Made by a program: the position numbers and the translations under genes. A stretch of 64,000 nucleotides of DNA from an uncultured Eubacteriales bacterium (lineage in GTDB: Bacteria > Bacillota > Clostridia > Oscillospirales > Oscillospiraceae): contig ONEB01000008.1 in NCBI GenBank assembly GCA_900316745.1, positions 1-64,000 of the forward strand, in the 5' to 3' direction. This document shows positions 1 through 64,000 of the stretch, piece by piece. Under the pieces are notes generated by a model that saw only the letters and a program-made list of their open reading frames with translations, searched no databases and was not told the DNA's origin. Every line of letters begins with the position of its first letter. Position 1 is the first letter of the stretch.

Positions 1-72
1 GTTGATAGGCCGAAGGTGTAAGCGTGGTGACATGTTTAGCTGATCGGTACTAATAACCCGAGGGCTTGACCT
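1..72 (+). rRNA. 23S ribosomal RNA, 3' end (partial)
   Basis: The first about 72 bases match the conserved 3' terminus of bacterial 23S rRNA, including GTTGATAGGC, the GGTACTAATA segment and the closing CCGAGGGCTTGAC. The 5' part lies outside the window. The exact end is estimated from the B. subtilis 23S end and could be off by a few bases. tRNA-Lys and 5S rRNA follow on the same strand. Confidence 0.93.
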
Positions 73-143
73 ACAAGAATTTGCAGGCAGCCTTGCAAAA
101 ATTCTTTCTCTGTTCAGTTTTGAAGGTGCAGATGAAACCTTGA

Positions 144-219
144 GCACCATTAGCTCAGCTGGTAGAGCACCTGACTCTTAATCAGGGTGTCCAGGGTTCG
201 AGTCCCTGATGGTGTACCA
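144..219 (+). tRNA. tRNA-Lys (anticodon CTT), CCA encoded
   Basis: A full cloverleaf is readable. The 7-bp acceptor stem has a G-U first pair. The D arm contains AGCTCAGCTGGTAGAGC, the anticodon loop is CTCTTAA with anticodon CTT (lysine, AAG codon), and the T arm contains GGTTCGAGTCC. The discriminator A is followed by an encoded CCA at 217-219. The gene sits between 23S and 5S rRNA and would be co-transcribed with them. Confidence 0.97.
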
Positions 220-247
220 CCCTTGTGGTGTGCCGCAAGGGTAAATA

Positions 248-371
<124 letters not shown>

Positions 372-375
372 ACAG

Positions 376-404
376 AAAACCACGGCTTATGCCGTGGTTT
401 TTTG
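376..404 (+). terminator. Intrinsic terminator of the rRNA operon
   Basis: AAACCACGGC and GCCGTGGTTT form a 10-bp stem with loop TTAT, followed by a run of T. It lies directly after 5S rRNA. Confidence 0.9.
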
Positions 405-417
405 CTTTATATGATGA

Positions 418-458
418 ATGCCCTCCGGATCGACTTGATCCGGAGGGCGTTTCGTTTT
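418..458. terminator. Second hairpin between the rRNA operon and the convergent gene
   Basis: GCCCTCCGGATC (420-431) pairs perfectly with GATCCGGAGGGC (437-448) around loop GACTT. The plus-strand side is followed by GTTTCGTTTT. It can back up rRNA termination on plus and end the minus-strand gene stopping at 463, although the T-tract on that side is poor. Confidence 0.65.
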
Positions 459-462
459 GGAT

Positions 463-1206
463 TCAGTTGACGAACAGGTGTCTGCGCTTGTCAAAGTAGA
501 TCTTGTTCACGACGATCATAATCACGTCGAATATGAGATACACGACGAGCTCGATCGTATTGTCATTGCCCATGAGATCCGAGAAAGAGAGAGAGGATAG
601 GCTCCCACCGAGGTTGCTGAGGATCACATACACACAGATCAAATAGATCACCGGAAGGATGATGGACAGAGCGTAGACCCAGAGGTAGTGCGTCGGGCCG
701 CTGCGACGGAACTTCGCCAGAGCAAACCGCGTATAGACGCAGTAGGCGGCGAACGCCAGCAGGGAGAGTCCGAACAGGATATCCACCGTGTGCAGCGACG
801 GGACGAAGTTGTAAACGATCGAGGCGCCGCCCCGGTAGTGCGAGCCGGTGAGCATCGTGATGCCCGCGCCGACGAACACGACGGCGGACGCCCAGAGCTG
901 GACCCAGATGATGAACTTATACCACGCCATGCCCTGATCGCTGACGACGACGGTCTGCCCGGGGACAGGCGCGGCGTTCTGATAGGACGAATAGGTCGGC
1001 TGCTGCGGCTGTGCGGCGGCCCTGCTCTGGATGTTGGAAACGGTTTGGCGGGCGGTCTCCTTCGCAGTGTTCATAACAGAGCGCAGGGTCTCTTTCGCTG
1101 CTCCGGAACCCGGGACGCGCGTTGCAGGGGCAGGCGCTTTCGCGCCGCAGTAGGCGCAGAACTTTGCGCCGGGCCGGATCTCCTCACCGCATTGGGAACA
1201 GAACAT
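463..1206 (-). CDS. Zinc-ribbon protein with four membrane segments, unknown function
   Basis: 247 aa. The N-terminus is a short zinc ribbon with two CxxC knuckles (Cys3/Cys6 and Cys17/Cys20). A low-complexity Ala/Pro/Gln linker runs to about residue 92. Four hydrophobic segments follow at about 95-119, 141-163, 174-197 and 217-236, and the protein ends in a basic tail. The start is supported by a strong AGAGGAGG site 7 bases upstream. It is probably co-transcribed with the coiled-coil membrane protein 27 bp upstream. Zinc-ribbon membrane proteins of this kind are common in Clostridia and mostly uncharacterised. Several unrelated proteins in this window carry the same N-terminal module. Specific function unknown. 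Confidence 0.85.
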   Translation of the reverse strand: MFCSQCGEEIRPGAKFCAYCGAKAPAPATRVPGSGAAKETLRSVMNTAKETARQTVSNIQSRAAAQPQQPTYSSYQNAAPVPGQTVVVSDQGMAWYKFIIWVQLWASAVVFVGAGITMLTGSHYRGGASIVYNFVPSLHTVDILFGLSLLAFAAYCVYTRFALAKFRRSGPTHYLWVYALSIILPVIYLICVYVILSNLGGSLSSLSFSDLMGNDNTIELVVYLIFDVIMIVVNKIYFDKRRHLFVN

Positions 1207-1233
1207 GGATTTGCCTCCTCTATTGAAATTGAA

Positions 1234-2202
1234 TCATTTGTTTTCAAGCTTTTTGAGCGCAGCGCGGTGATCTTCAAGCTCGGAGTTGACGTCGTAGATG
1301 GAGTCTTCGAGATCACGAACGCGTTTTTGCAGCCGGTCGATCTCCTGCGCGCAGTCAGAGAGCCAGTCCTCGCTGGTTCTCTGCGCCGCCTTGCCGTCGG
1401 CATAGGCTTTAGCCGCAGCCTCCTGCGCGGCGTTGGTCTCGCTGAGCTTTGCTTCCGCGGCTTTCGAGGCGGCCAGCGCATCATCATAGGCTTTTACTTT
1501 GGCGGATGGCTCAGCCGTGAGCGCCTGCACAGCGGCAGGGAAAGCGTCAACCTGATCGGGGAGCGTAATCCCCGCCTGAGTCGCAGCCGGAAGCACGACC
1601 GCAGCATACCAGCTTTGGGCATCCGGCGCCTGCCCATCCTCCTCAGGCGCGATCCCGGGGAGTGCATCGGTCGTTCCAGCGGCAAACTGCTCATAAGCGG
1701 CTGCGTAGGATACGAACGGCTCGAGCGCCTCGAGCTGCTTTTTGCCCGCGTCGCTGCTTGCCACGGTCTGCTCCACGGTGTCGACCGCGGTTTCATAAGC
1801 CGCGAGCGCGGCAGAGTAGTCCATCTGTGTCTGCTCGGCGGCGGCGCGCAGCTGATCGAGCGACTGCTGTCCGGCAGCGGCGTTTTCGATGACGCCGGAA
1901 TCGAGCTTTTTGCGGACTTCGTCGTATTCCGCCTGTTTCTTCTCCAGAAGCTCCAGCGCGTCGTCATAATCAGACTGCATCTGTTTGAGCTCCTCTTCCT
2001 CGCTGGAAATGAGCTTTTTCAGCTGGTCGATCTCGGCAGCCTGCTCCGCGCCGGCGCGGCGCGAGAGGGAAGCAACGAGAGAAACGACGCCGAAGATCAA
2101 AACTGCGGCGGCAACGCCAATACCCAGCCAGCGCAGCCAGGTGCGCGGACGGCGCTCCGGTGCGGTCTCCTCCACGGGACGCGGATCATTTTCATTCAGC
2201 AT
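1234..2202 (-). CDS. Single-pass membrane protein with coiled coils, unknown function
   Basis: 322 aa from the ATG at 2202, which has AAAGGAG 8 bases upstream. An in-frame TTG 18 bases further up overlaps that site and is unlikely to be the start. A short charged cytosolic N-terminus is followed by one transmembrane helix at about 22-44. A long Glu/Gln/Lys-rich helical region follows at about 50-110, then an Ala-rich middle, and a second heptad-rich helical segment at about 265-320. The layout suggests an anchored extracytoplasmic coiled-coil protein. It lies just upstream of the zinc-ribbon membrane protein on the same strand, probably in one operon. No family recognised. Confidence 0.78.
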   Translation of the reverse strand: MLNENDPRPVEETAPERRPRTWLRWLGIGVAAAVLIFGVVSLVASLSRRAGAEQAAEIDQLKKLISSEEEELKQMQSDYDDALELLEKKQAEYDEVRKKLDSGVIENAAAGQQSLDQLRAAAEQTQMDYSAALAAYETAVDTVEQTVASSDAGKKQLEALEPFVSYAAAYEQFAAGTTDALPGIAPEEDGQAPDAQSWYAAVVLPAATQAGITLPDQVDAFPAAVQALTAEPSAKVKAYDDALAASKAAEAKLSETNAAQEAAAKAYADGKAAQRTSEDWLSDCAQEIDRLQKRVRDLEDSIYDVNSELEDHRAALKKLENK

Positions 2203-2403
2203 ATACAGCGCTCCTTTCAAGGAGTATGAAGCATTTCTTAACTACTATTTTAGTAAAGGAGCGCGCGGTTGTCAACAAATTGCGCGGCAAAATGTTCAAA
2301 ATCTCCGCAGCGGCAGATTGTTCGCAAAATTCATAAGACTGCGGATCCTGGACGGACGGATGCTGTCAATTCGCCGAAATTCAATATTTATTCATAATTT
2401 AGA

Positions 2404-2433
2404 TTGACAAAGTACTGTGACACGGCGTATAGT
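2404..2433 (+). promoter_or_regulatory. Sigma-A-type promoter for the lysine riboswitch transcript
   Basis: TTGACA at 2404-2409 and TATAGT at 2428-2433 are separated by 18 bases. It lies about 12 bases upstream of the start of the riboswitch fold. Confidence 0.75.
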
Positions 2434-2449
2434 GACCATATTGAACAAA

Positions 2450-2618
2450 GAGTGATAGAGGCGCGGATGCCATCAGTACGCTCCGATACCCGGCAGGAAC
2501 CGGGGAGCGGAAAGGGACAGCCGCCGAAGTGTTCGCTTCGATTCCTGTCGGGCGGATGCTGGGTCGCCGGAGAACATCCGGCGGACTGTCGAGTACCTTA
2601 CTCGGAGCGCTGTCATTG
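2450..2618 (+). promoter_or_regulatory. Lysine riboswitch (L-box)
   Basis: The L-box consensus blocks appear in order: GATAGAGGCGC near 2454, a CAGTACG element, GGAAAGGGACAGCCGCCGAAG near 2509-2529, GCTGGGTCGCCGG, GGCGGACTGTC, and GGAGCGCTGTCAT at the 3' end. GTGATAG (2452-2458) can pair with CTGTCAT (2610-2616) to close P1. A perfect terminator follows 15 bases later, so this is a transcriptional OFF switch: bound lysine stabilises P1 and permits termination. The downstream gene is an NhaC-type transporter, the known L-box-associated candidate lysine importer. Confidence 0.93.
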
Positions 2619-2632
2619 ACATTCGATCTTTC

Positions 2633-2673
2633 TTGTCATGAACAGTCATTGCTCTGTTCATGACAATTTTTTT
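2633..2673 (+). terminator. Riboswitch-controlled terminator
   Basis: TTGTCATGAACAG (2633-2645) pairs perfectly with CTGTTCATGACAA (2654-2666) around an 8-base loop and is followed by seven T residues. The ribosome-binding site AGGAGGA begins right after the T run, so readthrough is required for expression. Confidence 0.93.
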
Positions 2674-2689
2674 AGGAGGAATCCAAACC

Positions 2690-4345
2690 ATGAACCGCAG
2701 AAACAGATTTCTGAGCGTCCTCGTTCTGGTCGTGCTCGTCGTGGCAATGCTCACGATGTCCGCCGGCGCTGTGGACGTGAACGACGACGGCGTCGCCACC
2801 GGAAGCAGCTTTGCGCTTTCGTTCTGGGCGCTCGTTCCCCCGATCGTTGCGATCGTGCTCGCGCTGATTACAAAGGAAGTGTATTCTTCCCTGTTCATCG
2901 GCGTGATGCTCGGCGCGCTCTTTGCCAACAACTTCGCGCCTGTCGGCTCGCTTGACACCGTGTTGGGTGAAGCCATCGTCCCCGCCATCACGGACCTTGC
3001 GGGCAACTTCCTCTTCCTCGTCATCCTCGGCATCCTGGTCGTGCTCATCAACCGCTCCGGCGGCAGCGCAGCCTTCGGCCGCTGGGCGGAGAAGAACATC
3101 AAGAGCCGCGCGGGCGTCATGCTTGCCACGTTCATTCTGGGCGTGTTCATTTTCGTGGACGACTACTTCAACTGCCTCACTGTCGGCTCGGTCATGCAGC
3201 CGATCTCCGACCGGCAGAAGATCTCCCGCTCGAAGCTGGCCTACCTCATTGACGCCACTGCCGCTCCGATCTGCATGATTGCGCCGGTCTCGTCCTGGGC
3301 CGCCGCCGTTGCGAGCTATGCCGAGGACGGCCAGGGCTTCGTCCTGTTCGTCAAGGCCATCCCCTACAACTTCTATTCTCTGCTGACGCTCGTGTTCGTC
3401 GTCGCCATCATCCTGATGAAGTTTGACTTCGGCCCGATGCGCCTGCACGAGATGAACGCCATCCTCAACAACGATCTCTACACCTCCGGCGACCGTGTGG
3501 ACGTCGCGATGGAAAACGATACCGTGAACCCCCGCGGCAAGGTCATCGACCTGCTGTTCCCCGTGATCGTGCTGATCGTCTGCTGCTTCATCGGCCTGCT
3601 GTACGCCGGCGGCTACTATGAGGTCGGCGGTGACTTCTACCACCAGTTCCAGGGCGCTTTCTCCGAGACGGACGCCACGGTAGCGCTGCCCTGGGGCACG
3701 CTGATCACCCTCTTCGTGACCCTGATCTATTACTGGTGCCGCCGCCTGGTGAGCTTCAAGGAATCTATGAGCGCGATCCCGCAGGGCTTCATGAACATGG
3801 TTCCCGCCATCACGATCCTCGTGCTCGCCACGAGCCTGAAGAACGTGACGGGTCTGCTCGGCGCGAAGTACTTCGTCGCGGGGCTCACCCAGAGCGCTGC
3901 CGCGGGTCTGTTTAACTTCCTGCCCGCCATCATCTTCGTCATTGCCTGCGTGCTCAGCTTCTCCACCGGCACCAGCTGGGGCACCTTCGGCATCCTGATC
4001 CCGATCGTCGGCGCCGTGTTCGGCGATCCCAGCACCCAGCTTTACTACATCGGCATGTCCGCCTGCCTCGCCGGCGCGGTCTTCGGCGACCACTGCTCCC
4101 CGATCTCCGATACGACGATCATGGCTTCTGCCGGCGCGATGTGCAACCACGTCAACCACGTCTCCACGCAGCTGCCCTATGCCGCCACCGTCGGTGTGAT
4201 CTGCTTCGTGAACTACATCATCGCGGGCTTCGTGCAGAACGCCGCGATCTCCATCGTGATCGGCGTCGTGCTCACGCTTGCGACCCTGTTCGTGATCCGC
4301 GCGATCGTCGGCAAGAACCCGACCGCTCCCGAGCAGAAGGCATAA
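2690..4345 (+). CDS. lysW: NhaC-family transporter, candidate lysine permease (LysW type)
   Basis: 551 aa from ATG 2690, 9 bases after AGGAGGA; an upstream in-frame ATG at 2660 falls inside the terminator stem. The protein has an N-terminal hydrophobic segment and about 12 further membrane helices typical of the NhaC Na+/H+ antiporter superfamily. Recognisable family segments are VFIFVDDYFNCLTVGSVM near 155 and GDHCSPISDTTIMAS near 470. Lysine-riboswitch control is visible upstream. In Firmicutes, L-box-regulated NhaC-like proteins were proposed by comparative genomics to import lysine (LysW). A Na+/H+ antiporter that happens to sit under lysine control is the alternative, and substrate is inferred from regulation. 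The gene stands alone between its riboswitch and a strong terminator. Confidence 0.88.
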   Translation: MNRRNRFLSVLVLVVLVVAMLTMSAGAVDVNDDGVATGSSFALSFWALVPPIVAIVLALITKEVYSSLFIGVMLGALFANNFAPVGSLDTVLGEAIVPAITDLAGNFLFLVILGILVVLINRSGGSAAFGRWAEKNIKSRAGVMLATFILGVFIFVDDYFNCLTVGSVMQPISDRQKISRSKLAYLIDATAAPICMIAPVSSWAAAVASYAEDGQGFVLFVKAIPYNFYSLLTLVFVVAIILMKFDFGPMRLHEMNAILNNDLYTSGDRVDVAMENDTVNPRGKVIDLLFPVIVLIVCCFIGLLYAGGYYEVGGDFYHQFQGAFSETDATVALPWGTLITLFVTLIYYWCRRLVSFKESMSAIPQGFMNMVPAITILVLATSLKNVTGLLGAKYFVAGLTQSAAAGLFNFLPAIIFVIACVLSFSTGTSWGTFGILIPIVGAVFGDPSTQLYYIGMSACLAGAVFGDHCSPISDTTIMASAGAMCNHVNHVSTQLPYAATVGVICFVNYIIAGFVQNAAISIVIGVVLTLATLFVIRAIVGKNPTAPEQKA

Positions 4346-4360
4346 AACCAACCCAAACCA

Positions 4361-4392
4361 AAACCGCCAGTCAAAACGACTGGCGGTTTTTT
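4361..4392. terminator. Terminator after the lysine-regulated transporter
   Basis: AAACCGCCAGTC and GACTGGCGGTTT form a 12-bp stem with loop AAAAC and a T-tract on the plus strand. It abuts the stop codon of the convergent kinase gene and may serve both strands. Confidence 0.88.
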
Positions 4393-5481
<1,089 letters not shown>

Positions 5482-5551
5482 GCAGTTCCCTCCTTTTTCC
5501 GATAATAGTTTCATTCTACCACAGACCGACAGAAAAAACGAGAGGTGCATG

Positions 5552-6004
5552 ATGAAAACGACAGACGATCTCACACAGGTGCTTTTGAAGACCGAGACGG
5601 ACGCGCTGGACGATGTCCTGCAGCGGGAGGATGCGAACCTGATCCACGGCGAGCATCCGTTTGCCGCCTACATGCGCGCACTGATCCGGCAAAAGGGGCT
5701 GCGCCAGCAGGACGTGTTCCTCGCGGCGGACGTGCCGGAGGGGTACGGCTACAAGCTGATCTCGGAGGAACGGCACACGCACCGGCGCGACACGATCCTG
5801 CGGCTGTGCTTTGCGGCGCGCTGCACGCTCGGCGAGACACAGCGTGTGCTGATGCTTCAAGGACTCTCGCCGCTGTATCCGCGCCTTGCGCGGGACGCGG
5901 CTCTGATCGTTGCGCTCAACCGGCGGATCTATGAGATCGGGGACGTGAACGCCTATCTCGCGCAGCACGGATTTGAAGAACTGGCGCCATGCGGAGAACC
6001 GTAA
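5552..6004 (+). CDS. XRE-like helix-turn-helix protein, divergent partner of the kinase
   Basis: 150 aa from the second of two adjacent ATGs (5549 and 5552); AGAGG is better spaced for 5552. The central region, about 35-80 aa, reads as a helix-turn-helix (HPFAAYMRALIRQKGLRQQD, then AADVPEGYGYKLISEER) like XRE regulators. A C-terminal helical part contains a VNAYLAQHGFEEL module. It starts 70 bp from the divergent kinase gene, so it could regulate that kinase, be its substrate, or both; this is inference from position. It ends before a good terminator and so appears monocistronic. No close family could be named. Confidence 0.72.
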   Translation: MKTTDDLTQVLLKTETDALDDVLQREDANLIHGEHPFAAYMRALIRQKGLRQQDVFLAADVPEGYGYKLISEERHTHRRDTILRLCFAARCTLGETQRVLMLQGLSPLYPRLARDAALIVALNRRIYEIGDVNAYLAQHGFEELAPCGEP

Positions 6005-6062
6005 GGAAACCCGCTGCCACAAAGCGGTGGGAACGGAGGATGATAATAATTGTTATAATATA

Positions 6063-6093
6063 GGCGGACGCGGATTGCGCGTCCGCCATTTTT
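6063..6093 (+). terminator. Terminator after the HTH gene
   Basis: GGCGGACGCG (6063-6072) pairs with CGCGTCCGCC (6078-6087) around loop GATTG and is followed by ATTTTTGG. Confidence 0.75.
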
Positions 6094-6112
6094 GGTATGT
6101 GGGAGGAAAGAT

Positions 6113-6496
6113 ATGAAAACGCTGAAGCTGATCCTCGGGATCCTGAGCATTGTGCTTGCTGCCATGGTGCTGTTCCAGTCGTGCGCGGCAGGGGTCGCCA
6201 ACACGCTCTCGGACAACGGTGAGAGCGGAGGAACGGGCGGCTTTGCCTTAGCGCTCGGCATGATCGCGGGCGGCATCATCATGATTGCGACGCGCGCCTC
6301 GGAGAAGAAAGGCGGCAGCATCGCGGCACTGATCCTGTATGCGCTCGCTGCGCTGATCGGATTTGTGTCCGCGGGATCCTACGCGGATCTGAACATCTGG
6401 GCGGGGCTTTGCGCGGTGCTTGCGGTTATTAATTTCATCGCAATGCTTCTCATAAAGCGCGGTGCGGACAAATCGAAAGGAGAACAGAAGGAATGA
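6113..6496 (+). CDS. Small four-helix membrane protein, co-transcribed with a lipoprotein
   Basis: 127 aa from ATG 6113 with GGAGGAAAG just upstream. There are four hydrophobic segments at about 5-30, 43-60, 70-87 and 94-113 and a basic, charged C-terminal tail. The N-terminal segment with FQSC around residue 24 resembles a lipobox, but the later helices argue for an integral protein. It overlaps the next gene by four bases (ATGA), so the two are translationally coupled. Similar small membrane proteins next to lipoproteins occur in Firmicutes without known function. Confidence is good that it is a gene and low for any role. Confidence 0.75.
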   Translation: MKTLKLILGILSIVLAAMVLFQSCAAGVANTLSDNGESGGTGGFALALGMIAGGIIMIATRASEKKGGSIAALILYALAALIGFVSAGSYADLNIWAGLCAVLAVINFIAMLLIKRGADKSKGEQKE

Positions 6497-7008
6497 AAAA
6501 TTGGATTGCGCTGCTGCTCTCGGCGTTGATGCTGCTTTCGCTGACAGCGTGCGGCTCGGGCGGCACGGACAACAAGACGGCGGAGAAGCCCGGGGAAACG
6601 ACTGCAGGCAGTCAGGAGACTGAGAAGATCGATATGAAGCAGCAGGAGCAAGAGGGCGACCTCGGCGATTACCACGTGAAGTTCGTGGACTTTACCCCGG
6701 CAAAGGACTATGAGGGCAAGGACGTCATCGTGGTGAACTGGGAGTTCACGAACAACAGCGAGGATACGACCAGCGCCGACGTAGCGGTGTACATCAAGGC
6801 GTTCCAGAACGGTGTCGAGCTCGATCCTGCCTACGTCGATCTGGACGGCGCGGACAACAGCATGAAGGACATCCGACCCGGTACGACGCTCGACATTCAC
6901 ACATCATTTGTTCTCGCGGACACGAGCACTGTGGAATTTGAGGCGACAGAGCTGATCTCTTTCTCGGATGACATGGTTGTCACGACCTATGCGTTTGAGG
7001 CGGAGTAA
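6493..7008 (+). CDS. Lipoprotein, DUF5067-like
   Basis: 171 aa. The signal peptide ends in a lipobox (LSLTAC, lipid-modified Cys20). A Ser/Thr/Lys/Glu-rich linker is followed from about residue 50 by a beta-sandwich domain with features such as DYHVKFVDF, VIVVNWEFTNNSEDT, DPAY and DIRPGTT. This is the pattern of DUF5067/DUF4352 immunoglobulin-like lipoprotein domains, which mediate extracellular contacts in Firmicutes. The start overlaps the upstream membrane-protein stop (ATGA), and a strong terminator follows. The partner or ligand cannot be read from sequence. Confidence 0.82.
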   Translation: MKNWIALLLSALMLLSLTACGSGGTDNKTAEKPGETTAGSQETEKIDMKQQEQEGDLGDYHVKFVDFTPAKDYEGKDVIVVNWEFTNNSEDTTSADVAVYIKAFQNGVELDPAYVDLDGADNSMKDIRPGTTLDIHTSFVLADTSTVEFEATELISFSDDMVVTTYAFEAE

Positions 7009-7020
7009 TCGCGTCGAAAC

Positions 7021-7063
7021 AAAAAAAGCTCCATTGCGGGTTTGCCGCAATGGAGCTTTTTTG
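7021..7063. terminator. Bidirectional terminator
   Basis: A long near-perfect hairpin, AAAAGCTCCATTGCGG/CCGCAATGGAGCTTTT, has A-runs before and T-runs after. It serves the plus-strand lipoprotein operon and the minus-strand phosphatase gene that ends at 7073. Confidence 0.9.
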
Positions 7064-7072
7064 ATAGTGGAC

Positions 7073-9109
7073 TCAATTGTTCGGAACCGTCCCGTGCCAG
7101 GTGACGCCGAGCATGGTGAAGTCGTCGAATTGCGGCGCATCGCCGACGAAAGCGTCCGCCGCCGCCTGCACGGCCTTGAGCAGCGCCTCGGGGGCGTCGG
7201 AATCGGCGCTCTCGAGCGTTTCGAGAATGCGCGGCACGCCGAACTGCTCATGCGCTGCATTCTCTGCCTCGGCGACGCCGTCTGTGTAAAGAAACAGCGT
7301 GGAGCCGGGGGAGAGCTGGATGGTGTGGTTGGTGTACCTGACGCCGTCCATCGCGCCGATGGCGAGACCGTGGCGGCTCTTGAGCGTGCGGAATGGCTCG
7401 CCGGGGTCGCGCAGGATCGGGTATTCGTGGCCAGCGTTCGCGGCGGTGAGTGTGCCGGTGGAGAGGTCGAGGATGCCGAGCCAGGTCGTGACAAACATGC
7501 ACTCGTCGTTGCGCGAGCAGATCAGCTCGTTGACGCGCCGCAGCACCTCGGCAGGCGAATCCTGCAGCGCGGCATGGTCGTGGATCAGAATCATCGAGAG
7601 CATCATAAACAGCGCTGCCGGGATGCCCTTGCCCGAGACGTCCGCAATCACGAGCGCGAGGTGGTTTTCATCGAGCATAAAGAAATCATAGAAGTCGCCG
7701 CCGACTTCGCGCGCCGGCGTCATAACAGCGTAGAGGTCGAACTCCCTGCGGTTCGGGAACGGCGGGAAGACGCTCGGCAGCATGTCGTTCTGGATGCGCG
7801 TGGCGACGTCGAGCTCCGCGCCGATGCGCTCGGTCTCCGCCGTGACGCGCGTGAGGTCGTCGACATAGGTGCGCAGGGACTTTGTCATGCGGTTGAAGCT
7901 CATGGCGAGATCGCCGACCTCGTCGTTGTGCAGCACCTTTGCCTGCCAGTCGAGATTGCCGCCGGAGATGATCTCCACATCCTTCTGCAGCTCGGACAGC
8001 GGATGCGTGAGCTGCTTTGCAAAGTGATGCACGACGATGATCGCTGCGGCGATGATGCTCAGCAGAAGCGCAAGAAAATTCATCTGTGCATGCAAAATAT
8101 CACGGTTGAGCCCGTCGAGCGGCTGGAGCACGCTGGCCTTCGGCGTGACGATGCAGAGCGTCCATCCGTTGGAGCGCACAGGGGAGTAGGCATAATACGA
8201 ATCGTCAGTCGAAAGAGAAACGTCTGTTAAGCCGGAGCAGATGGCGACCTGTGTGCGCTTGTCTCCGTGCTCGCCGTCATTCAGCGAGCCGTTTTTGATG
8301 CCGCGCGTGTCGGCAATGACTTTCTCCGCGCTGTCGACGAGAAATGCGTAGGAGCCCTCGGGCAGGGACATGGAGAAAATGTCTTCCTGCAGATCGCTCA
8401 CGCGGACGTCCATGGCAACGACAGCGGCAAAAACTCCGTCACGGTAGATGGGGCAGGAGCAGGTGATCATGTTGCCGCGCCCGTAAGAGTCGGAATAGAC
8501 GCCGGTGAAAAAGAGCTTTCCGCTGTTGCGCGCGGCGGTGTACCACTCAGAGCCGTAATAGTCGAAGTATGCCTCGCTGCCGTCTTCGTTGGCGCCGAGC
8601 TGAGCGGTGTTGTTGTATGACAGCTGCAGACCGCTTTTTGTGACGACGTAGAGGTCGGTAATGGTTGCATCCTGACTGTCCATGATCGACTTGAACAGCA
8701 CCTCAAGATTGCCGAGCAGAAGCATTTCGTCACGCACATCGTCGATCGTGACATTCTCGCTGACAAGATAGTGCTGCATGGAATAAACCCCGCCGTTGGC
8801 GATCATCGGCGGCAGCACCTCGTGCTGGTGATAGTGCTCGGGATTGTCGTACATATTCTCAGCGCTGCTGGCGAGCATGCGGATCGTATCAGAATAAAAG
8901 CTCAGCTCCGCGTCCGCCATGTCGGCCTTGCTGTCGACAATGTTGCGCAGCTGGGACTCCATCTGGGAGATCACGGCCGTGCGGCTCCGCTCGCGAATGC
9001 GCAGCATGGTTCCGACAGCGGCGGTGCTGGCAAGCAGAAGCGCCAGAACCACGATCGCGAGCACGATCTTATTCATTTGTCTCTGGATGGGACGCCTTTT
9101 TTCAGACAT
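7073..9109 (-). CDS. Cache-HAMP-SpoIIE sensor phosphatase (PP2C-type)
   Basis: 678 aa from ATG 9109, preceded by AGGAGG. A basic N-terminus and transmembrane helix at about 13-36 lead into an extracytoplasmic dCache-like sensor of about 270 aa. A second membrane helix near 310-330 precedes a HAMP domain (about 330-385). The C-terminal 240 residues are a SpoIIE/RsbU-type phosphatase. GGDFYDFF and LVIADVSGKGIPAALFM carry its metal-binding Asp residues, and FDDFTMLGV lies near the end. Such proteins dephosphorylate anti-anti-sigma factors in partner-switching pathways. No STAS or anti-sigma gene lies next to it, so its target is elsewhere. It is monocistronic between two terminator/promoter regions. 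Confidence 0.92.
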   Translation of the reverse strand: MSEKRRPIQRQMNKIVLAIVVLALLLASTAAVGTMLRIRERSRTAVISQMESQLRNIVDSKADMADAELSFYSDTIRMLASSAENMYDNPEHYHQHEVLPPMIANGGVYSMQHYLVSENVTIDDVRDEMLLLGNLEVLFKSIMDSQDATITDLYVVTKSGLQLSYNNTAQLGANEDGSEAYFDYYGSEWYTAARNSGKLFFTGVYSDSYGRGNMITCSCPIYRDGVFAAVVAMDVRVSDLQEDIFSMSLPEGSYAFLVDSAEKVIADTRGIKNGSLNDGEHGDKRTQVAICSGLTDVSLSTDDSYYAYSPVRSNGWTLCIVTPKASVLQPLDGLNRDILHAQMNFLALLLSIIAAAIIVVHHFAKQLTHPLSELQKDVEIISGGNLDWQAKVLHNDEVGDLAMSFNRMTKSLRTYVDDLTRVTAETERIGAELDVATRIQNDMLPSVFPPFPNRREFDLYAVMTPAREVGGDFYDFFMLDENHLALVIADVSGKGIPAALFMMLSMILIHDHAALQDSPAEVLRRVNELICSRNDECMFVTTWLGILDLSTGTLTAANAGHEYPILRDPGEPFRTLKSRHGLAIGAMDGVRYTNHTIQLSPGSTLFLYTDGVAEAENAAHEQFGVPRILETLESADSDAPEALLKAVQAAADAFVGDAPQFDDFTMLGVTWHGTVPNN

Positions 9110-9207
9110 AAAAGCCTCCTGACGGCAAAGACGGAGATAAAACGAATTTAAGTAATTCATTTTATCATATTATCAGCTTTATTTCCATACCAAATATAGA
9201 AGCATAG

Positions 9208-9235
9208 TTGACATTGTTGACGGTTTTGGTACAAT
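9208..9235 (+). promoter_or_regulatory. Promoter of the ABC exporter operon
   Basis: TTGACA at 9208-9213 and TACAAT at 9230-9235 are separated by 16 bases, about 25 bp upstream of the ATP-binding protein start. A second TTGACG lies inside the spacer. Confidence 0.78.
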
Positions 9236-9260
9236 AAAGTCGGAAAGGAGAGGAGCACTC

Positions 9261-9968
9261 ATGCTGCAAATCCATAATCTGACGAAACGATTCGGCGATA
9301 AGGTCGCTGTGGACGATCTCACGCTGCAGATCGCGCCCGGGGAGATCTACGGCTTTATCGGTCACAACGGCGCGGGCAAGACGACCACGCTGCGCTCTGT
9401 GGCGGGCATCCAGCAGTTTGACGCGGGCGAGATCCGCATCGCCGGCGTGTCCGTGACGGAGGATCCGATGACGTGCAAACGCATGATGGCCTATATCCCG
9501 GACAATCCGGATCTCTACGATTTCATGACCGGCATTCAGTTTTTAAACTTCATCGGGGACGTGTTCGCCGTGCCGCCCGAGCTGCGGCAGACGCGCATCC
9601 GCGACTATTCCGCGCGTTTTGAGCTGACGGACGATCTTGCGCAGCCGATCTCGGCCTACTCCCACGGCATGAAGCAGAAGCTTGCGATCATCTCAGCTTG
9701 GCTGCACCAGCCGAAGCTGATTCTGATGGATGAGCCGTTCGTGGGACTCGACCCGAAGGCCTCGCATCTGCTGAAAGAGATGATGCGCGAGCACTGTGAC
9801 CTCGGCGGCGCGATTTTCTTCTCGACGCACGTGCTGGAGGTGGCGGAAAAGCTCTGCGACAAGGTCGCCATCATTCGCCACGGCGCGCTCGTGCGCTCCG
9901 GCACCATGGACGAGGTCAAGGGCGATGCGTCGCTGGAGGCAGTCTTCCTCGAACTGGAGGCGGAATAA
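9261..9968 (+). CDS. ABC exporter ATP-binding protein
   Basis: 235 aa with Walker A GHNGAGKT (residues 34-41), a degenerate signature YSHGMKQK in place of LSGGQ, Walker B LILMDEPF, and a switch histidine in STHVLEVAE. This is the layout of the CcmA/YtrB-like family that partners ABC-2-type permeases. It starts after AAAGGAGAGG and is followed one base after its stop by the permease gene, so the two form one export system. Substrate is unknown; members export lipids, antibiotics or peptides. Confidence 0.92.
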   Translation: MLQIHNLTKRFGDKVAVDDLTLQIAPGEIYGFIGHNGAGKTTTLRSVAGIQQFDAGEIRIAGVSVTEDPMTCKRMMAYIPDNPDLYDFMTGIQFLNFIGDVFAVPPELRQTRIRDYSARFELTDDLAQPISAYSHGMKQKLAIISAWLHQPKLILMDEPFVGLDPKASHLLKEMMREHCDLGGAIFFSTHVLEVAEKLCDKVAIIRHGALVRSGTMDEVKGDASLEAVFLELEAE

Positions 9969-9969
9969 C

Positions 9970-11574
9970 ATGATGGTGAAGCTTCTGCTGCGCAAGCAGC
10001 TCAGGGAGATCTTCCGCAGCTATTTCTTCAATCCCAAGACGAATCAGAAGCGCAGCGCGTTCTCGACGGCGCTGTGGTTCGTGTTCTTCGCTCTGATCAT
10101 GGTCGGGCTGCTCGGCGGCATGTTTACCTTCCTCGCCGTCACGCTCGCAAAGCCGCTTGCGGCGGTCGATATGGGCTGGCTGTATTACGTGATCATGACG
10201 CTGCTCGCGATTTTGCTCGGCGTGTTCGGCAGCGTGTTCAACACGTATTCCGGGCTGTATCTGGCAAAGGACAACGACTTACTGCTGTCGCTGCCCATCG
10301 AGCCGCAGGCGATCATCGTCTCGCGGCTGCTGGGCGTGTATCTGATGGGGCTGATGTATTCCGCCGTGGTGCTGGTGCCCGCGGTCATCGTCGGCTGGAT
10401 CTGTATGCCGCTCACGCCGATGCGCGTCGTCGGCGGGCTGATGCTCATCCTGCTCACGAGTGTGTTCATCCTGACGCTTTCCTGTCTGCTCGGCTGGGTG
10501 GTCGCGAAAATCAGCCTGAAGCTGAAGAATAAGAACGTCGTGGTCGTGATCCTGTCACTGGCGTTTATCGGGGCATATTATTTCTTCTACTTCAAAGCGT
10601 CGGAGGCCATTCAGGAGCTGATCGCAAACGCCGCGCTCTACGGCGGCGCGGTGAAGAACAAGGCGCATGTCCTCTATCTGCTCGGGCGCGTCGGCGAGGG
10701 CAATCTTGCCGCGATGGTGCTCTTTTTCGGCATCGTGGCGCTCATGGCCATGCTGCTCTGGCTGCTGCTGAGCCGGAGCTTCATCGGCATCGCGACCGCG
10801 ACCGGCAAGACCGAACGCAGGGTCTACCGCGAGCGCGCCGTGAAGCCCAAAAGCGCGCAGGCGGCGCTGTATGAAAAGGAATACCGCCGCTTCCTCTCGA
10901 GCGCGAATTATATGCTCAATTGCGGCCTGTCCACGCTGTTCCTGCTGATCGGCGGCGCGGCGCTGATCTGGAAGGGCGAGGACTTTGTGCAGCTGCTCGG
11001 CATGGTGTTCGGAGGGGTTGAGGGCGGCGGCGCGGCGCTGCTGGCGTCGATTGTGTGCTTTGCTGCCTCGATGAACGACATGGCGGCGCCCTCCGTGTCG
11101 CTGGAGGGGAAGAACCTCTGGATCGCAAAATCCCTGCCCGTGACGTCGTGGGACTGCCTGAAGGCGAAGCTGAAGCTCCAGCTGCGGCTGACGACGATCC
11201 CGGCGCTCTTTTGCAGCGTGTGCGCGGCGAACGCGCTCTCGGGCAGCGCGGCGGAAACCGCCATGGTCGTGGCGGTGCCGGTGCTGTTCACGGTGCTGAT
11301 GGCGTCCTTTGATCTGATGCTCGGTACGCTGCGGGCAAACGTCCGCTGGACGAATGAGATGGCGCCTGTCAAGCAGAGTCTCGCCGTGTTTCTCGCGCTC
11401 ATGGGCGCGTGGGTGTTCGCGATCATACCGGGAGGGCTGTACTTGCTTATCAGCGACAAAATCGGCTTCGGATTGTATCTGGCGCTGCTGATTGCGGCCT
11501 ACGGACTGCTCACGGTGCTGATCATTTTGTGGCTCAGAGGCCGCGGCGCAGAACGGTTTGAAATGCTGGATTGA
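9970..11574 (+). CDS. ABC exporter membrane subunit
   Basis: 534 aa starting at ATG 9970 (or the adjacent ATG 9973), with GGAGG inside the end of the ATPase gene. A short amphipathic N-terminus contains a KTNQKR segment. About 12 hydrophobic segments follow, in two clusters separated by a charged cytosolic loop near 280-310 with GKTERRVYRERAVKPK. The architecture fits the large ABC-2-like permeases encoded next to CcmA-like ATPases in Firmicutes. The operon ends in a strong bidirectional terminator. Substrate unknown. Confidence 0.88.
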   Translation: MMVKLLLRKQLREIFRSYFFNPKTNQKRSAFSTALWFVFFALIMVGLLGGMFTFLAVTLAKPLAAVDMGWLYYVIMTLLAILLGVFGSVFNTYSGLYLAKDNDLLLSLPIEPQAIIVSRLLGVYLMGLMYSAVVLVPAVIVGWICMPLTPMRVVGGLMLILLTSVFILTLSCLLGWVVAKISLKLKNKNVVVVILSLAFIGAYYFFYFKASEAIQELIANAALYGGAVKNKAHVLYLLGRVGEGNLAAMVLFFGIVALMAMLLWLLLSRSFIGIATATGKTERRVYRERAVKPKSAQAALYEKEYRRFLSSANYMLNCGLSTLFLLIGGAALIWKGEDFVQLLGMVFGGVEGGGAALLASIVCFAASMNDMAAPSVSLEGKNLWIAKSLPVTSWDCLKAKLKLQLRLTTIPALFCSVCAANALSGSAAETAMVVAVPVLFTVLMASFDLMLGTLRANVRWTNEMAPVKQSLAVFLALMGAWVFAIIPGGLYLLISDKIGFGLYLALLIAAYGLLTVLIILWLRGRGAERFEMLD

Positions 11575-11616
11575 AAAAAGGAGTCATTGCAGGACCCTGC
11601 AATGACTCCTTTTTTA
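11575..11616. terminator. Bidirectional terminator
   Basis: AAAAAAGGAGTCATTGCAGG pairs with CCTGCAATGACTCCTTTTTT. It closes the ABC operon on plus and the HAD gene on minus. Confidence 0.92.
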
Positions 11617-12417
11617 TAGATTCAGCAGCATCTGCACCGCTTCCGGGACGCCGTCGTGGTCACAGTCGGAAGTCGTGAACCGTGCGGCGCGGCGGATGGA
11701 CCCCGGCGCGTTGCCCATGGCGACGGAGAGCGACGCTGCGCGCAGCATCGTGAGATCGTTTTCCGAATCGCCGATGGCGGCTGCCTCCTCGGGCCTGATG
11801 CCGAGCCGCGCGCACAGACGCAGCAGCGCCGCGCCCTTGTCGACGCCGCGGGCGACGATCTCGGTGTGGCCTTTCACATGCCCGGTGAACGTGATGCCCG
11901 GCACCTCTTTCAGCATTGCATGCACCGGCGTCCCGTCGAGCTTGCGCAGATACAGGACGTGCACCTTTGCCGGGTCTTCGCCGCGCGCGCGGACATAAGC
12001 CGCGAGATCCGGCGCGAAGAGGCTTTCGGCGTAGTCATGGAAAAAGGTGTGCCGGATGTTGTAGACTGCATCGTCACAGTCGACCACATCCTTCCCAACG
12101 GTGACGGAGGTGGGGAAGCCCATCGCGCGGATGCGCGAGAGGAGCTCTGCGGCGGTTTCGAGCGGGATGCTCCGCTCTTCGACGGCGCGGCCGGCTTCGA
12201 GATCGAAGATCGCAGCGCCGTTAGACGTGATGCACCAGCGGACGACGCCGCTCTCGCGCAGCGCCGCCGGAATGCCGAGCAGATTCCGCCCCGTCGAGAC
12301 CGCGACGGTCACGCCCGCGTCGGCGGCTTTTTGCAGCGCCGCGAGGACGGACGGGCGCAGGATGTCCTCGTGGTCAAGACAGGTACCGTCCAGATCGACG
12401 GCGAGCAGCTTCATCAT
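11614..12417 (-). CDS. Cof-type HAD-superfamily phosphatase
   Basis: 267 aa. Motif I DLDGT lies at residues 8-12 with the nucleophilic Asp. STGR (motif II) lies near 41, a Lys near 195 sits in a VDKGAALL context (motif III), and motif IV is IGDSENDLTM. The C2B cap between motifs II and III is typical of Cof/YidA-like sugar-phosphate or nucleotide phosphatases. Substrate cannot be read. Its start overlaps the stop of ruvX by four bases, so it is translated downstream of RuvX. Confidence 0.93.
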   Translation of the reverse strand: MMKLLAVDLDGTCLDHEDILRPSVLAALQKAADAGVTVAVSTGRNLLGIPAALRESGVVRWCITSNGAAIFDLEAGRAVEERSIPLETAAELLSRIRAMGFPTSVTVGKDVVDCDDAVYNIRHTFFHDYAESLFAPDLAAYVRARGEDPAKVHVLYLRKLDGTPVHAMLKEVPGITFTGHVKGHTEIVARGVDKGAALLRLCARLGIRPEEAAAIGDSENDLTMLRAASLSVAMGNAPGSIRRAARFTTSDCDHDGVPEAVQMLLNL

Positions 12418-12836
12418 AAAGCCGAACCTCCCAGTGAGCCGAGATAGCCCTCAAGGATGAGACTTGCCGCGACCGCGTCCACACGCGCGCGGTGCTTTTT
12501 TTCTTTTCTGCCGTTTGCATGCAGGATCGCGTGCGCCTCCACGCTGCTGCGCCGCTCGTCCCAGAGTACGACGTCGAGCCCGGTCGCTTCGGTGAGACGC
12601 GCTGCAACCGCGCGGCTTTTTTCTGCGCGCGGCCCCTCGCTGCCGTCCATGTTTTTGGGCAGCCCGAGCACGAGCCTGCCGACCTCGTTTTCTTTCACGA
12701 CGGCGGCAATCGCCTCGATCGCGCGGTCGAGGTTCCATTCATGCAGCGTCCACGCCCGCCCGACGAGCGTGCCCGTGAAGTCCGAAAGCGCCAGCCCGAT
12801 CCGCTGGTCGCCGTAGTCAATGCCGAGGATACGCAT
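12414..12836 (-). CDS. ruvX: RuvX/YqgF, Holliday-junction resolvase-like nuclease
   Basis: 140 aa from ATG 12836 with AAGGAG 8 bases upstream; an in-frame ATG 24 bases further up lacks a ribosome site. RNase H fold motifs are present: GIDYGDQRIGLALSD at the N-terminus with the first catalytic Asp, LVLGLPKNMDGSEG in the middle, DERRSSVEA, and a C-terminal Asp in RVDAVAASLILEGYL. Length matches the family (about 138-140 aa). RuvX acts in 16S rRNA 5' maturation and/or recombination. It is the first gene of a two-gene unit with the HAD phosphatase. Confidence 0.95.
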   Translation of the reverse strand: MRILGIDYGDQRIGLALSDFTGTLVGRAWTLHEWNLDRAIEAIAAVVKENEVGRLVLGLPKNMDGSEGPRAEKSRAVAARLTEATGLDVVLWDERRSSVEAHAILHANGRKEKKHRARVDAVAASLILEGYLGSLGGSAL

Positions 12837-12973
12837 AGTGATGCTCCTTTGATTGTTCATTCTGCATGGATTGTATCACAACTCCGCATACCGTTGCAAC
12901 TGCGCTTGCAAAATTGAATTGCATCCGTTAGAATAGAGCACAATGATATTGCGTATTGTAAGGGATGATCCGC

Positions 12974-13912
12974 ATGGAGGAGCTTCGGCTCTCGGCGAAC
13001 GCGGTTTTGCCGGTATTTCTGATGATGGCGGCGGGGTATCTCGCGCGCTGTCTCGGCGTTCTGGAGCGCGGCGACGTGGGGAAGATGAACCGCGTGGCGT
13101 TCCGGGTGTTTCTGCCGTGTCTGCTGTTTTATAATGTCTATCGATCTGATCTGTCCTCGGCGGTGAACGGGACGCTGATCGCCTACGCGGTGCTGGGCGT
13201 GCTCACGGTGTTTGCCGCGGCGTATATCGTCGTGCTGCGCTTGGAACCTCTGAACGAGCGGCGCGGCGTCGTGATGCAGGGGATTTTTCGCAGCAACTAC
13301 GTGATCCTGGGGCTTCCCATCGCGCAGGCGCTGCTGGGAGATCATGAGCTCGGCCCGGTGTCGGTGCTGATCGCGATCGTGGTGCCGATGTTCAATGTGC
13401 TCGCCGTGTTCGTCCTGGAGCGCTTTCGCGGCGGGAATGTCAAGCCCGGGGAGATCGCGGTGCAGGTGCTGAAAAATCCCCTCGTCGTGAGCTCGGCGCT
13501 CGGCATCGCTGTGCTCCTGCTGGGGATCCGGCTGCCGCCCATCCTTGAAAAAACCGTCTCCGGTCTCGGCACGATCGCAACGCCGCTGCAGCTGTTTCTG
13601 CTCGGCGCGTTCTTTCGCTTTGAGGGGCTGGGACGCTATGCCAGGGCGCTTACGGCCGTCACGACCGTGAAGCTCGTTGTTACGCCGGCGATCTTTCTCT
13701 CGCTGGCTGCCGTGCTCGGCTTTCGCGGCGTGGAGTTCGTGGCGCTGCTTGGCATCTTCGCCTCGCCTACGGCGGTGAACTCCTTCACCATGGCGCAGCA
13801 GATGGGCGGCGACGCGGAGCTGGCGGGCGATATCGTCGTGAGCACATCGGTGTTCAGCGCGCTGACGATGTTCGGATGGATCTTCCTTTTCAAGACGCTC
13901 GGCATTTTCTGA
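12974..13912 (+). CDS. AEC-family transporter (auxin efflux carrier type)
   Basis: 312 aa from ATG 12974, where AAGGG lies 9 bases upstream; the ATG at 12965 has no room for a ribosome site. There are ten predicted helices. The family pattern includes NAVLPVFLMMAAGYLAR at the start, FRVFLPCLLFYNVY, RSNYVILGLPIAQALLG in the middle, and a C-terminal FASPTAVNSFTMAQQMGGD. The AEC family (MdcF/MleP-like in bacteria) moves small carboxylates and related anions, but the substrate here is not visible. Monocistronic, followed by the peroxide operon promoter. Confidence 0.9.
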   Translation: MEELRLSANAVLPVFLMMAAGYLARCLGVLERGDVGKMNRVAFRVFLPCLLFYNVYRSDLSSAVNGTLIAYAVLGVLTVFAAAYIVVLRLEPLNERRGVVMQGIFRSNYVILGLPIAQALLGDHELGPVSVLIAIVVPMFNVLAVFVLERFRGGNVKPGEIAVQVLKNPLVVSSALGIAVLLLGIRLPPILEKTVSGLGTIATPLQLFLLGAFFRFEGLGRYARALTAVTTVKLVVTPAIFLSLAAVLGFRGVEFVALLGIFASPTAVNSFTMAQQMGGDAELAGDIVVSTSVFSALTMFGWIFLFKTLGIF

Positions 13913-13920
13913 AAAAATGC

Positions 13921-13955
13921 TTGACTTTCGAAATTAGATTTGATACAATCTAATT
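13921..13955 (+). promoter_or_regulatory. Promoter with OhrR-type palindromic operator
   Basis: TTGACT at 13921-13926 and TACAAT at 13944-13949 have a 17-bp spacer. A perfect inverted repeat overlaps spacer and -10: AATTAGATT (13932-13940), six bases, then AATCTAATT (13947-13955). Binding there would block RNA polymerase. An ohrR gene is third in the transcript, so OhrR autoregulation of this operon is the natural reading; binding itself is inferred. Confidence 0.85.
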
Positions 13956-13983
13956 GTAAAAAATCTTTTAGGAGGCCAAAGCT

Positions 13984-14529
13984 ATGAGCAACATTTATGA
14001 TTATTCCGTGAAAACCCCCGCCGGGGAGGAAGTTTCGCTTGAAAACTACAAGGGCAAGGTGTTCCTCGTCGTGAACACGGCGACCGGCTGCGGCTTCACT
14101 CCGCAGTACAAGGAGCTTGAGCAGATGTACGAGGCCTATCATGACCAGGGCTTCGACATCATCGACATCCCCTGCAACCAGTTCCGGGATCAGACCCCCG
14201 GCACGGACGAGGAGATCCACGAGTTCTGCACCCTGCACTACAACACGCAGTTTCCGCAGATGACCAAAAGCGAGGTCAACGGTGAAAACGCGCTGCCGCT
14301 CTATGGCTATCTGAAGCAGCAGCAGGGCTTCAAGGGCTTCGGCAAGGGCGCCAAGGCCATGGCGTTCGGCGCGATGATGAAAGCCATTGACAAGGATTAT
14401 AAGAACAACCCCGATATCAAGTGGAACTTCACGAAGTTCCTCGTCGACCGCGAGGGCAATGTCGTCGAGCGCTTTGAGCCGACGCAGAGCATGGCGGACG
14501 TCGACAAGGCGGTCAAGGAACTGCTCTGA
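13984..14529 (+). CDS. Glutathione-peroxidase-family thiol peroxidase
   Basis: 181 aa behind TAGGAGG. The GPx signature is intact: VVNTATGCGFTPQY with peroxidatic Cys36, DIPCNQF at 61-67 with the conserved Gln, and KWNFTKFLVDREG carrying the Trp and Asn of the catalytic tetrad. Cys rather than Sec is encoded. In bacteria lacking glutathione these enzymes reduce hydroperoxides with thioredoxin. It is the first gene of an operon with a TrxR-like flavoprotein and OhrR, which fits a peroxide-detoxification role. Length is usual for bacterial BsaA-like GPx (about 160-180 aa). Confidence 0.95.
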   Translation: MSNIYDYSVKTPAGEEVSLENYKGKVFLVVNTATGCGFTPQYKELEQMYEAYHDQGFDIIDIPCNQFRDQTPGTDEEIHEFCTLHYNTQFPQMTKSEVNGENALPLYGYLKQQQGFKGFGKGAKAMAFGAMMKAIDKDYKNNPDIKWNFTKFLVDREGNVVERFEPTQSMADVDKAVKELL

Positions 14530-14542
14530 TCCGAAATGAGCG

Positions 14543-14569
14543 GGGCGGGGAGGTCTCCCCGCCCTTTTC
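14543..14569 (+). terminator. Intra-operon hairpin, possible partial terminator
   Basis: GGGCGGGGA and TCCCCGCCC form a tight GC-rich stem followed by TTTTCG, between the GPx and flavoprotein genes. It could lower expression of the downstream genes relative to the peroxidase or protect the upstream mRNA end. Confidence 0.55.
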
Positions 14570-14589
14570 GTACAATAGGAGGTATCTTT

Positions 14590-15447
14590 ATGCGGTATGA
14601 TATTGCGATCATCGGCACGGGACCCGCGGGGCTCTCCGCCGCAATCACGGCGACGATCCGCAACAAGTCCGTGCTGCTGCTGGGCTCGAAGGATCTCAGC
14701 GTGAAAGTTACGAAAGCGCACGCCATCCAGAACTATCTCGGCCTGCCGAACATCAAGGGCGAAGATCTGGGCAGGGCCTATCAGGCGCACCTCGACCAGA
14801 TGGGCATTTCCGTCACAGAAGACCGCATTCAGGCGGCGTATAATATGGGAGAATACTACGCGCTGCAGGGCGTCACGGAGATCTATGAGGCGAAAGCGCT
14901 CATTCTCGCCACCGGCATGGTGCCGGGAAAGCTCCTGCCGGGCGAGAGCCAGCTCCTCGGCCGCGGCGTGAGCTACTGCGCCACCTGTGACGCGCCGCTC
15001 TATCGCGGCAAGCGCGCCGCCGTCATCGGGTACAGTGAAAAAGAAGAGCACGAGGCGGCGTTCCTCGCGGAGGTCTGCAGCGAGGTCGCATACTTCCCGA
15101 TGTACCGGGACGCGGGGAAGAGTCTGCCGGAGACCGTGCGCGTCATGACCGACCGCCCGACCGAGATCACCGAGGCCGAGGGACAGCGCCGCGTCGTCAC
15201 GGAGGCGGGTCCGTTTGACTTCGACGGCGTGTTCATCCTGCGCGACAGCATTTCGCCCGGACAGCTCGTGCCGGGACTTCAGATCGAGAACAACCACGTT
15301 GCGGTCGACCGCACCATGGCGACGAACCTGCCCGGCTGCTTCGCCTGCGGCGACGTCGTCGGTCTGCCGTATCAGTATATCAAGTCCGCCGGAGAGGGCA
15401 ATGTCGCGGCTTTGAGCGCTGCGGCGTATCTCGACCAAAAGAAATAA
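14590..15447 (+). CDS. Thioredoxin-reductase-like flavoprotein without a canonical NADPH motif
   Basis: 285 aa from ATG 14590 with TAGGAGG upstream. FAD-binding GTGPAGLSAA sits at 9-18 and ILATGMVPG near 105. The redox-active CATC is at 130-133, and GCFACGDVVG near 245 is the second FAD motif. The pyridine-nucleotide site, normally GGGxSA, reads VIGYSEKEEHEA here. Overall length and order match low-molecular-weight TrxR. Loss of the NADPH motif is the hallmark of ferredoxin-linked (FFTR) or other pyridine-nucleotide-independent flavin thioredoxin reductases described in clostridia and cyanobacteria. It likely recycles the thioredoxin that serves the adjacent GPx; the electron donor is inferred. 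Confidence 0.88.
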   Translation: MRYDIAIIGTGPAGLSAAITATIRNKSVLLLGSKDLSVKVTKAHAIQNYLGLPNIKGEDLGRAYQAHLDQMGISVTEDRIQAAYNMGEYYALQGVTEIYEAKALILATGMVPGKLLPGESQLLGRGVSYCATCDAPLYRGKRAAVIGYSEKEEHEAAFLAEVCSEVAYFPMYRDAGKSLPETVRVMTDRPTEITEAEGQRRVVTEAGPFDFDGVFILRDSISPGQLVPGLQIENNHVAVDRTMATNLPGCFACGDVVGLPYQYIKSAGEGNVAALSAAAYLDQKK

Positions 15448-15473
15448 AAAAGACAGAAAGGCAATAGACTGTT

Positions 15474-15923
15474 ATGGAAAACGCCACGAACGAGTTCGAT
15501 CCCCTGCTGCTGGATAACCAGCTCTGCTTTCCGCTCTACGCCTGTTCGCGCAAGGTCGTGAACATGTATACGCCGTATTTTCAGCCTCTGGGCATCACCT
15601 ACACGCAGTATATCGTGCTGCTGGTGCTGTGGGAGACGGACGGTGTCAGTGTGCGCGAGCTCGGGCAGCGCCTGTATCTCGACAGCGGCACACTCACGCC
15701 GCTGCTCAAAAAGATGGAGGAGGCGGGCTTCGTGACGCGCGAACGCAGCACGGAAGACGGCCGCGTTGTGCTTGTGCACCTGACGGAAAAGGGCAAGGCC
15801 CTGCGTCATGACGCAGAGCAGATCCCGCTGCGGCTCGGCGGCTGCCTGCCGCTCACCACCGAGGAAGCAAAGCTGCTCCACTCGCTGCTGCACCGGCTGC
15901 TCGAGGCGGATACGACGATGTAA
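15474..15923 (+). CDS. ohrR: OhrR, MarR-family organic hydroperoxide sensor
   Basis: 149 aa. It shows the OhrR pattern: DNQLCFPLYACSRKV with the reactive N-terminal Cys18, then ITYTQYIVLLVLWE, then a winged HTH with LYLDSGTLTPLLKKMEEAGF and wing residues RSTEDGRVVLVHLT. Peroxide oxidation of that Cys releases B. subtilis OhrR from DNA, and the same residue and nearby Tyr residues are present here. A second Cys (residue 24) could permit a two-Cys-type mechanism. It is third in the operon and most likely represses the promoter at 13921-13955. No ohr peroxidase gene is in the window; the GPx seems to take that place. Confidence 0.93.
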   Translation: MENATNEFDPLLLDNQLCFPLYACSRKVVNMYTPYFQPLGITYTQYIVLLVLWETDGVSVRELGQRLYLDSGTLTPLLKKMEEAGFVTRERSTEDGRVVLVHLTEKGKALRHDAEQIPLRLGGCLPLTTEEAKLLHSLLHRLLEADTTM

Positions 15924-15937
15924 GGAGGAAGCATATT

Positions 15938-17044
15938 ATGGATCGCGGTAAAATCATTGTCCGCACCAGCGTGATCGGCATTCTTGCAAACGCGCTGCTT
16001 GCGGCGTTCAAGGCGTTTGTCGGCATCATCACGGGGTCGATCGCCGTCACGCTCGACGCGGTGAACAACTTAAGCGACGCCCTTTCGAGCGTCATCACCA
16101 TTTTCGGCACGAAGATTGCCGGAAAGCGCCCGGACAAAAAGCATCCGCTCGGCCACGGGCGCGTGGAATATCTCACGGCGGCGATTATCTCCGTGATCGT
16201 GCTGTACGCGGGCGTCACGTCGCTGGGAGAATCGGTCAAAAAGATCATCCATCCCGAGACGCCGGAGTATACGACGGCGTCGCTGATCATCATCGCGGCC
16301 GCTGTCGTGGTGAAGATTCTGCTCGGACGCTATGTCAAGGGCGTGGGCGAGCGCGTGCAGTCGGATGCGCTCATCGCCTCCGGCACGGACGCGACGATGG
16401 ACTCAGTGATCTCCCTCTCGACGCTCGTCGCGGCGGCAATTTTCCTGATCTGGGGGCTTTCGCTGGAGGCATGGCTCGGCGCGATCATCTCCCTTGTCAT
16501 CATCAAAAGCGGCCTGGAGATGCTGCGCGGCGCGATTTCTACCATCCTCGGAGAGCGCGCCGACAGCGAGGTCTCCCGCGGCGTGAAAGAGATCATCAAC
16601 ACCTTTGAGCCCGTGTCCGGTGCGTATGACCTTCTGCTGCACAGCTATGGCCCGGACAAGACGCTCGGATCGGTACATATTGAGGTGCCCGACACAATGA
16701 CAGCCGGAGAGCTCGACGTGCTCGAACGTGAGATTGTGGAGAAAGTTATGGACGAGACGGGCGTGATCCTCACAGGCATCAGCGTCTATTCCGTGAATAC
16801 GACGAACGACGCCGTCGCCGCCCTGCACGAGGGCGTGCGCCGCATCGTGATGAGCCAGCCCTATGTGCTGCAGATGCACGGCTTCTTCGCAAACGAGGAG
16901 GCAAGAACGATGCAGTTTGACGTCGTGATCGACTTTGCGGCGCCCGATATGTCGGCAGCGCACGCCGCGGTCGTAAAGGCGGTTGCGGAGGCGTACCCGG
17001 ACTATCAGCTCAACATTGCGCTGGATCAGGATCTCAGCGACTGA
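15938..17044 (+). CDS. Cation diffusion facilitator (CDF) metal transporter
   Basis: 368 aa with six helices and a C-terminal cytosolic domain. The first metal site lies in DAVNNLSDALSSVIT near 37-51. HPLGHGRVEYLTA follows helix II. The site in helix V reads SGTDATMDSVISL instead of the usual HxxxD, so the two acidic residues come as Asp and Asp. Asp-rich sites of this kind occur in Mn/Fe-type CDFs rather than Zn exporters, but specificity is inferred. The C-terminal part is longer than usual, about 170 aa, with a second ferredoxin-like repeat. The gene follows ohrR by 14 bases, tying metal efflux to the peroxide operon. Confidence 0.92.
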   Translation: MDRGKIIVRTSVIGILANALLAAFKAFVGIITGSIAVTLDAVNNLSDALSSVITIFGTKIAGKRPDKKHPLGHGRVEYLTAAIISVIVLYAGVTSLGESVKKIIHPETPEYTTASLIIIAAAVVVKILLGRYVKGVGERVQSDALIASGTDATMDSVISLSTLVAAAIFLIWGLSLEAWLGAIISLVIIKSGLEMLRGAISTILGERADSEVSRGVKEIINTFEPVSGAYDLLLHSYGPDKTLGSVHIEVPDTMTAGELDVLEREIVEKVMDETGVILTGISVYSVNTTNDAVAALHEGVRRIVMSQPYVLQMHGFFANEEARTMQFDVVIDFAAPDMSAAHAAVVKAVAEAYPDYQLNIALDQDLSD

Positions 17045-17055
17045 CGCAGAAAACG

Positions 17056-17090
17056 AAAAAGCCACCGGACAAATCGTCCGGTGGCTTTTG
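17056..17090 (+). terminator. Terminator of the peroxide operon
   Basis: AAAAGCCACCGGAC and GTCCGGTGGCTTTT form a 14-bp stem around AAATC, starting 12 bases after the CDF stop codon. Confidence 0.92.
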
Positions 17091-17110
17091 CATTTAAAAA
17101 CCTCGTAGAG

Positions 17111-17285
17111 TTTGCCGCTGCAGCGGCAAATAGAGTTTCGTCCGTTTTCCCCGCGCGGCTTCGCCGTGGGGAGGAAAACACTTCTCGCGGAGCGAAGGGA
17201 GCTGACAATCAAAAGCTTCGGCTTTTGAAGCCCAGATCCCGAAGCGCAGTGCATTTCTCTCCGGCAAAAACACAGTTTTTGCCGG
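17111..17285. repeat. Cluster of four hairpins, candidate dispersed repeat element
   Basis: This intergenic stretch is built of inverted repeats. The first is a perfect 20-bp palindrome at 17111-17130 (TTTGCCGCTG/CAGCGGCAAA). The second is a stem at 17144-17179 closed by GTTTTCC/GGAAAAC with an inner CGGC-TTC-GCCG. The third is a 7-bp UUCG-capped stem at 17210-17227 (CAAAAGC/GCTTTTG). The fourth is a stem at 17261-17285 (CCGGCAAAAAC/GTTTTTGCCGG) that touches the stop codon of the next minus-strand gene and may help terminate it. No coding potential is convincing. Four hairpins in 175 bp exceeds what two convergent terminators need. A REP- or MITE-like element is possible; copies elsewhere would decide. 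Confidence 0.6.
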
Positions 17286-17286
17286 G

Positions 17287-18531
17287 TTAAGACAATGTGA
17301 TCTCAGAGATGCAGGTGTCGGCATAGGCGCTGCCGGGATAGACGGAGAGGATCGTGACTGTGATCGAGCTCGTCACACGATCGCCGCCGAATGAGATCGA
17401 CTGCATGCCCGTCGCGTCCGCAAGATCGGCTTCGAGACTTGTGCCGTCGGAGAACGTGACGCGCACGCGCGCCGGGCGGCTGTTTTTGTAAAAGAGGCTG
17501 TCGGACTTTTGATAGCCTGCCCAGATCTGCATCCCGCTCACATGGCAGTCAGACCCGAGATCCAGCTTCAGCCATTCGCCCTCGCCGTTGCCGCCCGCGC
17601 CCTCGACCCACGCCGTGGCGCTGCTGCCGTCCATGGCGAGATGGGGGCTGTGGTCGTGCCCCGCCTCCTGCAGCGCGGAGCTCGCGGAGAGGGAGATGCT
17701 GCGCGGCGTCTCCGGCTCGGCAGCCGCCTTGGCTTCTCCGGTCACGGCGAGAATGGAATAGTCGTTTCTGTCGATGGTGATCGTGCCCTCATCGGCGCTT
17801 TCACCGACCTGCTCATAGGTGAGAAGCAGATCGCCTTCGTCGGTGAAGCGGATGTCGTACGGCCAGATATAGCCGTCTTTGAGCTGCGCGATGCACTTGA
17901 CCGTTTCGCCGTCTTTGTTCACGACAAACAGATCCGGGCCGAAATAGCCGCAGAGATAGATCGTGCCGTCTTCGTCAAAGGTGTAGCCCCCGAGCGCGCC
18001 GGAGAATTCCGTGTTGCGCCAGACCTCAGAGCCGTCTGTCAGGTCGAGTGCGACCACGTCGCCGTCCTCAATGTAGCAATAATGATCGCCGATGATGGCG
18101 AGCTCCTGCACGCGGTCGAGCTGCGAGATCCCGTAGGCGTCGGTCTCGACCGTCCAGAGTTCGTCGCCCTTGTCGTCCTTACCGGTAATGACGGCGTACT
18201 CCTTGTCGCCGTCGGCCTCGTGCGAAAAGGAGACGGAACCGGCGGGTGTTTTCTTCGCTTCGGTCTGCTCGGTCTTCTCGCCGTGATCGGTGTCGTCATC
18301 CGGTTTGTCTGCGTCGCGCAGCACGAACCACCAGAGCGCCGCGCCCGCGAGCAGCAGCACGATCAGGGTGATCAGAATGATCGGAAGCGCCCTGGATTTC
18401 TTTTCCTGCGGCGGCTGGGACGCCGGGGCCGGGCGCGGTACCGGCGCCGCGCCCGGGACGGGCTTGCCGCAGGCGGTGCAGAAGCGCACGCCGGGTTTCA
18501 GTTCCTTGCCGCAGCCAGTGCAAAAAGCCAT
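17287..18531 (-). CDS. Zinc-ribbon, single-pass protein with propeller-like region and discoidin-type C-terminal domain
   Basis: 414 aa. The zinc ribbon uses Cys4/Cys7 and Cys18/Cys21. A Pro/Ala linker leads to a transmembrane helix at about 48-71. An acidic segment and a beta-rich region (about 100-270) follow, with repeats such as DDKGDELWTVETDAYG, DLTDGSEVWRNTEF and DEDGTIYLCGYFGPD that resemble PQQ/beta-propeller blades. The last 130 residues (SASSALQEAGHDHSPHLAMDG, then WLKLDLGSDCHVSGMQIWAG) form a galactose-binding-like sandwich of the type called NADase-type glycan-binding or discoidin domain. The topology puts the ribbon in the cytosol and the sensor domains outside. It is the last gene of the kinase/phosphatase/vWA cluster. 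Confidence 0.85.
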   Translation of the reverse strand: MAFCTGCGKELKPGVRFCTACGKPVPGAAPVPRPAPASQPPQEKKSRALPIILITLIVLLLAGAALWWFVLRDADKPDDDTDHGEKTEQTEAKKTPAGSVSFSHEADGDKEYAVITGKDDKGDELWTVETDAYGISQLDRVQELAIIGDHYCYIEDGDVVALDLTDGSEVWRNTEFSGALGGYTFDEDGTIYLCGYFGPDLFVVNKDGETVKCIAQLKDGYIWPYDIRFTDEGDLLLTYEQVGESADEGTITIDRNDYSILAVTGEAKAAAEPETPRSISLSASSALQEAGHDHSPHLAMDGSSATAWVEGAGGNGEGEWLKLDLGSDCHVSGMQIWAGYQKSDSLFYKNSRPARVRVTFSDGTSLEADLADATGMQSISFGGDRVTSSITVTILSVYPGSAYADTCISEITLS

Positions 18532-18543
18532 TGCAATTCCTCC

Positions 18544-19548
18544 TTAGAAGTTGGCCGAATAGACGTGCTCCGCAAGCGGCGCGGTGCCGAAGTCCACGAT
18601 GATCCAGCCGGAGCCCTGCGTGAGCGGCTGGTCGAGAAGACGGGCGTTGAGCGTTTTGGCAAAGCTGTACGGGTGGCCGTATGCGGCGGTGCCTTTGGTG
18701 CTCAGGAAGTTGATGTAGCACTCCTCGCTCGTTCCGGGCGCGGTGCGCAGGCCGCCGAGGAAGGCTGTCCATTTGTGCTCGGTGTCGTATTCAAAGCGAT
18801 CCTGCACCCAGAGCGTGTAGGAGCCGTTGTCCGAGGATACGGTGTTCAGCGCAAAATTCTCATAGCCGCCCTGGTCCTGCCAGATGAGCGCGAGACCGCC
18901 GTCGATGCCGAAGCTGCCCTCGTCGGCGTAGCGGCGCAGGAGCACGAGCTTGCCGCGCGCTTCATCGAGCGTCGGCATCTCGTCGGTCAGGAGCCACATG
19001 TCGGCGTCGCGGTGGATATAATCGCGCAGCAGCGTCTGGAAGTCCGCGACGCGCTCATCCCCATGCTCCTGCTTCACGGCGAAGAGCACGGTCTCGGTCG
19101 GGTGTTCGCGCAGGAACGCGTAGCACTGTTCGAGCACATCCTCGAGATAGAGGGACGGCGACCACGGCATGGCGCCGGTCTTGCAGGAGGTGAAGCCGTG
19201 CATGAGCTTTAAGCGGCTGCCGTCCGCGCCGAGGCGGATATCGAGATAGCGGAAGCCCGCGTCGAGCTGGGCGCGGATGTCCTTCGTCTGGCATTTGGAA
19301 AAGAACCCAAGCTGCACGTATTGCGTGGCGCTGTCGTGCGTGCCGGGGATGGCGAGCTCGCTGAGCGTCAGGCTGCCGTCGATCTGCGCCATCCAGTCGG
19401 CGGAGCCGGAGACGGTCTCGCCGCTGTCACGCTCCGTGAGCGGGATGATCCACATCACGAGCGCGGCGAGCACAAGCAGCGCCAAAAGCGCAAGGAGGAT
19501 GCGCAGCAGTGTGCGCGCAGGGGAGCGTTTGCGTTTTGTTTGCGTCAT
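18544..19548 (-). CDS. Membrane-anchored PI-PLC-X-domain phosphodiesterase
   Basis: 334 aa from ATG 19548 (GGAG 7 bases upstream); an ATG six bases earlier sits too close to that site. A basic N-terminus and one transmembrane helix (about 14-36) precede a catalytic domain outside the membrane. LAIPGTHDSATQ carries the first catalytic His and RLKLMHGF the second, with DIRLGADG between. LWVQDRFEYDTEHKW and a C-terminal GWIIVDFG segment complete the bacterial phosphatidylinositol-specific phospholipase C fold. The family cleaves phosphatidylinositol or GPI-like glycerophosphodiesters by an intramolecular mechanism. It lies 12 bp upstream of the discoidin-domain gene and about 30 bp after the kinase gene. 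How it connects with the signalling genes is unknown. Confidence 0.88.
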   Translation of the reverse strand: MTQTKRKRSPARTLLRILLALLALLVLAALVMWIIPLTERDSGETVSGSADWMAQIDGSLTLSELAIPGTHDSATQYVQLGFFSKCQTKDIRAQLDAGFRYLDIRLGADGSRLKLMHGFTSCKTGAMPWSPSLYLEDVLEQCYAFLREHPTETVLFAVKQEHGDERVADFQTLLRDYIHRDADMWLLTDEMPTLDEARGKLVLLRRYADEGSFGIDGGLALIWQDQGGYENFALNTVSSDNGSYTLWVQDRFEYDTEHKWTAFLGGLRTAPGTSEECYINFLSTKGTAAYGHPYSFAKTLNARLLDQPLTQGSGWIIVDFGTAPLAEHVYSANF

Positions 19549-19578
19549 GGTCATTCTCCTTGTGGGTCACAGAGATGG

Positions 19579-20634
19579 TCATAGTTCGTCGGGCGCGGTA
19601 AACCAGCCGCCCGACTCGGGCGCTTTCGGCGCCGGTGCCGGAGGCGGAACGGAGCCGCGCTCACGCCGCCGCGTCAGCACGGCGTCCCGGCTCGCTGCCG
19701 CAATGAAAACGCCGGTGTCGGTCAGCGCGTCCGGCGAGACGGCGCCGGTGCCGCAGGGGTCGAGGTCGATGTAATTGCCGAGCGTGCGAAACGCCTCTTC
19801 CAGCGAGCAGCGTTCCTCCGGCTCGCAGGCGAGCATGCGCTGGAGCATACGGCGCAGCGGCTCGTCGAGATAGGGCGCGACTGTGAGCGGCTGCCCGTCC
19901 AGCACAGCCTCGTGCGCGTAGTAGTATTCCTCATTATCAAAGTCCGGGAGCTTGCCCGCCAGATACTGGTGGAACAGCAGCCCCAGACTGAACACGTCCA
20001 TTGCGCAGGTCAGGCGCACCTCCTCGCCGCACAAAAACCGGCAGGCCTCCGGCGCGAGATAGACCTGGTCGCCGCCGAGCTCGTCCTCGGTCTCGGGCGG
20101 CGTGTCCTCAAAGAAGCTTGCGTCGAAGTCGATGAGCTTGGTCGTGAGGTTGCCGTTTGGCGCGGGGCAGAGGATGATGTTCGTCTCCTTGATGTCGGAG
20201 TGGACGATGTGGAGCCGGTGCAGGCGCAGCACCGTGTGCGCCATCGAGCGGCACAGCAGCGCGCGGCGGTGCAGCGGCTGCTTCACCACGTCGGAAAACG
20301 GGATCTGCGCCTTGATGATGCGCGGCGTCACGACATAGTAGTGCGAGCCGTGGCGGAAAAAGTCCACAATGCGCACGGCGTTGCCGTCCGAGCCGTTGGC
20401 AATGGCGGCGTAGAGCCGCTTGCGCTGCTGCTCAAACGCGCGGCACTCGCGGATGCGCCGCTCGCGCAGCGTGTCCGAGAGCCCGGGATCGGTGGGGTAG
20501 ATGGGATCCATGAACTCCTTGAAGAAGTATTGCTTGCCGCCGCGCTCGGCGATCGTCCAGCGGGAGAAGCCCGCGTCGCGGTTCTGCAGCGGCTGCAGGA
20601 GACGGTAGCCGTGGATATACAGTTGTTCAGCCAT
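19579..20634 (-). CDS. Ser/Thr protein kinase of the kinase/PP2C/vWA cluster
   Basis: 351 aa from ATG 20634 with AAAGGAGACGG upstream, overlapping the PP2C stop by 8 bases. The kinase fold is recognisable: Lys39 in YFFKEFMD, HSDIKETN at 145-152 in place of HRD, DFDAS at 169-173 in place of DFG, and LAPEA at 193-197. The N-lobe is divergent and lacks a clear glycine-rich loop. The C-terminal 60 residues are Pro/Arg-rich, end in GGWFTAPDEL and have no membrane segment, so the protein should be cytosolic. Close coupling to a PP2C phosphatase suggests reversible phosphorylation of a shared target, possibly the vWA or zinc-ribbon proteins. Confidence 0.88.
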   Translation of the reverse strand: MAEQLYIHGYRLLQPLQNRDAGFSRWTIAERGGKQYFFKEFMDPIYPTDPGLSDTLRERRIRECRAFEQQRKRLYAAIANGSDGNAVRIVDFFRHGSHYYVVTPRIIKAQIPFSDVVKQPLHRRALLCRSMAHTVLRLHRLHIVHSDIKETNIILCPAPNGNLTTKLIDFDASFFEDTPPETEDELGGDQVYLAPEACRFLCGEEVRLTCAMDVFSLGLLFHQYLAGKLPDFDNEEYYYAHEAVLDGQPLTVAPYLDEPLRRMLQRMLACEPEERCSLEEAFRTLGNYIDLDPCGTGAVSPDALTDTGVFIAAASRDAVLTRRRERGSVPPPAPAPKAPESGGWFTAPDEL

Positions 20635-21619
20635 CTTCACCGTCTCCTTTGTCCGTGAGATACCGCTCGTAGCTGCGGCGGTAGTTGGCCCAGAGCGCGG
20701 ATTGCAGCGCGTCGGTGCGCCCTGCGTGCAGCGGTCGCACATAGTCGCGCTCCAGCGTCTGCACGCGCGGCGCGAAGGTCCGGCGCAGCGTGTCAAAGTC
20801 GCCGAAATAAAAGCTCATCAGCGCAAGCGTGAAGTCGTCGCCCGCCACCTCGGCGAGGATGGCCTTCAGGCGCGCGGCAAAGAGCGCGGGCGTGGCGGCG
20901 TCGCGCAGCACGCGCAGCAGCAGCCATTCAAACTCCATCGGCGTGCGGATGTAGCCGAACACACCGTCGGTCGCGGCAAAGATCACGCCGGGATGTGTCA
21001 GGATGATGCGCTTGTGGTGCAGGGTGTAGGCGCCGTCTGCGGCAATCACGTTCGTGAGCGCGCCGTCGTGCGTCAGGTTCGACAGGGCGTCCTCGCCGTC
21101 GAGGTCGTCCTCGGTGAGCTGCTGAAGCCCCTTCTCATCGATGAGATAGACGCGCGAGTCGCCCGCCCAAATGAGATCGGCGGTGATGCCGTTTCCTTCG
21201 CGCCGCGCCAGGACGATGGCGGCGGTGGTGGGAAAGTCGCGCACCATTGTGCCGCGCACGCGCAGCGTCTGCCGGCCCTGCGCCTTTACGACGGCGAGCG
21301 CGGCGTCGAGTCGTTCGCGCAGCGTTCGGCAGAGAACGTCGGGGTCGGAAAGAGCTGCTTCCGGCAGTGCGCGGTACCAGTCGCAGGCAGCGCCCGAGGC
21401 GGCGCGGGCGGCGAGATACGCACCCGTGTGCCCGCCGAGATCGGCGTAGGTGCGCGCACCCAGTCCGCCGCAGCCGTCGAACACGCCGAGCATCGCCGAG
21501 TCTGTGCCGAGCGCGCGCGTAAAACTGTCCTCACCGCCGGAGGGCGTCACGCCCTGCTCAACGAGCAGCATCGTGTCGAGCGCGCTGTAAAACGCGCGGT
21601 TGAGATTCTGTGCCGCCAC
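20627..21619 (-). CDS. PP2C-type Ser/Thr protein phosphatase
   Basis: 330 aa. PP2C motifs occur in order: GGEDSF near 28, FDGCGGLG at 47-54 (metal-binding Asp48), TTAAIVL, WAGDSRVYLI near 150, FAATDGVFGY, and GDDFTLALMSF with the late catalytic Asp. The usual GHGG is replaced by CGGLG. A C-terminal helical extension of about 60 aa follows the catalytic domain. The stop lies inside the kinase start region and the start lies 3 bases after the vWA stop, so kinase, phosphatase and vWA protein are translationally coupled. Confidence 0.92.
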   Translation of the reverse strand: MAAQNLNRAFYSALDTMLLVEQGVTPSGGEDSFTRALGTDSAMLGVFDGCGGLGARTYADLGGHTGAYLAARAASGAACDWYRALPEAALSDPDVLCRTLRERLDAALAVVKAQGRQTLRVRGTMVRDFPTTAAIVLARREGNGITADLIWAGDSRVYLIDEKGLQQLTEDDLDGEDALSNLTHDGALTNVIAADGAYTLHHKRIILTHPGVIFAATDGVFGYIRTPMEFEWLLLRVLRDAATPALFAARLKAILAEVAGDDFTLALMSFYFGDFDTLRRTFAPRVQTLERDYVRPLHAGRTDALQSALWANYRRSYERYLTDKGDGEDG

Positions 21620-21621
21620 GG

Positions 21622-22308
21622 TCAGATCGAATTGCAGATGGCGCTGAGGATCTGCTCATAGTCGCAGTCCTCAAGACCAGAGCCCGCCTCAGACTCATAC
21701 TGGATGACGTTGTTCCAGTTGTCGCTGATGGTGTTCCAGCCCGGCTTGTCGGGGGCGAAGATGATCAGACGCTTGGCGCTCTCGTCCATCACGCCGGGGC
21801 AGGACTTGCTGCCCCACCATGCGGTGAGCTCGTTGAAGTCTTTCGCCATGCCCCTGGGGTAGTTCGGCGCGGCCTTTCCGAAACCGAGCTCATGCGTTCC
21901 CTCGTCCGACCAGACGACGATCACATGGCGGCGCTTCGGCGCGGCGCTGCTCCAGTCGGAGCGCATCGCGAAGGCGAGCGCCTCGAGACCGTCCTCAGGA
22001 TCGTCGCCGCCGCCGTCGGCCTTGATGGAGTTGATGCAGGCGCGGAATTCCTCCGCCTGCTCGGGGAGGTTGAAGAAGCCCGTCACCAGCATGGCCTTCT
22101 CGCGGTCATAATAGTAATCGCGAAATGCCACGATGCGGATGCGCAGCGCGGCGACACGCTTGTGCTTGCGGTCCATCTCTGCCTTGAAGTCCTGATAGAA
22201 ATTCAAAGCGTTGTTCTTTACGGTGTCGAGGATATGATCCATACTCATTGTCGCGTCGATGCAGAACACGAGATCGACGCCGTAGTCCATCCGATAGTTG
22301 TTCGCCAT
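21622..22308 (-). CDS. von Willebrand factor A domain protein (TerY-like)
   Basis: 228 aa, essentially one vWA domain. The MIDAS first motif is CIDATMSM at 16-23 (Asp-x-Thr-x-Ser variant). RIVAFRDYYYD and the GGGDDPEDGLEAL segment near 110 carry the second and third metal contacts. RRHVIVVWSDEGTHELG forms the later core strand. There is no signal peptide, so it is cytosolic. TerY-like vWA proteins coupled to PP2C phosphatases and kinases were described as TerY-P triads in tellurite/stress-linked gene neighbourhoods. This arrangement matches that triad, but no TerD/TerC genes are present. Confidence 0.88.
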   Translation of the reverse strand: MANNYRMDYGVDLVFCIDATMSMDHILDTVKNNALNFYQDFKAEMDRKHKRVAALRIRIVAFRDYYYDREKAMLVTGFFNLPEQAEEFRACINSIKADGGGDDPEDGLEALAFAMRSDWSSAAPKRRHVIVVWSDEGTHELGFGKAAPNYPRGMAKDFNELTAWWGSKSCPGVMDESAKRLIIFAPDKPGWNTISDNWNNVIQYESEAGSGLEDCDYEQILSAICNSI

Positions 22309-22337
22309 GTGTATACCTCCGTAATCATTGTAGTCGT

Positions 22338-22742
22338 TCAGGGATTTGCGCCGCTGCCGTTGGAGAAAACGCCCGGGAGGGCTGTCTCATCGGCGGGCGC
22401 TGCTTCCTCGGTCGGTTCGCTGCGGCGTGTCTCCGGCTCCGGCGCGGGGCGCAGGAGCAGCCAGAGCGTCATGGCAGCTGAGAGGATCAGCAGGATGCTG
22501 AGCGCGATGATTACGCCCAGAAGCCGCCGTTCGCGCCGTTCGCGCTTTGCAATCTGCGCGCGCAGGGCGTCGCGCTGGGCAATCAGACGCTCATCGGGCA
22601 TGGGCTGCTGCGGCGCGGGCGCGCCGTGCTCGGTGAGTCCCCAGAAGCCGCCGCAGTATTCCGCTGTGTCGGCGCTCTCGCCGCAGGCAGGGCAGCGCTC
22701 GGCGCCCGGCGGGAGCGCGCGGCCGCATTTTAAGCAGAACAT
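22338..22742 (-). CDS. Small zinc-ribbon membrane protein of the vWA cluster
   Basis: 134 aa. An N-terminal zinc ribbon (Cys3/Cys6 and Cys18/Cys21) is followed by a linker, a basic coiled segment QRDALRAQIAKRERRERR at about 56-73, one transmembrane helix (about 74-97), and a Pro/Glu-rich tail outside. It overlaps the upstream zinc-ribbon gene by one base and lies 29 bp before the vWA gene. It probably anchors or recruits the cytosolic signalling proteins at the membrane; that is inference. No named family. Confidence 0.78.
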   Translation of the reverse strand: MFCLKCGRALPPGAERCPACGESADTAEYCGGFWGLTEHGAPAPQQPMPDERLIAQRDALRAQIAKRERRERRLLGVIIALSILLILSAAMTLWLLLRPAPEPETRRSEPTEEAAPADETALPGVFSNGSGANP

Positions 22743-23071
22743 CAGCCCACCCCCACAGAGCGGTCCCAGAGACAGACGCCGCAGTGCGTCTGTTCGGGCT
22801 CGTTTTCACATGCGCAGTTCGGGCAGACCCACCAGCCGCCGCGCAGACCGGGATATGTATAGATGCTCGGTTCCGGCGGCACCACGGGGCGCGTCGGCAC
22901 AGGCGGCGTGATCGGAGCGGCGGGGTGCACCGGCGCGGAAACGGTCGGCGCGGGTTCGGGCATGTCGTCTTCGTCGTCGCGGCGAAGGACGGAACGCACG
23001 ATCAGCCATGCGAGCGCAAGCACGATGATCACGCCTCCGATCAGCATCAGACGTAAGGTGCTCGGCGTCAC
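22742..23071 (-). CDS. Small membrane protein with C-terminal zinc ribbon, GTG start
   Basis: 109 aa starting at GTG 23071, placed 7 bases after GGGAGG and preceded by a consensus promoter. The first 30 residues are a transmembrane helix with basic flank. A Pro-rich linker (about 40-70) leads to a C-terminal ribbon with WVCPNCACENEPEQTHCGVC (Cys83, Cys86, Cys97, Cys100), similar to RanBP2-type zinc fingers. The domain order is the reverse of the neighbouring zinc-ribbon protein. It is the first gene of the seven-gene minus-strand cluster. Function unknown. Confidence 0.75.
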   Translation of the reverse strand: MTPSTLRLMLIGGVIIVLALAWLIVRSVLRRDDEDDMPEPAPTVSAPVHPAAPITPPVPTRPVVPPEPSIYTYPGLRGGWWVCPNCACENEPEQTHCGVCLWDRSVGVG

Positions 23072-23122
23072 GGCGACACCTCCCTTTCTCGTTTTCAAGG
23101 TTGTTTTCAAGGTTATGGAAAT

Positions 23123-23151
23123 ATTATAGCACGCGCCCGGTGCGATTACAA
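23123..23151 (-). promoter_or_regulatory. Promoter of the kinase/PP2C/vWA cluster
   Basis: On the minus strand TTGTAA (23151-23146) and TATAAT (23128-23123) have a 17-base spacer. Between promoter and GTG start the leader holds two direct copies of AACCTTGAAAAC. Confidence 0.78.
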
Positions 23152-23186
23152 GAAAGCGCAGCCGTTTTGGGCGTGTGAAAAAAGCG

Positions 23187-23215
23187 TTGCAAATACTTTT
23201 ACGATTTAGTATACT
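23187..23215 (+). promoter_or_regulatory. Promoter of the DMT transporter gene
   Basis: TTGCAA (23187-23192) and TATACT (23210-23215) have a 17-base spacer. It is divergent from the signalling-cluster promoter 36 bp away. Confidence 0.75.
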
Positions 23216-23242
23216 GTCGCTTATGGAAAGCGAGGAAAGCGC

Positions 23243-24148
23243 ATGAACAAACGTTCCCATATCTTCATGCTGCTGCTTGCGTCGGTGCTCTGGGGTACGA
23301 CGTTTGTGGCGCAGCGCATCGGCGCGGATCACGTCGGCGCGTATACCTATCTTGCCGGACGCAGCTGGATCGCCGTAGTATTCCTGACGCCGATCGTGCA
23401 CGCGTTCGACCGGTTTCACGATCGGCGCGGCACGGACAACCGCCGCCCGCGCAGCGCGGCAGACCGGAAAAAGCTGATTGCCGCCGGAATCGCGGCGGGC
23501 GTTGCGCTGTGCGCCGCGAGCGCTGCGCAGCAGATCGGCGTGGCGTATACGACGGCCTCGAAAGCGGGCTTCATCACGGCGCTGTATGTCGTGCTCGTCC
23601 CGGTTTTGAGCATCTTCATCGGCAAGCGCCCCTCGGCGCATATCTGGGCGTGCGTGGTGCTGGCGCTCGTGGGCATGTATCTATTGTGCATCACGGGCGA
23701 AGAGCTGAAGCTGCAGCTCGGCGACGCGTATGAGCTTGCCTGCGCGCTGCTGTTTGCGGTCCAGATCCTTGTGGTGTATCACTTCAGCCCGCTGGTGGAC
23801 GGCGTACGCCTGTCGCGGATGCAGTTTCTTGTGGTCGCGGTGCTCTCGACCGCACTGATGCTGTTATTTGAGACGCCGACGTGGGCGGACGTCCGGGCGG
23901 CCCTGCCCGCCATTGCGTATGCCGGCATTTTCTCCAGCGGCATCGCCTATACGCTCCAGATCCTCGGACAGGCGAACGTGAACCCCACGGTCGCAAGTCT
24001 TGTGATGAGCCTGGAGAGCGTGTTTTCGGCGCTCTCAGGCTGGCTGATCCTCGGCGAGCGGCTCTCGCCCCGTGAGCTTCTCGGCAGCGCGCTCATGTTC
24101 GCCGCCATTGTGCTGGCGCAGGTGGAGTTCAGACCAAAACGGTCATAA
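23243..24148 (+). CDS. DMT-superfamily (EamA) transporter
   Basis: 301 aa with ten predicted helices in two EamA repeats. Family marks include LLLASVLWGTTFVAQRIG at the N-terminus, ASKAGFITALYVVLVPVLS in the first half, and NPTVASLVMSLESVFSALSGWLILGE in the second. A cytosolic basic loop lies near 55-75. EamA carriers export amino acids or other metabolites; the substrate here is not evident. The gene is monocistronic with its own promoter, and a bidirectional terminator separates it from the convergent nucleoside transporter genes. Confidence 0.92.
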   Translation: MNKRSHIFMLLLASVLWGTTFVAQRIGADHVGAYTYLAGRSWIAVVFLTPIVHAFDRFHDRRGTDNRRPRSAADRKKLIAAGIAAGVALCAASAAQQIGVAYTTASKAGFITALYVVLVPVLSIFIGKRPSAHIWACVVLALVGMYLLCITGEELKLQLGDAYELACALLFAVQILVVYHFSPLVDGVRLSRMQFLVVAVLSTALMLLFETPTWADVRAALPAIAYAGIFSSGIAYTLQILGQANVNPTVASLVMSLESVFSALSGWLILGERLSPRELLGSALMFAAIVLAQVEFRPKRS

Positions 24149-24149
24149 A

Positions 24150-24184
24150 GCAAAAGCCTCACCCATCAGGGTGAGGCTTTTTAC
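24150..24184. terminator. Bidirectional terminator
   Basis: AAAAGCCTCACCC and GGGTGAGGCTTTT form a 13-bp stem around ATCA, between the converging DMT and ABC permease genes. Confidence 0.92.
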
Positions 24185-24194
24185 TTGAGTAATA

Positions 24195-25136
24195 CTATCT
24201 TTGTCCTTTTTCGTACGGGATGCCCTCGGCCTTCGGGGCGCGGGATTGACGCGACGTAAACGCCAGCACGATCAGGGAGATGATGTACGGCAGCATGTTG
24301 TACACCGAGCCCGGGATGTGCAGGTTCACGAGGAAGTCGAAGCCGAAGTACACGTTCGACAGCGCGCGGAACAATCCGAACAGCAGCGCCGCGAGCGCGA
24401 TGCGCGTCGGCTTCCACTGACCGAAGATCATGACCGCCAGCGCGAGGAAGCCGAAGCCGGCGACGCCGTTTTCAAACTTCCACTCGGACACGCCCGCGAG
24501 GATGTAGCAGATGCCGCCGAGTCCGCCGAGCGCGCCGGAGATCAGCACGCCCGCCCAGCGCATCTTGTAGACGTTGATGCCCACGGAGTCCGCCGCCTGC
24601 GGGTGCTCGCCGCAGGCCATCATGCGCAGACCGAACTTGGTCTTGTAGAGCGTGACATAGGCGAAGATGAGCGCGGCGATCGCGATGAGCATGAACCAGT
24701 TGAACTCAAACCCGCCGATGTTGACGAGAAACGCCTTCTTCGGGGAGACGTACTGGATCGTGGAGGACACGTCGTCGGGGTTCGCGGCGGTGTTGATCGC
24801 CTTGACGATGACCGTCGCCATGGCGACACCGAGCATGTTCAGCGCGGTGCCGACGATGGTCTGGTCCGCCTTGAAGTTGATGGAGGCGACGGCGAGCAGC
24901 GCGCTGTAGGCTACGCCCAGCACGACGCTCCCGAGCAGCGTGCACACGACGATTACGAAGGCCGACGTGCCCGCCGGGAGATAGCGCATCACGAGCGCGC
25001 CGCCGAGCGCGCCGATGACCATGATGCCCTCAAGCCCGAGGTTGATGACGCCGGAGTGCTCCGAGAAGCAGCCGCCCAGCGCGACCAGCAGCAGGACAGA
25101 GGCAAAGATCAGCGTGTATTGAATGAGCAGCAGCAT
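24195..25136 (-). CDS. BMP-family nucleoside ABC transporter, permease (NupQ/YufQ type)
   Basis: 313 aa, multi-helix permease of the BPD_transp_2 family. The marks LGLEGIMVIGALGG near 33 and GLRMMACGEHPQAADSVGINVYKMRW near 170 are typical of the second, shorter permease in nucleoside BMP transporters such as B. subtilis NupQ. Its start touches the stop of the first permease. It completes the nupOPQ-like set here, encoded directly after the ATPase and larger permease. The last residues are basic and cytosolic. Confidence 0.93.
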   Translation of the reverse strand: MLLLIQYTLIFASVLLLVALGGCFSEHSGVINLGLEGIMVIGALGGALVMRYLPAGTSAFVIVVCTLLGSVVLGVAYSALLAVASINFKADQTIVGTALNMLGVAMATVIVKAINTAANPDDVSSTIQYVSPKKAFLVNIGGFEFNWFMLIAIAALIFAYVTLYKTKFGLRMMACGEHPQAADSVGINVYKMRWAGVLISGALGGLGGICYILAGVSEWKFENGVAGFGFLALAVMIFGQWKPTRIALAALLFGLFRALSNVYFGFDFLVNLHIPGSVYNMLPYIISLIVLAFTSRQSRAPKAEGIPYEKGQR

Positions 25137-26269
25137 TATGCCTCGCCTCCTTTCCCGGTCTTGGCGCGCGCCTGTTTTTCACGATACTCGCGCTCCTCGC
25201 GCCTGTTGATGGCGTTCGTCATGGCGTGCTTCATGAACAGCACGAAGCCGCACAGATAGATGATGATCGAGGAGATCAGGCTCGAGATCTGCGGGCTGTA
25301 GAGCTTCAGATCCAGATGGCTGCCGCCCTCGGTGATGTGCTGGATGAAGAACGAGGAGAAGATCGTGCCGATCGGGTTCAGACCGCCGAGGAACGTCGCA
25401 GCGATGCCGTTGAAGCCCATGTTCGGAACCGACGAGGCCGTGCAGGTCCACTGCTCGTGGCCCGTCTGGTAAAAGAGCGAGCCGCCCAGACCCGCCAGCG
25501 CGCCCGCGAGCACCAGCGTGAGGATGATGTTGCGGTGCTCCGCCATACCGGCGTACTTCGCCGCGTTGCGGTTGAAGCCCGTGGCCTTGAGCTCGTAGCC
25601 GAGCTTCGTCTTCTCGAGCACGACCCAGACGAGGATCGCGAGGAGAATCGAGAGCGGCACGGCGAGCGTGACAAACTTGTTGCCGAAGAGCTTGTCCAGC
25701 CCCAGCGAGGGGAGGATCGCGGCGCGGCCCGCGCTGAACATGTCGCGCGTGTGGTTGCCGCCGGTCTCCTGGACGTTCGAGAGGATCATGTTCGCGGTGT
25801 AGAGGCCGATCCAGTTGAGCATGATGCCGGAGATGACCTCGTTGACGTTGCAGTAGGACTTCAGAAGGCCCACGACCGCGCCGAACACCGCGCCCGCGAC
25901 GATCGCAAACAGCATGCACGGAAGCCAGCTCCAGCCCCACGCGAGCGCCGCGTACAGGCAGGCGCAGGAGCCCGCGACGTACTGTCCGGCGACGCCGATG
26001 TTGAACAGGCCGACCTTGTAGGCAAAGAGCACCGACAGCGCGCACATCAAAAGCGGCGCGGTCTTGATGAGCGTCGTGCCGAAGTACTTGAACTGCGCCT
26101 GCGGACGGTTGTAGTTGAAGAAGTTCTTGACGATGTTCAGGATCGCCTCGCCGGCGCCGGCGGGGTTGATGAACAAAAGCACGATATAGCCGATGAAGAG
26201 GCCCAGCAAAATGCAGATCAGGGAGGCGAGCAGGGACTGCACGGCGTTGTTTTTCAGAAGCTTTCTCAT
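25136..26269 (-). CDS. BMP-family nucleoside ABC transporter, permease (NupP/YufP type)
   Basis: 377 aa. The first permease of the pair has an N-terminal helix followed by a periplasmic loop, then the BPD_transp_2 core with FNIGVAGQYVAGSCACLYAA, VNEVISGIMLNWIGLYTANM and a conserved GYELKATGFNRNAAKYAGM cytosolic loop that contacts the ATPase. The C-terminus is charged. The start overlaps the ATPase stop by four bases, so ATPase and both permeases are translationally coupled. Family and order match the B. subtilis guanosine transporter NupNOPQ. Confidence 0.93.
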   Translation of the reverse strand: MRKLLKNNAVQSLLASLICILLGLFIGYIVLLFINPAGAGEAILNIVKNFFNYNRPQAQFKYFGTTLIKTAPLLMCALSVLFAYKVGLFNIGVAGQYVAGSCACLYAALAWGWSWLPCMLFAIVAGAVFGAVVGLLKSYCNVNEVISGIMLNWIGLYTANMILSNVQETGGNHTRDMFSAGRAAILPSLGLDKLFGNKFVTLAVPLSILLAILVWVVLEKTKLGYELKATGFNRNAAKYAGMAEHRNIILTLVLAGALAGLGGSLFYQTGHEQWTCTASSVPNMGFNGIAATFLGGLNPIGTIFSSFFIQHITEGGSHLDLKLYSPQISSLISSIIIYLCGFVLFMKHAMTNAINRREEREYREKQARAKTGKGGEA

Positions 26270-27804
26270 TTCGCCACCTCGTCTCTCTTCGCGCCCGCCA
26301 TGTACAGGCCGAGCTCCTCCTGCGTGGTTTTCTTCGGGTCGAGCTCGCCGACGATCTCACCCTCGTACATCACGAGGATGCGGTCGGGCACGTCCATGAC
26401 CTCGTCGAGCTCGAGCGACACCAGCAGCACCGCCTTGCCGGCGTCGCGCTGGGCGATGAGCTGCTTGTGGACGGACTCGATCGCGCCGACGTCCAGACCG
26501 CGCGTGGGCTGCACGGCCAGCAGCAGCTGCGGATCGCGGTCGATCTCGCGGGCGATGATCGCCTTCTGCTGGTTGCCGCCGGACATGGCGCGCGCCGTCG
26601 TCACGGGGCCCTGTCCGGAGCGAACGTCGTATTCCTCGATCAGGCGCTCGGCGTATTCGCGGATCTCTTTGCGCTTCAAAAAGCCCGCCTTGTCCGTGAA
26701 CTGCGGCTCAAAGTAGCGCTGGAGGACGATGTTGTATTCCAGCGAGTAGTCCAGCACGAGACCGTGCTTGTGGCGGTCCTCCGGGATGTGGCTCATGCCG
26801 GACACGGAGCGCTTGCGGATCGGCATGCGCGTGATGTCCCTGCCGCACATCTCGATCTTGCCGGACTTGAGCGGCTCCAGTCCGCTCAGACCGTAGACCA
26901 GCTCTGTCTGGCCGTTGCCGTCGATGCCCGCGATGCAGACGATCTCGCCCGCGCGCACCTGGAACGACACGTTCTTCACGGCGTCGTTCTTGTGGACCTT
27001 CGAGGCCACGGTCATGTTCTCCACGTTCAGAATCACGTCGCCGGGCTCGGCGGGCTTTTTCTCGACGTGGAAGTTCACGCTGCGGCCGACCATCATGGCC
27101 GAGAGATCCTCCATGGTGGTGTTCTTCGTCTCGACCGTGCCGATGTACTTGCCCTTGCGCAGCACGGTGCAGCGGTCGGCGACCGCCATGATCTCCGCGA
27201 GCTTGTGGGAGATGAAGAGGATGCTCTTGCCCTCCTTGGCGAGATTCTTCATGATCGCCATCAGCTCGTCGATCTCCTGCGGCGTGAGCACGGCGGTGGG
27301 CTCGTCGAAAATCAGGATCTCGTTTTCGCGGTAGAGCATCTTCAGGATCTCGGTGCGCTGCTGCATGCCGACGGTGATGTCCTCGATCTTCGCGTCGGGG
27401 TCGATCTGCAGGCCGTAGCGTTCGGAGAGCTCCAGCACCTTCTCGCGCGCCTCCTTCTTCTGCAGGAAGCCGTGCTTGTTCGGCTCCACGCCGAGGATGA
27501 TGTTGTCGAGCACCGTGAAGCACTCGACCAGCTTGAAGTGCTGGTGCACCATGCCGATGCCGAGGTCGTTTGCGTCGTTCGGGTCCTTGATCGTGACGAC
27601 CTTGCCGTCTTTTTTAATGACGCCCTCCTCCGCCTGATACAGACCGAACAGGACGCTCATCAGCGTGGACTTGCCCGCGCCGTTCTCGCCGAGCAGCGCG
27701 TGGATCTCGCCCTTTTTCAGCTGCAGGGTGATGTTGTCGTTCGCGATGATGCCGGGGAACCGCTTGGTGATGTTCAGCATCTCAATCGCGTATGGTGTTC
27801 CCAA
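26266..27804 (-). CDS. BMP-family nucleoside ABC transporter, duplicated ATP-binding protein (NupO/YufO type)
   Basis: 512 aa with two nucleotide-binding domains, as in sugar/nucleoside importers. Domain 1 has Walker A GENGAGKS near 38-45, signature ITVGMQQR and Walker B LIFDEPTAVLTP. In domain 2 Walker A is degenerate (GIDGNGQTE) while the signature MSGGNQQK is intact, and LAVQPTRGLDVG replaces the usual Walker B end. Asymmetric sites of this kind are normal for the family. It is the first gene of a three-gene operon with its own promoter at 27866-27895; the substrate-binding lipoprotein is encoded just upstream on the same strand. Confidence 0.95.
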   Translation of the reverse strand: MGTPYAIEMLNITKRFPGIIANDNITLQLKKGEIHALLGENGAGKSTLMSVLFGLYQAEEGVIKKDGKVVTIKDPNDANDLGIGMVHQHFKLVECFTVLDNIILGVEPNKHGFLQKKEAREKVLELSERYGLQIDPDAKIEDITVGMQQRTEILKMLYRENEILIFDEPTAVLTPQEIDELMAIMKNLAKEGKSILFISHKLAEIMAVADRCTVLRKGKYIGTVETKNTTMEDLSAMMVGRSVNFHVEKKPAEPGDVILNVENMTVASKVHKNDAVKNVSFQVRAGEIVCIAGIDGNGQTELVYGLSGLEPLKSGKIEMCGRDITRMPIRKRSVSGMSHIPEDRHKHGLVLDYSLEYNIVLQRYFEPQFTDKAGFLKRKEIREYAERLIEEYDVRSGQGPVTTARAMSGGNQQKAIIAREIDRDPQLLLAVQPTRGLDVGAIESVHKQLIAQRDAGKAVLLVSLELDEVMDVPDRILVMYEGEIVGELDPKKTTQEELGLYMAGAKRDEVAK

Positions 27805-27865
27805 GTCTCATGCCCTCCTTTCGGATTATGCCGCGCAAACCGGACGCGCGGGCACATATATGATT

Positions 27866-27895
27866 ATTATACAATACGCGCCACTGCAAAGTAAA
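27866..27895 (-). promoter_or_regulatory. Promoter of the nucleoside transporter ATPase/permease operon
   Basis: Minus-strand TTTACT (27895-27890) and TATAAT (27871-27866) are separated by 18 bases. It lies downstream of the lipoprotein terminator, so the three transporter genes can be expressed apart from the lipoprotein. Confidence 0.65.
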
Positions 27896-27949
27896 GGGAA
27901 ATTGTCGGAAACGCAGACATTTTGCCGGATGAAGGTATTTTTGCGCAGC

Positions 27950-27983
27950 AAAAAAAGACTGCCGCTTTCGCAGCAGTCTTTTT
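27950..27983 (-). terminator. Terminator after the nucleoside-binding lipoprotein
   Basis: On the minus strand AAAAAGACTGC and GCAGTCTTTTT pair around a GC-rich loop and end in a T run, 14 bases after the stop. Confidence 0.88.
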
Positions 27984-27996
27984 GATTGGAATCGGC

Positions 27997-29205
27997 TTAC
28001 TTGATGTTGCCGAGCCAGGAGACCTGGCAGGCGGTGGTTTCGGGCTCGGAGTCGATGCTGTCGGAGACCTTGATCTTGCCGTCGAACATATCCTTGACGA
28101 GGGCGTTGTAATCGTCAACAGAGAAGCTGTCGGACCACTGCGTGCCGTCGCCGGTCGGGATGCCGACGTAGTTCAGGGACGGATCATCGCCGGAGACGAG
28201 ACCCAGGGACTCGACCTTGCCGCCGAACTTCGTCCAGTTGTTGTTGAGGACGGTCTCGGTGAGCATGGTATCGACCGTGGCGGCCAGACCCTTCATCGCG
28301 GAGGTGACGGTCAGACCCTTGACCTCGGCGTATTTCTCGATGACACCGGCCTGATCGACGTCAACGCCGATGACCTTCGCGCCGTCGACCTTCTTGGCAG
28401 CGTCAACCGCGGAGGTGAAGATGCCGCCGCCGCAGGCGAAGACGACCTGCGTGCCATCAGCATACCAGGTGTCCATGGCGGCGGTGATGTCCGCGTCGCC
28501 GAAGAACTGGTTGCCGTAGGCGTACTTCATGGAGACGGTCTTTTCAAGCTTGGCAGCAGCCGCGTCGCAGCCCTGCACGAAGCCGTAGCCGTAGCGCTGC
28601 ACGGCGGGAACGGCCATGCCGCCGAGGAAGCCGAGCTTCTCATAGCCGAGCATGACGGCTGCGTAGCCAGCCATGTAGCCGCAGAGCTCTTCCTTGTAGA
28701 CGGCGCTGTAGACGTTGTCGGAGATGTGGGGCTCGTTGTCGGGATCGAGCAGCTCGTCGGTCGGGTTGCCGTCAGCGTCGGTCTTGTAGAAAGCGCTGGT
28801 GATGTCGTACTCGGAGACGTCGAGCGCGATGAACTTCACATCGGGATACTCGTCCTGCACGGCAGCGATCGTGCCGGCGAAGGCGAAGCCGGGCATGACG
28901 ATGACGTTGTAGCCCTCGTCAACGGCCTTCTCCACCATGGCCACGCGGTCGGCGGTGCTGTCGCCGGCGGGCTTGTAGTAGGTGAAGTCGATGTCGTTCT
29001 TTTCGCAGAACGCCTTGCTGGCCTCATAGGTGGTCTGGTTGAAGGACTGGTCGGTGATATCGCCGTAGTCGGTGATCATGGCGACTCTGTAGCCTTCGGC
29101 CTCAGCGGCGTCGCCGCCGTCGGCGGACTCGCCGCCCTTGTTGCCGCAGGCGGCCAGCGCGAACACCATCACCAGCGCGAGAAGCAGTGCGATGTACTTT
29201 TTCAT
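27997..29205 (-). CDS. BMP-family nucleoside-binding lipoprotein
   Basis: 402 aa from ATG 29205 (GGAGGAACACAGT upstream). The signal peptide ends with a lipobox (ALAAC, Cys20). The mature protein has the BmpA/TmpC/NupN periplasmic-binding fold: AMITDYGDITDQSFNQTTYE near 48, VIVMPGFAFAGTI, VFACGGGIFTSAVDAAKK, and VIGVDVDQAG. These are the family contacts for the nucleoside base and ribose. It feeds the ATPase/permease operon just downstream, and the purine-nucleoside phosphorylase upstream supplies the catabolic step, so the likely ligands are purine nucleosides. It has its own promoter and terminator, which would allow excess binding protein over membrane components. Confidence 0.95.
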   Translation of the reverse strand: MKKYIALLLALVMVFALAACGNKGGESADGGDAAEAEGYRVAMITDYGDITDQSFNQTTYEASKAFCEKNDIDFTYYKPAGDSTADRVAMVEKAVDEGYNVIVMPGFAFAGTIAAVQDEYPDVKFIALDVSEYDITSAFYKTDADGNPTDELLDPDNEPHISDNVYSAVYKEELCGYMAGYAAVMLGYEKLGFLGGMAVPAVQRYGYGFVQGCDAAAAKLEKTVSMKYAYGNQFFGDADITAAMDTWYADGTQVVFACGGGIFTSAVDAAKKVDGAKVIGVDVDQAGVIEKYAEVKGLTVTSAMKGLAATVDTMLTETVLNNNWTKFGGKVESLGLVSGDDPSLNYVGIPTGDGTQWSDSFSVDDYNALVKDMFDGKIKVSDSIDSEPETTACQVSWLGNIK

Positions 29206-29276
29206 ACTGTGTTCCTCCATTTTCAAATTTGTCCAAAGGACATATTTTGCGTAATTTGTCGCTTTACGCTCCTAAG

Positions 29277-29305
29277 AGTATAACATATCTGCGTAAAACT
29301 GGCAA
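29277..29305 (-). promoter_or_regulatory. Promoter of the nucleoside-binding lipoprotein gene
   Basis: Minus-strand TTGCCA (29305-29300) and TATACT (29282-29277) are separated by 17 bases, about 70 bp upstream of the start codon. Confidence 0.78.
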
Positions 29306-29318
29306 TAAGAATGCTTTC

Positions 29319-29352
29319 TGAATTGTGAAATTTATCAATTATTCACAATTCA
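29319..29352. repeat. AT-rich inverted repeat between deoD and the lipoprotein promoter
   Basis: TGAATTGTGAA (29319-29329) and TTCACAATTCA (29342-29352) are perfect 11-bp arms around 12 bases. It lies just after the deoD stop and about 15 bp upstream of the lipoprotein -35. It could be a weak deoD terminator or an operator site; there is no clear T-tract. Confidence 0.6.
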
Positions 29353-29371
29353 TGTCTGCGTCGACGTATGC

Positions 29372-30097
29372 TCAGAGCTGCGCCATCTTCACCGCCGTGT
29401 CGAGGGCGATCGTGATCATCTGGCGCATGGAGCTCTGGCGCTCTGCGCTCGTGAGCTCCTCGGGCTTGTAGAAGTGATCTGAAATCGTGAAGATGCCGAG
29501 GGCGCGCTTGCCCGCGCGGGCGGCGTTCATGTAGAGACCGGCCGCCTCCATCTCGACGGCGAGAACGCCCATCTTCTTCCATTGTTCGGGACCGTCGTTG
29601 CCGTCGTTGTAGAAGTTGTCGGCGGACAGGACGTTGCCGACGTGCAGATCCACGCCGTTGTCCTTTGCGGCCTCGACGGCCTTGCTGAGGAGCGTGAAGT
29701 CGCAGATGGGAGCAAAGGTGCCGTTGATGTTGAACTGGTGCGCGAAGTTGGAGTCTGTGCAGGCGCCCTGACCCGCGACGACGTCCATCAGATTCAGGTC
29801 ATCGTGCAGCGCGCCCGCGCTGCCGACGCGGATGATGTTGTCCACCTCGAAGAAGTTAAACAGCTCCCAGCTGTAAATGCCGATCGAGGGGATGCCCATG
29901 CCGGAGGCCATCACGGAGACCGGGACGCCTTTCCAGGTGCCGGTGTAGCCCTGCACGCCGCGCACGTCGTTCACGAGCACGGGATTTTCCAGAAACGTCT
30001 CGGCGATCCACTTCGAGCGCAGCGGGTCGCCCGGCATGAGAACGGTCTTGGCAAAGTCGCCGACCTTGGCGGCGATATGGGGAGTGGGAACAGGCAT
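29372..30097 (-). CDS. deoD: Purine-nucleoside phosphorylase (DeoD type)
   Basis: 241 aa, matching hexameric DeoD (about 235-240 aa). Motifs are MPGDPLRSKWIAETFL with phosphate/ribose contacts, GSAGAL, the base and ribose site AVEMEAAGLYMNAAR near 185, and TISDHF near 207 with the catalytic Asp. It cleaves purine (deoxy)ribonucleosides with phosphate to base and (deoxy)ribose-1-phosphate in the cytosol. It lies directly upstream of the nucleoside-binding lipoprotein and transporter genes, which fits uptake followed by phosphorolysis. Its promoter is embedded in the terminator of the preceding gene. Confidence 0.97.
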   Translation of the reverse strand: MPVPTPHIAAKVGDFAKTVLMPGDPLRSKWIAETFLENPVLVNDVRGVQGYTGTWKGVPVSVMASGMGIPSIGIYSWELFNFFEVDNIIRVGSAGALHDDLNLMDVVAGQGACTDSNFAHQFNINGTFAPICDFTLLSKAVEAAKDNGVDLHVGNVLSADNFYNDGNDGPEQWKKMGVLAVEMEAAGLYMNAARAGKRALGIFTISDHFYKPEELTSAERQSSMRQMITIALDTAVKMAQL

Positions 30098-30128
30098 GAT
30101 TCGTTCCTCCTTTGTATTTGATAATATT

Positions 30129-30158
30129 ATGATACAAATAACCCGGAACCGCTGTCAA
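30129..30158 (-). promoter_or_regulatory. Promoter of deoD overlapping a terminator hairpin
   Basis: Minus-strand TTGACA (30158-30153) lies in the loop of the upstream gene's terminator, and TATCAT (30134-30129) follows after 18 bases. RNA polymerase could start deoD transcription where the upstream transcript ends. Confidence 0.7.
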
Positions 30159-30179
30159 GCGATTCCGGGTAATTTTTTT
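30139..30179 (-). terminator. Terminator after the XRE regulator gene
   Basis: Arms ACCCGGAA and TTCCGGGT enclose an inner GCTT/AAGC stem. The minus-strand side is followed by TTATTTG and the plus-strand side by TTTTTTT. It starts at the stop codon of the XRE gene. Confidence 0.72.
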
Positions 30180-30373
30180 CAGTCCTCCCAAAACAGCTCG
30201 TCGAGCGTTTTGCCGAGCGCCTTGCAAATGGCGACGCAGAGGTTGATCGTGGGGTTGTAGTCACCCTTTTCGATGGCGGAGATCGTCTGGCGCGACACGC
30301 CGACGCGCTCCGCGAGCTGCTGCTGCGAGAGGTCGAGCCCCGCACGGGCGGCCTTCAGGCGGAGATTCTTCAT
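30179..30373 (-). CDS. Small XRE-family transcriptional regulator
   Basis: 64 aa, a single HTH_3 domain: RLKAARAGLDLSQQQLAERV is helices 1-2, VSRQTISAIEKGDYNPTIN is the recognition helix and turn, and LCVAICKALGKTLDELFW closes it. This minimal type resembles YozG/YgzD-like regulators that pair with small membrane proteins. Its start overlaps the stop of the upstream membrane-protein gene (ATGA), so the two are a translationally coupled unit that probably autoregulates. Confidence 0.92.
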   Translation of the reverse strand: MKNLRLKAARAGLDLSQQQLAERVGVSRQTISAIEKGDYNPTINLCVAICKALGKTLDELFWED

Positions 30374-30894
30374 TCGTCATCGTCCTCCTTCGGCTTTTGC
30401 ACAGCCTTCACAATGATCGCGAGCAGCACGATGGCGAACACCGCTGCGCAGATGATCGGCAGCACACGCATCGTGAGCACGCCGTCCTGAATGAGGCCGC
30501 CCTCACGGATGTTGCCGACAGCGTTCACGATCTGGGAGAAGATGACCGCGGCGTAGAGGATGATATAGCTCTTCGGGCGGTTTTTCGCCGTGAAGAAGGC
30601 GTCGCGCGCGATGCTCTCCACCGCAAAGGCCACGATGCCCACGAACATGGCGATCAGCGCGCTCACGCCGTCAGCCATCAGCGGACGCTCCACCATCACG
30701 ACGGCGATCCCGTACAGCGCCGAGAAGATCATCACCGCGAAAAACGCATGCTGATACGCCTTGCCGCGAATGAGCTCCTGCCGCTCGTCGAATTCGCCCG
30801 GCTTGCCGCGCTTTTTGTTGATGGCCGCGATGACCGCGAAGATGCCCAGCGCTACCGCAATGCCGACCAGGATTCCGATGTTGTATGCACTCAT
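30370..30894 (-). CDS. Membrane protein paired with an XRE regulator
   Basis: 174 aa from ATG 30894 with GGAGG 9 bases upstream. Five hydrophobic segments lie at about 6-25, 50-68, 76-94, 110-130 and 144-166. A conserved-looking cytosolic loop between helices 1 and 2 reads GEFDERQELIRGKAYQHAFF. The C-terminus is acidic. Firmicutes commonly encode proteins with this DERQ loop just before a small XRE gene, with no known function. It is the first gene of the two-gene unit. Confidence 0.82.
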   Translation of the reverse strand: MSAYNIGILVGIAVALGIFAVIAAINKKRGKPGEFDERQELIRGKAYQHAFFAVMIFSALYGIAVVMVERPLMADGVSALIAMFVGIVAFAVESIARDAFFTAKNRPKSYIILYAAVIFSQIVNAVGNIREGGLIQDGVLTMRVLPIICAAVFAIVLLAIIVKAVQKPKEDDDE

Positions 30895-30939
30895 AATAAA
30901 ACCTCCATTCGGGGATGTCGAGTCCCCTGTTCTGGTTTC

Positions 30940-30968
30940 AATATACACCTGTGCAAGCATAATGTCAA
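30940..30968 (-). promoter_or_regulatory. Promoter of the membrane protein/XRE unit
   Basis: Minus-strand TTGACA (30968-30963) and TATATT (30945-30940) have a 17-base spacer, about 45 bp upstream of the start codon. Confidence 0.8.
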
Positions 30969-31042
30969 GTATATTTTACAAAAATCTTTTCACAAAGGAA
31001 TAATGCTGTTTCTTAAAAATTCCAAAACAGGCGCTTCGGGGC

Positions 31043-31071
31043 TTGCCTCATGTCGAATGGTGTATTAAAAT
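31043..31071 (+). promoter_or_regulatory. Promoter of the polysaccharide deacetylase gene
   Basis: TTGCCT (31043-31048) and TAAAAT (31066-31071) have a 17-base spacer, about 38 bp upstream of the start. Confidence 0.65.
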
Positions 31072-31109
31072 GGAAGCATCATCAAATATAATAAGGAGGA
31101 GAGAAAACC

Positions 31110-32882
31110 ATGAAAAGAACACTTGCCCTTTTGATGGCGGTGCTGATGATCGCGGCGCTGCTTCCGCTCAGCGCGGCGGCGGCAAACGGCGAAAAGCTCA
31201 TTGCCATCACCTATGACGACGGCCCGTCTCAGTACACGGCGCAGCTGCTCGACGGCCTGAAGGCGCGCGGCGCGAAAGCCACGTTCTTCATCGTCGGCTA
31301 CCAGGCGCAGGCGCGTCCGCAGATCGTACAGCGTGCCTGGATGGAAGGCCACCAGATCGCGAATCACACCTGGGACCATCCTCAGCTGACCAAGCAGAGC
31401 GCTGCCGGTGTGCAGAGCCAGCTCAGCCGCACCGACGCCATGCTTGACCGTGCGATCGGCTTTGACCAGAGCTACATGCTCCGTCCGCCCTACGGTGACT
31501 ATAACCAGGCGGTCCTGAACGCTGCGGGCGTCCCGGCAGTGTTCTGGTCGATGGATACCGCTGACTATAAGACCTCGGACGCGAGCGTTGTCTGCAATCA
31601 GATCGTGCGCGCGGCACGGGACGGCGGCATCTGCTGCATCCACGACACGCACCAGAGCACGGTCGTCGGCTCGCTGCAGGCGATGGACATTCTCAGACAG
31701 CAGGGCTACCAGTTCGTGACGGTTGAGGAGCTGTTCTACCGCCGCGGCATCACCCCGAAAAACGCCACCATTTACTTTAACGCCTATCCCGGCAGCACTG
31801 CGGACAAGCTCTCCGCTCCCGTAATTTCCGCCGCGGACGGCGCAGCCGGCAAGACCGTTACGATCACCGGCGACAGCCGCACGGCGATCTACTATACGCT
31901 CGACGGCTCGCAGCCCACGCCCGTGAACAGCACGCGCTACACCGGACCGTTCACCGTGACGAGCTCCTGCACGGTGCGCGCCGTGGGCGTTGTGAAGTGG
32001 AACGGCCTGCGCACGGATACCGTGAGCCGCAAGGTGGACTACATCCCCTGCGTCGCGCCCACGCTCACGCTGGGTGAGGGCGGCGTGATCCGCATGAGCA
32101 CCACGACGCCGAACGCCGCGATCCACTATACGACGGACAATTCGCCCGCTGCGGCGACCAGCCCTGTCTATGACGCCGCCAATCCGCCCGCTGCGGTGAA
32201 AGGCACGACGTATCGCGCCATCGTGACCGCGCCGGGACTCTATCCGAGCACGGAGTGCATGCTGACCTACACGGACAATGGCTTCTTCCTCCGCGATGTT
32301 TCCGTGGGCGACTGGCACTATGCGGTGATTGACCGCGCGATCCTTGCCGGACTCATCAACGGCTTGCGGGATGAATACATGGATCCGGATCTCGCGCTCA
32401 CCCGCGCGATGCTTGTGACGATTCTGCACCGCGCCGCACAGCCGGACGGCACATTCCCTGCCGCGAAGTTCACGGACACCAGCAGCGCGGAATACTATGC
32501 CGAGGCGCTCAACTGGGCCGTGGCGAACAAGATCGTGGACGGCTATCCCGACGGCTCGTTCCGTCCGAACCAGAACATCACGCGCGAAGAGCTCTGCGCG
32601 ATGATGGAGCGCTATCTCGCCACGCGCGGCATCAGCGGTGACAGCAAGGACGTCCTCTCAAACTTCGCCGACGCCGCAAAGGTCTCCGACTGGGCGCGTC
32701 AGAGCGTGAACACCGTCTGCCAGCTGGGCATCGTGGAAGGCTATGAGGACAATACGGTTCGCCCGCAGGGCTTTGCCACGCGTGCCGAGGCCGTGACGAT
32801 GGTGCTGCGCGCCGTGGATCTGCCCGATCCCGCGCCGCAGACGCCGGAGTCTCCCGCACCGGAAGCGCCTGCCGCAGGTTAA
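31110..32882 (+). CDS. Cell-surface polysaccharide deacetylase with SLH repeats
   Basis: 590 aa behind AAGGAGGAG. Residues 1-25 are a signal peptide. The NodB deacetylase domain spans about 28-215: TYDDGPS at 34-40 has the catalytic and metal Asp, NHTWDHP at 85-91 the metal His pair, RPPYGDYNQ the binding groove, and CCIHDTHQS the late His. Residues about 250-390 hold two beta-sandwich modules of the chitobiase C-terminal type (AIYYTLDGSQPTP, then AIHYTTDNSPAA). Three SLH repeats follow (DVSVGDWHYAVIDRAI, FTDTSSAEYYAEALNWAV, FADAAKVSDWARQSV). It should deacetylate peptidoglycan or chitin-like glycans while bound to secondary wall polymer. It faces a cell-wall amidase operon. Confidence 0.93.
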   Translation: MKRTLALLMAVLMIAALLPLSAAAANGEKLIAITYDDGPSQYTAQLLDGLKARGAKATFFIVGYQAQARPQIVQRAWMEGHQIANHTWDHPQLTKQSAAGVQSQLSRTDAMLDRAIGFDQSYMLRPPYGDYNQAVLNAAGVPAVFWSMDTADYKTSDASVVCNQIVRAARDGGICCIHDTHQSTVVGSLQAMDILRQQGYQFVTVEELFYRRGITPKNATIYFNAYPGSTADKLSAPVISAADGAAGKTVTITGDSRTAIYYTLDGSQPTPVNSTRYTGPFTVTSSCTVRAVGVVKWNGLRTDTVSRKVDYIPCVAPTLTLGEGGVIRMSTTTPNAAIHYTTDNSPAAATSPVYDAANPPAAVKGTTYRAIVTAPGLYPSTECMLTYTDNGFFLRDVSVGDWHYAVIDRAILAGLINGLRDEYMDPDLALTRAMLVTILHRAAQPDGTFPAAKFTDTSSAEYYAEALNWAVANKIVDGYPDGSFRPNQNITREELCAMMERYLATRGISGDSKDVLSNFADAAKVSDWARQSVNTVCQLGIVEGYEDNTVRPQGFATRAEAVTMVLRAVDLPDPAPQTPESPAPEAPAAG

Positions 32883-32892
32883 AAACCGAAAT

Positions 32893-32934
32893 GATAGAAA
32901 AACACCGCACGGAAACGTGCGGTGTTTTTCTATC
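32893..32934. terminator. Bidirectional terminator with perfect 19-bp stem
   Basis: GATAGAAAAACACCGCACG and CGTGCGGTGTTTTTCTATC form a perfect stem with a GAAA loop. It serves the deacetylase gene on plus and the hydrolase gene ending at 32937 on minus. Confidence 0.93.
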
Positions 32935-32936
32935 CC

Positions 32937-33875
32937 TTATTGCGCTGCGACGACATCATAAATCGTGCGGGAGAGCACGGCGATGGCGCCGGTGGTCTGC
33001 ACATCGTTTTGCGAATGATTGGAGAGAACGCAGAGCAGGTAGTCTCCGCGCTGCGTGAAGATAATGCCGGCGTCTCCGCAGGAGAGATTGGAGAGATTGC
33101 CGGTCTTGTGCGCAACGGTCACACCCTGCGGGAGATTTGCGGGCAGACGGTCGTTCACGGTCTGCGCCTTCAGCAGCGCCAGCATTTCCGCCGAGGCGGA
33201 AGCGCTCACGCATTTGCCCTCGTAGATCCGGCGGAGGATCAAGGCGCAGTCACGGGCGGTGATATAGTTCTCGGTGCCGTTGTTCTGGAGCATGAGCCGG
33301 TTCATCTGCGTGCCGGTGCAGCCGAGGGAGGCGGCGAATTTGTTCACTGCCGCCAGACCGGCAGCTGCGTCTCCGCTGCCGAGTTGGCGCACGAGCCGGT
33401 TGCAGGCGTCGTTGTCGCTCATGGTGATCATGCCCTTGAGATCCAAATATACCGCGTCGTGCGAGAGCGTGCCGCGCTGAACAGCGTCGTACACCGCGCC
33501 CATTACGAAGAGCTTGATGACGCTTGCTGCGACGCTGCGCGGATCAGCGTTGTGCCCGCTCTGCGCCTCGGCGTATGCGCCGGTGGAGAGCGATTCATAC
33601 CAGATGTCCCACACGCCGCCCTGTGAGGCAATAAAGTCGTTGAGTGCGCGCTGCACGTCCTTGTTGATCTCTGGCGACGGGGAAGCGGACGCTTGCGGCG
33701 CGGCACGCTCCCTTGGCTTCTCAGATTCTGCGGCGGCAGAATGGGACGGCGCATCGTCGGCAGCTGCCGGACTGCGCCGGAGCGAACGGGACGCGAGTAT
33801 GCCGGACACGATGGCGAGCACTGCCGCTCCGGCGGCGAGCATCAGCGCCAGGCGGCGCAGAGCAGGTGTTTTCAT
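32937..33875 (-). CDS. Membrane-anchored class A beta-lactamase-fold serine hydrolase
   Basis: 312 aa. An N-terminal transmembrane helix (about 8-29) and an Ala/Ser/Pro linker precede the catalytic domain. The motifs are SVIK (Ser118, Lys121), SDN (153-155) and HKTG (Lys257-Gly259). ENYITARDCA lies in the omega-loop region, but the usual Glu166 context is not evident. Such proteins in clostridia are annotated as class A beta-lactamase-related hydrolases and need not confer resistance. It overlaps the upstream amidase stop by four bases and is the third gene of a cell-wall operon, so a peptidoglycan peptidase role is as likely. Confidence 0.88.
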   Translation of the reverse strand: MKTPALRRLALMLAAGAAVLAIVSGILASRSLRRSPAAADDAPSHSAAAESEKPRERAAPQASASPSPEINKDVQRALNDFIASQGGVWDIWYESLSTGAYAEAQSGHNADPRSVAASVIKLFVMGAVYDAVQRGTLSHDAVYLDLKGMITMSDNDACNRLVRQLGSGDAAAGLAAVNKFAASLGCTGTQMNRLMLQNNGTENYITARDCALILRRIYEGKCVSASASAEMLALLKAQTVNDRLPANLPQGVTVAHKTGNLSNLSCGDAGIIFTQRGDYLLCVLSNHSQNDVQTTGAIAVLSRTIYDVVAAQ

Positions 33876-34765
33876 GGCGTTCCCTCGCTTTCCAAGCGCG
33901 CAAAATAGGCGTCGATGCCGTCGGCAATGCCCTGCGCGATGCGCGCGCGATAGTCCTCTGCTGCGAGCAGACGGTCCTCGCGCTCATTTGTCATGTAGCC
34001 CATCTCCACGATCGTGACGGGCATGGCCGCCCAGTTGATGCCGGACATGGTGTCCGTCTCCCAGACGGACTCGCGCACACAGCCGGTCGCGGCGACAAGG
34101 GCGTCCAGCACGCAGTCCGAGAGCGCGCGGCTCTCAGGGTAGAGCGCGGCGTTGTAGGGGTTCTGCGGCGTCATGCAGATCGTCATCGCGCCGCTCTTGC
34201 CGGGATCATCGGAGCCGTTGGCGTGGATGCGCACAAAGGCTTCCGCGCCTGCCGAGCGCGCAATGGCAGCGCGGTCTGCGTTGGAGAGATCGACGTCGTT
34301 TGTCTCGCGCGTCATCACGACGGCGTAGCCCCGCGCGGTGAGCGCGTCGCGCAGCATCAGGGATACGGCGAGATTGAGCTCATATTCCGTGATGCCCGTG
34401 AAGCGCCCCTGCGTGCCGCCCGTGACACGCGCCTTGGTCTGAGCTGCGCCGGGGCCGATCGGCTCCGGCGCGCTGCTGCCATAGCGCTGGTGCCCCGGAT
34501 CGATGCAGACGATGTGCGCCGCACCGACCGCGGGCGTCGGCTCCGGCGCGCTGCTGCCATAGCGCTGGTGCCCCGGATCGATGCAGACGATGTGCGCCGC
34601 ACCGACCGCGGGCGTCGGCTCCGGCGCTGCGGTCGGCGCCGTGGTTTCGGCGGGCGTTTCCTGCGGCGGCGCAGACGGCGCGGGAGCATGCCGCGCGCAC
34701 CCGAACAGCGCAAGCAGCAGCAGTATGAAAACTGCTGCTGCAATGTGTTTTCCGATCCGGATCAA
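33872..34765 (-). CDS. Lipoprotein N-acetylmuramoyl-L-alanine amidase (Amidase_3) with duplicated strand-1 motif
   Basis: 297 aa. The signal peptide ends in lipobox LFGC (Cys23), and a Pro/Ala/Thr linker follows. The zinc amidase core shows DPGHQ with the first ligand, EYELNL with the Glu ligand, VRIHANGS with the second His, and VEMGYMTN with the catalytic Glu. The first core segment, GAAHIVCIDPGHQRYGSSAP, occurs twice (DPGH at 63-66 and 89-92) owing to an exact 78-bp DNA duplication. Only the second copy is followed by the rest of the domain, so the first is an extra in the linker. The fold can still form from copy 2. It is the middle gene of a three-gene operon with four-base overlaps. Confidence 0.9.
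   Translation of the reverse strand: MIRIGKHIAAAVFILLLLALFGCARHAPAPSAPPQETPAETTAPTAAPEPTPAVGAAHIVCIDPGHQRYGSSAPEPTPAVGAAHIVCIDPGHQRYGSSAPEPIGPGAAQTKARVTGGTQGRFTGITEYELNLAVSLMLRDALTARGYAVVMTRETNDVDLSNADRAAIARSAGAEAFVRIHANGSDDPGKSGAMTICMTPQNPYNAALYPESRALSDCVLDALVAATGCVRESVWETDTMSGINWAAMPVTIVEMGYMTNEREDRLLAAEDYRARIAQGIADGIDAYFARLESEGTP
34461..34616. repeat. Exact tandem duplication, two copies of 78 bp inside the amidase gene
   Basis: Positions 34461-34538 and 34539-34616 are identical base for base, beginning GGCTCCGGCGCGCTGCTGCC. The next 11 bases (34617-34627) start a third copy. The unit is 26 codons, so the frame is kept. Perfect identity implies a very recent event or an assembly artefact. 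Confidence 0.95.
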
Positions 34766-35778
34766 TAGTAGGATCCTCCGAAATGGCTGTTTTCGTATGC
34801 GATGATGAAGTTGACGTTGTTCGTCTCAAGGCTAGAGAGCGTCACTTCATTGTATTCTCCCTTGTACCAGCTCTTGCCGGCGAAGTACTCGGCAATCTCC
34901 GGCGTCTTGAAGATGCGGCCGTGGCGGGCGAAGATCTCGTTGCGCGCCAGACACAGCTCGCGCCAGCTCAGCCCCGAGAGATCGGCCTCCGTCAGCGCGC
35001 GAGTGGCGCTGTCGGGCAGGAGATAGTCCGGCTCCGGGGCGGGCTCCTCAGAGGGCTCAGCCGAAGCTTCGGTCTCCTCGGCGGCCGCTTCCTCCTCGGC
35101 GGCTTTGGAGGCGTCGGACTTGCCGTCGTCCTCGTCGTCCTCATCGCGGGTGTCGGATTCCTCGGTGTCCTCACGGTCTATGCCGAGCATGTCATCCAGC
35201 GCGCCGGTGAAAAACAGCGCGGCGAACGCGGCGACCACGGCGAGCAGAAGACAGATGATCGCGATCCAGAGACCGGTGCGGCCCTTTTGCTGCGTTTTGG
35301 CAGCGCGCACGGCCTTGCCGGTGACGGGCATGTCGTCCATATCCGCGCCGCAGGCGGTGCAGTAGCGGTTGGAGGCCGGAACGGTAGCGCCGCAGCTCCA
35401 GCAGACGATCGGCGATGCAGCAGACGCGCCGGACGCGGCGGGGTTCACGCCTCCGGCGGTCGGCGTTCCGCAGCCGGTGCAGAACGCGTAGCCGTCCGGC
35501 ACGAGCTTGCCGCAGACACGGCAGGGCGTGCCGCTCTGACCGGGACGGGGCACGGCGGTATAGCCGCCGGGCTGCTGCTCGACCTTGCGCGGCTGCTGCA
35601 CAGGCGCGGCTTTCGCGCCGCAGACGGTGCAGAAGAGATTGCCCGCCGGCACGTTCGCGCCGCACTGGGGACAGGCCGTGCCGGACGGCGCGGCTTCCGC
35701 CTTCGGCGCAGGAGCGCCGCAGGTGGTGCAGAACAGAGCGTCTTTCGGGATGCTCGCACCACAGGATGTACATTTCAT
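34762..35778 (-). CDS. Four-zinc-ribbon membrane protein with YARHG domain
   Basis: 338 aa from ATG 35778 with GGAGG upstream. Four successive ribbons occur in the first 150 residues, each with paired CxxC knuckles (CTSCGASIP...CTTCG, CPQCGANVP...CTVCG, CRVCGKLVP...CTGCG, CWSCGATVP...CTACG). A transmembrane helix lies at about 172-196. A strongly Asp/Glu-rich segment (about 205-260) leads to an extracytoplasmic YARHG domain near 275-325, recognised by LSWRELCLARNEIFARHG and YFAGKSWYKGEY. YARHG domains are found in secreted or wall-associated proteins. It is the first gene of the operon with the amidase and the beta-lactamase-fold hydrolase, so a wall-linked role is likely; the ribbons may bind a cytosolic partner. 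Confidence 0.9.
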   Translation of the reverse strand: MKCTSCGASIPKDALFCTTCGAPAPKAEAAPSGTACPQCGANVPAGNLFCTVCGAKAAPVQQPRKVEQQPGGYTAVPRPGQSGTPCRVCGKLVPDGYAFCTGCGTPTAGGVNPAASGASAASPIVCWSCGATVPASNRYCTACGADMDDMPVTGKAVRAAKTQQKGRTGLWIAIICLLLAVVAAFAALFFTGALDDMLGIDREDTEESDTRDEDDEDDGKSDASKAAEEEAAAEETEASAEPSEEPAPEPDYLLPDSATRALTEADLSGLSWRELCLARNEIFARHGRIFKTPEIAEYFAGKSWYKGEYNEVTLSSLETNNVNFIIAYENSHFGGSYY

Positions 35779-35876
35779 CGTATGTGTTCCTCCCATCGAT
35801 TCCCGTGCTTCAAACGGGGAGAGTTCGTAACAACCATTATATTACTACCAGAATTCGACAGATGCAAGGGGCGCGT

Positions 35877-36518
35877 TTACAGCCTTGCGATTCCTTTTCG
35901 CATCACGGGGATCAGCAAACCGCCGACGGCGTTGCCGAGGGTGTTCACGAGGATGAACACGAGCGCCTTTGCGCTCCAGGCGTTCGCCATGGAGATGTAA
36001 TACATGTTCGCCACGCAGTGCTCAAAGCCGCAGAGGATAAAAATCGTGACGCCGAAGAAGAGCGAGAGATACTTGCCGATCTGGTGCGGGTGGCGGGCAA
36101 AGCCCTCGACCGCGATGTAAATGAGGATGTTGCAGAAGATGGCGAGGATGAACACGCTCAGAAGCGAGTCTGAGAACTTTACCTCGCACATCGCCGCCGC
36201 ACGCTCCGTCATGGCTGCGCCGATGCGGGTCTGATGCTCCAGAAACGCGACACACCAGGTGCCGACGAGGTTGCCGACCCAGATCACGGGGAGCATGGCG
36301 GCGAAGTGTCCGTCGTTGTCGAGCACATAGCAGACCTTGCCCGTAAAGAGGTGAAAGCCGTAGGAGCAGATCACAAAGAGACCGACCGTGAACGCGATCG
36401 CGCCGGCGATCTTGCTCTCCAGCGAGAGAAACGCGCCGCCGCCCAGTGCAATGCAGAGACCGGACAGGATCGCCGAGAGGAAAACGCCGCCCACACCGGG
36501 CGTTTTTTTGTCTGTCAT
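35877..36518 (-). CDS. Formate/nitrite transporter (FNT) family channel
   Basis: 213 aa from ATG 36518, 8 bases after AAAGGGA; an upstream TTG overlaps that site. There are six hydrophobic segments. The family signature GFEHCVANMYYI lies near 165 with the central His, and YGFHLFTGKVCYVL near 60 matches the first FNT signature. It is shorter than typical FocA/NirC (about 260-285 aa), mainly at the termini. It moves formate, nitrite or hydrosulfide; in a fermenting anaerobe formate is most likely. Apparently monocistronic. Confidence 0.9.
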   Translation of the reverse strand: MTDKKTPGVGGVFLSAILSGLCIALGGGAFLSLESKIAGAIAFTVGLFVICSYGFHLFTGKVCYVLDNDGHFAAMLPVIWVGNLVGTWCVAFLEHQTRIGAAMTERAAAMCEVKFSDSLLSVFILAIFCNILIYIAVEGFARHPHQIGKYLSLFFGVTIFILCGFEHCVANMYYISMANAWSAKALVFILVNTLGNAVGGLLIPVMRKGIARL

Positions 36519-36587
36519 AGAAATCGTCCCTTTCAATTTGGAAGAGGCGGAACGCCCGCGCGGGTGCGCGGGCGTTTTTACTTGTCT

Positions 36588-38969
36588 TTATCTGAGGATT
36601 GCGTTGTGCTCCGCCTTGAGCGCTTTCAGCACATTCTGCATGATGGCGTCGGCGTGGTCGTCGGTTAGCGTCTGGTCATCGCTGCGCATGACGAGGGAGA
36701 ACGCCACGCTCTTGAATCCCGGCGGGATGGGGGCGCCGGTGTAGACGTCGAAGACCTTGCAGGCCTTGAGCGTCTCGCCGCCGGCGGCGCGGATCGTCGC
36801 CTGAAGATCGGCGGCGGGAATGCGGCTCTCCACCGTCACGGCGATATCGCGCGTCACGGCGGGGAAGCGCGGCAGCGGCTGGTAGACGGGCGTACCCGCG
36901 CGCGCGGCGAGCATCGCGTCGAGCCAGAGCTCGGCGGCATACAGCTCCGCGTCCACGCCGTAGTTCTGCGCGGTCAGCGGGTGGATTTCGCCCACGACAC
37001 CGAGCGGCGTATCGCCGGCGTACACCGCGGCGCAGCGGCCGGGGTGGTAGGAGGCGTTCTTCGTCTCGGCGACGAAGCGGACGTTTTCCACGCGCAGACC
37101 CCGGAGCACGCTCTCCACTGCGCCTTTCATGGCGAAGAAGTCCATGTCCGCGCCGTAGGCGCCGAGGCAGAGCATCTTCGGCTCGTCGGCCATGCCGTCC
37201 GGGCGCTTGAAGTAGACCTTGCCCAGCTCATAGAGCTTCACGGAGGGGTTGCGGTAGTTGTAGTTGCGCGTCAGGATCTCGAGCATCGAGGGCAGCACCG
37301 TCGTGCGCATGATGGAGGTGTCCTCGCCGAGGGGATTCAGGATCTTCAGCGAGTCGCGCAGCGCGCTGTTTGCCGGCAGTCGGATCTTGTCATAATACGA
37401 CGGGCTGATGAAAGAATAGGTGATGATCTCATCAAAACCCAGCGTGCGCGCGAGCGCGCCGACCTTGCGCTCGGCTTTCTGGCGCTCGGTGTAGCCGCCG
37501 CCGATGGTCTCGCCGCGCAGGGGCGTGTTGGGAATGTTGTTGTAGCCGAAGAAGCGCGCGACCTCTTCCGCGATGTCGGAGTAGTGCTCCACGTCGCCGC
37601 GCCAGGAGGGGACATAGATCGTGTCGCCGTCGAGCGTAAAGCCGAGCGAGAGGAGGATGCGGCGCATCTCAGCCTCGGACACTTCCGTTCCGAGCAGACC
37701 GTTGATCTTCTCGGGTTCCAGCTTCACGGTCTTCTGCTCAAAGGCGTTCGGCACGACGTCGATCGTGCCCTGCAGCACCTCGCCGCAGCCCAGCATTTCC
37801 ACGAGCTCGCAGGCGCGGTCCACGGCCTCGACGGTGCCCATCGGGTCGAGTCCCTTTTCAAAGCGTCCCGAAGCCTCGGTGCGCATGCCGAGCGCCATCG
37901 CCGTGCGGCGGACGGTCGGGCCGTTGAAGTTCGCGCTCTCGAAGACGACCATGGCCGTGTCGCCCTCGATCTCGGAGTTTGCGCCGCCCATGACGCCCGC
38001 GAGCGCGACAGGCTTTTCCTCGTCGCAGATGGCGAGCATGCTGGGCGTGAGCGCGCGTGCCGTACCGTCGAGCGTCTGGAGCGTCTCGCCCTCTTTCGCG
38101 CAGCGGACAACGATCTGCTTGCCGCCGATGCAGCTGAAGTCAAACGCGTGCATGGGCTGACCGTATTCGAGCATGACGTAGTTTGTGATGTCGACAATGT
38201 TGTTGATCGGGCGCACGCCGCTGTTGCGCAGTCTCTCGCGCATCCACTCCGGGGAGGGCGCGATCTTGACGTTGCGCACCATGCGCGCGGTGTAGCGCGG
38301 GCAGAGCTCCGGGGCCTCGATGCGCACGGCGACGTGGTTTTCGATGCTGTCCTCGCAGCCTTTCACCTCGGGCTTGTGCAGCTTCAGGGGCAGGTTCAGC
38401 GTGGCGGAGGCCTCGCGCGCAAGACCGATCACGCTCAGGCAGTCGGGGCGGTTCGGGGTGATCTCAAACTCCACGACGTGGTCGTCGCGGCCGATGACGA
38501 CGGCCATGTCGTCACCGGGCTTCACACCCGGCTCCTGCATGATCCAGAGACCGTCTTCAATCGCGTAGGGATAGTCATGCAGGGTAAGCCCCAGCTCCTT
38601 GACCGAGCAGAACATGCCCTCCGAGGTCACGCCGCGCAGCGCGCCGGTGTGGATCTCCTTGCCGTCAGGCAGCAGGGAATTGTCGAGCGCGGTCGGGATC
38701 AGGTCGCCGACCTTCTGGTTCTGCGCGCCGGTCACGATCTGGATCGGGGCGTCAGCGCCGATATCCACCTTGCAGACCCACAGGTGATCGGAGTCGGGGT
38801 GACGCTCCATCTCGAGGATCCTGCCCGCGACGACGTTTTTCATCGCGTCGTGCAGGTTTTCAAAGGTCTCCACCTTGGAGCCGGAGAGCGTCATCGCCTC
38901 GGCAAAGGCGCGGTCGTCAACGCCGGAGCAATCGACAAACGTATTCAGCCATTTTCTGCTTAAAATCAT
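36588..38969 (-). CDS. pheT: Phenylalanyl-tRNA synthetase beta subunit
   Basis: 793 aa, standard length for bacterial PheT. Domains in order are an N-terminal module, an EMAP/OB-type tRNA-binding domain (about 40-150, VAGRILEMERHPDSDHLWVC), the B3/B4 editing domain (about 210-390, with GVMGGANSEI), B5 (about 400-470), the catalytic-like core, and a C-terminal ferredoxin-fold anticodon-binding domain (about 700-793, LPRFPAVTRDIAVTVE). With PheS it forms the alpha2beta2 enzyme that charges tRNA-Phe. It starts 17 bp after pheS behind AAAGGAG and shares the T-box-controlled transcript. Confidence 0.97.
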   Translation of the reverse strand: MILSRKWLNTFVDCSGVDDRAFAEAMTLSGSKVETFENLHDAMKNVVAGRILEMERHPDSDHLWVCKVDIGADAPIQIVTGAQNQKVGDLIPTALDNSLLPDGKEIHTGALRGVTSEGMFCSVKELGLTLHDYPYAIEDGLWIMQEPGVKPGDDMAVVIGRDDHVVEFEITPNRPDCLSVIGLAREASATLNLPLKLHKPEVKGCEDSIENHVAVRIEAPELCPRYTARMVRNVKIAPSPEWMRERLRNSGVRPINNIVDITNYVMLEYGQPMHAFDFSCIGGKQIVVRCAKEGETLQTLDGTARALTPSMLAICDEEKPVALAGVMGGANSEIEGDTAMVVFESANFNGPTVRRTAMALGMRTEASGRFEKGLDPMGTVEAVDRACELVEMLGCGEVLQGTIDVVPNAFEQKTVKLEPEKINGLLGTEVSEAEMRRILLSLGFTLDGDTIYVPSWRGDVEHYSDIAEEVARFFGYNNIPNTPLRGETIGGGYTERQKAERKVGALARTLGFDEIITYSFISPSYYDKIRLPANSALRDSLKILNPLGEDTSIMRTTVLPSMLEILTRNYNYRNPSVKLYELGKVYFKRPDGMADEPKMLCLGAYGADMDFFAMKGAVESVLRGLRVENVRFVAETKNASYHPGRCAAVYAGDTPLGVVGEIHPLTAQNYGVDAELYAAELWLDAMLAARAGTPVYQPLPRFPAVTRDIAVTVESRIPAADLQATIRAAGGETLKACKVFDVYTGAPIPPGFKSVAFSLVMRSDDQTLTDDHADAIMQNVLKALKAEHNAILR

Positions 38970-38985
38970 GTCTTATGCTCCTTTC

Positions 38986-40011
38986 TTAAAACTGTTCGAG
39001 GAATCTGACGTCGTTTTCGAAGATGAGACGCAGATCGCTGATTTTGAAGCGGCGCATGGCGAGCCTCTCCAGACCCATGCCGAAGGCATAGCCGGAGTAG
39101 ACGCTGGTGTCAATGCCGCAGCCCTCGAGCACCTTGGGGTGCACCATGCCGGCGCCGAGGACCTCGATCCAGCCCTCGCCCTTGCAGGTGGGGCAGCCCC
39201 TGCCGCCGCACTTGTGGCACTGCACGTCCATCTCGCAGCTCGGCTCGGTGAACGGGAAGTGGTGCGGACGGAAGCGGGTCACGGTGTCCTCGCCGTAGAG
39301 CTTTTTCATCACGGCGTTGAGCGTGCCCTTCAGGTCCGCCATCGTGATGCCCTTGTCGATGACCATGCCCTCGATCTGGTGGAACATCGGGGAGTGCGTG
39401 GCGTCCACCTCGTCCTTACGGTAGACGCGGCCCGGCGCGAGCATGCGGATAGGGAGGGGCTTTTCTTCCATCGCGCGGATCTGCATGGGGCTCGTCTGGG
39501 TGCGCAGCAGGATGCTGCTGTCCTCGGTGAGATAGAACGTGTCCGACCACTCGCGGGCGGGATGCCCCTCGTCGGTGTTCAGCTTCGTGAAGTTATAGTC
39601 CGACTGCTCGACCTCGGGGCCGTCCAAGACCTCGAAGCCCATGCCGATGAAGATGTCCTTGATCTCGTCGAGAACGATATACATCGGGTGCTCGTGGCCG
39701 ACCTTCTGCTCCGTGCCGGGCAGCGTCACGTCCACGGTCTCGGACTCCAGACGCGCCTGAAGCAGCATCTGCTCGACTTCGGCGCGGCGCTTGGCAATCG
39801 CGTTTTCCACCTCGGCGCGCACCTGGTTTGCCAGCTGACCCATCGCGGGACGCTCCGAGGGATCGAGCTTGCCCATCATCTTGAGCAGCTTCGTCAGCTC
39901 GCCTTTCTTGCCGAGATACTGGATGCGCAGCGCCTCCAGACATTCGGCGTCCGCTGCGTTCAGGATCGCGTCAACCGCGACGCGCCTGAGCTGCTGCAGC
40001 ATTTCTTTCAT
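38986..40011 (-). CDS. pheS: Phenylalanyl-tRNA synthetase alpha subunit
   Basis: 341 aa from ATG 40011, usual for bacterial PheS. AAGGAG lies 11 bases upstream, a rather long spacing. The N-terminal coiled coil (about 1-85) binds tRNA. The class II core shows motif 2 with GRVYRKDEVDATHSPMFHQIEG and motif 3 with GYAFGMGLERLAM; FTEPSCEMDV is in the Phe-binding pocket. A Cys-rich segment (CHKCGGRGCPTCKG) after it is a small zinc knuckle seen in some Firmicute PheS. It is the first gene of pheST, under a T-box leader. Confidence 0.97.
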   Translation of the reverse strand: MKEMLQQLRRVAVDAILNAADAECLEALRIQYLGKKGELTKLLKMMGKLDPSERPAMGQLANQVRAEVENAIAKRRAEVEQMLLQARLESETVDVTLPGTEQKVGHEHPMYIVLDEIKDIFIGMGFEVLDGPEVEQSDYNFTKLNTDEGHPAREWSDTFYLTEDSSILLRTQTSPMQIRAMEEKPLPIRMLAPGRVYRKDEVDATHSPMFHQIEGMVIDKGITMADLKGTLNAVMKKLYGEDTVTRFRPHHFPFTEPSCEMDVQCHKCGGRGCPTCKGEGWIEVLGAGMVHPKVLEGCGIDTSVYSGYAFGMGLERLAMRRFKISDLRLIFENDVRFLEQF

Positions 40012-40042
40012 ACTGTCAACATCTCCTTCAATGTTTTTAAAA

Positions 40043-40245
40043 CAAAAAAATTCCTTTCCTCCCAGCACTGGGACGAAAGGATCACCTTCCGCGGTACCAC
40101 CCGCATTCGGCATTGCTGCCGCACTTGTGACGTTTTAACGGACGTCATCCGCCGGGGATTGGCCGGAGCTCACGGGCGAACCAAGTACCTGTTCCGCAGG
40201 GCGCTTTCAGCCGCCGACGCCCCTCTCTGGCGCGGAAGGGAAGTG
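40043..40245 (-). promoter_or_regulatory. T-box riboswitch controlling pheST
   Basis: The minus strand carries the T-box core GGGTGGTACCGCG (40102-40090), the hallmark antiterminator bulge that pairs with uncharged tRNA NCCA. Upstream, AGAGAGGGG and GGCGGCTGAAAGCGCC belong to stem I. A TTC triplet (Phe) at 40180-40178 is the candidate specifier. Downstream is the terminator TCCTTTC-GTCCCAG/CTGGGAG-GAAAGGA (40053-40081) with seven T on the minus strand (40050-40044). Uncharged tRNA-Phe would prevent termination and raise pheST. Confidence 0.93.
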
Positions 40246-40278
40246 CTATTTTCCCGATCATCGCAATACACTCTAGTA

Positions 40279-40307
40279 TATATATCATACTTTATTCGCA
40301 AAATCAA
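40279..40307 (-). promoter_or_regulatory. Candidate promoter of the pheST T-box transcript
   Basis: Minus-strand TTGATT (40307-40302) and TATATA (40284-40279) have a 17-base spacer, about 35 bp upstream of stem I. The AT-rich region also holds other -10-like hexamers, so the exact start is uncertain. Confidence 0.45.
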
Positions 40308-40326
40308 TGAAAAAGGGGAAGAAAAA

Positions 40327-40932
40327 TTGACGCATCCATTAAAAAAAGGTATAATCTTGCTGTTATCGGCACTTCTTTTGCCGCTCTCGGCCTGCGGCGC
40401 CGGACGGGAGGAGGCACGGTTTGACGCCTTTCGCGATTCGCTCACGGACGCCGCCGTCACGGTCACGGCGGAGGTCACGGCGCGCGACGGAGAGGACGTC
40501 ACGGCGTTTACGCTCTCCTGTACGGAGACGGACGCCGGCTGCGACATCGAGGTGCTCGCGCCCGAGGAGATTCAGGGTGTGCGCGCGCACCTCGCGTCGG
40601 GCGAGGCGCAGATGCAGTTTGACGATCTCATCCTCCCGATGCCGCAGGCGGAGGACGCGGTCTCGCCGCTCATGGCGCTGCCGATGGTGCTTTCTGCCGC
40701 GCGGACGGGGCATCTGGATCTCGTCTGGCAGGAGGACGGCCTCGTGTGTCAGCTTGTCCCGGACGATGACAGCGCGGTGCGCATTTACCTGAATGAAGAC
40801 AACGTTCCCACCGCCGCCGAGGTGGATGTGGGCGGACATACCTGTGTGTTCTGCACCATCACGGCGTGGAGCACAGAAAAGAGTGATTTGCATGAATCGA
40901 ATGATACGAACCTGGGCGGAGATCAGCCTTGA
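40327..40932 (+). CDS. Lipoprotein with TTG start, upstream of alr
   Basis: 201 aa if translation begins at TTG 40327, which has AGGGGAAG 5 bases upstream; no ATG lies between it and the signal sequence. The signal peptide has a basic start, a Leu-rich core and lipobox LSAC (Cys about 23). The mature part looks like a beta-rich domain with VTVTAEVTARDGEDVTAFTL and an acidic DDLILPMPQAEDAVSP segment, reminiscent of outer-face lipoproteins of unknown function. The 3' end overlaps the alr start by 41 bases in another frame, so alr translation is probably coupled to it. No family recognised. Confidence 0.75.
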   Translation: MTHPLKKGIILLLSALLLPLSACGAGREEARFDAFRDSLTDAAVTVTAEVTARDGEDVTAFTLSCTETDAGCDIEVLAPEEIQGVRAHLASGEAQMQFDDLILPMPQAEDAVSPLMALPMVLSAARTGHLDLVWQEDGLVCQLVPDDDSAVRIYLNEDNVPTAAEVDVGGHTCVFCTITAWSTEKSDLHESNDTNLGGDQP

Positions 40933-42007
40933 CGCCATTGAGCACAACTACCGCGCCATCACGGCGTCCCTGCCGGAGGGCTGCCAGATGCTCGGCATCT
41001 GCAAGGCGAATGCCTACGGTCACGGCGCGGTGCGCGTGGCGCAGCGTCTGCAGGAGGCAGGCTGCCGCTGGGTGGCGGTGAACTGCTATGACGAGGTGGA
41101 GGAGCTGCGCGCCGCCGGCGTGCAGACCGAGATCCTTATGCTCAGCCCCCAGCCCGCGAACATCGCGCTGGACATCGTGGATCTCGACGCCACGCAGGCG
41201 GTGGGCTCGCTGGAATATGCCGAAAATCTGAACCGCTATCTCATGGGGACGGATCTGCGGCTCAAGGTGCACATGAAGCTCGAGACCGGCATGGGCCGCA
41301 CGGGCTTTGACGCAACGAAGGAAGCCTGCCGGGCGGACATGCTGCGCGCGCTCCGGCTGGAGCATCTGGATTTCACGGGCGTCTTTACGCACTTTGCCGT
41401 TTCGGACGAGCCGGAGCAGGAGGCCTTCACGCGCGAGCAGTACCGCGTGTTCACGGATACGATCGCGTATCTGGAGCGCGAGAGCGGCAAGCGCTTTCAG
41501 CTGCGCCACTGCGCCAACTCCGGCGCCGTCGTGAACTACCCCGAAATGGCGCTCGATATGGTGCGCCCGGGCCTGCTGCTGTATGGACTCTATCCCGGCG
41601 CGGAGCGCGGCGGGCTGGATCTCATCCCCGCCATGCAGCTCAAAAGCCGCGTCTGCGATCTCACGCACCATCACCGCGGCGACACGATCAGCTATGGCCG
41701 CACGTTTACCTGTGACCGCGACTTGACGCTCGCCGTCATCCCGGACGGCTATGCCGACGGACTGCTGCGGTCGCTCTCCGGTAAGATGGAGGTCCTCCTG
41801 CGCGGACAGCGCGTGCGGCAGGTCGGACGCATCTGCATGGATATGTGCATGCTCGACGTGACGGACATCCCCGATGTGCGCGTCGGCGACGTCGCCACGA
41901 TCTTCGGCCGCGACATCACCGCCAGCGAGCAGGCGGAAAAGGCGGGCACGATCCCGTATGAGCTTTTGTGCGCGATGAGCCAGCGCGTACCGAGAGTTTA
42001 TCTGTAA
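40892..42007 (+). CDS. alr: Alanine racemase
   Basis: 371 aa from ATG 40892; a weak AAAAGAG precedes it, consistent with coupling to the overlapping lipoprotein gene. ATG 40901 is an alternative. The PLP lysine is in GICKANAYGHGAVRVA near 36-48. Other family marks are HMKLETGMGRTGF near 130, HCANSGAV, DMVRPGLLLYGLYP, and the second-domain SYGRTFTCDRD carrying the catalytic Tyr region, with GRICMDMCMLDVTD near the C-terminus. It makes D-alanine for peptidoglycan. alr upstream of mazF is a classic Firmicute arrangement, here retained without an antitoxin gene. Confidence 0.96.
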   Translation: MNRMIRTWAEISLDAIEHNYRAITASLPEGCQMLGICKANAYGHGAVRVAQRLQEAGCRWVAVNCYDEVEELRAAGVQTEILMLSPQPANIALDIVDLDATQAVGSLEYAENLNRYLMGTDLRLKVHMKLETGMGRTGFDATKEACRADMLRALRLEHLDFTGVFTHFAVSDEPEQEAFTREQYRVFTDTIAYLERESGKRFQLRHCANSGAVVNYPEMALDMVRPGLLLYGLYPGAERGGLDLIPAMQLKSRVCDLTHHHRGDTISYGRTFTCDRDLTLAVIPDGYADGLLRSLSGKMEVLLRGQRVRQVGRICMDMCMLDVTDIPDVRVGDVATIFGRDITASEQAEKAGTIPYELLCAMSQRVPRVYL

Positions 42008-42038
42008 CTGCATAATTTTATAACAAATGCGCAACAAT

Positions 42039-42071
42039 AATGGTGTCCTACATAATCCGTAGGACACCATT
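42039..42071 (+). repeat. Perfect 13-bp hairpin between alr and mazF
   Basis: AATGGTGTCCTAC and GTAGGACACCATT enclose ATAATCC. It ends 10 bases upstream of the mazF ribosome-binding site and lacks a T-tract. It may be a terminator remnant, an mRNA processing stem, or an operator/translation control site for mazF. Confidence 0.65.
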
Positions 42072-42092
42072 CTTACATTAGGAGATGATTGT

Positions 42093-42443
42093 ATGCAGAC
42101 AGTCAAACGCGGAGAAATCTATTTTGCCGATTTGAGCCCCGTGGTGGGCAGCGAGCAGGGCGGGATGCGCCCGGTGCTGATCATCCAGAACGACGCCGGA
42201 AACCGCCACAGCCCGACCGTGATCGCCGCCGCCATCACCTCGCGCACCGGCAAGGCGAAGCTCCCGACGCACATCAACCTCGCGGCCCAGACCTGCGGCC
42301 TGCCGAAGGACAGCATCGTGCTCCTGGAGCAGGTGCGCACGATCGACAAGACCCGCCTGCGCGAGCGCATGGGCAGAGTAGACGCGCCCATGATGGATCG
42401 CGTGGACAACGCCATTGCTGTCAGCTTCGGCCTCGCGCAGTAA
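42093..42443 (+). CDS. mazF: MazF/NdoA-type endoribonuclease toxin
   Basis: 116 aa, the usual MazF length. It starts VKRGEIYFADLSPVVGSEQGGMRPVLIIQND, with the catalytic Arg (RPVLIIQN) and the SEQGG loop. TVIAAAITS carries the catalytic Ser/Thr, and LPKDSIVLLEQVRTIDK lies further on. Family members cut mRNA at short motifs (UACAU for B. subtilis NdoA); the cut site here is unknown. It lies 86 bp after alr, as in Bacilli, but the small antitoxin gene that normally separates them is missing. It is followed by a terminator. Confidence 0.96.
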   Translation: MQTVKRGEIYFADLSPVVGSEQGGMRPVLIIQNDAGNRHSPTVIAAAITSRTGKAKLPTHINLAAQTCGLPKDSIVLLEQVRTIDKTRLRERMGRVDAPMMDRVDNAIAVSFGLAQ

Positions 42444-42450
42444 TAAAATC

Positions 42451-42487
42451 GCGAGCACACAGGAACGCCTGTGTGCTCGCGTTTTGT
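42451..42487. terminator. Bidirectional terminator after mazF
   Basis: GCGAGCACACAGG pairs with CCTGTGTGCTCGC and is followed by GTTTTGTTT on plus. The minus-strand side reads ATTTTATTAC. Confidence 0.88.
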
Positions 42488-43261
42488 TTAATGGCATCCG
42501 TGGCTGCCGCAGCTGTGGCCCTCGTCGTGATGATGGTCGCCGCAGTTGTGTCCCTCACCGTGGTGGTGGTTGCACACTGCGTCAGGATCATAGTTCAGGT
42601 TGTCATGCAGCAGGGCGTTTACCGCCGCGTCCGCGTCGCCGGAGGCACCGCCGTAGAGCGTGATGCCCGCCTGCGCAAGCGCGTTGCGTGCGCCGCCGCC
42701 GATGCCGCCGCAGATCAGAACGTCCACGCCCGTGCCCTGCAGAAGCGTCGCGAGCGCGCCGTGGCCCTGCCCCTGATTGCCGATGACCTCGGTATGGGTG
42801 ACGGCGCCGTTTTCCACGTCGTAAACCTTGAACTGTTCGGTGTGACCGAAGTGCTGGAAGATCTGTCCGTTTTCATAAGTGACTGCGATTCTCATGGTAT
42901 TGGCTCCTTTCAAGCTTGCCTCGGAAACGATCTTGACGGGCGCGCTGCTGCAGCCCGGACAATCGGACGCACCGCCGCACACGCGGGTGTTGCCGCCTGC
43001 GATCTCCAGACGATAGCCGTTCACGAGCGCGTCTGCGAGCTTCCGGCGCGCGGAATCGTAGATTTCCGTTACCGTCGTGCGCGAAACGTCCATGCGCTGC
43101 GCCGCTTCGACGTGCGTCAGCCCCTCGTAGTCCATCAGCCGGATGGTTTCATATTCGTCCTTTGTCATCGTGCGCGTCTCTGCCGCTCCGAAGCCGATGG
43201 GTTCCATGCCCGTGCTCTCCGGCTCGCGGCAGATGCGGCGGCACCGCTGCGGTCGTGCCAT
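42488..43261 (-). CDS. DUF134 HTH protein fused to a NifX/NifB-type iron-molybdenum-cofactor-binding domain with His-rich tail
   Basis: 257 aa from ATG 43261 behind GGAGGCGG. Residues 1-95 form a DUF134 domain: MARPQRCRRI, MEPIGFGA, and an HTH with LTHVEAAQRMDVSRTTVTEIYDSARRK. A Cys-rich linker (CGGASDCPGC) leads to a dinitrogenase FeMo-cofactor-type domain (about 122-220) with FGHTEQFKVYDV and GVDVLICGGIGGGARNALAQAGI. The last 30 residues are His/Cys-rich and end in GSHGCH, a probable metal-binding tail. Separate DUF134 and NifX-like genes are often neighbours in anaerobes; here they are one protein. No nitrogenase genes are present. A role in Fe-S or metal homeostasis is plausible. Confidence 0.88.
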   Translation of the reverse strand: MARPQRCRRICREPESTGMEPIGFGAAETRTMTKDEYETIRLMDYEGLTHVEAAQRMDVSRTTVTEIYDSARRKLADALVNGYRLEIAGGNTRVCGGASDCPGCSSAPVKIVSEASLKGANTMRIAVTYENGQIFQHFGHTEQFKVYDVENGAVTHTEVIGNQGQGHGALATLLQGTGVDVLICGGIGGGARNALAQAGITLYGGASGDADAAVNALLHDNLNYDPDAVCNHHHGEGHNCGDHHHDEGHSCGSHGCH

Positions 43262-43332
43262 GCGCCCCGCCTCCGTTTCCGACATTTGTCGGAAATAATA
43301 TAGCACGGCGCATCGGAAATGTCAAGGCATAG

Positions 43333-43364
43333 AAAAACGGACGCACCGGTTGGGGTGCGTCCGT
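43333..43364 (-). terminator. Terminator after the SGNH-like gene
   Basis: On the minus strand AACGGACGCACC and GGTGCGTCCGTT form the stem and TTTTTCTA follows. Confidence 0.85.
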
Positions 43365-43382
43365 TGTGCGTGCGTTGGGGGG

Positions 43383-44195
43383 TTACAGGTATGCGTGGGT
43401 TCTGACGTAATTCAGCCAGACCTCCATGCCTGCGCTGTTCAGGTGCATGGCGTCGCCGCTGTGGTATTCCTCGGAGAGGAAGCCCTGCGCGTTCAGAAGT
43501 CCGTCGAAGGCGTCGAGATATTTCACGCCCGCGGCCTCGGCGGCAGCGGCAATCCAGGTGTTGATCTCCTCGATCTTCTCGTTCGTGAGATCCTCGTATT
43601 CATAGCTTGCGGCGAGCGGCGTGAGGGAGCACAGGATGATCTTCGTGTCCGGGCTCTGCTCCTGCATGCTGCTCACGAGCTTGGTGTAAGCGTCGATGAG
43701 CTCTTCGCGCGTGACCATGTTGCCGTTGTCCGCGCTGGGATAGATCAGGATCACGGCGGGCTTGTTCACAAGCGCGATGTCCGCGGCGGGGGCGTTGTTG
43801 CCGGTGACGGGGGAGTGGTAGGCCGCGGTGTCGATGCCCTGCAGCGGGAGTCTGCCCTCGGCGGGTACCCAGACCTGCTTGGCGGCGTCGGCGCCGGTGA
43901 GCATGCCGTCGTCCTTCAGAGCGCTCAGCGCCTGATCGCCCAGGAAGAAGATGCCGTCGACGTATTCCGCGCCCGCGTCTTCGGTCTCCGCCAGAGCGGC
44001 GGCGCTGACGGCAGGCGTTTCCGCCGCGGGCTCGACATAGGCCGTCGGCTCCGCCGGCGCGGGCGTCGCGGCGGCAGCGGGCTCGGTCTTGCTGTGGTTG
44101 CCGAGCACGGAGGCAAAGACCACGGCGAACACCGCGAGCACCAGACAGATGATCAGCGCGATCGACCAAAACGAATATAACGTATTTTTGTTCAT
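43383..44195 (-). CDS. Membrane-anchored SGNH/GDSL-like protein with degenerate active site
   Basis: 270 aa. One transmembrane helix lies at about 9-31 and an Ala/Pro/Glu linker follows to about 75; the domain lies outside the cell. FFLGDQAL near 83-90 aligns with block I, but the nucleophilic Ser of GDS is Gln88. Block III, normally GxND, reads YPSADNGN. Block V is kept as GDAMHLN with Asp248 and His251. Catalysis by the usual mechanism therefore looks impaired. Related clostridial surface SGNH proteins act on wall polymers. Its stop is near the end of a divergent-facing region with its own terminator; the EF-G paralogue lies upstream on the same strand behind another terminator, so it is probably monocistronic. 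Confidence 0.82.
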   Translation of the reverse strand: MNKNTLYSFWSIALIICLVLAVFAVVFASVLGNHSKTEPAAAATPAPAEPTAYVEPAAETPAVSAAALAETEDAGAEYVDGIFFLGDQALSALKDDGMLTGADAAKQVWVPAEGRLPLQGIDTAAYHSPVTGNNAPAADIALVNKPAVILIYPSADNGNMVTREELIDAYTKLVSSMQEQSPDTKIILCSLTPLAASYEYEDLTNEKIEEINTWIAAAAEAAGVKYLDAFDGLLNAQGFLSEEYHSGDAMHLNSAGMEVWLNYVRTHAYL

Positions 44196-44238
44196 GTCTT
44201 TATCCCCTTTCCTGTCTCTCAGCTTTCAGGGAAGCAAA

Positions 44239-44270
44239 CGGGGGAGAAACGCACAGATTTCTCCCCCGAT
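44239..44270 (-). terminator. Terminator after the EF-G paralogue
   Basis: CGGGGGAGAAA (44239-44249) and TTTCTCCCCCG (44258-44268) are perfect arms around 8 bases. On the minus strand TTTGCTTCCC follows. Confidence 0.82.
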
Positions 44271-44277
44271 ATTCAGA

Positions 44278-46287
44278 TTATTCCTGTTCGGCTTTCGCGT
44301 CTTCGATGACCTTCTGCTGGACGTTGCCGGGCGCCTCTTCATAGCGCACGAACTTGCAGCTGAAGGAGCCGCGGCCCTGCGTCATGGAGCGCAGGTCGAT
44401 GGTGTAGGAGCTCATCTCCGCCATCGGGACCTCGGCCTCGACGGTCTGCATGCCGTCCTCGGCGTTCATGCCGAGCACGGTGCCGCGGCGCTTGGAGGAG
44501 ATATCGGACATGATATCGCCGAGGTTCGCGTCGGGGATCGTGACCTTCAGCAGGCCGATGGGCTCGAGGATGGTGGGCTTTGCCTTCGGAATGCCGTCCT
44601 GATAGGCAAGACGCGCCGCCGTCTGGAACGCCATATCGTTGGAGTCGACGGGGTGGTAGGAGCCGTCATACAGCGTGGCTTTCAGGCCGACCAGGGGGTA
44701 GCCCGCGAGGACGCCCTTCTGCACGGCGTTGCGCAGACCCTTTTCGACGGAGGGGAAGAAGTTTTTCGGCACGCTGCCGCCGAAGACTTCCTCGGCGAAG
44801 ATCATGTCGTCAGACTCGTCCTGGGGCTCGAAGCGGATCCACACGTCACCGAACTGGCCGCTGCCGCCGGACTGCTTCTTGTGGCGGCCGTGGGCCTCGA
44901 CCTTGCCCTTGATCTTCTCGCGGTAAGCCACGCGGGCGGGCTTGAGCTCGGTCTCGACGCCGAAGCGGCTCTTGAGCTTGGAGCAGAGCACGTCGACCTG
45001 GATATCGCCGGCACCGGAGATGACCATCTGGTGGGTCTCAGCGTTGTTGACAAGCGTAAAGGAGATGTCCTCCTCGTTCAGACGGGCGAGGCCGGAGGCG
45101 ACCTTGTCGTCCTGACCCTTGGTCTTCGGGGAGATGGCCATGGAGTAAACGGGCTCGGGGATCTCGACGGCGGGGAACTCAACCTCGTTCTTCGCGTCGC
45201 AGACGGTGTCGCCGGTCTTCCAGTCCATCTTGCCGATGGCGACGATGTCGCCGCAGCAGGCTTCCTTGACCTCGGTGTTCTTCTTGCCGCAGATGGTGTA
45301 CATGCGGCCGAGCTTGTCCGTGCTGCTCGCGCGCATGTTGCGCAGGGCGAGGTCGGAGGTGATCTTGCCTGCCATGACCTTCACGAAGGAGTACTTGCCG
45401 AACTGGTCGGAGATGGTCTTGAACACGAAGCCCGCGACCGGAGCGTCGGGCTTGCAGGCCGCTTCTGCCGGGTTCGGAACGTAGTCGATGATCGCCTGCA
45501 TGAGCGCCTCGGTGCCGACACCGGTCATACCGGCGCCGCAGAGGACGGGGATGAAGTCGCGGCTTTGTACGCCGAGCTTGATGCCTTTCACGGTCTCTTC
45601 CTCGCTGAGCTCCATCTCCTCGAGGAACTTCTCCATCAGCTCGTCATCGGAGACGGAAGCGGCCTCGAAGAGCGCCTCGCGCATGGACTCGACCTTGTCG
45701 GCGTCCGCTGCGGGAACGGCGACCTTCTCGGTCTTCTTGCCGTTGGTCTTATAGGCGACGTTGTGCACCAGATCGATGACGCCGGTGCCGTCGCTCATCG
45801 GGATCGTGACAGGGCAGACGCCCGCGCCATACTTCTCCTGCAGGGCGGAGACGACGGCGTCGAAGTCCGCGTGCTCCTCATCGAGCTTGGAGACATAGAA
45901 CATGGCGGGCATGTCCGCGTTCTTGAGATATTTCCAGCTTCTCTCGGCGCCGACGGAGATGCCGTCCTTGGCGCTCAGGAAGATGACGCCGACTTCAGCC
46001 GCGCGCATGGCGCAGAAGACCTCGCCCACGAAGTCGAAGAAGCCGGGGCAGTCCAGCACATTGATCTTGCAGCCGCCGAAATCCACGGGCGCGATGCCGG
46101 TGGAGATGGTAATGCCGCGCTTGATCTCTTCCGCGTCGTAGTCGCAGACGGTGTTGCCGTCGGCGGTCTTGCCCTGGCGGTCGATCGCGCCGGTGAGATA
46201 AAGCATGTTTTCCACCAGCGTGGTTTTGCCGGTGCCGCCGTGACCCATGAAGGCTACGTTGCGGATGTTCTTGGTTTCATAACTCAT
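44278..46287 (-). CDS. Elongation factor G-like GTPase (EF-G paralogue)
   Basis: 669 aa behind AAGGAGAGG. The G domain has P-loop GHGGTGKTT (15-23) instead of the canonical GHIDAGKTT, switch region RGITISTGIAP, G3 DCPGF and G4 SKLD in place of NKxD. Domains II-V follow, with the C-terminal EGMQTVEAEVPMAEMSSYTIDLRSMTQGRGSF typical of EF-G domain V. It is about 25 residues shorter than housekeeping EF-G and belongs to the EF-G2/EF-G-like group found beside normal fusA in many Firmicutes. Its role is unclear (ribosome recycling, stress or regulation). It lacks features that would single out TetM. A promoter with a symmetric operator-like repeat lies upstream. Confidence 0.93.
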   Translation of the reverse strand: MSYETKNIRNVAFMGHGGTGKTTLVENMLYLTGAIDRQGKTADGNTVCDYDAEEIKRGITISTGIAPVDFGGCKINVLDCPGFFDFVGEVFCAMRAAEVGVIFLSAKDGISVGAERSWKYLKNADMPAMFYVSKLDEEHADFDAVVSALQEKYGAGVCPVTIPMSDGTGVIDLVHNVAYKTNGKKTEKVAVPAADADKVESMREALFEAASVSDDELMEKFLEEMELSEEETVKGIKLGVQSRDFIPVLCGAGMTGVGTEALMQAIIDYVPNPAEAACKPDAPVAGFVFKTISDQFGKYSFVKVMAGKITSDLALRNMRASSTDKLGRMYTICGKKNTEVKEACCGDIVAIGKMDWKTGDTVCDAKNEVEFPAVEIPEPVYSMAISPKTKGQDDKVASGLARLNEEDISFTLVNNAETHQMVISGAGDIQVDVLCSKLKSRFGVETELKPARVAYREKIKGKVEAHGRHKKQSGGSGQFGDVWIRFEPQDESDDMIFAEEVFGGSVPKNFFPSVEKGLRNAVQKGVLAGYPLVGLKATLYDGSYHPVDSNDMAFQTAARLAYQDGIPKAKPTILEPIGLLKVTIPDANLGDIMSDISSKRRGTVLGMNAEDGMQTVEAEVPMAEMSSYTIDLRSMTQGRGSFSCKFVRYEEAPGNVQQKVIEDAKAEQE

Positions 46288-46370
46288 GAATGTACCTCTC
46301 CTTGTATAGAAATATCGATATTCATCTTTTCGCTCTCGGGGATGGCTGTGAGCTTTGCACAGCGTTAACT

Positions 46371-46404
46371 GCTATATTATACACGATAATCGGTAATATA
46401 GCAA
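46371..46404 (-). promoter_or_regulatory. Promoter of the EF-G paralogue with symmetric repeat
   Basis: Minus-strand TTGCTA (46404-46399) and TATAAT (46381-46376) have a 17-base spacer. The arms GCTATATTA (46371-46379) and TAATATAGC (46394-46402) form a perfect 9-bp inverted repeat that overlaps both promoter hexamers, a plausible repressor site. Confidence 0.75.
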
Positions 46405-46438
46405 TATAAAGTTTAGCGCTTTAACCTGTGGGGCCGGC

Positions 46439-48952
46439 CTATCGGTTCAGACCGAAGTTCATCACCAGCACCGGGATCAGCCACAGAAGCTGATACAGGA
46501 TCATGTTGGACACGGTCGCCGCGTCGAACGAGCCCATCGCGAGCAGCAGGAACATGGCGATCGTGCCGATCGCCGCCGCTGCCACGGACAGGACGACCAG
46601 CGTGCGGACGATGCCGTACAGGCGCTTGCCCATCGAGGCAAGCCGCACGAACGAGCCCAGGCCCCGCCGCGCCATCACGCCGGCGACATGGGTCTCCTCG
46701 CCCGGCTCGGCGGCGGACATGGCATAGCGCTTGGCGTAGGACGGGAAGTGGAAGCCGTCGGTGGAGATCTTGAACTTCTGGTGCAGCATCACAGGCGTGA
46801 TATTTGAGTCGCGCACGGCGAACGAGGCGTCCTGCCGCGAGCGCAGCAGCTCGATGAGCGCTTTCTGCACGGATTTCACGGGCGTGTAGCGCAGGTGGAT
46901 GATGCCCACGAGCTGACCCGAAATCACGACGAAGAGGATCTCTTTTTTCGTCATGCGCTCCGGCAGACGAATGCCGCGCAGATTCACGAAGTCCGCGCCG
47001 CCCACCATGATCTCCTCGCCGTCGACCATGGCGGTGAGACCGCCGGTCTTGCCGCAGCTGAACTGATCCACCGGGATCAGACGGCCGTGATGCTTTTCCA
47101 GCAGCTGCGCGAATACCGGCGCAAGACAGCTGCCGGACGCGATCACGACGCTGGCTGCCGCGGAGATGACCTTCTGCGGGTATGCGCCCTCCAGAATGCG
47201 GATGTCTCCGATCTGGACGGTGTTGGGCGGGAAGATGTCGTCGTCGGTGATGATCATGTGCGCGCTGCGGCCGATATCGCTCACGCCGGACCAGCCGGCG
47301 ATGGCAAGTCCGCGCGGGAACAGCCGCTGCGCCGCGGTGCGAAACGGCAGCGAGAAGCTGAGGATCACACACACGGGAACCAGGGCGGCAAAAATCGCCG
47401 AAAGGATGTGCGCGATGCCGGCAAACTGCCCGCTCACGGCGGCGGCGAGCAGACTCAGCACCAGCCCCAGCACGATCATATAGGGGCTCAGGATGGTATA
47501 CACGGCCTCGCCGGGGCTGGATTCCTCCGCTCGGTGGATGAAGCCGTCCGGCGCGCGGTCGGACTTCATCAGCGTGATGCCCTCCTTGGAGACGTTGGAA
47601 TCGGAGAAGAGCGTGATCGGCTCTTCGATCTTCTGCAGCGCGCGGAACGTCTTGCGCAGACTCTGGCAGGTAAAGCGCGCGCTGAAGATGCTCACGGTGA
47701 CCGCAAGCGCGCTCACGCCGCAGAACGGCAGCCCGTAGGGGGTGTCGCCGAGAATCGCGCAGATGACGGCGTCGATCGCGGAGAGGATTGCGCTGAGCGC
47801 GACCATGGTTTCCAGACCGGGGCGCCTGCGCAAAAGGGATAGAATGCCCGTCACGATCACGTCCAGTCCTGCGAGCATGCTCGTCAGAAGCAGGATGAGA
47901 CAGGTCAGCACGAGCACGGTCGGGCTCGTGCGCAGCAGACCGAAGACCGGCAGCCCCAGCGAGATGTACAGCAGCAGCACAGTCACAACGGCGCTGACGC
48001 GGCCGCGCATTTTCAGCGAGCGGATGCGCGCGCCGTAATACTTTGCGGCGTGCTCCGGCGTCGGCTCCGGGCCGAGCGGCTCGTCCGTCTCGGCGGCCTG
48101 GCGCGCCTGCGCCTGCGATTCGCGGATGCGATAGGCGACGGCGGCGATGCGCGTGAGGATCGGCTGCAGGACCACCTCGCGGAAGTCCGGGCGCTCCGGC
48201 ACGGGCTCGGCGTTTTCGGCCTCGGCGGCGTATTCCTCGCCGCTGCGGGGCGCGTATTCGCCGTCATCGACCGTAACGGCGTGGAAGACCATGGTCGGCT
48301 CTTCCGGCTCCTGCACGGGCTGCGGCGGATCGGGGCGAAGCGGCGCGTCCGGCTCCGGAGGCGCGAACTCCTCGTCCTCGGGCGGCTCGTCCTCATATTC
48401 CGCCGTCACACGGTCGACCCAGCCGCGCAGACCGGCGAAGTGCTTTTGCACACCGCCTGCGCCGCGCCGCTTGCGCCGGGGACGCTGCCCGTGGAAGTCC
48501 CCGGGGTGGTATTCGTGCACGTCTTCATCCGGCTCATCCGGCTTTTCCGGCAATCCCAGCGTCTCGCGCCAGGTGCCGCGAAGCAGCTTGCTTTTGTGTT
48601 TGGCCGCTTCCGGCGCGTCTGCTTCGGGGTAGTCCTCGGCGTAGGAGGCAAAGGGGTCGGCGCCGGCTTCCTCTTCCGGCGCGTCATCGTGCTCGGCGTC
48701 GTCCGGTTCCTCCGGCTCCGGATCGGGCGCGGCGAGCGCCTGCTCCAGCGGGCCGAGGGGTTCTTCCGGTGTGTCGGGCTCGTCGATGATCTCGGCGGGG
48801 ATGGGGTGCGACTCAAACGCGGCTTTCGCGCGGGGCGCCGGCGCGGGGGCGTCGGGATCATAGTTTTCATATTCGCGTAAAATGGACTCCAGGTCGAACT
48901 CGTCGCTATCCAGATCGAACGAGTAACCGTTCACGGAAAAATCGGGGCCCAT
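46439..48952 (-). CDS. P-type-ATPase-like membrane pseudoenzyme with long acidic N-terminal region
   Basis: 837 aa from ATG 48952 with AAGGAG 9 bases upstream; the ATG nine bases earlier abuts that site. The first about 310 residues are disordered, Asp/Glu/Pro-rich and cytosolic. Membrane helices at about 320-435 resemble the M1-M4 region of heavy-metal ATPases. The pair near 490-540 (LVPVCVILSFSLPFRTAAQ) aligns with the CPC-helix region, but no CPC is present. The phosphorylation loop, normally DKTGT, reads ITDDDIFPPNT near 568-577. CGKTGGLTAMVDGEEIMVGG recalls the N-domain, and two C-terminal helices end the protein. Without DKTGT it should not hydrolyse ATP by the P-type cycle. Function unknown. 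Confidence 0.8.
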   Translation of the reverse strand: MGPDFSVNGYSFDLDSDEFDLESILREYENYDPDAPAPAPRAKAAFESHPIPAEIIDEPDTPEEPLGPLEQALAAPDPEPEEPDDAEHDDAPEEEAGADPFASYAEDYPEADAPEAAKHKSKLLRGTWRETLGLPEKPDEPDEDVHEYHPGDFHGQRPRRKRRGAGGVQKHFAGLRGWVDRVTAEYEDEPPEDEEFAPPEPDAPLRPDPPQPVQEPEEPTMVFHAVTVDDGEYAPRSGEEYAAEAENAEPVPERPDFREVVLQPILTRIAAVAYRIRESQAQARQAAETDEPLGPEPTPEHAAKYYGARIRSLKMRGRVSAVVTVLLLYISLGLPVFGLLRTSPTVLVLTCLILLLTSMLAGLDVIVTGILSLLRRRPGLETMVALSAILSAIDAVICAILGDTPYGLPFCGVSALAVTVSIFSARFTCQSLRKTFRALQKIEEPITLFSDSNVSKEGITLMKSDRAPDGFIHRAEESSPGEAVYTILSPYMIVLGLVLSLLAAAVSGQFAGIAHILSAIFAALVPVCVILSFSLPFRTAAQRLFPRGLAIAGWSGVSDIGRSAHMIITDDDIFPPNTVQIGDIRILEGAYPQKVISAAASVVIASGSCLAPVFAQLLEKHHGRLIPVDQFSCGKTGGLTAMVDGEEIMVGGADFVNLRGIRLPERMTKKEILFVVISGQLVGIIHLRYTPVKSVQKALIELLRSRQDASFAVRDSNITPVMLHQKFKISTDGFHFPSYAKRYAMSAAEPGEETHVAGVMARRGLGSFVRLASMGKRLYGIVRTLVVLSVAAAAIGTIAMFLLLAMGSFDAATVSNMILYQLLWLIPVLVMNFGLNR

Positions 48953-48981
48953 GGTTATCATCTCCTTACGGGGGATGGAAG

Positions 48982-49728
48982 TTATCTTTGTCTCAATGCT
49001 TCATACATCAGCACGGCGGCTGCCGCGCTGGCGTTCAGGGACGAAATTTCGCCCTTCATCGGAATCGACACGAGCACGTCGCAGTGCTCGCGCACGAGGC
49101 GGCTGATGCCGTCGCCCTCGGAGCCGATCACGATGCAGATGCTGCCCGTGAGATCGGTCTTCCACAGGGGGCTCGTGCCCTCTGCCGCGGCGCCGTAGAC
49201 CCAGACGCCCGCTTTCTTGAGCGTCTCGATGGCGGCGGAGAGATTCGGCACGCGGGCGATGGGCAGGTGCTCGGCAGCTCCGGCGCTGGCCTTGTCCACC
49301 ACGGCGGTGAGCCCCGCGCTGCGGCGCTTCGGAATGATCACGCCGTGCGCGCCCACGCACTCAGCCGTGCGGATGATCGCGCCGAGGTTGTGGGGATCGG
49401 AAATCTCGTCGCACATGACGAGAAACGGCGCTTCACCCTTTTCTGCAGCGCGCTGCAGGAGATCCTCCACCGTACAGTATTCCTTGACGGCGCACAGCGC
49501 CACCACGCCCTGATGCGCGTGGGTCTGGCTCATGGCGTCGAGCTTGCGGCGGTCGGTCTCCACGACGACGACGCCCTGCGCGCGCGCCTTGGAGGCGATG
49601 TGCCCCAGCGTCTGGTCTACCTCGCCCTTTGCAATATAGATCTTGTCGATCGCGCGTCCGGCGCGCAGCGCTTCGATCACGGCGTTTCGCCCCTCGATGC
49701 GCTCGTTGATGTTGTTTTCAAATTCCAT
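48982..49728 (-). CDS. rlmB: 23S rRNA (guanosine-2'-O)-methyltransferase RlmB-like (SpoU family)
   Basis: 248 aa. An N-terminal substrate-binding domain begins IEGRNAVIEALRAGRAIDKIYIAKG. The SPOUT catalytic domain has motif 1 DEISDPHNLGAIIRTAECVGAHGVI with the conserved Asn and Arg, motif 2 IVIGSEGDGISRLVREHCD, and motif 3 IPMKGEISSLNASAAAAVLMYE, which form the SAM-binding trefoil knot. RlmB methylates G2251 in the peptidyl-transferase loop of 23S rRNA in E. coli; TrmH-type relatives act on other rRNA sites. It is followed 30 bp later by the P-type-ATPase-like gene. Confidence 0.93.
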   Translation of the reverse strand: MEFENNINERIEGRNAVIEALRAGRAIDKIYIAKGEVDQTLGHIASKARAQGVVVVETDRRKLDAMSQTHAHQGVVALCAVKEYCTVEDLLQRAAEKGEAPFLVMCDEISDPHNLGAIIRTAECVGAHGVIIPKRRSAGLTAVVDKASAGAAEHLPIARVPNLSAAIETLKKAGVWVYGAAAEGTSPLWKTDLTGSICIVIGSEGDGISRLVREHCDVLVSIPMKGEISSLNASAAAAVLMYEALRQR

Positions 49729-49938
49729 AAATCCGTGAATCCTTTATCTGAAACTTTGATACTGATACAAATATCATAATACCACAGCTCGCGGCATTAA
49801 GAAAGCACAAATCCGAAAGAATCTCAAAAAAATTGTAGCTTTGTGACAGCAGATCCTTATTTTTCTCCCGCAGCACACCCTTTGCCGCAAAAAAGGATAG
49901 ACTTTCCGCTCAAAAGAGGGTAAAATAATATGTCAATG

Positions 49939-49955
49939 TACAATGGTTTATTGTA
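49939..49955. repeat. Small inverted repeat upstream of the rhomboid-like gene
   Basis: TACAAT and ATTGTA enclose GGTTT, about 20 bp before the start codon. It may be an operator. The rest of the 248-bp intergenic region 49729-49976 shows nothing else clear. Confidence 0.4.
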
Positions 49956-49976
49956 TCCTGTCCCCGGAGGAACTCT

Positions 49977-50822
49977 ATGAAGAAACTGATGGATCGCATC
50001 GATCGTTTTTGCATTCTGCACCCGCGCTTCGGCATTCGGCGGCTGATGCTCTATATCGTGCTCGGAAACATCCTGATCTATGTCCTCGCGATGATGGACA
50101 CGACGGGGCTTGTGTACCAGAAGCTGTGCTTTTCCGGACAGGGCATCCTGCGCGGAGAGGTCTGGCGCATCGTGACGTATCTCTTTGTCGCGGGCGGGGG
50201 ATCGCCGATTCTGTTTCTGATCGAGATGTATTTTTACTACTGGATCGGCTCGTCGCTCGAAAACGAATGGGGCGCGGGAAAGTTCACGATCTATTACTGC
50301 ATCGGCGCACTTCTGCAGGCGGTGTTCGGCGTGCTTCTCACGCTGATCCTGAAGCAGGACATTGTCATCTCCGCGACCTATCTGAACCTCTCGATGTTCT
50401 TCGCCTTTGCCACGCTCTTCCCGGACGTGATGGTGCTGCTGTTTTTCATCATCCCGGTCAAGGTCAAGTGGCTGGCGTATCTGGACGCGGCGCTGTTTGC
50501 CTATGGGATCGTCACAACGAGCTTCCCGCTGAATCTTCTGCCGATTGTGGCGGTGCTGAACTATCTCATTTTCTGCGGCGGCTGGCTCATCGACCTCGTG
50601 CGTCCTGCGCGCGTGCGGGCCGAGCGCAGGACCGTGGAGTTTCAGACCGAGGCACGGCGCATCCGAAAGGAGCAGGATCAGCGCGGCTATCGCCACAAGT
50701 GCGAGGTCTGCGGCCGCACGGACGCGGAATATCCCACGCTGCAGTTCCGCTATTGCTCGCGCTGCGCGGGCTACCACTGCTACTGCGAAGATCATATTTC
50801 CAATCATACGCATATTCAATAA
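49977..50822 (+). CDS. Rhomboid-like membrane protein lacking catalytic residues, with C-terminal zinc finger
   Basis: 281 aa behind GGAGGAACT. Six helices show the rhomboid frame: GEVWRIVTYLFV near 60, then GSSLENEWGAGKFTIYYCIGA near 90. The position of the GxSG nucleophile reads SATYLNLSMFFAF, and the later His position reads NYLIFCGGWLI, so the Ser/His dyad is absent. The last 55 residues are cytosolic, starting QDQRGYRHKCEVCGRTDAEYP and ending YCSRCAGYHCYCEDHISNHTH, a Cys/His-rich zinc-binding unit. This makes it a pseudoprotease, comparable in principle to derlins or iRhoms. It is the first gene of a likely operon with a propeller protein and a YcxB-like protein. Confidence 0.87.
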   Translation: MKKLMDRIDRFCILHPRFGIRRLMLYIVLGNILIYVLAMMDTTGLVYQKLCFSGQGILRGEVWRIVTYLFVAGGGSPILFLIEMYFYYWIGSSLENEWGAGKFTIYYCIGALLQAVFGVLLTLILKQDIVISATYLNLSMFFAFATLFPDVMVLLFFIIPVKVKWLAYLDAALFAYGIVTTSFPLNLLPIVAVLNYLIFCGGWLIDLVRPARVRAERRTVEFQTEARRIRKEQDQRGYRHKCEVCGRTDAEYPTLQFRYCSRCAGYHCYCEDHISNHTHIQ

Positions 50823-50844
50823 CCCGGCATAGGAGATAAAGATA

Positions 50845-52731
50845 ATGAGTGAAGCATCCAGAAATCAGACGCCGCGCCGCACGTCGGCGACCAGACAAAA
50901 AAAGCGTTCCGGGATCGGCCTGTTTTTCCACAAGCTGCGCCTGCTGGGGATCGCGCTGATGTATGCGATTGCCCGCGCCGCGCAGCGTGCCGGCAGACGC
51001 AAGACCATTCTGACAACGCTGCTTGCGGCGATGTGCCTTGTTCTGCTCGTGATCGAGGTGAAGATCGTGGTCTTCAACGTGAAGACCCGCCCGGACACGC
51101 CGCAGAGCACTGCCGCCGTGCAGACGCAGGCCGACACGGCAGAGACCGCCGAGCCTGACGTGACGGAGGCGACCGCCGCCGCAACGCCGCAGCCCGTGCT
51201 GGATCTCGAGGTCAAGGCGACGGACGCGACGCAGCCGAGCAAGTTCATCCGCACGGCGGACGTCGTCGTGAACGGCACGCCGCAAAACAGCTATACCTTC
51301 GACAAGCCCATCCGCTTCGGCGACAGCTCCGAATACGCCAAGCTCGAGGGCATCATGACCTTCCGCGGCAATAACTACCGCAGCGGCGCAGCCTACGGCG
51401 TTGCCGATATCAAAGAGAAGAAGCTGAGCATTGCCTGGGAGCACAACAGCGGCGCGCTCACGGCTCCTGACGGCGATACCTGGACCGGCAGCGGCTGGAC
51501 CGGTCAGCCGCTGATCGTCACCTGGCCGAAGGCGACGCGCCAGATCATGAATATGGAAGACTGGGCGAAGCAGGCCGACACGCTCACCGAGGCCGTCTAC
51601 GCCACGATGGACGGACACGTTTACTTCTATGAGCTCGAGACCGGCAAGGCCACGCGCGAGCCGATCAATCTGGGCTTTACGTTCAAGGGCGCTGGCGCGC
51701 TCGATCCGCGCGGCTACCCGATCCTCTATGTCGGCGCGGGCATCAGCAGCGCACGCGGCGCGGGCAGAGCCTTTGCCGTGAGCCTGGTCGACGGCTCCGT
51801 TCTGTATGAGTTCGGCGCCTCCGATCCGTATTCCTACCGCTCGACCTGGACGATGTTTGACGCCTCGCCGCTGGTCTCCGCCGAGACCGACCAGCTCATC
51901 TACCCCGGCGAGAGCGGCGTGATCTATATCATCAAGCTCAACACCAAGTATGACGAGGCCGCGGGCACGCTCACGATGAACCCCGACGAGCCCGTGCGCT
52001 GGCGCTATCAGGGCGTGCGCACCGGCACGCAGTTCTGGGTCGGCGTCGAGGCGTCTCCCGTCATCTGGAACCACTATCTCTACATGGCCGACAACGGCGG
52101 CAACCTCATGTGCATGGATCTCGACACCATGCAGCTCGTGTGGGTGCAGGACACGCTGGACGACACAAACTGCACGCCTGTGCTCGAGTGCGAGGACGGC
52201 CACCCCTATATCTACATCAGCACGTCGTTCCACGCCGGCTGGCGCGCGAGCGAAAACAGCGCCTGCAACATCCCGGTCTGGAAGATCGATGCGCTGGACG
52301 GCACCATCATCTGGAGCCATGACTACTCCTGCTACACGGTGTCCGGCGTATCCGGCGGCGTGCAGGGCACGATCGCCTGCGGCAGAAACGACCTGTCCGA
52401 CATCATCTATGTCCCCGTCGCCCGCACCGGCGGGTCCGCCAACTCCGGCATCCTCGCCGCACTCGACAAGAAGACCGGCGAGACCGTCTGGGAGTTCAAG
52501 ACCCAAGTTTACAGCTGGTCGTCCCCTGTCGACGTCTATGACAGCACGGGTCACGGCTATATCATCTATCCCACCGCCGGCGGCTATGTCTATCTGCTGG
52601 ACGGCAAGACCGGCGAGAAGCTCGACGGCCTCGACGTCGGCGGCAACGTCGAAGCCTCCTGCGCCGTGTTCAACGACATGATCGTCGTCGGGCATCGTCT
52701 CCAGAAGATCTTCGGCATCAAGCTGAGCTGA
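50845..52731 (+). CDS. Membrane-anchored PQQ-type beta-propeller protein
   Basis: 628 aa behind AGGAGAT. A basic N-terminus and transmembrane helix (about 55-77) place the rest outside. An Ala/Thr/Glu-rich linker is followed from about residue 155 by propeller blades of the PQQ-like/BamB type, for example KKLSIAWEHNSGALTAP, GTQFWVGVEASPVIWNHYLYMAD, DTMQLVWVQDTLDD, and DKKTGETVWEFKTQVYSWSSPV. There are no residues pointing to an actual quinone cofactor or dehydrogenase, so a binding or scaffold function is more likely. It lies 22 bp after the rhomboid-like gene and 14 bp before the YcxB-like gene. Confidence 0.88.
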   Translation: MSEASRNQTPRRTSATRQKKRSGIGLFFHKLRLLGIALMYAIARAAQRAGRRKTILTTLLAAMCLVLLVIEVKIVVFNVKTRPDTPQSTAAVQTQADTAETAEPDVTEATAAATPQPVLDLEVKATDATQPSKFIRTADVVVNGTPQNSYTFDKPIRFGDSSEYAKLEGIMTFRGNNYRSGAAYGVADIKEKKLSIAWEHNSGALTAPDGDTWTGSGWTGQPLIVTWPKATRQIMNMEDWAKQADTLTEAVYATMDGHVYFYELETGKATREPINLGFTFKGAGALDPRGYPILYVGAGISSARGAGRAFAVSLVDGSVLYEFGASDPYSYRSTWTMFDASPLVSAETDQLIYPGESGVIYIIKLNTKYDEAAGTLTMNPDEPVRWRYQGVRTGTQFWVGVEASPVIWNHYLYMADNGGNLMCMDLDTMQLVWVQDTLDDTNCTPVLECEDGHPYIYISTSFHAGWRASENSACNIPVWKIDALDGTIIWSHDYSCYTVSGVSGGVQGTIACGRNDLSDIIYVPVARTGGSANSGILAALDKKTGETVWEFKTQVYSWSSPVDVYDSTGHGYIIYPTAGGYVYLLDGKTGEKLDGLDVGGNVEASCAVFNDMIVVGHRLQKIFGIKLS

Positions 52732-52745
52732 AAAAGGAGCGTCTG

Positions 52746-53237
52746 ATGGAAATCTTGTTTGAAAACCGCTTTGTGCGGACAAAAGAGATCCTGCAGGAGT
52801 TCTACCGCTACGCGTATTTCAAAAACCCGACGATTCTGATCGCGGACATTGCGCTGCTGGCGCTGCTCGCGGTGAGCCTGCTTCTCTGGGGCACGCATCT
52901 GCCGCTCGCGGTTGTGATCGTGGTGCCGGTCGTCGCCGCGGCGCAGTACTGGACGTATACACGCGCGGTGAACGCGGTGATGAAGCGGGACGACGAGCTG
53001 ACCGCCGGCGGCAAGCTGGAGGTGACCGCGGCCGCGACGGAGGAGAAGCTCGTGAATACGGATTCCACCGGCGCGTCAATGGAGCTTCCCTATGACAAGG
53101 TGAAAAAGATCGCGCAGACGAAAAGTCTCATCCTCCTGCGCTCACAGGCAAACTTCTGGTACATCCTCCCGAAGAACACGTTTACGAAAGGCACGGCGGA
53201 GGAATTCCTCGCGTTTTTGAAATCGAAAGGGCTCTGA
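52746..53237 (+). CDS. YcxB-like membrane protein
   Basis: 163 aa behind AAAAAGGAG. The pattern is a short N-terminal segment, two adjacent transmembrane helices (about 29-68), and a C-terminal beta-rich cytosolic domain with NTDSTGASMELPYDKVKKIAQTK, then LLRSQANFWYILPKNTF. The ending, aromatic plus ILPKxxF, is characteristic of the YcxB-like domain. The function of this family is unknown. Last gene of the three-gene plus-strand unit, followed by a strong terminator. Confidence 0.88.
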   Translation: MEILFENRFVRTKEILQEFYRYAYFKNPTILIADIALLALLAVSLLLWGTHLPLAVVIVVPVVAAAQYWTYTRAVNAVMKRDDELTAGGKLEVTAAATEEKLVNTDSTGASMELPYDKVKKIAQTKSLILLRSQANFWYILPKNTFTKGTAEEFLAFLKSKGL

Positions 53238-53246
53238 AGAGCAGCA

Positions 53247-53290
53247 AACACCCCCGAGATGTTGCAGTCTCGGGGGTGCATTGTTTTATT
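53247..53290. terminator. Bidirectional terminator
   Basis: ACACCCCCGAGA pairs with TCTCGGGGGTG around TGTTGCAG, and TTGTTTTATT follows. The VanZ-like gene ends at 53286 on the opposite strand. Confidence 0.82.
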
Positions 53291-53690
53291 CTTTTTTCCA
53301 AATCGCGAGCCGCAGTACAAGCTGCGCGAGACCAAAGCCCGCGAGATCGAGCCAGACGTCCGCGATCTGTCCGCTGCGTCCGGGGGAGAAGAGCTGGATC
53401 GTCTCGTCGAAAAACGCCGCGAGAAAGCCCGCGAACACGGCCTCGATCACGGCGGTGCGCCCGCGCTGCGGAAACGCGCCGAACACAAGTCCGCCGAGGA
53501 CGGCGTACTCCGTAAAGTGCGCAGCCTTGCGCACGAGCCGGTCCGTGACCCACGGGAGCATCTGGCTCAGCACGGCGACGATGCCGCCGCTCTCGGCCTT
53601 GCTCTCCGAGGCGGGCATCATGGAGTGCCCCCAGATGACGGCGAGCCAGAGGATCGTCAGAACAAGGAATACGCGCCGGCGCGTCTTCAT
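53286..53690 (-). CDS. VanZ-like membrane protein
   Basis: 134 aa from ATG 53690, which overlaps the tdk stop and has AGGAG 5 bases upstream. Four helices are present. VanZ-family marks are WLAVIWGHSMMPASESKAES near 15-35, DRLVRKAAHFTEYAVLGGLV near 57-76, and FFDETIQLFSPGRSGQIADVWLDLAG near 100-125. VanZ gives low-level teicoplanin resistance in enterococci, but most chromosomal family members have unknown roles, so no resistance is implied. Translationally coupled to thymidine kinase. Confidence 0.9.
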   Translation of the reverse strand: MKTRRRVFLVLTILWLAVIWGHSMMPASESKAESGGIVAVLSQMLPWVTDRLVRKAAHFTEYAVLGGLVFGAFPQRGRTAVIEAVFAGFLAAFFDETIQLFSPGRSGQIADVWLDLAGFGLAQLVLRLAIWKKE

Positions 53691-54268
53691 GCCTGCTCCT
53701 GTGCGCGGATCTTGTTCTTCCAGCACTTGTGGCACATGGCGACATAGCTGTCGTTGCCGCCGAGCAGGATCTGCCCGCCCTCGGTGATGACCTTTCCGTT
53801 TTCGTCGATGCGCGCGTTCACGGTCGCCTTGCGGCCGCAGGCGCAGACGGTCTTGATCTCGGTGAGAGAATCCGCAAGCTCCATCAGACGCATCGCGCCG
53901 GGGAAAAAGTGCGTCAGAAAGTCCGTGCGCAGACCGAAGCACAGCACGGGCAGATCCTCGTCGTCCACAATCGTGCGGAGCTGGTCGATCTGCTCGGGCG
54001 TGAAGAACTGCGCCTCGTCGGCGATGATCACGTCCACATCCGGAATGCCTGCAAACGTTTCGAGAATGTTCTCCTCGGGCGTGATGACCTGCGCCTCGCG
54101 CTGCAGGCCGATGCGCGAGCGGATGATGTTTTTGCCGTCCCGGTCGTCGATCGAGGGCTTGATGAGCCAGACCTTCATGCCGAGCTCTTCATAGTTGAAC
54201 TGCGTAATGAGCGCCTGCGCGGACTTGGATGAGCCCATCGCGCCGTATTTGAAATAGAGTTTTGCCAT
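53687..54268 (-). CDS. tdk: Thymidine kinase
   Basis: 193 aa, type II thymidine kinase. P-loop GAMGSSKSAQAL lies at 9-20, Walker B-like DVIIADEAQFF near 80 carries the catalytic Glu, and a lasso region with a zinc site uses CACGRKATVNAR and CHKCWKN. It phosphorylates thymidine with ATP in the salvage pathway. It stands between uridine kinase upstream and the VanZ-like gene downstream with minimal spacing, forming a pyrimidine salvage unit. This fits the nucleoside transporter encoded elsewhere in the window. Confidence 0.96.
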   Translation of the reverse strand: MAKLYFKYGAMGSSKSAQALITQFNYEELGMKVWLIKPSIDDRDGKNIIRSRIGLQREAQVITPEENILETFAGIPDVDVIIADEAQFFTPEQIDQLRTIVDDEDLPVLCFGLRTDFLTHFFPGAMRLMELADSLTEIKTVCACGRKATVNARIDENGKVITEGGQILLGGNDSYVAMCHKCWKNKIRAQEQA

Positions 54269-54280
54269 GTGAACTGCTCC

Positions 54281-54910
54281 TTAGATGTTGACGTTTCTTC
54301 CCTCGATATGCGCGCGGATGCGCTCCATGACGAAATCCGTCGCCACGCGGTTGTGCCCGCCGGTGGGGATGATGATGTCAGCGTTGCGCTTCGAGGGCTC
54401 CACGAACATCTCGTGCATGGGCTTGACGGTGGCGAGATACTGCGTCACGATGCTCTCCAGATCGCGCCCGCGGTCACGCGTGTCGCGCACGATGCGGCGC
54501 AGGATGCGCACGTCCGCGTCCGTGTCCACGAAAATCTTCACGTCCATGCGCTTGCAGAGCTCGGGCTCCGCGAAGATGAGGATGCCCTCCACGACGAGGA
54601 CCTTCGCGGGGCGTACGGTGATGGTCTTGTCCGAACGGTTGTGTACGGTGTAGTCATAGACCGGGCACTGGATCGCCTCGCCCCGGCGGAGCGCCTCAAG
54701 ATGCTGCACGAGCAGATCCGTGTCAAAGGCGTTGGGGTGGTCATAGTTGAGCTTCGTGCGCTCGGCATAGCTCAGCTCGTCGTGCCGCTTGTAGTAGTTG
54801 TCGTGATACAGCACGCTCACGTCGCCGCCGAACTCTTTCATAATGCGCTTGGTGATGGTGGTCTTGCCGCTGCCGGTGCCGCCGGCAATGCCGATGGTGA
54901 TGATATCCAT
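54281..54910 (-). CDS. udk: Uridine/cytidine kinase
   Basis: 209 aa, standard Udk length. P-loop GIAGGTGSGKTTITKRI is at the start, YHDNYYKRHDEL near 36 has the catalytic Asp, and VEGILIF and RRIVRDTRDRGRDLESIVTQY are further family marks. GGHNRVATDFV lies near the end. It phosphorylates uridine or cytidine to UMP or CMP using ATP or GTP. First gene of the udk-tdk-VanZ unit. Confidence 0.97.
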   Translation of the reverse strand: MDIITIGIAGGTGSGKTTITKRIMKEFGGDVSVLYHDNYYKRHDELSYAERTKLNYDHPNAFDTDLLVQHLEALRRGEAIQCPVYDYTVHNRSDKTITVRPAKVLVVEGILIFAEPELCKRMDVKIFVDTDADVRILRRIVRDTRDRGRDLESIVTQYLATVKPMHEMFVEPSKRNADIIIPTGGHNRVATDFVMERIRAHIEGRNVNI

Positions 54911-54978
54911 AAAACAAGAACCCCTTTTCTTTTGTTATCACGCTTATGATACCATAAATGCCCCTGCCATGCAAACCT

Positions 54979-55028
54979 AAAAGCAGGGCGTGCTGCTTCT
55001 TTTACAGCACGCCCTGCGGCTTTTTTTG
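54979..55028. terminator. Bidirectional terminator
   Basis: GCAGGGCGTGCTG (54983-54995) pairs with CAGCACGCCCTGC (55005-55017). T-runs are present on both strands (GGCTTTTTTT on plus, TTTTAGGTTT on minus). It ends the MMPL operon on the minus strand. Confidence 0.88.
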
Positions 55029-56615
55029 TTATCCGATCGCCTGCACCTTGTATACGAAGGCGACGGAGCTTTCGGTGTTCTCGGTGCGCTGGGTGAAGAT
55101 GTCGTATTCCTCCCCGAACGTGAGCCATTCGCGCATGCGCCCGGCGAGATTCTGCTGCTGCGCCTGCGTGAGCCCGTCGAGCGCGGAATATTTCGACGCC
55201 ACGCCGAGGATTGTTTGCAGCCCGTTTGTGATGTTGGAGTCCTGCAGCACGGCGAGATCGTCAAACACCTCGCGGTTGGCCTCCAGCACCTGAATCACGC
55301 CGCGCAGCTGAGAGATGATCTCCGGCAGACGCTCGATGGAGCTTTGCAGCGCGGGATCGGCCAGATCCGCTTTCAGCGCGTCGATCGTCGGCATCAGCGC
55401 GAGCGCGTCCTCCGTCACGGTCACGAGATCGCGCGCCTCCTCGTCGATCAGGGAGATGAGATCGATGAGCTGCTGGAACAGGTTGCAGTCGATCAGCGCC
55501 TGCAGACGCTCGACGTCGATGGCCTCCATGTCGGCGAGGAGCTTTTCCATCGCGGCGAGGTTTTCGTAGGTCACATAGCCGGAGAGCGTTTCGAGCAGAG
55601 CCTTGTTCTCGTCATACAAAAGCGCCGCCTGTGTCACCGCGCCCATGAGGTTCTGCACCTTATCCATGTCGCCGTAGAGCATCTGCACGAGCTCCTGCAT
55701 GCGCATGCCCGAAAAGGCGTTCATCACGGTCTCCAGATCGGAGAAGATCTGCTTCACGCCGTCGAGCCCCTCGGAGAGGTCGCCGCTCGTGAAAGCGTCC
55801 ACGGAGGAAAACGGCACCGCCGCAATCATCATGTTTCCCATGGCGAAGTTTTTGACGTCTGCCGAGATCGTGAAGCTGCCCGCGCCCATCTGCTCGCCCA
55901 GAAGCGGCAGACCGAGCGCCGAGATGCCGAGACTTTCCTCCATGCCCGGCACGCCCATCATCAGTACGATCCGGTGCGCGCCGTCGCCCAGCACCGCGCC
56001 GTTCGAGACTTCGACGTTCTCGAAGCCCTCCTCCGGCAGGAGCATCCCGCCGACGAGCAGCATCGGGCAGGTGAGATCATAGCTGACGCCGTTCACGGTC
56101 ACGGGCTTTACAAGCGTGTTTTCCGCCTCCACGCGGATCGTGAGCCTGCCGCTCTTGCCAGCGAGTTGGTCCGGCGCAATGGGGACGCCGTTGATCATGT
56201 AGTCGATGTCAAACTGCATCGGCGGCGTGCTGTCGGATCTGCCGCTGTAATAGAGATCCGTGCCGTCCATCTGCCAGAAGAGACGGCCATTGGAGCGCTC
56301 GGGTGTCTCGCCCGTTTTTACGTCGGTAATATCGCTCAAGTCGCTCGCGTCCTCGATGCGGACCTGCGGCAGCTCTGTGTGCAGGTGGTCGGAGACGTTC
56401 ACCTGCTGCACCGCGCCGTCGGCGGCGAGATTCACATAGACGGTCTCGTGCTTCGTCACCGCGCAGTCGGAGGTCGTGGTGCTCTCCACCACGCGCGAAT
56501 CATGCACATAGACCTCCTGCGCCTGCACCAGAACGGTCGCGGGACTGATGCTTACGAGCACCAGCGCCGCCATGAGCGCGACGGCCAGGATGCGGTTTCG
56601 GATTGTTTCAGGCAT
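55029..56615 (-). CDS. Secreted partner protein of the MMPL exporter, unknown function
   Basis: 528 aa from ATG 56615 (AAAGGAGG 9 bases upstream), overlapping the MMPL stop by 8 bases. A signal peptide (about 8-32) is followed by a beta-rich half (about 35-270, with HETVYVNLAADGAVQQVNVSD and GVPGMEESLGISALGLPLLG). The second half (about 280-500) is helical, rich in Leu/Glu/Asp, reads like a long coiled coil, and ends in a short beta segment. No C-terminal anchor is present. The mix of a beta domain and a long helical region beside an MMPL gene resembles YhgE/Pip-like partners, but I cannot assign it. Coupling implies joint function in export or envelope building. Confidence 0.78.
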   Translation of the reverse strand: MPETIRNRILAVALMAALVLVSISPATVLVQAQEVYVHDSRVVESTTTSDCAVTKHETVYVNLAADGAVQQVNVSDHLHTELPQVRIEDASDLSDITDVKTGETPERSNGRLFWQMDGTDLYYSGRSDSTPPMQFDIDYMINGVPIAPDQLAGKSGRLTIRVEAENTLVKPVTVNGVSYDLTCPMLLVGGMLLPEEGFENVEVSNGAVLGDGAHRIVLMMGVPGMEESLGISALGLPLLGEQMGAGSFTISADVKNFAMGNMMIAAVPFSSVDAFTSGDLSEGLDGVKQIFSDLETVMNAFSGMRMQELVQMLYGDMDKVQNLMGAVTQAALLYDENKALLETLSGYVTYENLAAMEKLLADMEAIDVERLQALIDCNLFQQLIDLISLIDEEARDLVTVTEDALALMPTIDALKADLADPALQSSIERLPEIISQLRGVIQVLEANREVFDDLAVLQDSNITNGLQTILGVASKYSALDGLTQAQQQNLAGRMREWLTFGEEYDIFTQRTENTESSVAFVYKVQAIG

Positions 56616-58701
56616 TCGTCGCGACCTCCTTTCGCGCCCGCCAGTGTTTTGTGGTCTTGGATATGATGCCCTCGCTGAGACAAAGCAGCGGGGCGAGGAA
56701 GATGAGGATGACGATCTCGCTGATGATCGCGCCGCGGGCAAGCAGCGCGCACATGCCCTGCACGATGTGGATATCGCACACGAGCCAGACGCCGAACGTC
56801 GCGGCGAAGAACACCGCCGCGCTCTGAAATACGCTCTTCATCGTCGTGGCGGCGGCAACGCTGATTGCCTCCAGCTTGGTCGGGCGGAGCGAGAGCTCCT
56901 CCTGAAAGCGCGTCGTGAGCAGGATCGCGTAGTCCACCGTCGCGCCGAGCTGCACGCAGTTGACGACCGTGGGATCGACGAACGAAGCCACTCTGCCGAG
57001 CAGTGCCGAGATGCCGAGGTTCAGCCAGATCGCAAGCTCGATGGAGAGAACCAGGATCACCGGCAGGGAGATGGACTTGAACACGATCGCAATGAGAAGA
57101 AAGATCGCCGCGATGCTCGTCACCGCCGTCACGGCAAAATCGATGTCGGTGGTGTCGATGAGTCCCTGCGTCACCGCGCCCTCGCCCGTGATGAGGGCGT
57201 CGGGATCGACTCTGGAGACGATCACCTCCATCTCATGGAGCTGCTCTGTCATCTCCGGCGTCGCGGGGCTGAATTCGGAATTGACCATCATCAGCTGCTT
57301 ACCGTCCTGCTTGCACAGGGCGAGGATCTCGTCCGGCAGAATGTTCCCCGGAATCGCAGGGCCGACCACCTGGTTATACGCCAGCACGAGCGACACGCCT
57401 TTGAGCCTGGAGATGTCCCGCTCCATGTCCATGATGTCCTGCGCGGGCAGGGAGTCGTCAAAGATCACAAACTGCGTGCTCGCCATGTTGAAGTCTTCTT
57501 TCATCCGGTGCAGTCCCTCGATGCTGGGCAGATTGTCCGGCAGCGCGCGGTCCATGGCGTAGTATTTGTCGAGCCCCCGCTGCGTCAGATACGCCGGGAC
57601 GAGCAGCGCGAGAAACAGGAGCGCCATCGCCCGGCGATGACGGGTCACAAACCGGCTCACGCCGGTAAAGTTCGGGATCAGGCTCCGGTGGCGGTAGCGG
57701 TGCAGGAGATCGTCTGTCAAAAGCAGAATCGCCGGCAGCACGAAGATGACCGTCAGCACGCCGAACACAACGCCCTTTGCCATCACAAAGCCGATATCAA
57801 AGCCGAGCTTCAGGCGCATAAAGCACAGCGCCGCGAAGCCGAACACCGTCGTGAGCGAGCTGCCCGTGAGCGCGGTAAAGCTTTTCACGACCGCCGACGC
57901 CATTGCCTCCTCGCGGGAGGCGCGGTGCGGAAGCTCCTCGTGATAGCGGTCGATGAGGAAGATGGAATAGTCCATCGTCACGCCGAGCTGCAGCACTGCC
58001 GCGATGCACTGCGTGATAAAGGAGATCGAGCCCATGAAGAAGTTCGTGCCCATGTTGTAGAGCACCGCGATGCCCAGGGCCGCCAGAATCACGAGCGGCT
58101 GGATCCAGCTTTCCATCGTGAGCGCCATGACGAAAAGCGCCAGCGCCACCGCGATCGTGATGTAGATCGGCGCCTGATTGTCGGCAAGGGACTTTGTGTC
58201 CTCCACGATGGCGGACAGCCCACTCACGAATTCGTTCTCGCGCAGCAGAGCCTTGATGTCGTGCACGGCTTCCATCAGCTCGTCCGCCGTCGCCTCGGGG
58301 TCATACTGCACGAGCATCATCGTGTCCGTGCCGTCGGCGCTGTAAAAGATATCCCGGATCATGTCGGGCAGAATGTCCGCCGGGATGGAGATGTCCGCAA
58401 TGGAGTCGAGCCAGATCACGGACTTGACGCCGTGCACCTCGGCGACGCGCGCCTTTAAGTCGGCTGCGTCCCGCGGCGCGCCGTCCTCCAGAATGACGAC
58501 GGAGATGCCCGCCGTGTGGAACGTCTCGTCCAGCACGCGCTCGCCCTGCACCGAGGGCAGATCGTCCGGGAGATAGGAGAGAATGTCATAGTTCACGCGC
58601 GTCAGAAGAAAGCCGATCCCCGCCGGGATCAGAAGCAGCAGCGCGATGAGCAGCACCGTCTTCGGGTGCTTTGCTTCCCAAAGTGCGATTTTCCGCATCA
58701 T
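56608..58701 (-). CDS. MMPL/RND-family transporter
   Basis: 697 aa from ATG 58701 (GAGAGGAGG 8 bases upstream; ATG 58698 is an alternative). It has two repeats, each with one helix, a periplasmic-type loop of about 150 aa, and five helices. The MMPL signature appears twice in helix 4: QLGVTMDYSIFLIDRYHEE near 265 and QLGATVDYAILLTTRFQEE near 605, with the proton-relay Asp-Tyr pair. Gram-positive MMPL proteins export lipids or hydrophobic compounds. It is the first gene of a two-gene operon behind a large palindromic promoter region, which suggests control by a TetR-type repressor encoded elsewhere. Confidence 0.94.
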   Translation of the reverse strand: MMRKIALWEAKHPKTVLLIALLLLIPAGIGFLLTRVNYDILSYLPDDLPSVQGERVLDETFHTAGISVVILEDGAPRDAADLKARVAEVHGVKSVIWLDSIADISIPADILPDMIRDIFYSADGTDTMMLVQYDPEATADELMEAVHDIKALLRENEFVSGLSAIVEDTKSLADNQAPIYITIAVALALFVMALTMESWIQPLVILAALGIAVLYNMGTNFFMGSISFITQCIAAVLQLGVTMDYSIFLIDRYHEELPHRASREEAMASAVVKSFTALTGSSLTTVFGFAALCFMRLKLGFDIGFVMAKGVVFGVLTVIFVLPAILLLTDDLLHRYRHRSLIPNFTGVSRFVTRHRRAMALLFLALLVPAYLTQRGLDKYYAMDRALPDNLPSIEGLHRMKEDFNMASTQFVIFDDSLPAQDIMDMERDISRLKGVSLVLAYNQVVGPAIPGNILPDEILALCKQDGKQLMMVNSEFSPATPEMTEQLHEMEVIVSRVDPDALITGEGAVTQGLIDTTDIDFAVTAVTSIAAIFLLIAIVFKSISLPVILVLSIELAIWLNLGISALLGRVASFVDPTVVNCVQLGATVDYAILLTTRFQEELSLRPTKLEAISVAAATTMKSVFQSAAVFFAATFGVWLVCDIHIVQGMCALLARGAIISEIVILIFLAPLLCLSEGIISKTTKHWRARKEVATNA

Positions 58702-58752
58702 CCGCCGCGCCTCCTCTCTCCTGATCGCAGAATTACCGCCAAACGGACAAAG

Positions 58753-58813
58753 TCCGCCAGAACGGTGAACATATTGTAACATATATTTTTAATATGTCAA
58801 CCATTCTGGCGGA
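58753..58813 (-). promoter_or_regulatory. Promoter of the MMPL operon inside a 23-bp-arm inverted repeat
   Basis: Arms 58753-58775 and 58791-58813 match at 20 of 23 positions (TCCGCCAGAA at the outer ends). The minus-strand promoter lies between and inside them: TTGACA (58800-58795), 16 bases, TACAAT (58778-58773). A dimeric repressor pair binding here would cover both hexamers, as TetR-family regulators of efflux operons do; the regulator is not in the window. Confidence 0.82.
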
Positions 58814-58864
58814 ATTTGTTGTTATGTTGTAACTATTTGGCGAAGCAGGTTTCGTTTTCCTGCG

Positions 58865-59368
58865 TTACCGGCAGTTCGTGCGCCGGATCTCGCCGCAGGC
58901 GATCTTGTCGCCGGGGTTGCCGGAGGGCTGGGACGTGAAATCATCCACATCGTCGTGGATGACCACGGTTTTTCCGATGATCTCCCGCACGGTGAAGCGG
59001 TCGGTCAGGAAGACCTGCGCGGCGGTGCCGTCGCTTGCAAACAGCGGCGGCATGTCTCCGGCGTGCGCGGGATGGGGGCAGCGCTCCGGATTGTAGTGCT
59101 CGCGCGCATTTGCAAAGGGATCCTCCCGGTTTCCGGTGCAGCGCTCGCCGCAGTGGATGTGAAACGCGAAAATGTCGCTGTCGCACCGCCGGTCCGAGGT
59201 GGGCAGCCCCGAGATCTCGGCGGCGACCAGCACGCCGCCCGCCGTCTGGTAAAAACGAACCAGACCCCGGATGCCGGGATAGTCATTGCTTCCGGACACG
59301 ACGGCCTGCGCGTCGGGGCGGCGCTGGAGAACCTTGAGAAAGTGCATAAATCTTTGTGTTTCGGCCAT
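58865..59368 (-). CDS. Cu/Zn superoxide dismutase-like protein
   Basis: 167 aa from ATG 59368 with AAGGAG upstream. Core segments match the Cu/Zn SOD family: FAFHIHCGERC (His pair of the copper site), REHYNPERCPHPAHAGDMP (bridging and zinc His ligands with Asp), and VVIHDDVDDFTSQPSGNPGDKIACGEI (late copper His and conserved Gly/Arg region). The two disulfide-type Cys (HIHCGE and ACGEI) are also present. No signal peptide is visible, so unlike most bacterial SodC it would be cytosolic. It may be an active dismutase or a binding variant. It lies downstream of the YitT gene on the same strand, separated by a terminator. Confidence 0.85.
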   Translation of the reverse strand: MAETQRFMHFLKVLQRRPDAQAVVSGSNDYPGIRGLVRFYQTAGGVLVAAEISGLPTSDRRCDSDIFAFHIHCGERCTGNREDPFANAREHYNPERCPHPAHAGDMPPLFASDGTAAQVFLTDRFTVREIIGKTVVIHDDVDDFTSQPSGNPGDKIACGEIRRTNCR

Positions 59369-59422
59369 AAAACCAACTCCTTCAAACCAGCCTATGCATC
59401 CGGGAGCAGGCGCGTTCCGTGA

Positions 59423-59457
59423 CAAAAAAAGACCTCCTGCGGCAGCGCGCAGGAGGA
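59423..59457 (-). terminator. Terminator after the YitT-family gene
   Basis: On the minus strand CCTCCTGC and GCAGGAGG pair and TCTTTTTTTG follows. Confidence 0.85.
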
Positions 59458-59472
59458 ACGGATCGTTATGCG

Positions 59473-60369
59473 TTATCCTTTTTTACTCGGTGCCGAGATC
59501 TCGTTGCGCGCGACGGTGAAGCCGCGGCCGCGCACCTCGTTGATCTGTGTGATCGTGATAAAGGCCATGGGGTCAATGTCCTGAATGCGGTGGGTGGCAT
59601 TGTAGAGCTTGCGCTGCGGGATCACGCACAGAACGCCTTTCTGCTCTCGCTCAAGCCGCCCGGTCTCGATCATCGTCATGGTGACGCCGGCCTCGATCTC
59701 GTTTAAGAGCATCCTGCGGATCTCCTCGTACTGCTCCGAGACCACAAAGATCTGGATCTGCGCCTTGCCGAGGATCATGGCCTTGTCCAGGATGATGGTT
59801 TCCAGCACAAGCACGAGAATGCCGAGCAGAATCTGCTCCGAGGACGAGAACAGCGCCTGTCCGCCGACGATTACGATATCGCCGAGATATACGAACAGTG
59901 CCACCGGCAGGTGGAGCCAGTGCGCCATGACGAGATTCAGAATGTCCATGCCGCCGGTCGAGGAGCCGACGCGCATCACAAGCCCCAGCGCCACGCCCAT
60001 CAGCACGCCCGCGAAAATCGCCGCGAGCACGGGATCGGCCGTGAGCGATTCGATGCCCGGAATGCGTTGGAAAAAGCCCAGCATCACGGGGTAGAGCACC
60101 GAGCTTGCCACCGTCGTGAGAAAGAATTTCTTTCCCAGCACGACAAGCCCCAGCACCAGGAGCAGCAGGTTCAGGATCAGGATCAGCAGCGATACGTCCA
60201 GCCCCGGGATCAGCCTGTTCAGCACGATGCCGATACCGGTCGTGCCGCCCATGATGATGTCGTGCGGGATGATGAACGCCGCCACGAGAAAAGCGAGCAG
60301 GGCGTTGCCCGCCAGCATGCAGAGCGTCGTCACAAGAATCTTTTTCGGTTTTTTGTCGTAGGGCTTCAT
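59473..60369 (-). CDS. YitT-family membrane protein (DUF161 plus DUF2179)
   Basis: 298 aa. Five to six helices span about 12-190. Family marks are NALLAFLVAAFIIPHDIIMGGTTGIGI near 22-48 and RVGSSTGGMDILNLVMAHW near 133-151. A cytosolic DUF2179 domain (about 205-290, with MTMIETGRLEREQKGVLCVI) has a ferredoxin-like fold and may bind a small ligand. YitT-type proteins occur in multiple copies in Firmicutes with unknown transport roles. Monocistronic, with its own terminator. Confidence 0.93.
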   Translation of the reverse strand: MKPYDKKPKKILVTTLCMLAGNALLAFLVAAFIIPHDIIMGGTTGIGIVLNRLIPGLDVSLLILILNLLLLVLGLVVLGKKFFLTTVASSVLYPVMLGFFQRIPGIESLTADPVLAAIFAGVLMGVALGLVMRVGSSTGGMDILNLVMAHWLHLPVALFVYLGDIVIVGGQALFSSSEQILLGILVLVLETIILDKAMILGKAQIQIFVVSEQYEEIRRMLLNEIEAGVTMTMIETGRLEREQKGVLCVIPQRKLYNATHRIQDIDPMAFITITQINEVRGRGFTVARNEISAPSKKG

Positions 60370-60436
60370 CCTGTCACCTCCGATTCTGCTTTCAGTATAT
60401 CACAAAATAGTGACGCATGGAACGGTTTCCGGGCGA

Positions 60437-61507
60437 TCAGGTCAGATCGCGTGCCATGAGGACGTAATCGGTCTGACCCGTTTTCAGAATGCGGTAGAAG
60501 CCTCCGGTCACTTTGCCGTCGTGGATGAGAGCGGTGACGCTCGTGCAGTTTTTGCGCTGAAGATCGTGCTTCAAGAGCTCCGAGAGCGCGTTGCCGAGCC
60601 CCGCGTGCTTCGGCGAGACGCCCATATAGGGGATGGCGTACTCCGTCGGCGCGCGGCGGATCGCGAGAATCTCGGCGGCGGTGTGCGGCGTGATGCGCCC
60701 CGCCGTGCGTGTGCCGTAGTTCGGAACGCAGATCACGAATGCCGCGAGCGCGCCGTCTTTATAAACGAGCTTGACCATCTCGTGGTCGAGCACATAGCGC
60801 AGCGGAGAAAACAGCGCGACGAACTGCCGCTCCGTGATGTACTGAAAGCCGGGAAACGCGCTGTAAAGCTCGATGAGCAGGGAGTAAATGTCGCGCAGAC
60901 TTTCATCGAATGTGCGGAACGTGATCGTGCGGAAGTCATATCCCGCCTCGCGGAACGCTTTGAGCCGCCGCACGGCTTTTTCACTCACGTCGGCGTCCGT
61001 CGGCACGCGCATGTGGTTGGAAAAGTAATGATCCGTCACGGCAAAGCCGCACTGCTCCCACAGCCGGGGATAGTAGGCGAGGTTATTCGGCTCGCCGGTG
61101 AAGTAGTCCCGAAAGCCCGACGTCTTGAACCGGTAGCCCAGCCAGAACGAGGCGTTGTAGGGGCCCACGAGACGGCTGCGGCCGAAGAGCTTTGCCTTTT
61201 CTGCCGCCGCGGTGAGCACGAGCGCCGCCGCGTCAGGAGCGTCCTCGCTCTCGAAGAAGCCGACGTAGCCGTTTTCGTCGCCGGGGTAGAGCGTCAGCAG
61301 GCACCGTGCGGCGGGCTGGTCGTTTTCGTCCAGCGCCAGAAACGGGTACACGGCAAAGTCCACGCTCAGCGGGTGTGTGCCGAGCAAAATCTGCTGTTCG
61401 GTTTTCCTGTCCTGCGTGCGGCGCTCCGGGGGATAGAGTCCCTCCGGCAGCGCGAGAAAGGCGCGGCGCAGGAAGAAGTCATTTTCGGAGTACAGTGTAT
61501 AGCGCAT
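60437..61507 (-). CDS. GNAT-like protein encoded next to a PEP-utilising enzyme
   Basis: 356 aa if started at ATG 61507, which has AGGA 9 bases upstream; ATG 61516 is possible but has no spacing. It overlaps the stop region of the upstream enzyme. The N-terminal half contains a GxNxSxWxGYR-like motif (GPYNASFWLGYRFKTSG) and EPNNLAYYPRLWEQCGF. The C-terminal half looks like a GNAT acetyltransferase core, with ALAAFVICVPNYG, then YMGVSPKHAGLGNALSELLKHDL in the acetyl-CoA-binding position and a final ALIHDGKVTGGFYRILKTG. Substrate unknown. Coupling with the PEP-utilising enzyme implies a shared pathway. Confidence 0.78.
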   Translation of the reverse strand: MRYTLYSENDFFLRRAFLALPEGLYPPERRTQDRKTEQQILLGTHPLSVDFAVYPFLALDENDQPAARCLLTLYPGDENGYVGFFESEDAPDAAALVLTAAAEKAKLFGRSRLVGPYNASFWLGYRFKTSGFRDYFTGEPNNLAYYPRLWEQCGFAVTDHYFSNHMRVPTDADVSEKAVRRLKAFREAGYDFRTITFRTFDESLRDIYSLLIELYSAFPGFQYITERQFVALFSPLRYVLDHEMVKLVYKDGALAAFVICVPNYGTRTAGRITPHTAAEILAIRRAPTEYAIPYMGVSPKHAGLGNALSELLKHDLQRKNCTSVTALIHDGKVTGGFYRILKTGQTDYVLMARDLT

Positions 61508-61508
61508 G

Positions 61509-63716
61509 TCAATCATTCCTGTTCAAGATTCGGATCGTGCCCGCCGTGCTGTCGAGCTCCACGAGATCGCCGGTGCGGATGCGCTTGCAGGCGTCGTGCA
61601 CGTTCACCATCGAGGGCTTTTGCAGCTCGCGCGTGATGATGGCGGTGTGGCTCAACAGCGATCCCTTTTCCGCGATGATGCCTGCGGCGTTTTCAATGAG
61701 GAACACCCAGCCGGGGTCGGTGCTGCGCGTGACGAGAATCTTGCCGCGCGTGTCGATTGACAGGTCCGGGTTCGTTATGACCAGTGCCTCGCCCGTGACC
61801 CTGCCGAGCGCGGCGGAGACACCCGTGAGCGTGTCGCCCCGGTGCAGCAGGTCGAACGACGCGTTGAGCACGCGCTTGTTCCGGATCGCCCCGTCAAAGA
61901 CGAGCCGGCTGTATGCGGGGAGATCTGCGTACATCCTGAACTCCGCCTTGCGCTGCGCGACGGTCTCGCGCAGATCGCCGGCTCCGAGCGCTTCCAGCTC
62001 CGGTACGGAGATGTAAAACACATCCTCCGGATCATCGATGCGCCCGTCGCGGCAGAGCTCCTCGCCGACGGCGCGGAAGATCGCGCGGATCGTGCCGAAA
62101 ATGCGCGTGCGGTCCATGCGCGAGCGCTCGCGGTTGTAAATGCCTGTTTTTGCGCGGCGCACAAAGAACGGCTCGCGGCTTTTCGCCGGCGGCGCCTCCT
62201 GCTGCGGCAGCTGCGTCGGCGCGTCCAGGCGGGCGCGGACAAAGTCGTCCACGAGCCCGGGGTGCGTGCGGTAGGTGTGCGTCTCCAGCTTCAGCTCGCC
62301 GAGACAGCGGTCGCCGTACTGGCGGATGAAGTCGGCTTTCGCGGCGCGGTAGGCGTCTGTGTCCATGCCGTGCTGCTTTGCGGTGTCCACAAGAGCGAGC
62401 ATGCGCTGCACGGGCTTCATGCTCTCAAGGTTGCGGATGTCTGCGAGCGCGGCCTTGTTTCGCTTTCCCGCGAGATAGGTGAAGAGGAATGCGTACATGT
62501 CGTTGATGAGCGTGACGTGCCAGCGCGCGAGGATATCGTCGAGCATGCTGTGGTAAATGTCGAGCAGCTGCGGCGTTTTCGCGTGTGCCTCGTCCGCGAG
62601 CACGGCGCTGAGACGGCGGTCGAGATCGGCGGCGTAGCGCTCATAAAAAACGCAGAGCGCGTCCATGCGCTTCGGCGTCTGGAGCACGCAGCGAAGAAGC
62701 TCAAAGCCGAGCGTGGCTTTCACGCACAGCGGCACGCGCCGCTCCGTCGCGGTCACGGTCGGGTTCTCCACGCCGAGCATCTGCTGCCAGATGCGGATGA
62801 ACCAGCCGGAAAACGGCATCAGCCGCAGCACGCCGTACCAGCTCGAAATGCGGTAGTAGACCCTGCCGTTTGCCATGTCCACCATGTCGCGGATCTCGTG
62901 GTCGAGCGCGTCCACGATGGGGCTTTCATGCGTGACCTCCAGCAGCAGGGATTTAAAAATGCGGTAGTAGATCTCTTTGACGAAACTCTGCGAGAGCGGC
63001 AGCGTCAGATCGGGATAGCTCTCCACGATGTTGGAGTTGTCGAGCACGATCGTCTCGCCGCCGGGGAGCGTCGTGATGGGGCGCGCCTGCAAGAGCCACA
63101 CATCGCCGCCCTGCACGGCGTACTCCACGTCCGTCGGCGCTCCAAACAGGCGCTCGACCGCGATGCCAAGATCCAATAGCCTTTGGAGCGTCTCAGACTC
63201 CAGCAGCGGCGATTCGCCCGCGCGCTCGTAGTAGTAGACCGCGTCGTCCTTGTTGTAATAATAGGTGGTTGTGTCCGCGCGATCCTCCACAACGGCGTTT
63301 CCGAGCCCGGCACCGACGACGATGACCATCTCGTTCAGCTGTCCGGTCGGGTTTGCCGTGAAGAGCACGCCGGCGCAGTCGGCGTCCACCATCTCCTGCA
63401 CGAGTACGGGAGCGTCCGCGTCGCTTTCGCGCTCCGGCAGACCGTGCGCTTTGGCGTAGGCGGCGTAGCCTTTGGCGTAGCTTTCGCGCACGCGCCGGAT
63501 CGCCTCCGGCACATCTTTGCGCGGCACGTTCAAAAGCGTCTCAAACTGCCCGGCAAAGGAGAGCGCGGCATTGTCCTCCACATCGAAAGTCGAGCGCACG
63601 GCGAAGCGCTCCGCCTCGGAAAAATCCGGACGGAGCGGTGTATCCTTCGTCACAACGGTGAACGCCGGCACGGGCAGACCGTGCGCGCGCATGCGCTGTA
63701 AATTTTCTGCTTTCAT
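61509..63716 (-). CDS. PEP/pyruvate-binding and PEP-utilising domain enzyme (PEP synthase or phosphotransferase type)
   Basis: 735 aa. The N-terminal ATP-grasp-like PPDK_N domain (about 1-225) starts at LQRMRAHGLPVPAFTVVT and includes VRSTFDVEDNAALSFAGQFET, VLVQEMVDADCAGVLFTANP and VEYAVQGGDVWLLQARPITT. A long central helical region (about 230-590) does not match PEP synthase's PEP-binding barrel. The C-terminal swivelling His domain has KGSLLSHTAIITRE near 690 with the phospho-His. The order ATP-grasp, middle, His domain matches rifampin phosphotransferase and other drug- or metabolite-specific dikinases more than gluconeogenic PpsA, but the middle domain is unassigned. The GNAT-like gene follows with overlap and a membrane-protein gene precedes it by 3 bases. 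Confidence 0.88.
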   Translation of the reverse strand: MKAENLQRMRAHGLPVPAFTVVTKDTPLRPDFSEAERFAVRSTFDVEDNAALSFAGQFETLLNVPRKDVPEAIRRVRESYAKGYAAYAKAHGLPERESDADAPVLVQEMVDADCAGVLFTANPTGQLNEMVIVVGAGLGNAVVEDRADTTTYYYNKDDAVYYYERAGESPLLESETLQRLLDLGIAVERLFGAPTDVEYAVQGGDVWLLQARPITTLPGGETIVLDNSNIVESYPDLTLPLSQSFVKEIYYRIFKSLLLEVTHESPIVDALDHEIRDMVDMANGRVYYRISSWYGVLRLMPFSGWFIRIWQQMLGVENPTVTATERRVPLCVKATLGFELLRCVLQTPKRMDALCVFYERYAADLDRRLSAVLADEAHAKTPQLLDIYHSMLDDILARWHVTLINDMYAFLFTYLAGKRNKAALADIRNLESMKPVQRMLALVDTAKQHGMDTDAYRAAKADFIRQYGDRCLGELKLETHTYRTHPGLVDDFVRARLDAPTQLPQQEAPPAKSREPFFVRRAKTGIYNRERSRMDRTRIFGTIRAIFRAVGEELCRDGRIDDPEDVFYISVPELEALGAGDLRETVAQRKAEFRMYADLPAYSRLVFDGAIRNKRVLNASFDLLHRGDTLTGVSAALGRVTGEALVITNPDLSIDTRGKILVTRSTDPGWVFLIENAAGIIAEKGSLLSHTAIITRELQKPSMVNVHDACKRIRTGDLVELDSTAGTIRILNRND

Positions 63717-63719
63717 CAG

Positions 63720-64000
63720 TTAAATCTTTCCCACAAGAAGGTAGATCACGACAGTCGCGATCATCGTCAGCTCCTGGATGTAGGTGTAGTGCTCCACCTT
63801 GGTCACGAGCTTGAAGCGCGTGGGGTCCTGCTTGAAGCGCTGGAACGTCCAGCACATCCAGCCGACGAGGCAGGCGAGCACCGCCACGCTGATCTTGTTG
63901 AGATTCCAGACCAGCACGAAGTTCGTCATGATATCGAGCAGCACCACGAACATGGCAAAGTTCGTCGCCTTCTTGTAGCCGAAGAGCTTGGAATAGGTGA
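63720..64000 (-). CDS. Membrane protein, C-terminal part (partial at window edge)
   Basis: The minus-strand frame is open from the window end to a stop at 63720, giving at least 93 residues; an internal ATG at 63953 is probably not the start. Hydrophobic segments lie around FVVLLDIMTNFVLVW, ISVAVLACLVGWMCW and LTMIATVVIYLLVG, with a basic cytosolic loop (FQRFKQDPTRFKLVTKVEHY) between the last two. It resembles the C-terminal end of multi-helix enzymes such as UbiA-type prenyltransferases, but too little is present to assign. It is directly followed by the PEP-utilising enzyme gene (3 bp gap), so the three genes form one operon. Confidence 0.7.
   Translation of the reverse strand, partial: TYSKLFGYKKATNFAMFVVLLDIMTNFVLVWNLNKISVAVLACLVGWMCWTFQRFKQDPTRFKLVTKVEHYTYIQELTMIATVVIYLLVGKI

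Follow-up and report, generated by a model that had tools for sequence, protein, structure and literature searches.

The window, which is the whole 64,000-nucleotide stretch of DNA analyzed here and comes from a relative of the Clostridia, carries a compact cluster of seven genes on its minus strand. An ORF scan with translation finds all seven frames open between positions 23071 and 17287. Neighboring genes are packed closely: ZR1 and ZR2 overlap by 1 bp and the phosphatase (PP2C) and kinase (STK) genes by 8 bp, with gaps of 2 to 30 bp at the remaining junctions. In the order of the minus strand, the features are as follows.

23151-23123, minus strand: promoter-like site, TTGTAA-17-TATAAT with an extended TG (consensus scan, 10 of 12 matches).
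22742..23071, minus strand: ZR1, with a GTG start, one N-terminal transmembrane (TM) segment and then a C-terminal RanBP2-like ribbon, W-x-C-P-x-C-x-x-E-N...C-x-x-C (ORF and translation).
22338..22742, minus strand: ZR2, with an N-terminal ribbon, then a C-G-G-F motif, then one TM segment (Zn_Ribbon_1 just below cut-off).
21622..22308, minus strand: vWA domain (Pfam VWA_4, 36.5 bits, over cut-off; structure model with pLDDT 86.6).
20627..21619, minus strand: PP2C phosphatase with metal motifs and a GTG start (Pfam PP2C_2, 32.2 bits, over cut-off).
19579..20634, minus strand: Ser/Thr kinase with the catalytic Lys, Asp and Asn and the DFx Asp, reading HSD and DFD (Pfam Pkinase, 68.8 bits, over cut-off, and structure model).
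19582..19605, minus strand: codons of the kinase tail WFTAPDEL, which ends a stretch predicted to be disordered.
18544..19548, minus strand: PI-PLC-X domain, predicted to lie outside, after one N-terminal TM segment (PF00388, 37.7 bits versus a cut-off of 23.1).
17287..18531, minus strand: DSC, a ribbon, a TM segment and an ectodomain ending in an NADase-type glycan-binding discoidin domain (Zn_Ribbon_1, 29 bits, and NADase_transloc PF25302, 97.2 bits, both over cut-off).
17089-17057, minus strand: terminator-like hairpin of 15 pairs with a T-rich tail (consensus scan).

This layout, with tightly spaced open frames downstream of a promoter-like site, bears out the single seven-gene unit of the preliminary description. 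The scanned region holds two promoter-like sites against a shuffle mean of 0.9, and eight terminator-like hairpins against a mean of 4.7. The ten genes that flank the cluster (11614-29226 scanned) serve metabolism, regulation and transport, with no ter or restriction gene among them, consistent with the earlier view that the vWA/PP2C/kinase triad is here detached from ter genes.

All three members of the triad are present in 27 of 30 loci. The PP2C metal-binding motifs GGED, DGCGG, GDSR, ATDG and GDD are all found (motif table, 28 relatives). In the kinase, the HSD and DFD previously pointed out are both present in the translation, and across the family (n = 29) HxD has S, A, F, T or G at its middle position, with R in no case. 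DFD itself is kept in 27 of the 29 kinases, the exceptions being DLG in locus L005 and DYD in L008, a locus of Anaeromassilibacillus sp. An172. The Lys, the HxD Asp, the following Asn and the DFx Asp are kept in every one, the window kinase included; the assignment of the helix-C Glu is uncertain. As far as the aligned sequences go, the catalytic residues of both enzymes are conserved in relatives. A C-terminal CxxC pair, as in a zinc ribbon, is complete in one of the 29 kinase tails (L015) and partial in another (L014). The window kinase tail has no such pair, and hence no zinc ribbon at that end.

The ribbons of the window instead reside on separate membrane proteins. Both small proteins score below the Pfam cut-offs, ZR1 at 14.5 bits for the RanBP ribbon (cut-off 27) and ZR2 at 24.2 bits for Zn_Ribbon_1 (cut-off 25), and both have parallels in relatives: counterparts of ZR1 occur near the triad, and a ribbon followed by a GF motif, as in ZR2, recurs upstream of the vWA. 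With TM segments assigned by a simple hydropathy cut-off, 65 of 199 genes within 5 kb of the vWA in triad loci encode a ribbon plus a TM segment, versus 5 of 208 beyond 5 kb in the same loci and 7 of 544 in 40 control regions. Wherever triad loci are compared with controls here, gene picking favored ORFs resembling window proteins in the former and went by length alone in the latter. The proposed link between triad and membrane ribbon proteins is therefore retained in relatives, and on a Herpetosiphon plasmid, too, an ORF with a ribbon and a TM segment comes after the triad. By the criterion used, L019 and L031 have no ribbon gene of this kind within 5 kb of the vWA. Ribbon proteins adjoining the triad carry FHA domains in L004 and L012.

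These neighbors bear on an alternative reading, that of an ordinary TerY-P triad with a role in phage defense or stress and a chance position beside membrane genes. According to the available part of PMC11090510, triads whose kinase has a C-terminal zinc ribbon accompany restriction systems and OB-fold versions are stand-alone defense systems, and the L015 kinase does bear such a ribbon. However, ribbon and TM neighbors are much commoner than in control regions, and restriction and ter genes are missing from the flanks scanned. In addition, the vWA and PP2C of the window and of L008 and the vWA of L032 have no PADLOC match at E values up to 10, in a library that may or may not include TerY-P models; the window kinase matches several defense kinase models through its kinase domain, which we take as general kinase similarity. 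We consider a defense triad with chance neighbors quite unlikely.

The last two genes behave differently from the ribbons. Of 29 triad genomes, only that of the window has PI-PLC-X. PF25302 exceeds its cut-off in five of the 29, but lies on the triad contig only in the window and on other contigs in the remaining four; the NCBIfam model NF047619, which names this domain "NADase-type glycan-binding", matches the window protein at 145.1 bits. On this distribution we class both the PI-PLC and the discoidin-type domain as local cargo, and we reject the seven-gene set as a conserved unit. The idea of a joint seven-gene system thus survives in part: the triad and its ribbons recur together, whereas the PI-PLC and discoidin genes are not kept beside the triad, an outcome that the preliminary description itself had named as counting against it.

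Most triad kinases end in a motif resembling [WF]F-x-x-A-G-D-L-COOH, a feature absent from the preliminary description. The window kinase, ending in WFTAPDEL, scores 11.5 with its own locus left out, compared with a maximum of 7.1 among 2,087 control ORFs. Under the same scheme, which leaves out the kinase's own locus and keeps close relatives in, 20 of 26 scored kinases exceed the control maximum and six fail to do so. The tail is not confined to the kinases. At a cut-off of 10, below which the best of the 2,087 control ORFs falls, 17 further ORFs in 11 triad loci are tailed, all on the triad strand; they include 2-TM proteins, an LRR receptor, ribbon proteins, a TetR-type regulator and a second kinase. 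Among ORFs of triad loci other than kinases, a strict regular expression for the tail matches 7 of 1,971, and it matches none of the 2,087 controls. Within the window the tail is found on the kinase only, and PI-PLC, DSC, ZR1 and ZR2 are without it. It is also absent from the divergent triads L019, L031 and L032 and from those of Herpetosiphon and Calothrix.

At the DNA level, the pattern WFxxAGDL-stop occurs in 7 of 391 class genomes. A near-full-length match to the vWA is present in 14 genomes, which include all of these 7; the other 7 have no match to this strict pattern. The families of G764 (21 genomes) and G576 (16 genomes) yielded no new genome with the tail. Two of 18 candidate tail sites were discarded: the site on G195:C18 ends in TGG rather than a stop, and that on G764:C44 is a copy of the genome's own kinase end at a contig edge. 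A third, on G748:C72, is a 59-aa ORF that starts like an HTH protein. Tails of kinase and partners are more alike within loci than between them (permutation p 0.002, 10 loci), a likeness that may come from ancestry.

The tail is predicted to be cytosolic. Nine of the 17 tailed partners have two TM segments, one has four, one has one and six have none, so that the number is even in 10 of the 11 membrane proteins, and in all 11 Lys and Arg are more numerous after the last TM segment than before it. Degradation and export signals are often short, C-terminal and placed on a disordered tether. The tail could accordingly be such a signal, common to the operon proteins, rather than an assembly tag: it is short, it sits at the extreme C terminus, the tether in the kinase is predicted to be disordered, and the L007 triad lies near an FtsK/SpoIIIE ATPase gene. 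The predicted cytosolic position and the confinement of the strict DNA pattern to genomes that have the vWA argue against a degradation or export signal, which we regard as improbable.

If the tail is a docking site, one candidate reader is the vWA. In its structure model this domain has the integrin beta-I fold, and the nearest solved folds by structure comparison are integrin beta-I domains, a likeness that went unremarked in the preliminary description. Pfam Integrin_beta reaches 23.1 bits on the window vWA, under the curated cut-off of 24.8, and is matched by 20 of 24 relatives at E 0.01 or better. Searching PDB sequences with the vWA profile gave nothing at E 0.01; the best match was integrin beta-8 at a non-significant E of 0.05, and no NCBIfam model matched at E 0.1. 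We take D18, T20, S22, E105 and D135 as the candidate MIDAS. These columns, together with D64 and D102, are invariant in the 24 relatives, and P104 is nearly so; D64, D102 and P104 may map to a second metal site, by a weak alignment, and the ADMIDAS pair is seemingly not kept. L025 has a second vWA, with a disrupted MIDAS motif. Nine columns discriminate the vWAs of tailed from those of tailless lineages. Two of these lie in loops assigned to the MIDAS, as do 29 of 102 conserved columns, so there is no enrichment there.

The tail could alternatively be a docking site for the kinase domain itself, through substrate recruitment and autoinhibition in cis, with the vWA as an assembly scaffold only. 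The tail does occur on kinases and on plausible substrates, and each of the 11 loci that have tailed partners also has a triad kinase. In the kinase model, however, residues 295-351 have pLDDT under 50 and the tail is not placed in cis, although a single-chain model is weak evidence on this point, and the second kinase of L008, an HRD kinase that the window kinase does not match at E 1e-3, is also tailed. Recognition by the kinase seems doubtful to us. For the phosphatase, loci lacking a nearby PP2C (L005 and L010) had been considered as proof that it does not read the tail; we dropped this argument because both genomes hold a PP2C elsewhere.

What the sequences show, namely the gene set, a triad and ribbons that recur, a shared tail and conserved catalytic residues, is consistent with a membrane phospho-switch, in which a triad core works with interchangeable partners and recruits them by cytosolic ribbons and by a docking tail at the C terminus (probability about 0.6). 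In this model the vWA, phosphatase and kinase would form a soluble cytosolic core, held at the membrane by the ribbon proteins ZR1 and ZR2, with swappable partners that carry signals to the core or serve as its outputs. Such partners would be the surface PI-PLC and the ribbon-TM-glycan-binding protein in the window, and 2-TM proteins, an LRR receptor, FHA proteins and a TetR-type regulator in other loci. Cytosolic zinc ribbons would bring kinase and partners together, helped in many Clostridia-type loci by the shared [WF]FxxAGDL-COOH tail on its flexible tether. The kinase would then phosphorylate an output protein or the docked partners, a step that the PP2C would undo. We infer the topology, the docking, the direction of signaling and the substrates. 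More specifically, the integrin-beta-I-like vWA might read the AGDL-COOH tail through its MIDAS metal. The kinase, and whichever receptor, regulator or ribbon protein bears the tail, would then plug into one membrane switch, with new sensors gained by tail acquisition. Integrin-ligand recognition would thereby have a counterpart in the bacterial cytosol, a reading that we hold as possible but short of probable.

What is new here is a C-terminal tail common to the kinase and its swappable partners. Relatives conserve kinase, phosphatase and integrin-like vWA, but their membrane partners vary by genome and often bear a tail like that of the kinase. If the switch model is true, this would be a modular receptor system that sets membership by a zinc ribbon and a short tail instead of a fused domain. 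The shared tail offers a concrete and cheap handle on the role of MIDAS domains such as the triad vWA.

With its adjacent vWA, PP2C and Ser/Thr kinase genes, the window system falls under the known TerY-P triad as a variant (PMC11090510, which cites Anantharaman et al., 2012). The available text of that source places such triads beside defense and stress genes, with metal sensing merely hypothesized. The same three kinds of protein are adjacent in one unit and zinc ribbons are involved, but in the present family the ribbon is on separate membrane proteins and not on the kinase (L015 and, partially, L014 being exceptions), ter and restriction genes are missing from the ten scanned neighbors of the window cluster, and a C-terminal tail with tailed membrane partners goes unmentioned for TerY-P in the same portion of the source. 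A search of titles and abstract openings found neither this tail nor this gene set. Actinobacterial GAP1-N2 GTPase systems, in the part of PMC7159879 that describes them, share the kinase/PP2C/vWA set, on which we compare them: their kinase is often fused to a zinc ribbon or TM helices and adjoins a PP2C and a stand-alone vWA, whereas in the window separate ribbon proteins make the membrane link. Compared with integrins, the window vWA is bacterial, predicted to be cytosolic and has no alpha subunit. In integrin alphaIIb-beta3, the beta-I MIDAS binds the C-terminal AGDV of fibrinogen gamma (PMC4813479, in the part available); the vWA model is likewise nearest the beta-I fold and its candidate ligand is likewise a C-terminal AGD followed by an aliphatic residue, a parallel that could reflect convergence or chance.

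Seven open reading frames (ORFs), tightly packed on the minus strand from 23071 to 17287, are borne out by ORF and translation checks, and a consensus scan places a promoter-like site ahead of the first gene and a terminator-like hairpin after the last. Domain searches match the list in the preliminary description: two small zinc-ribbon membrane proteins (ZR1 and ZR2), a triad of vWA protein, PP2C phosphatase and Ser/Thr kinase, a PI-PLC and a discoidin-type protein. The discoidin-type domain is present and takes the NCBI name "NADase-type glycan-binding". The ribbons of the two small proteins score below the Pfam cut-offs (ZR2 just below, ZR1 well below), so what supports them is their cysteine pattern and the fact that they recur among relatives. 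The vWA protein has one match in the 2.44-Mb, 39-contig assembly, and the ten neighbouring genes scanned belong to metabolism, regulation and transport.

Few genomes hold a match to the vWA protein. With a threshold of E 0.001, and counting the window's own genome and short matches inside longer frames, it is matched in 6/200 genomes of the family, 7/295 of the order, 18/391 of the class and 4/398 of the phylum; matches spanning most of the protein number 4, 5, 14 and 1, respectively. Among named genome contigs, 11 loci were recovered; seven carry the title Lachnospiraceae and the rest Anaeromassilibacillus, Oscillospiraceae, Clostridiales and Clostridia. The plasmid collection yielded matches only in Herpetosiphon (48% identity), where a PP2C relative and a kinase follow, and Calothrix (41%), where a kinase and a large protein with PP2C-like motifs, read by eye, follow. 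In one relative's locus, an intact vWA copy is accompanied by a second (L025:9869-10573) whose MIDAS motif is broken (CIGCTGDMG), which provides a natural negative control.

After removal of near-copies, 30 triad loci remained, including that of the window. All three triad genes were found in 27; PP2C is absent nearby in L005 and L010, and in L030 the kinase is absent at the contig end and lies on another contig of that genome. The commonest gene order is ZR1, ZR2, vWA, PP2C, kinase, from which L010 and L011, among others, depart. Across loci, ZR1 combines a RanBP2-like ribbon (W-x-C-P-x-C-x-x-E-N) with one transmembrane segment (TM), in either order; in ZR2 a G-F motif comes after the ribbon, and the protein also has a TM. 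Within 5 kb of the vWA gene, ribbon-TM genes account for 65 of 199 genes outside the triad, compared with 5 of 208 farther out in the same loci and 7 of 544 across 40 control regions, which were drawn from 20 of the genomes. Gene picking favoured ORFs like the window's proteins in triad loci and went by length only in controls. At least one such gene occurs in 28/30 loci. On the Herpetosiphon plasmid pHAU01, an unannotated ORF of 82 codons (L093:9839-10087), which overlaps the end of the kinase gene, encodes a ZR1-like protein with a RanBP2-like ribbon and C-terminal TM, and from this one case the ribbon-triad link may predate Clostridia.

A second shared feature emerged from the kinase alignment: many kinases end, at the extreme C terminus, in [WF]F-x-x-A-G-D-L or a variant (WFTAPDEL in the window). 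A profile built from 26 of 29 kinase tails, with three divergent tails excluded, was used to score all triad-locus ORFs, each with its own locus left out and close relatives retained. Twenty of 26 kinases exceeded the maximum over 2,087 control ORFs (7.1), and 17 ORFs other than triad kinases, across 11 loci, scored above 10, every one on the triad strand. Three more scored between 7.1 and 10; two are on the opposite strand, so scores in that interval are noise. A strict regular expression matched 13/28 kinases, 7/1,971 other triad-locus ORFs and 0/2,087 control ORFs (shuffled tails, mean 0.003). As a DNA pattern, WFxxAGDL-stop occurs in 7/391 class genomes, all of which belong to the 14 whose vWA match is nearly full-length; the other seven of those 14, the window's included, show no match. 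A looser pattern marked 18 places in 13 of the 29 triad genomes, two unconfirmed as tails; the reversed control pattern gave one match in this search. Among these places, the only possible remote carrier is a 59-residue ORF off the triad contig (L089:1348-1527), with an HTH-like start and a CFRTAGDL end. The tail is absent from divergent triads and from both plasmid triads.

In L024, the kinase and all four genes between it and PP2C are tailed, as is a BspA-type LRR protein encoded farther along, which has a hydrophobic segment near its N terminus and a TM. A TetR-type regulator just upstream of that triad (L024:7081-7704; PF00440 over cut-off) ends in WFSVGNDL and may serve as the system's transcriptional output. 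Other tailed proteins are as follows.

L020, L025: ribbon-TM-ectodomain-TM proteins, one with a Lipocalin_4 match below cut-off
L021: 4-TM protein
L013, L029: ribbon proteins with two TMs
L009, L010, L018, L026: ribbon proteins with no TM
L008: second kinase, with HRD

Nine of the 17 tailed ORFs encode two TMs, one encodes four, another a single TM, and the remaining six lack any. All 11 membrane proteins carry the tail beyond their last TM, and Lys/Arg occur more often after that segment than before it; from hydropathy and charge, the tails and most ribbons are predicted to be cytosolic. Residues 295-351 of the kinase model have pLDDT <50. Over 10 loci, partner tails resemble the kinase tail of their own locus more closely than those of other loci (p 0.002), which could reflect shared ancestry. 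In L011 the kinase (10694-11635, LTVPTELG) and a ribbon protein (13496-13759, LVMPGDLE) have a drifted tail in common, as if tails change together.

The preliminary description had made the PI-PLC and discoidin-type protein part of one signalling cluster. Among 29 triad genomes, several of them incomplete, PI-PLC-X occurs in one, the window's own, and the NADase-type discoidin domain is matched in seven and over cut-off in five, on the triad's contig only in the window. Elsewhere other ribbon or surface proteins fill these places, and their one tie to the system is adjacency.

L004:13609-15762 and L012:10418-13180: FHA proteins with a ribbon and several TMs, adjoining the triad
L005: GH25 lysozyme bearing a lectin, near the triad
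L011: M23 peptidase with lectin repeats, near the triad
L007: OmpA-type protein, near the triad
L007:12963-17504: FtsK/SpoIIIE ATPase of 1,513 residues, encoded downstream of the triad and followed by small genes

The large FHA proteins are candidate readers of triad phosphorylation, and the L007 ATPase with its small genes resembles a type VII secretion cluster.

Starting from the gene set, its recurrence and the tail, which are direct observations, we infer that ribbons and tails most likely bring the kinase and its partners together around the membrane-located vWA protein. External cues would reach this core through each strain's own ectodomain, in the window the glycan-binding-like domain and perhaps also lipid cleavage by the PI-PLC, and kinase and PP2C would between them determine whether partners, or outputs read by FHA proteins, are phosphorylated.

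The window's triad corresponds to that of TerY-P. Among the titles and abstract openings returned by literature searches, none describes the tail or the version with ribbons on membrane proteins. Actinobacterial GTPase systems are described with a related kinase/PP2C/vWA set (PMC7159879). The TerY-P kinase is described as having the ribbon fused at its C terminus (PMC11090510), whereas here it is carried by separate membrane proteins. The kinase of L015 has a C-terminal ribbon, which fits ribbon and kinase acting together.
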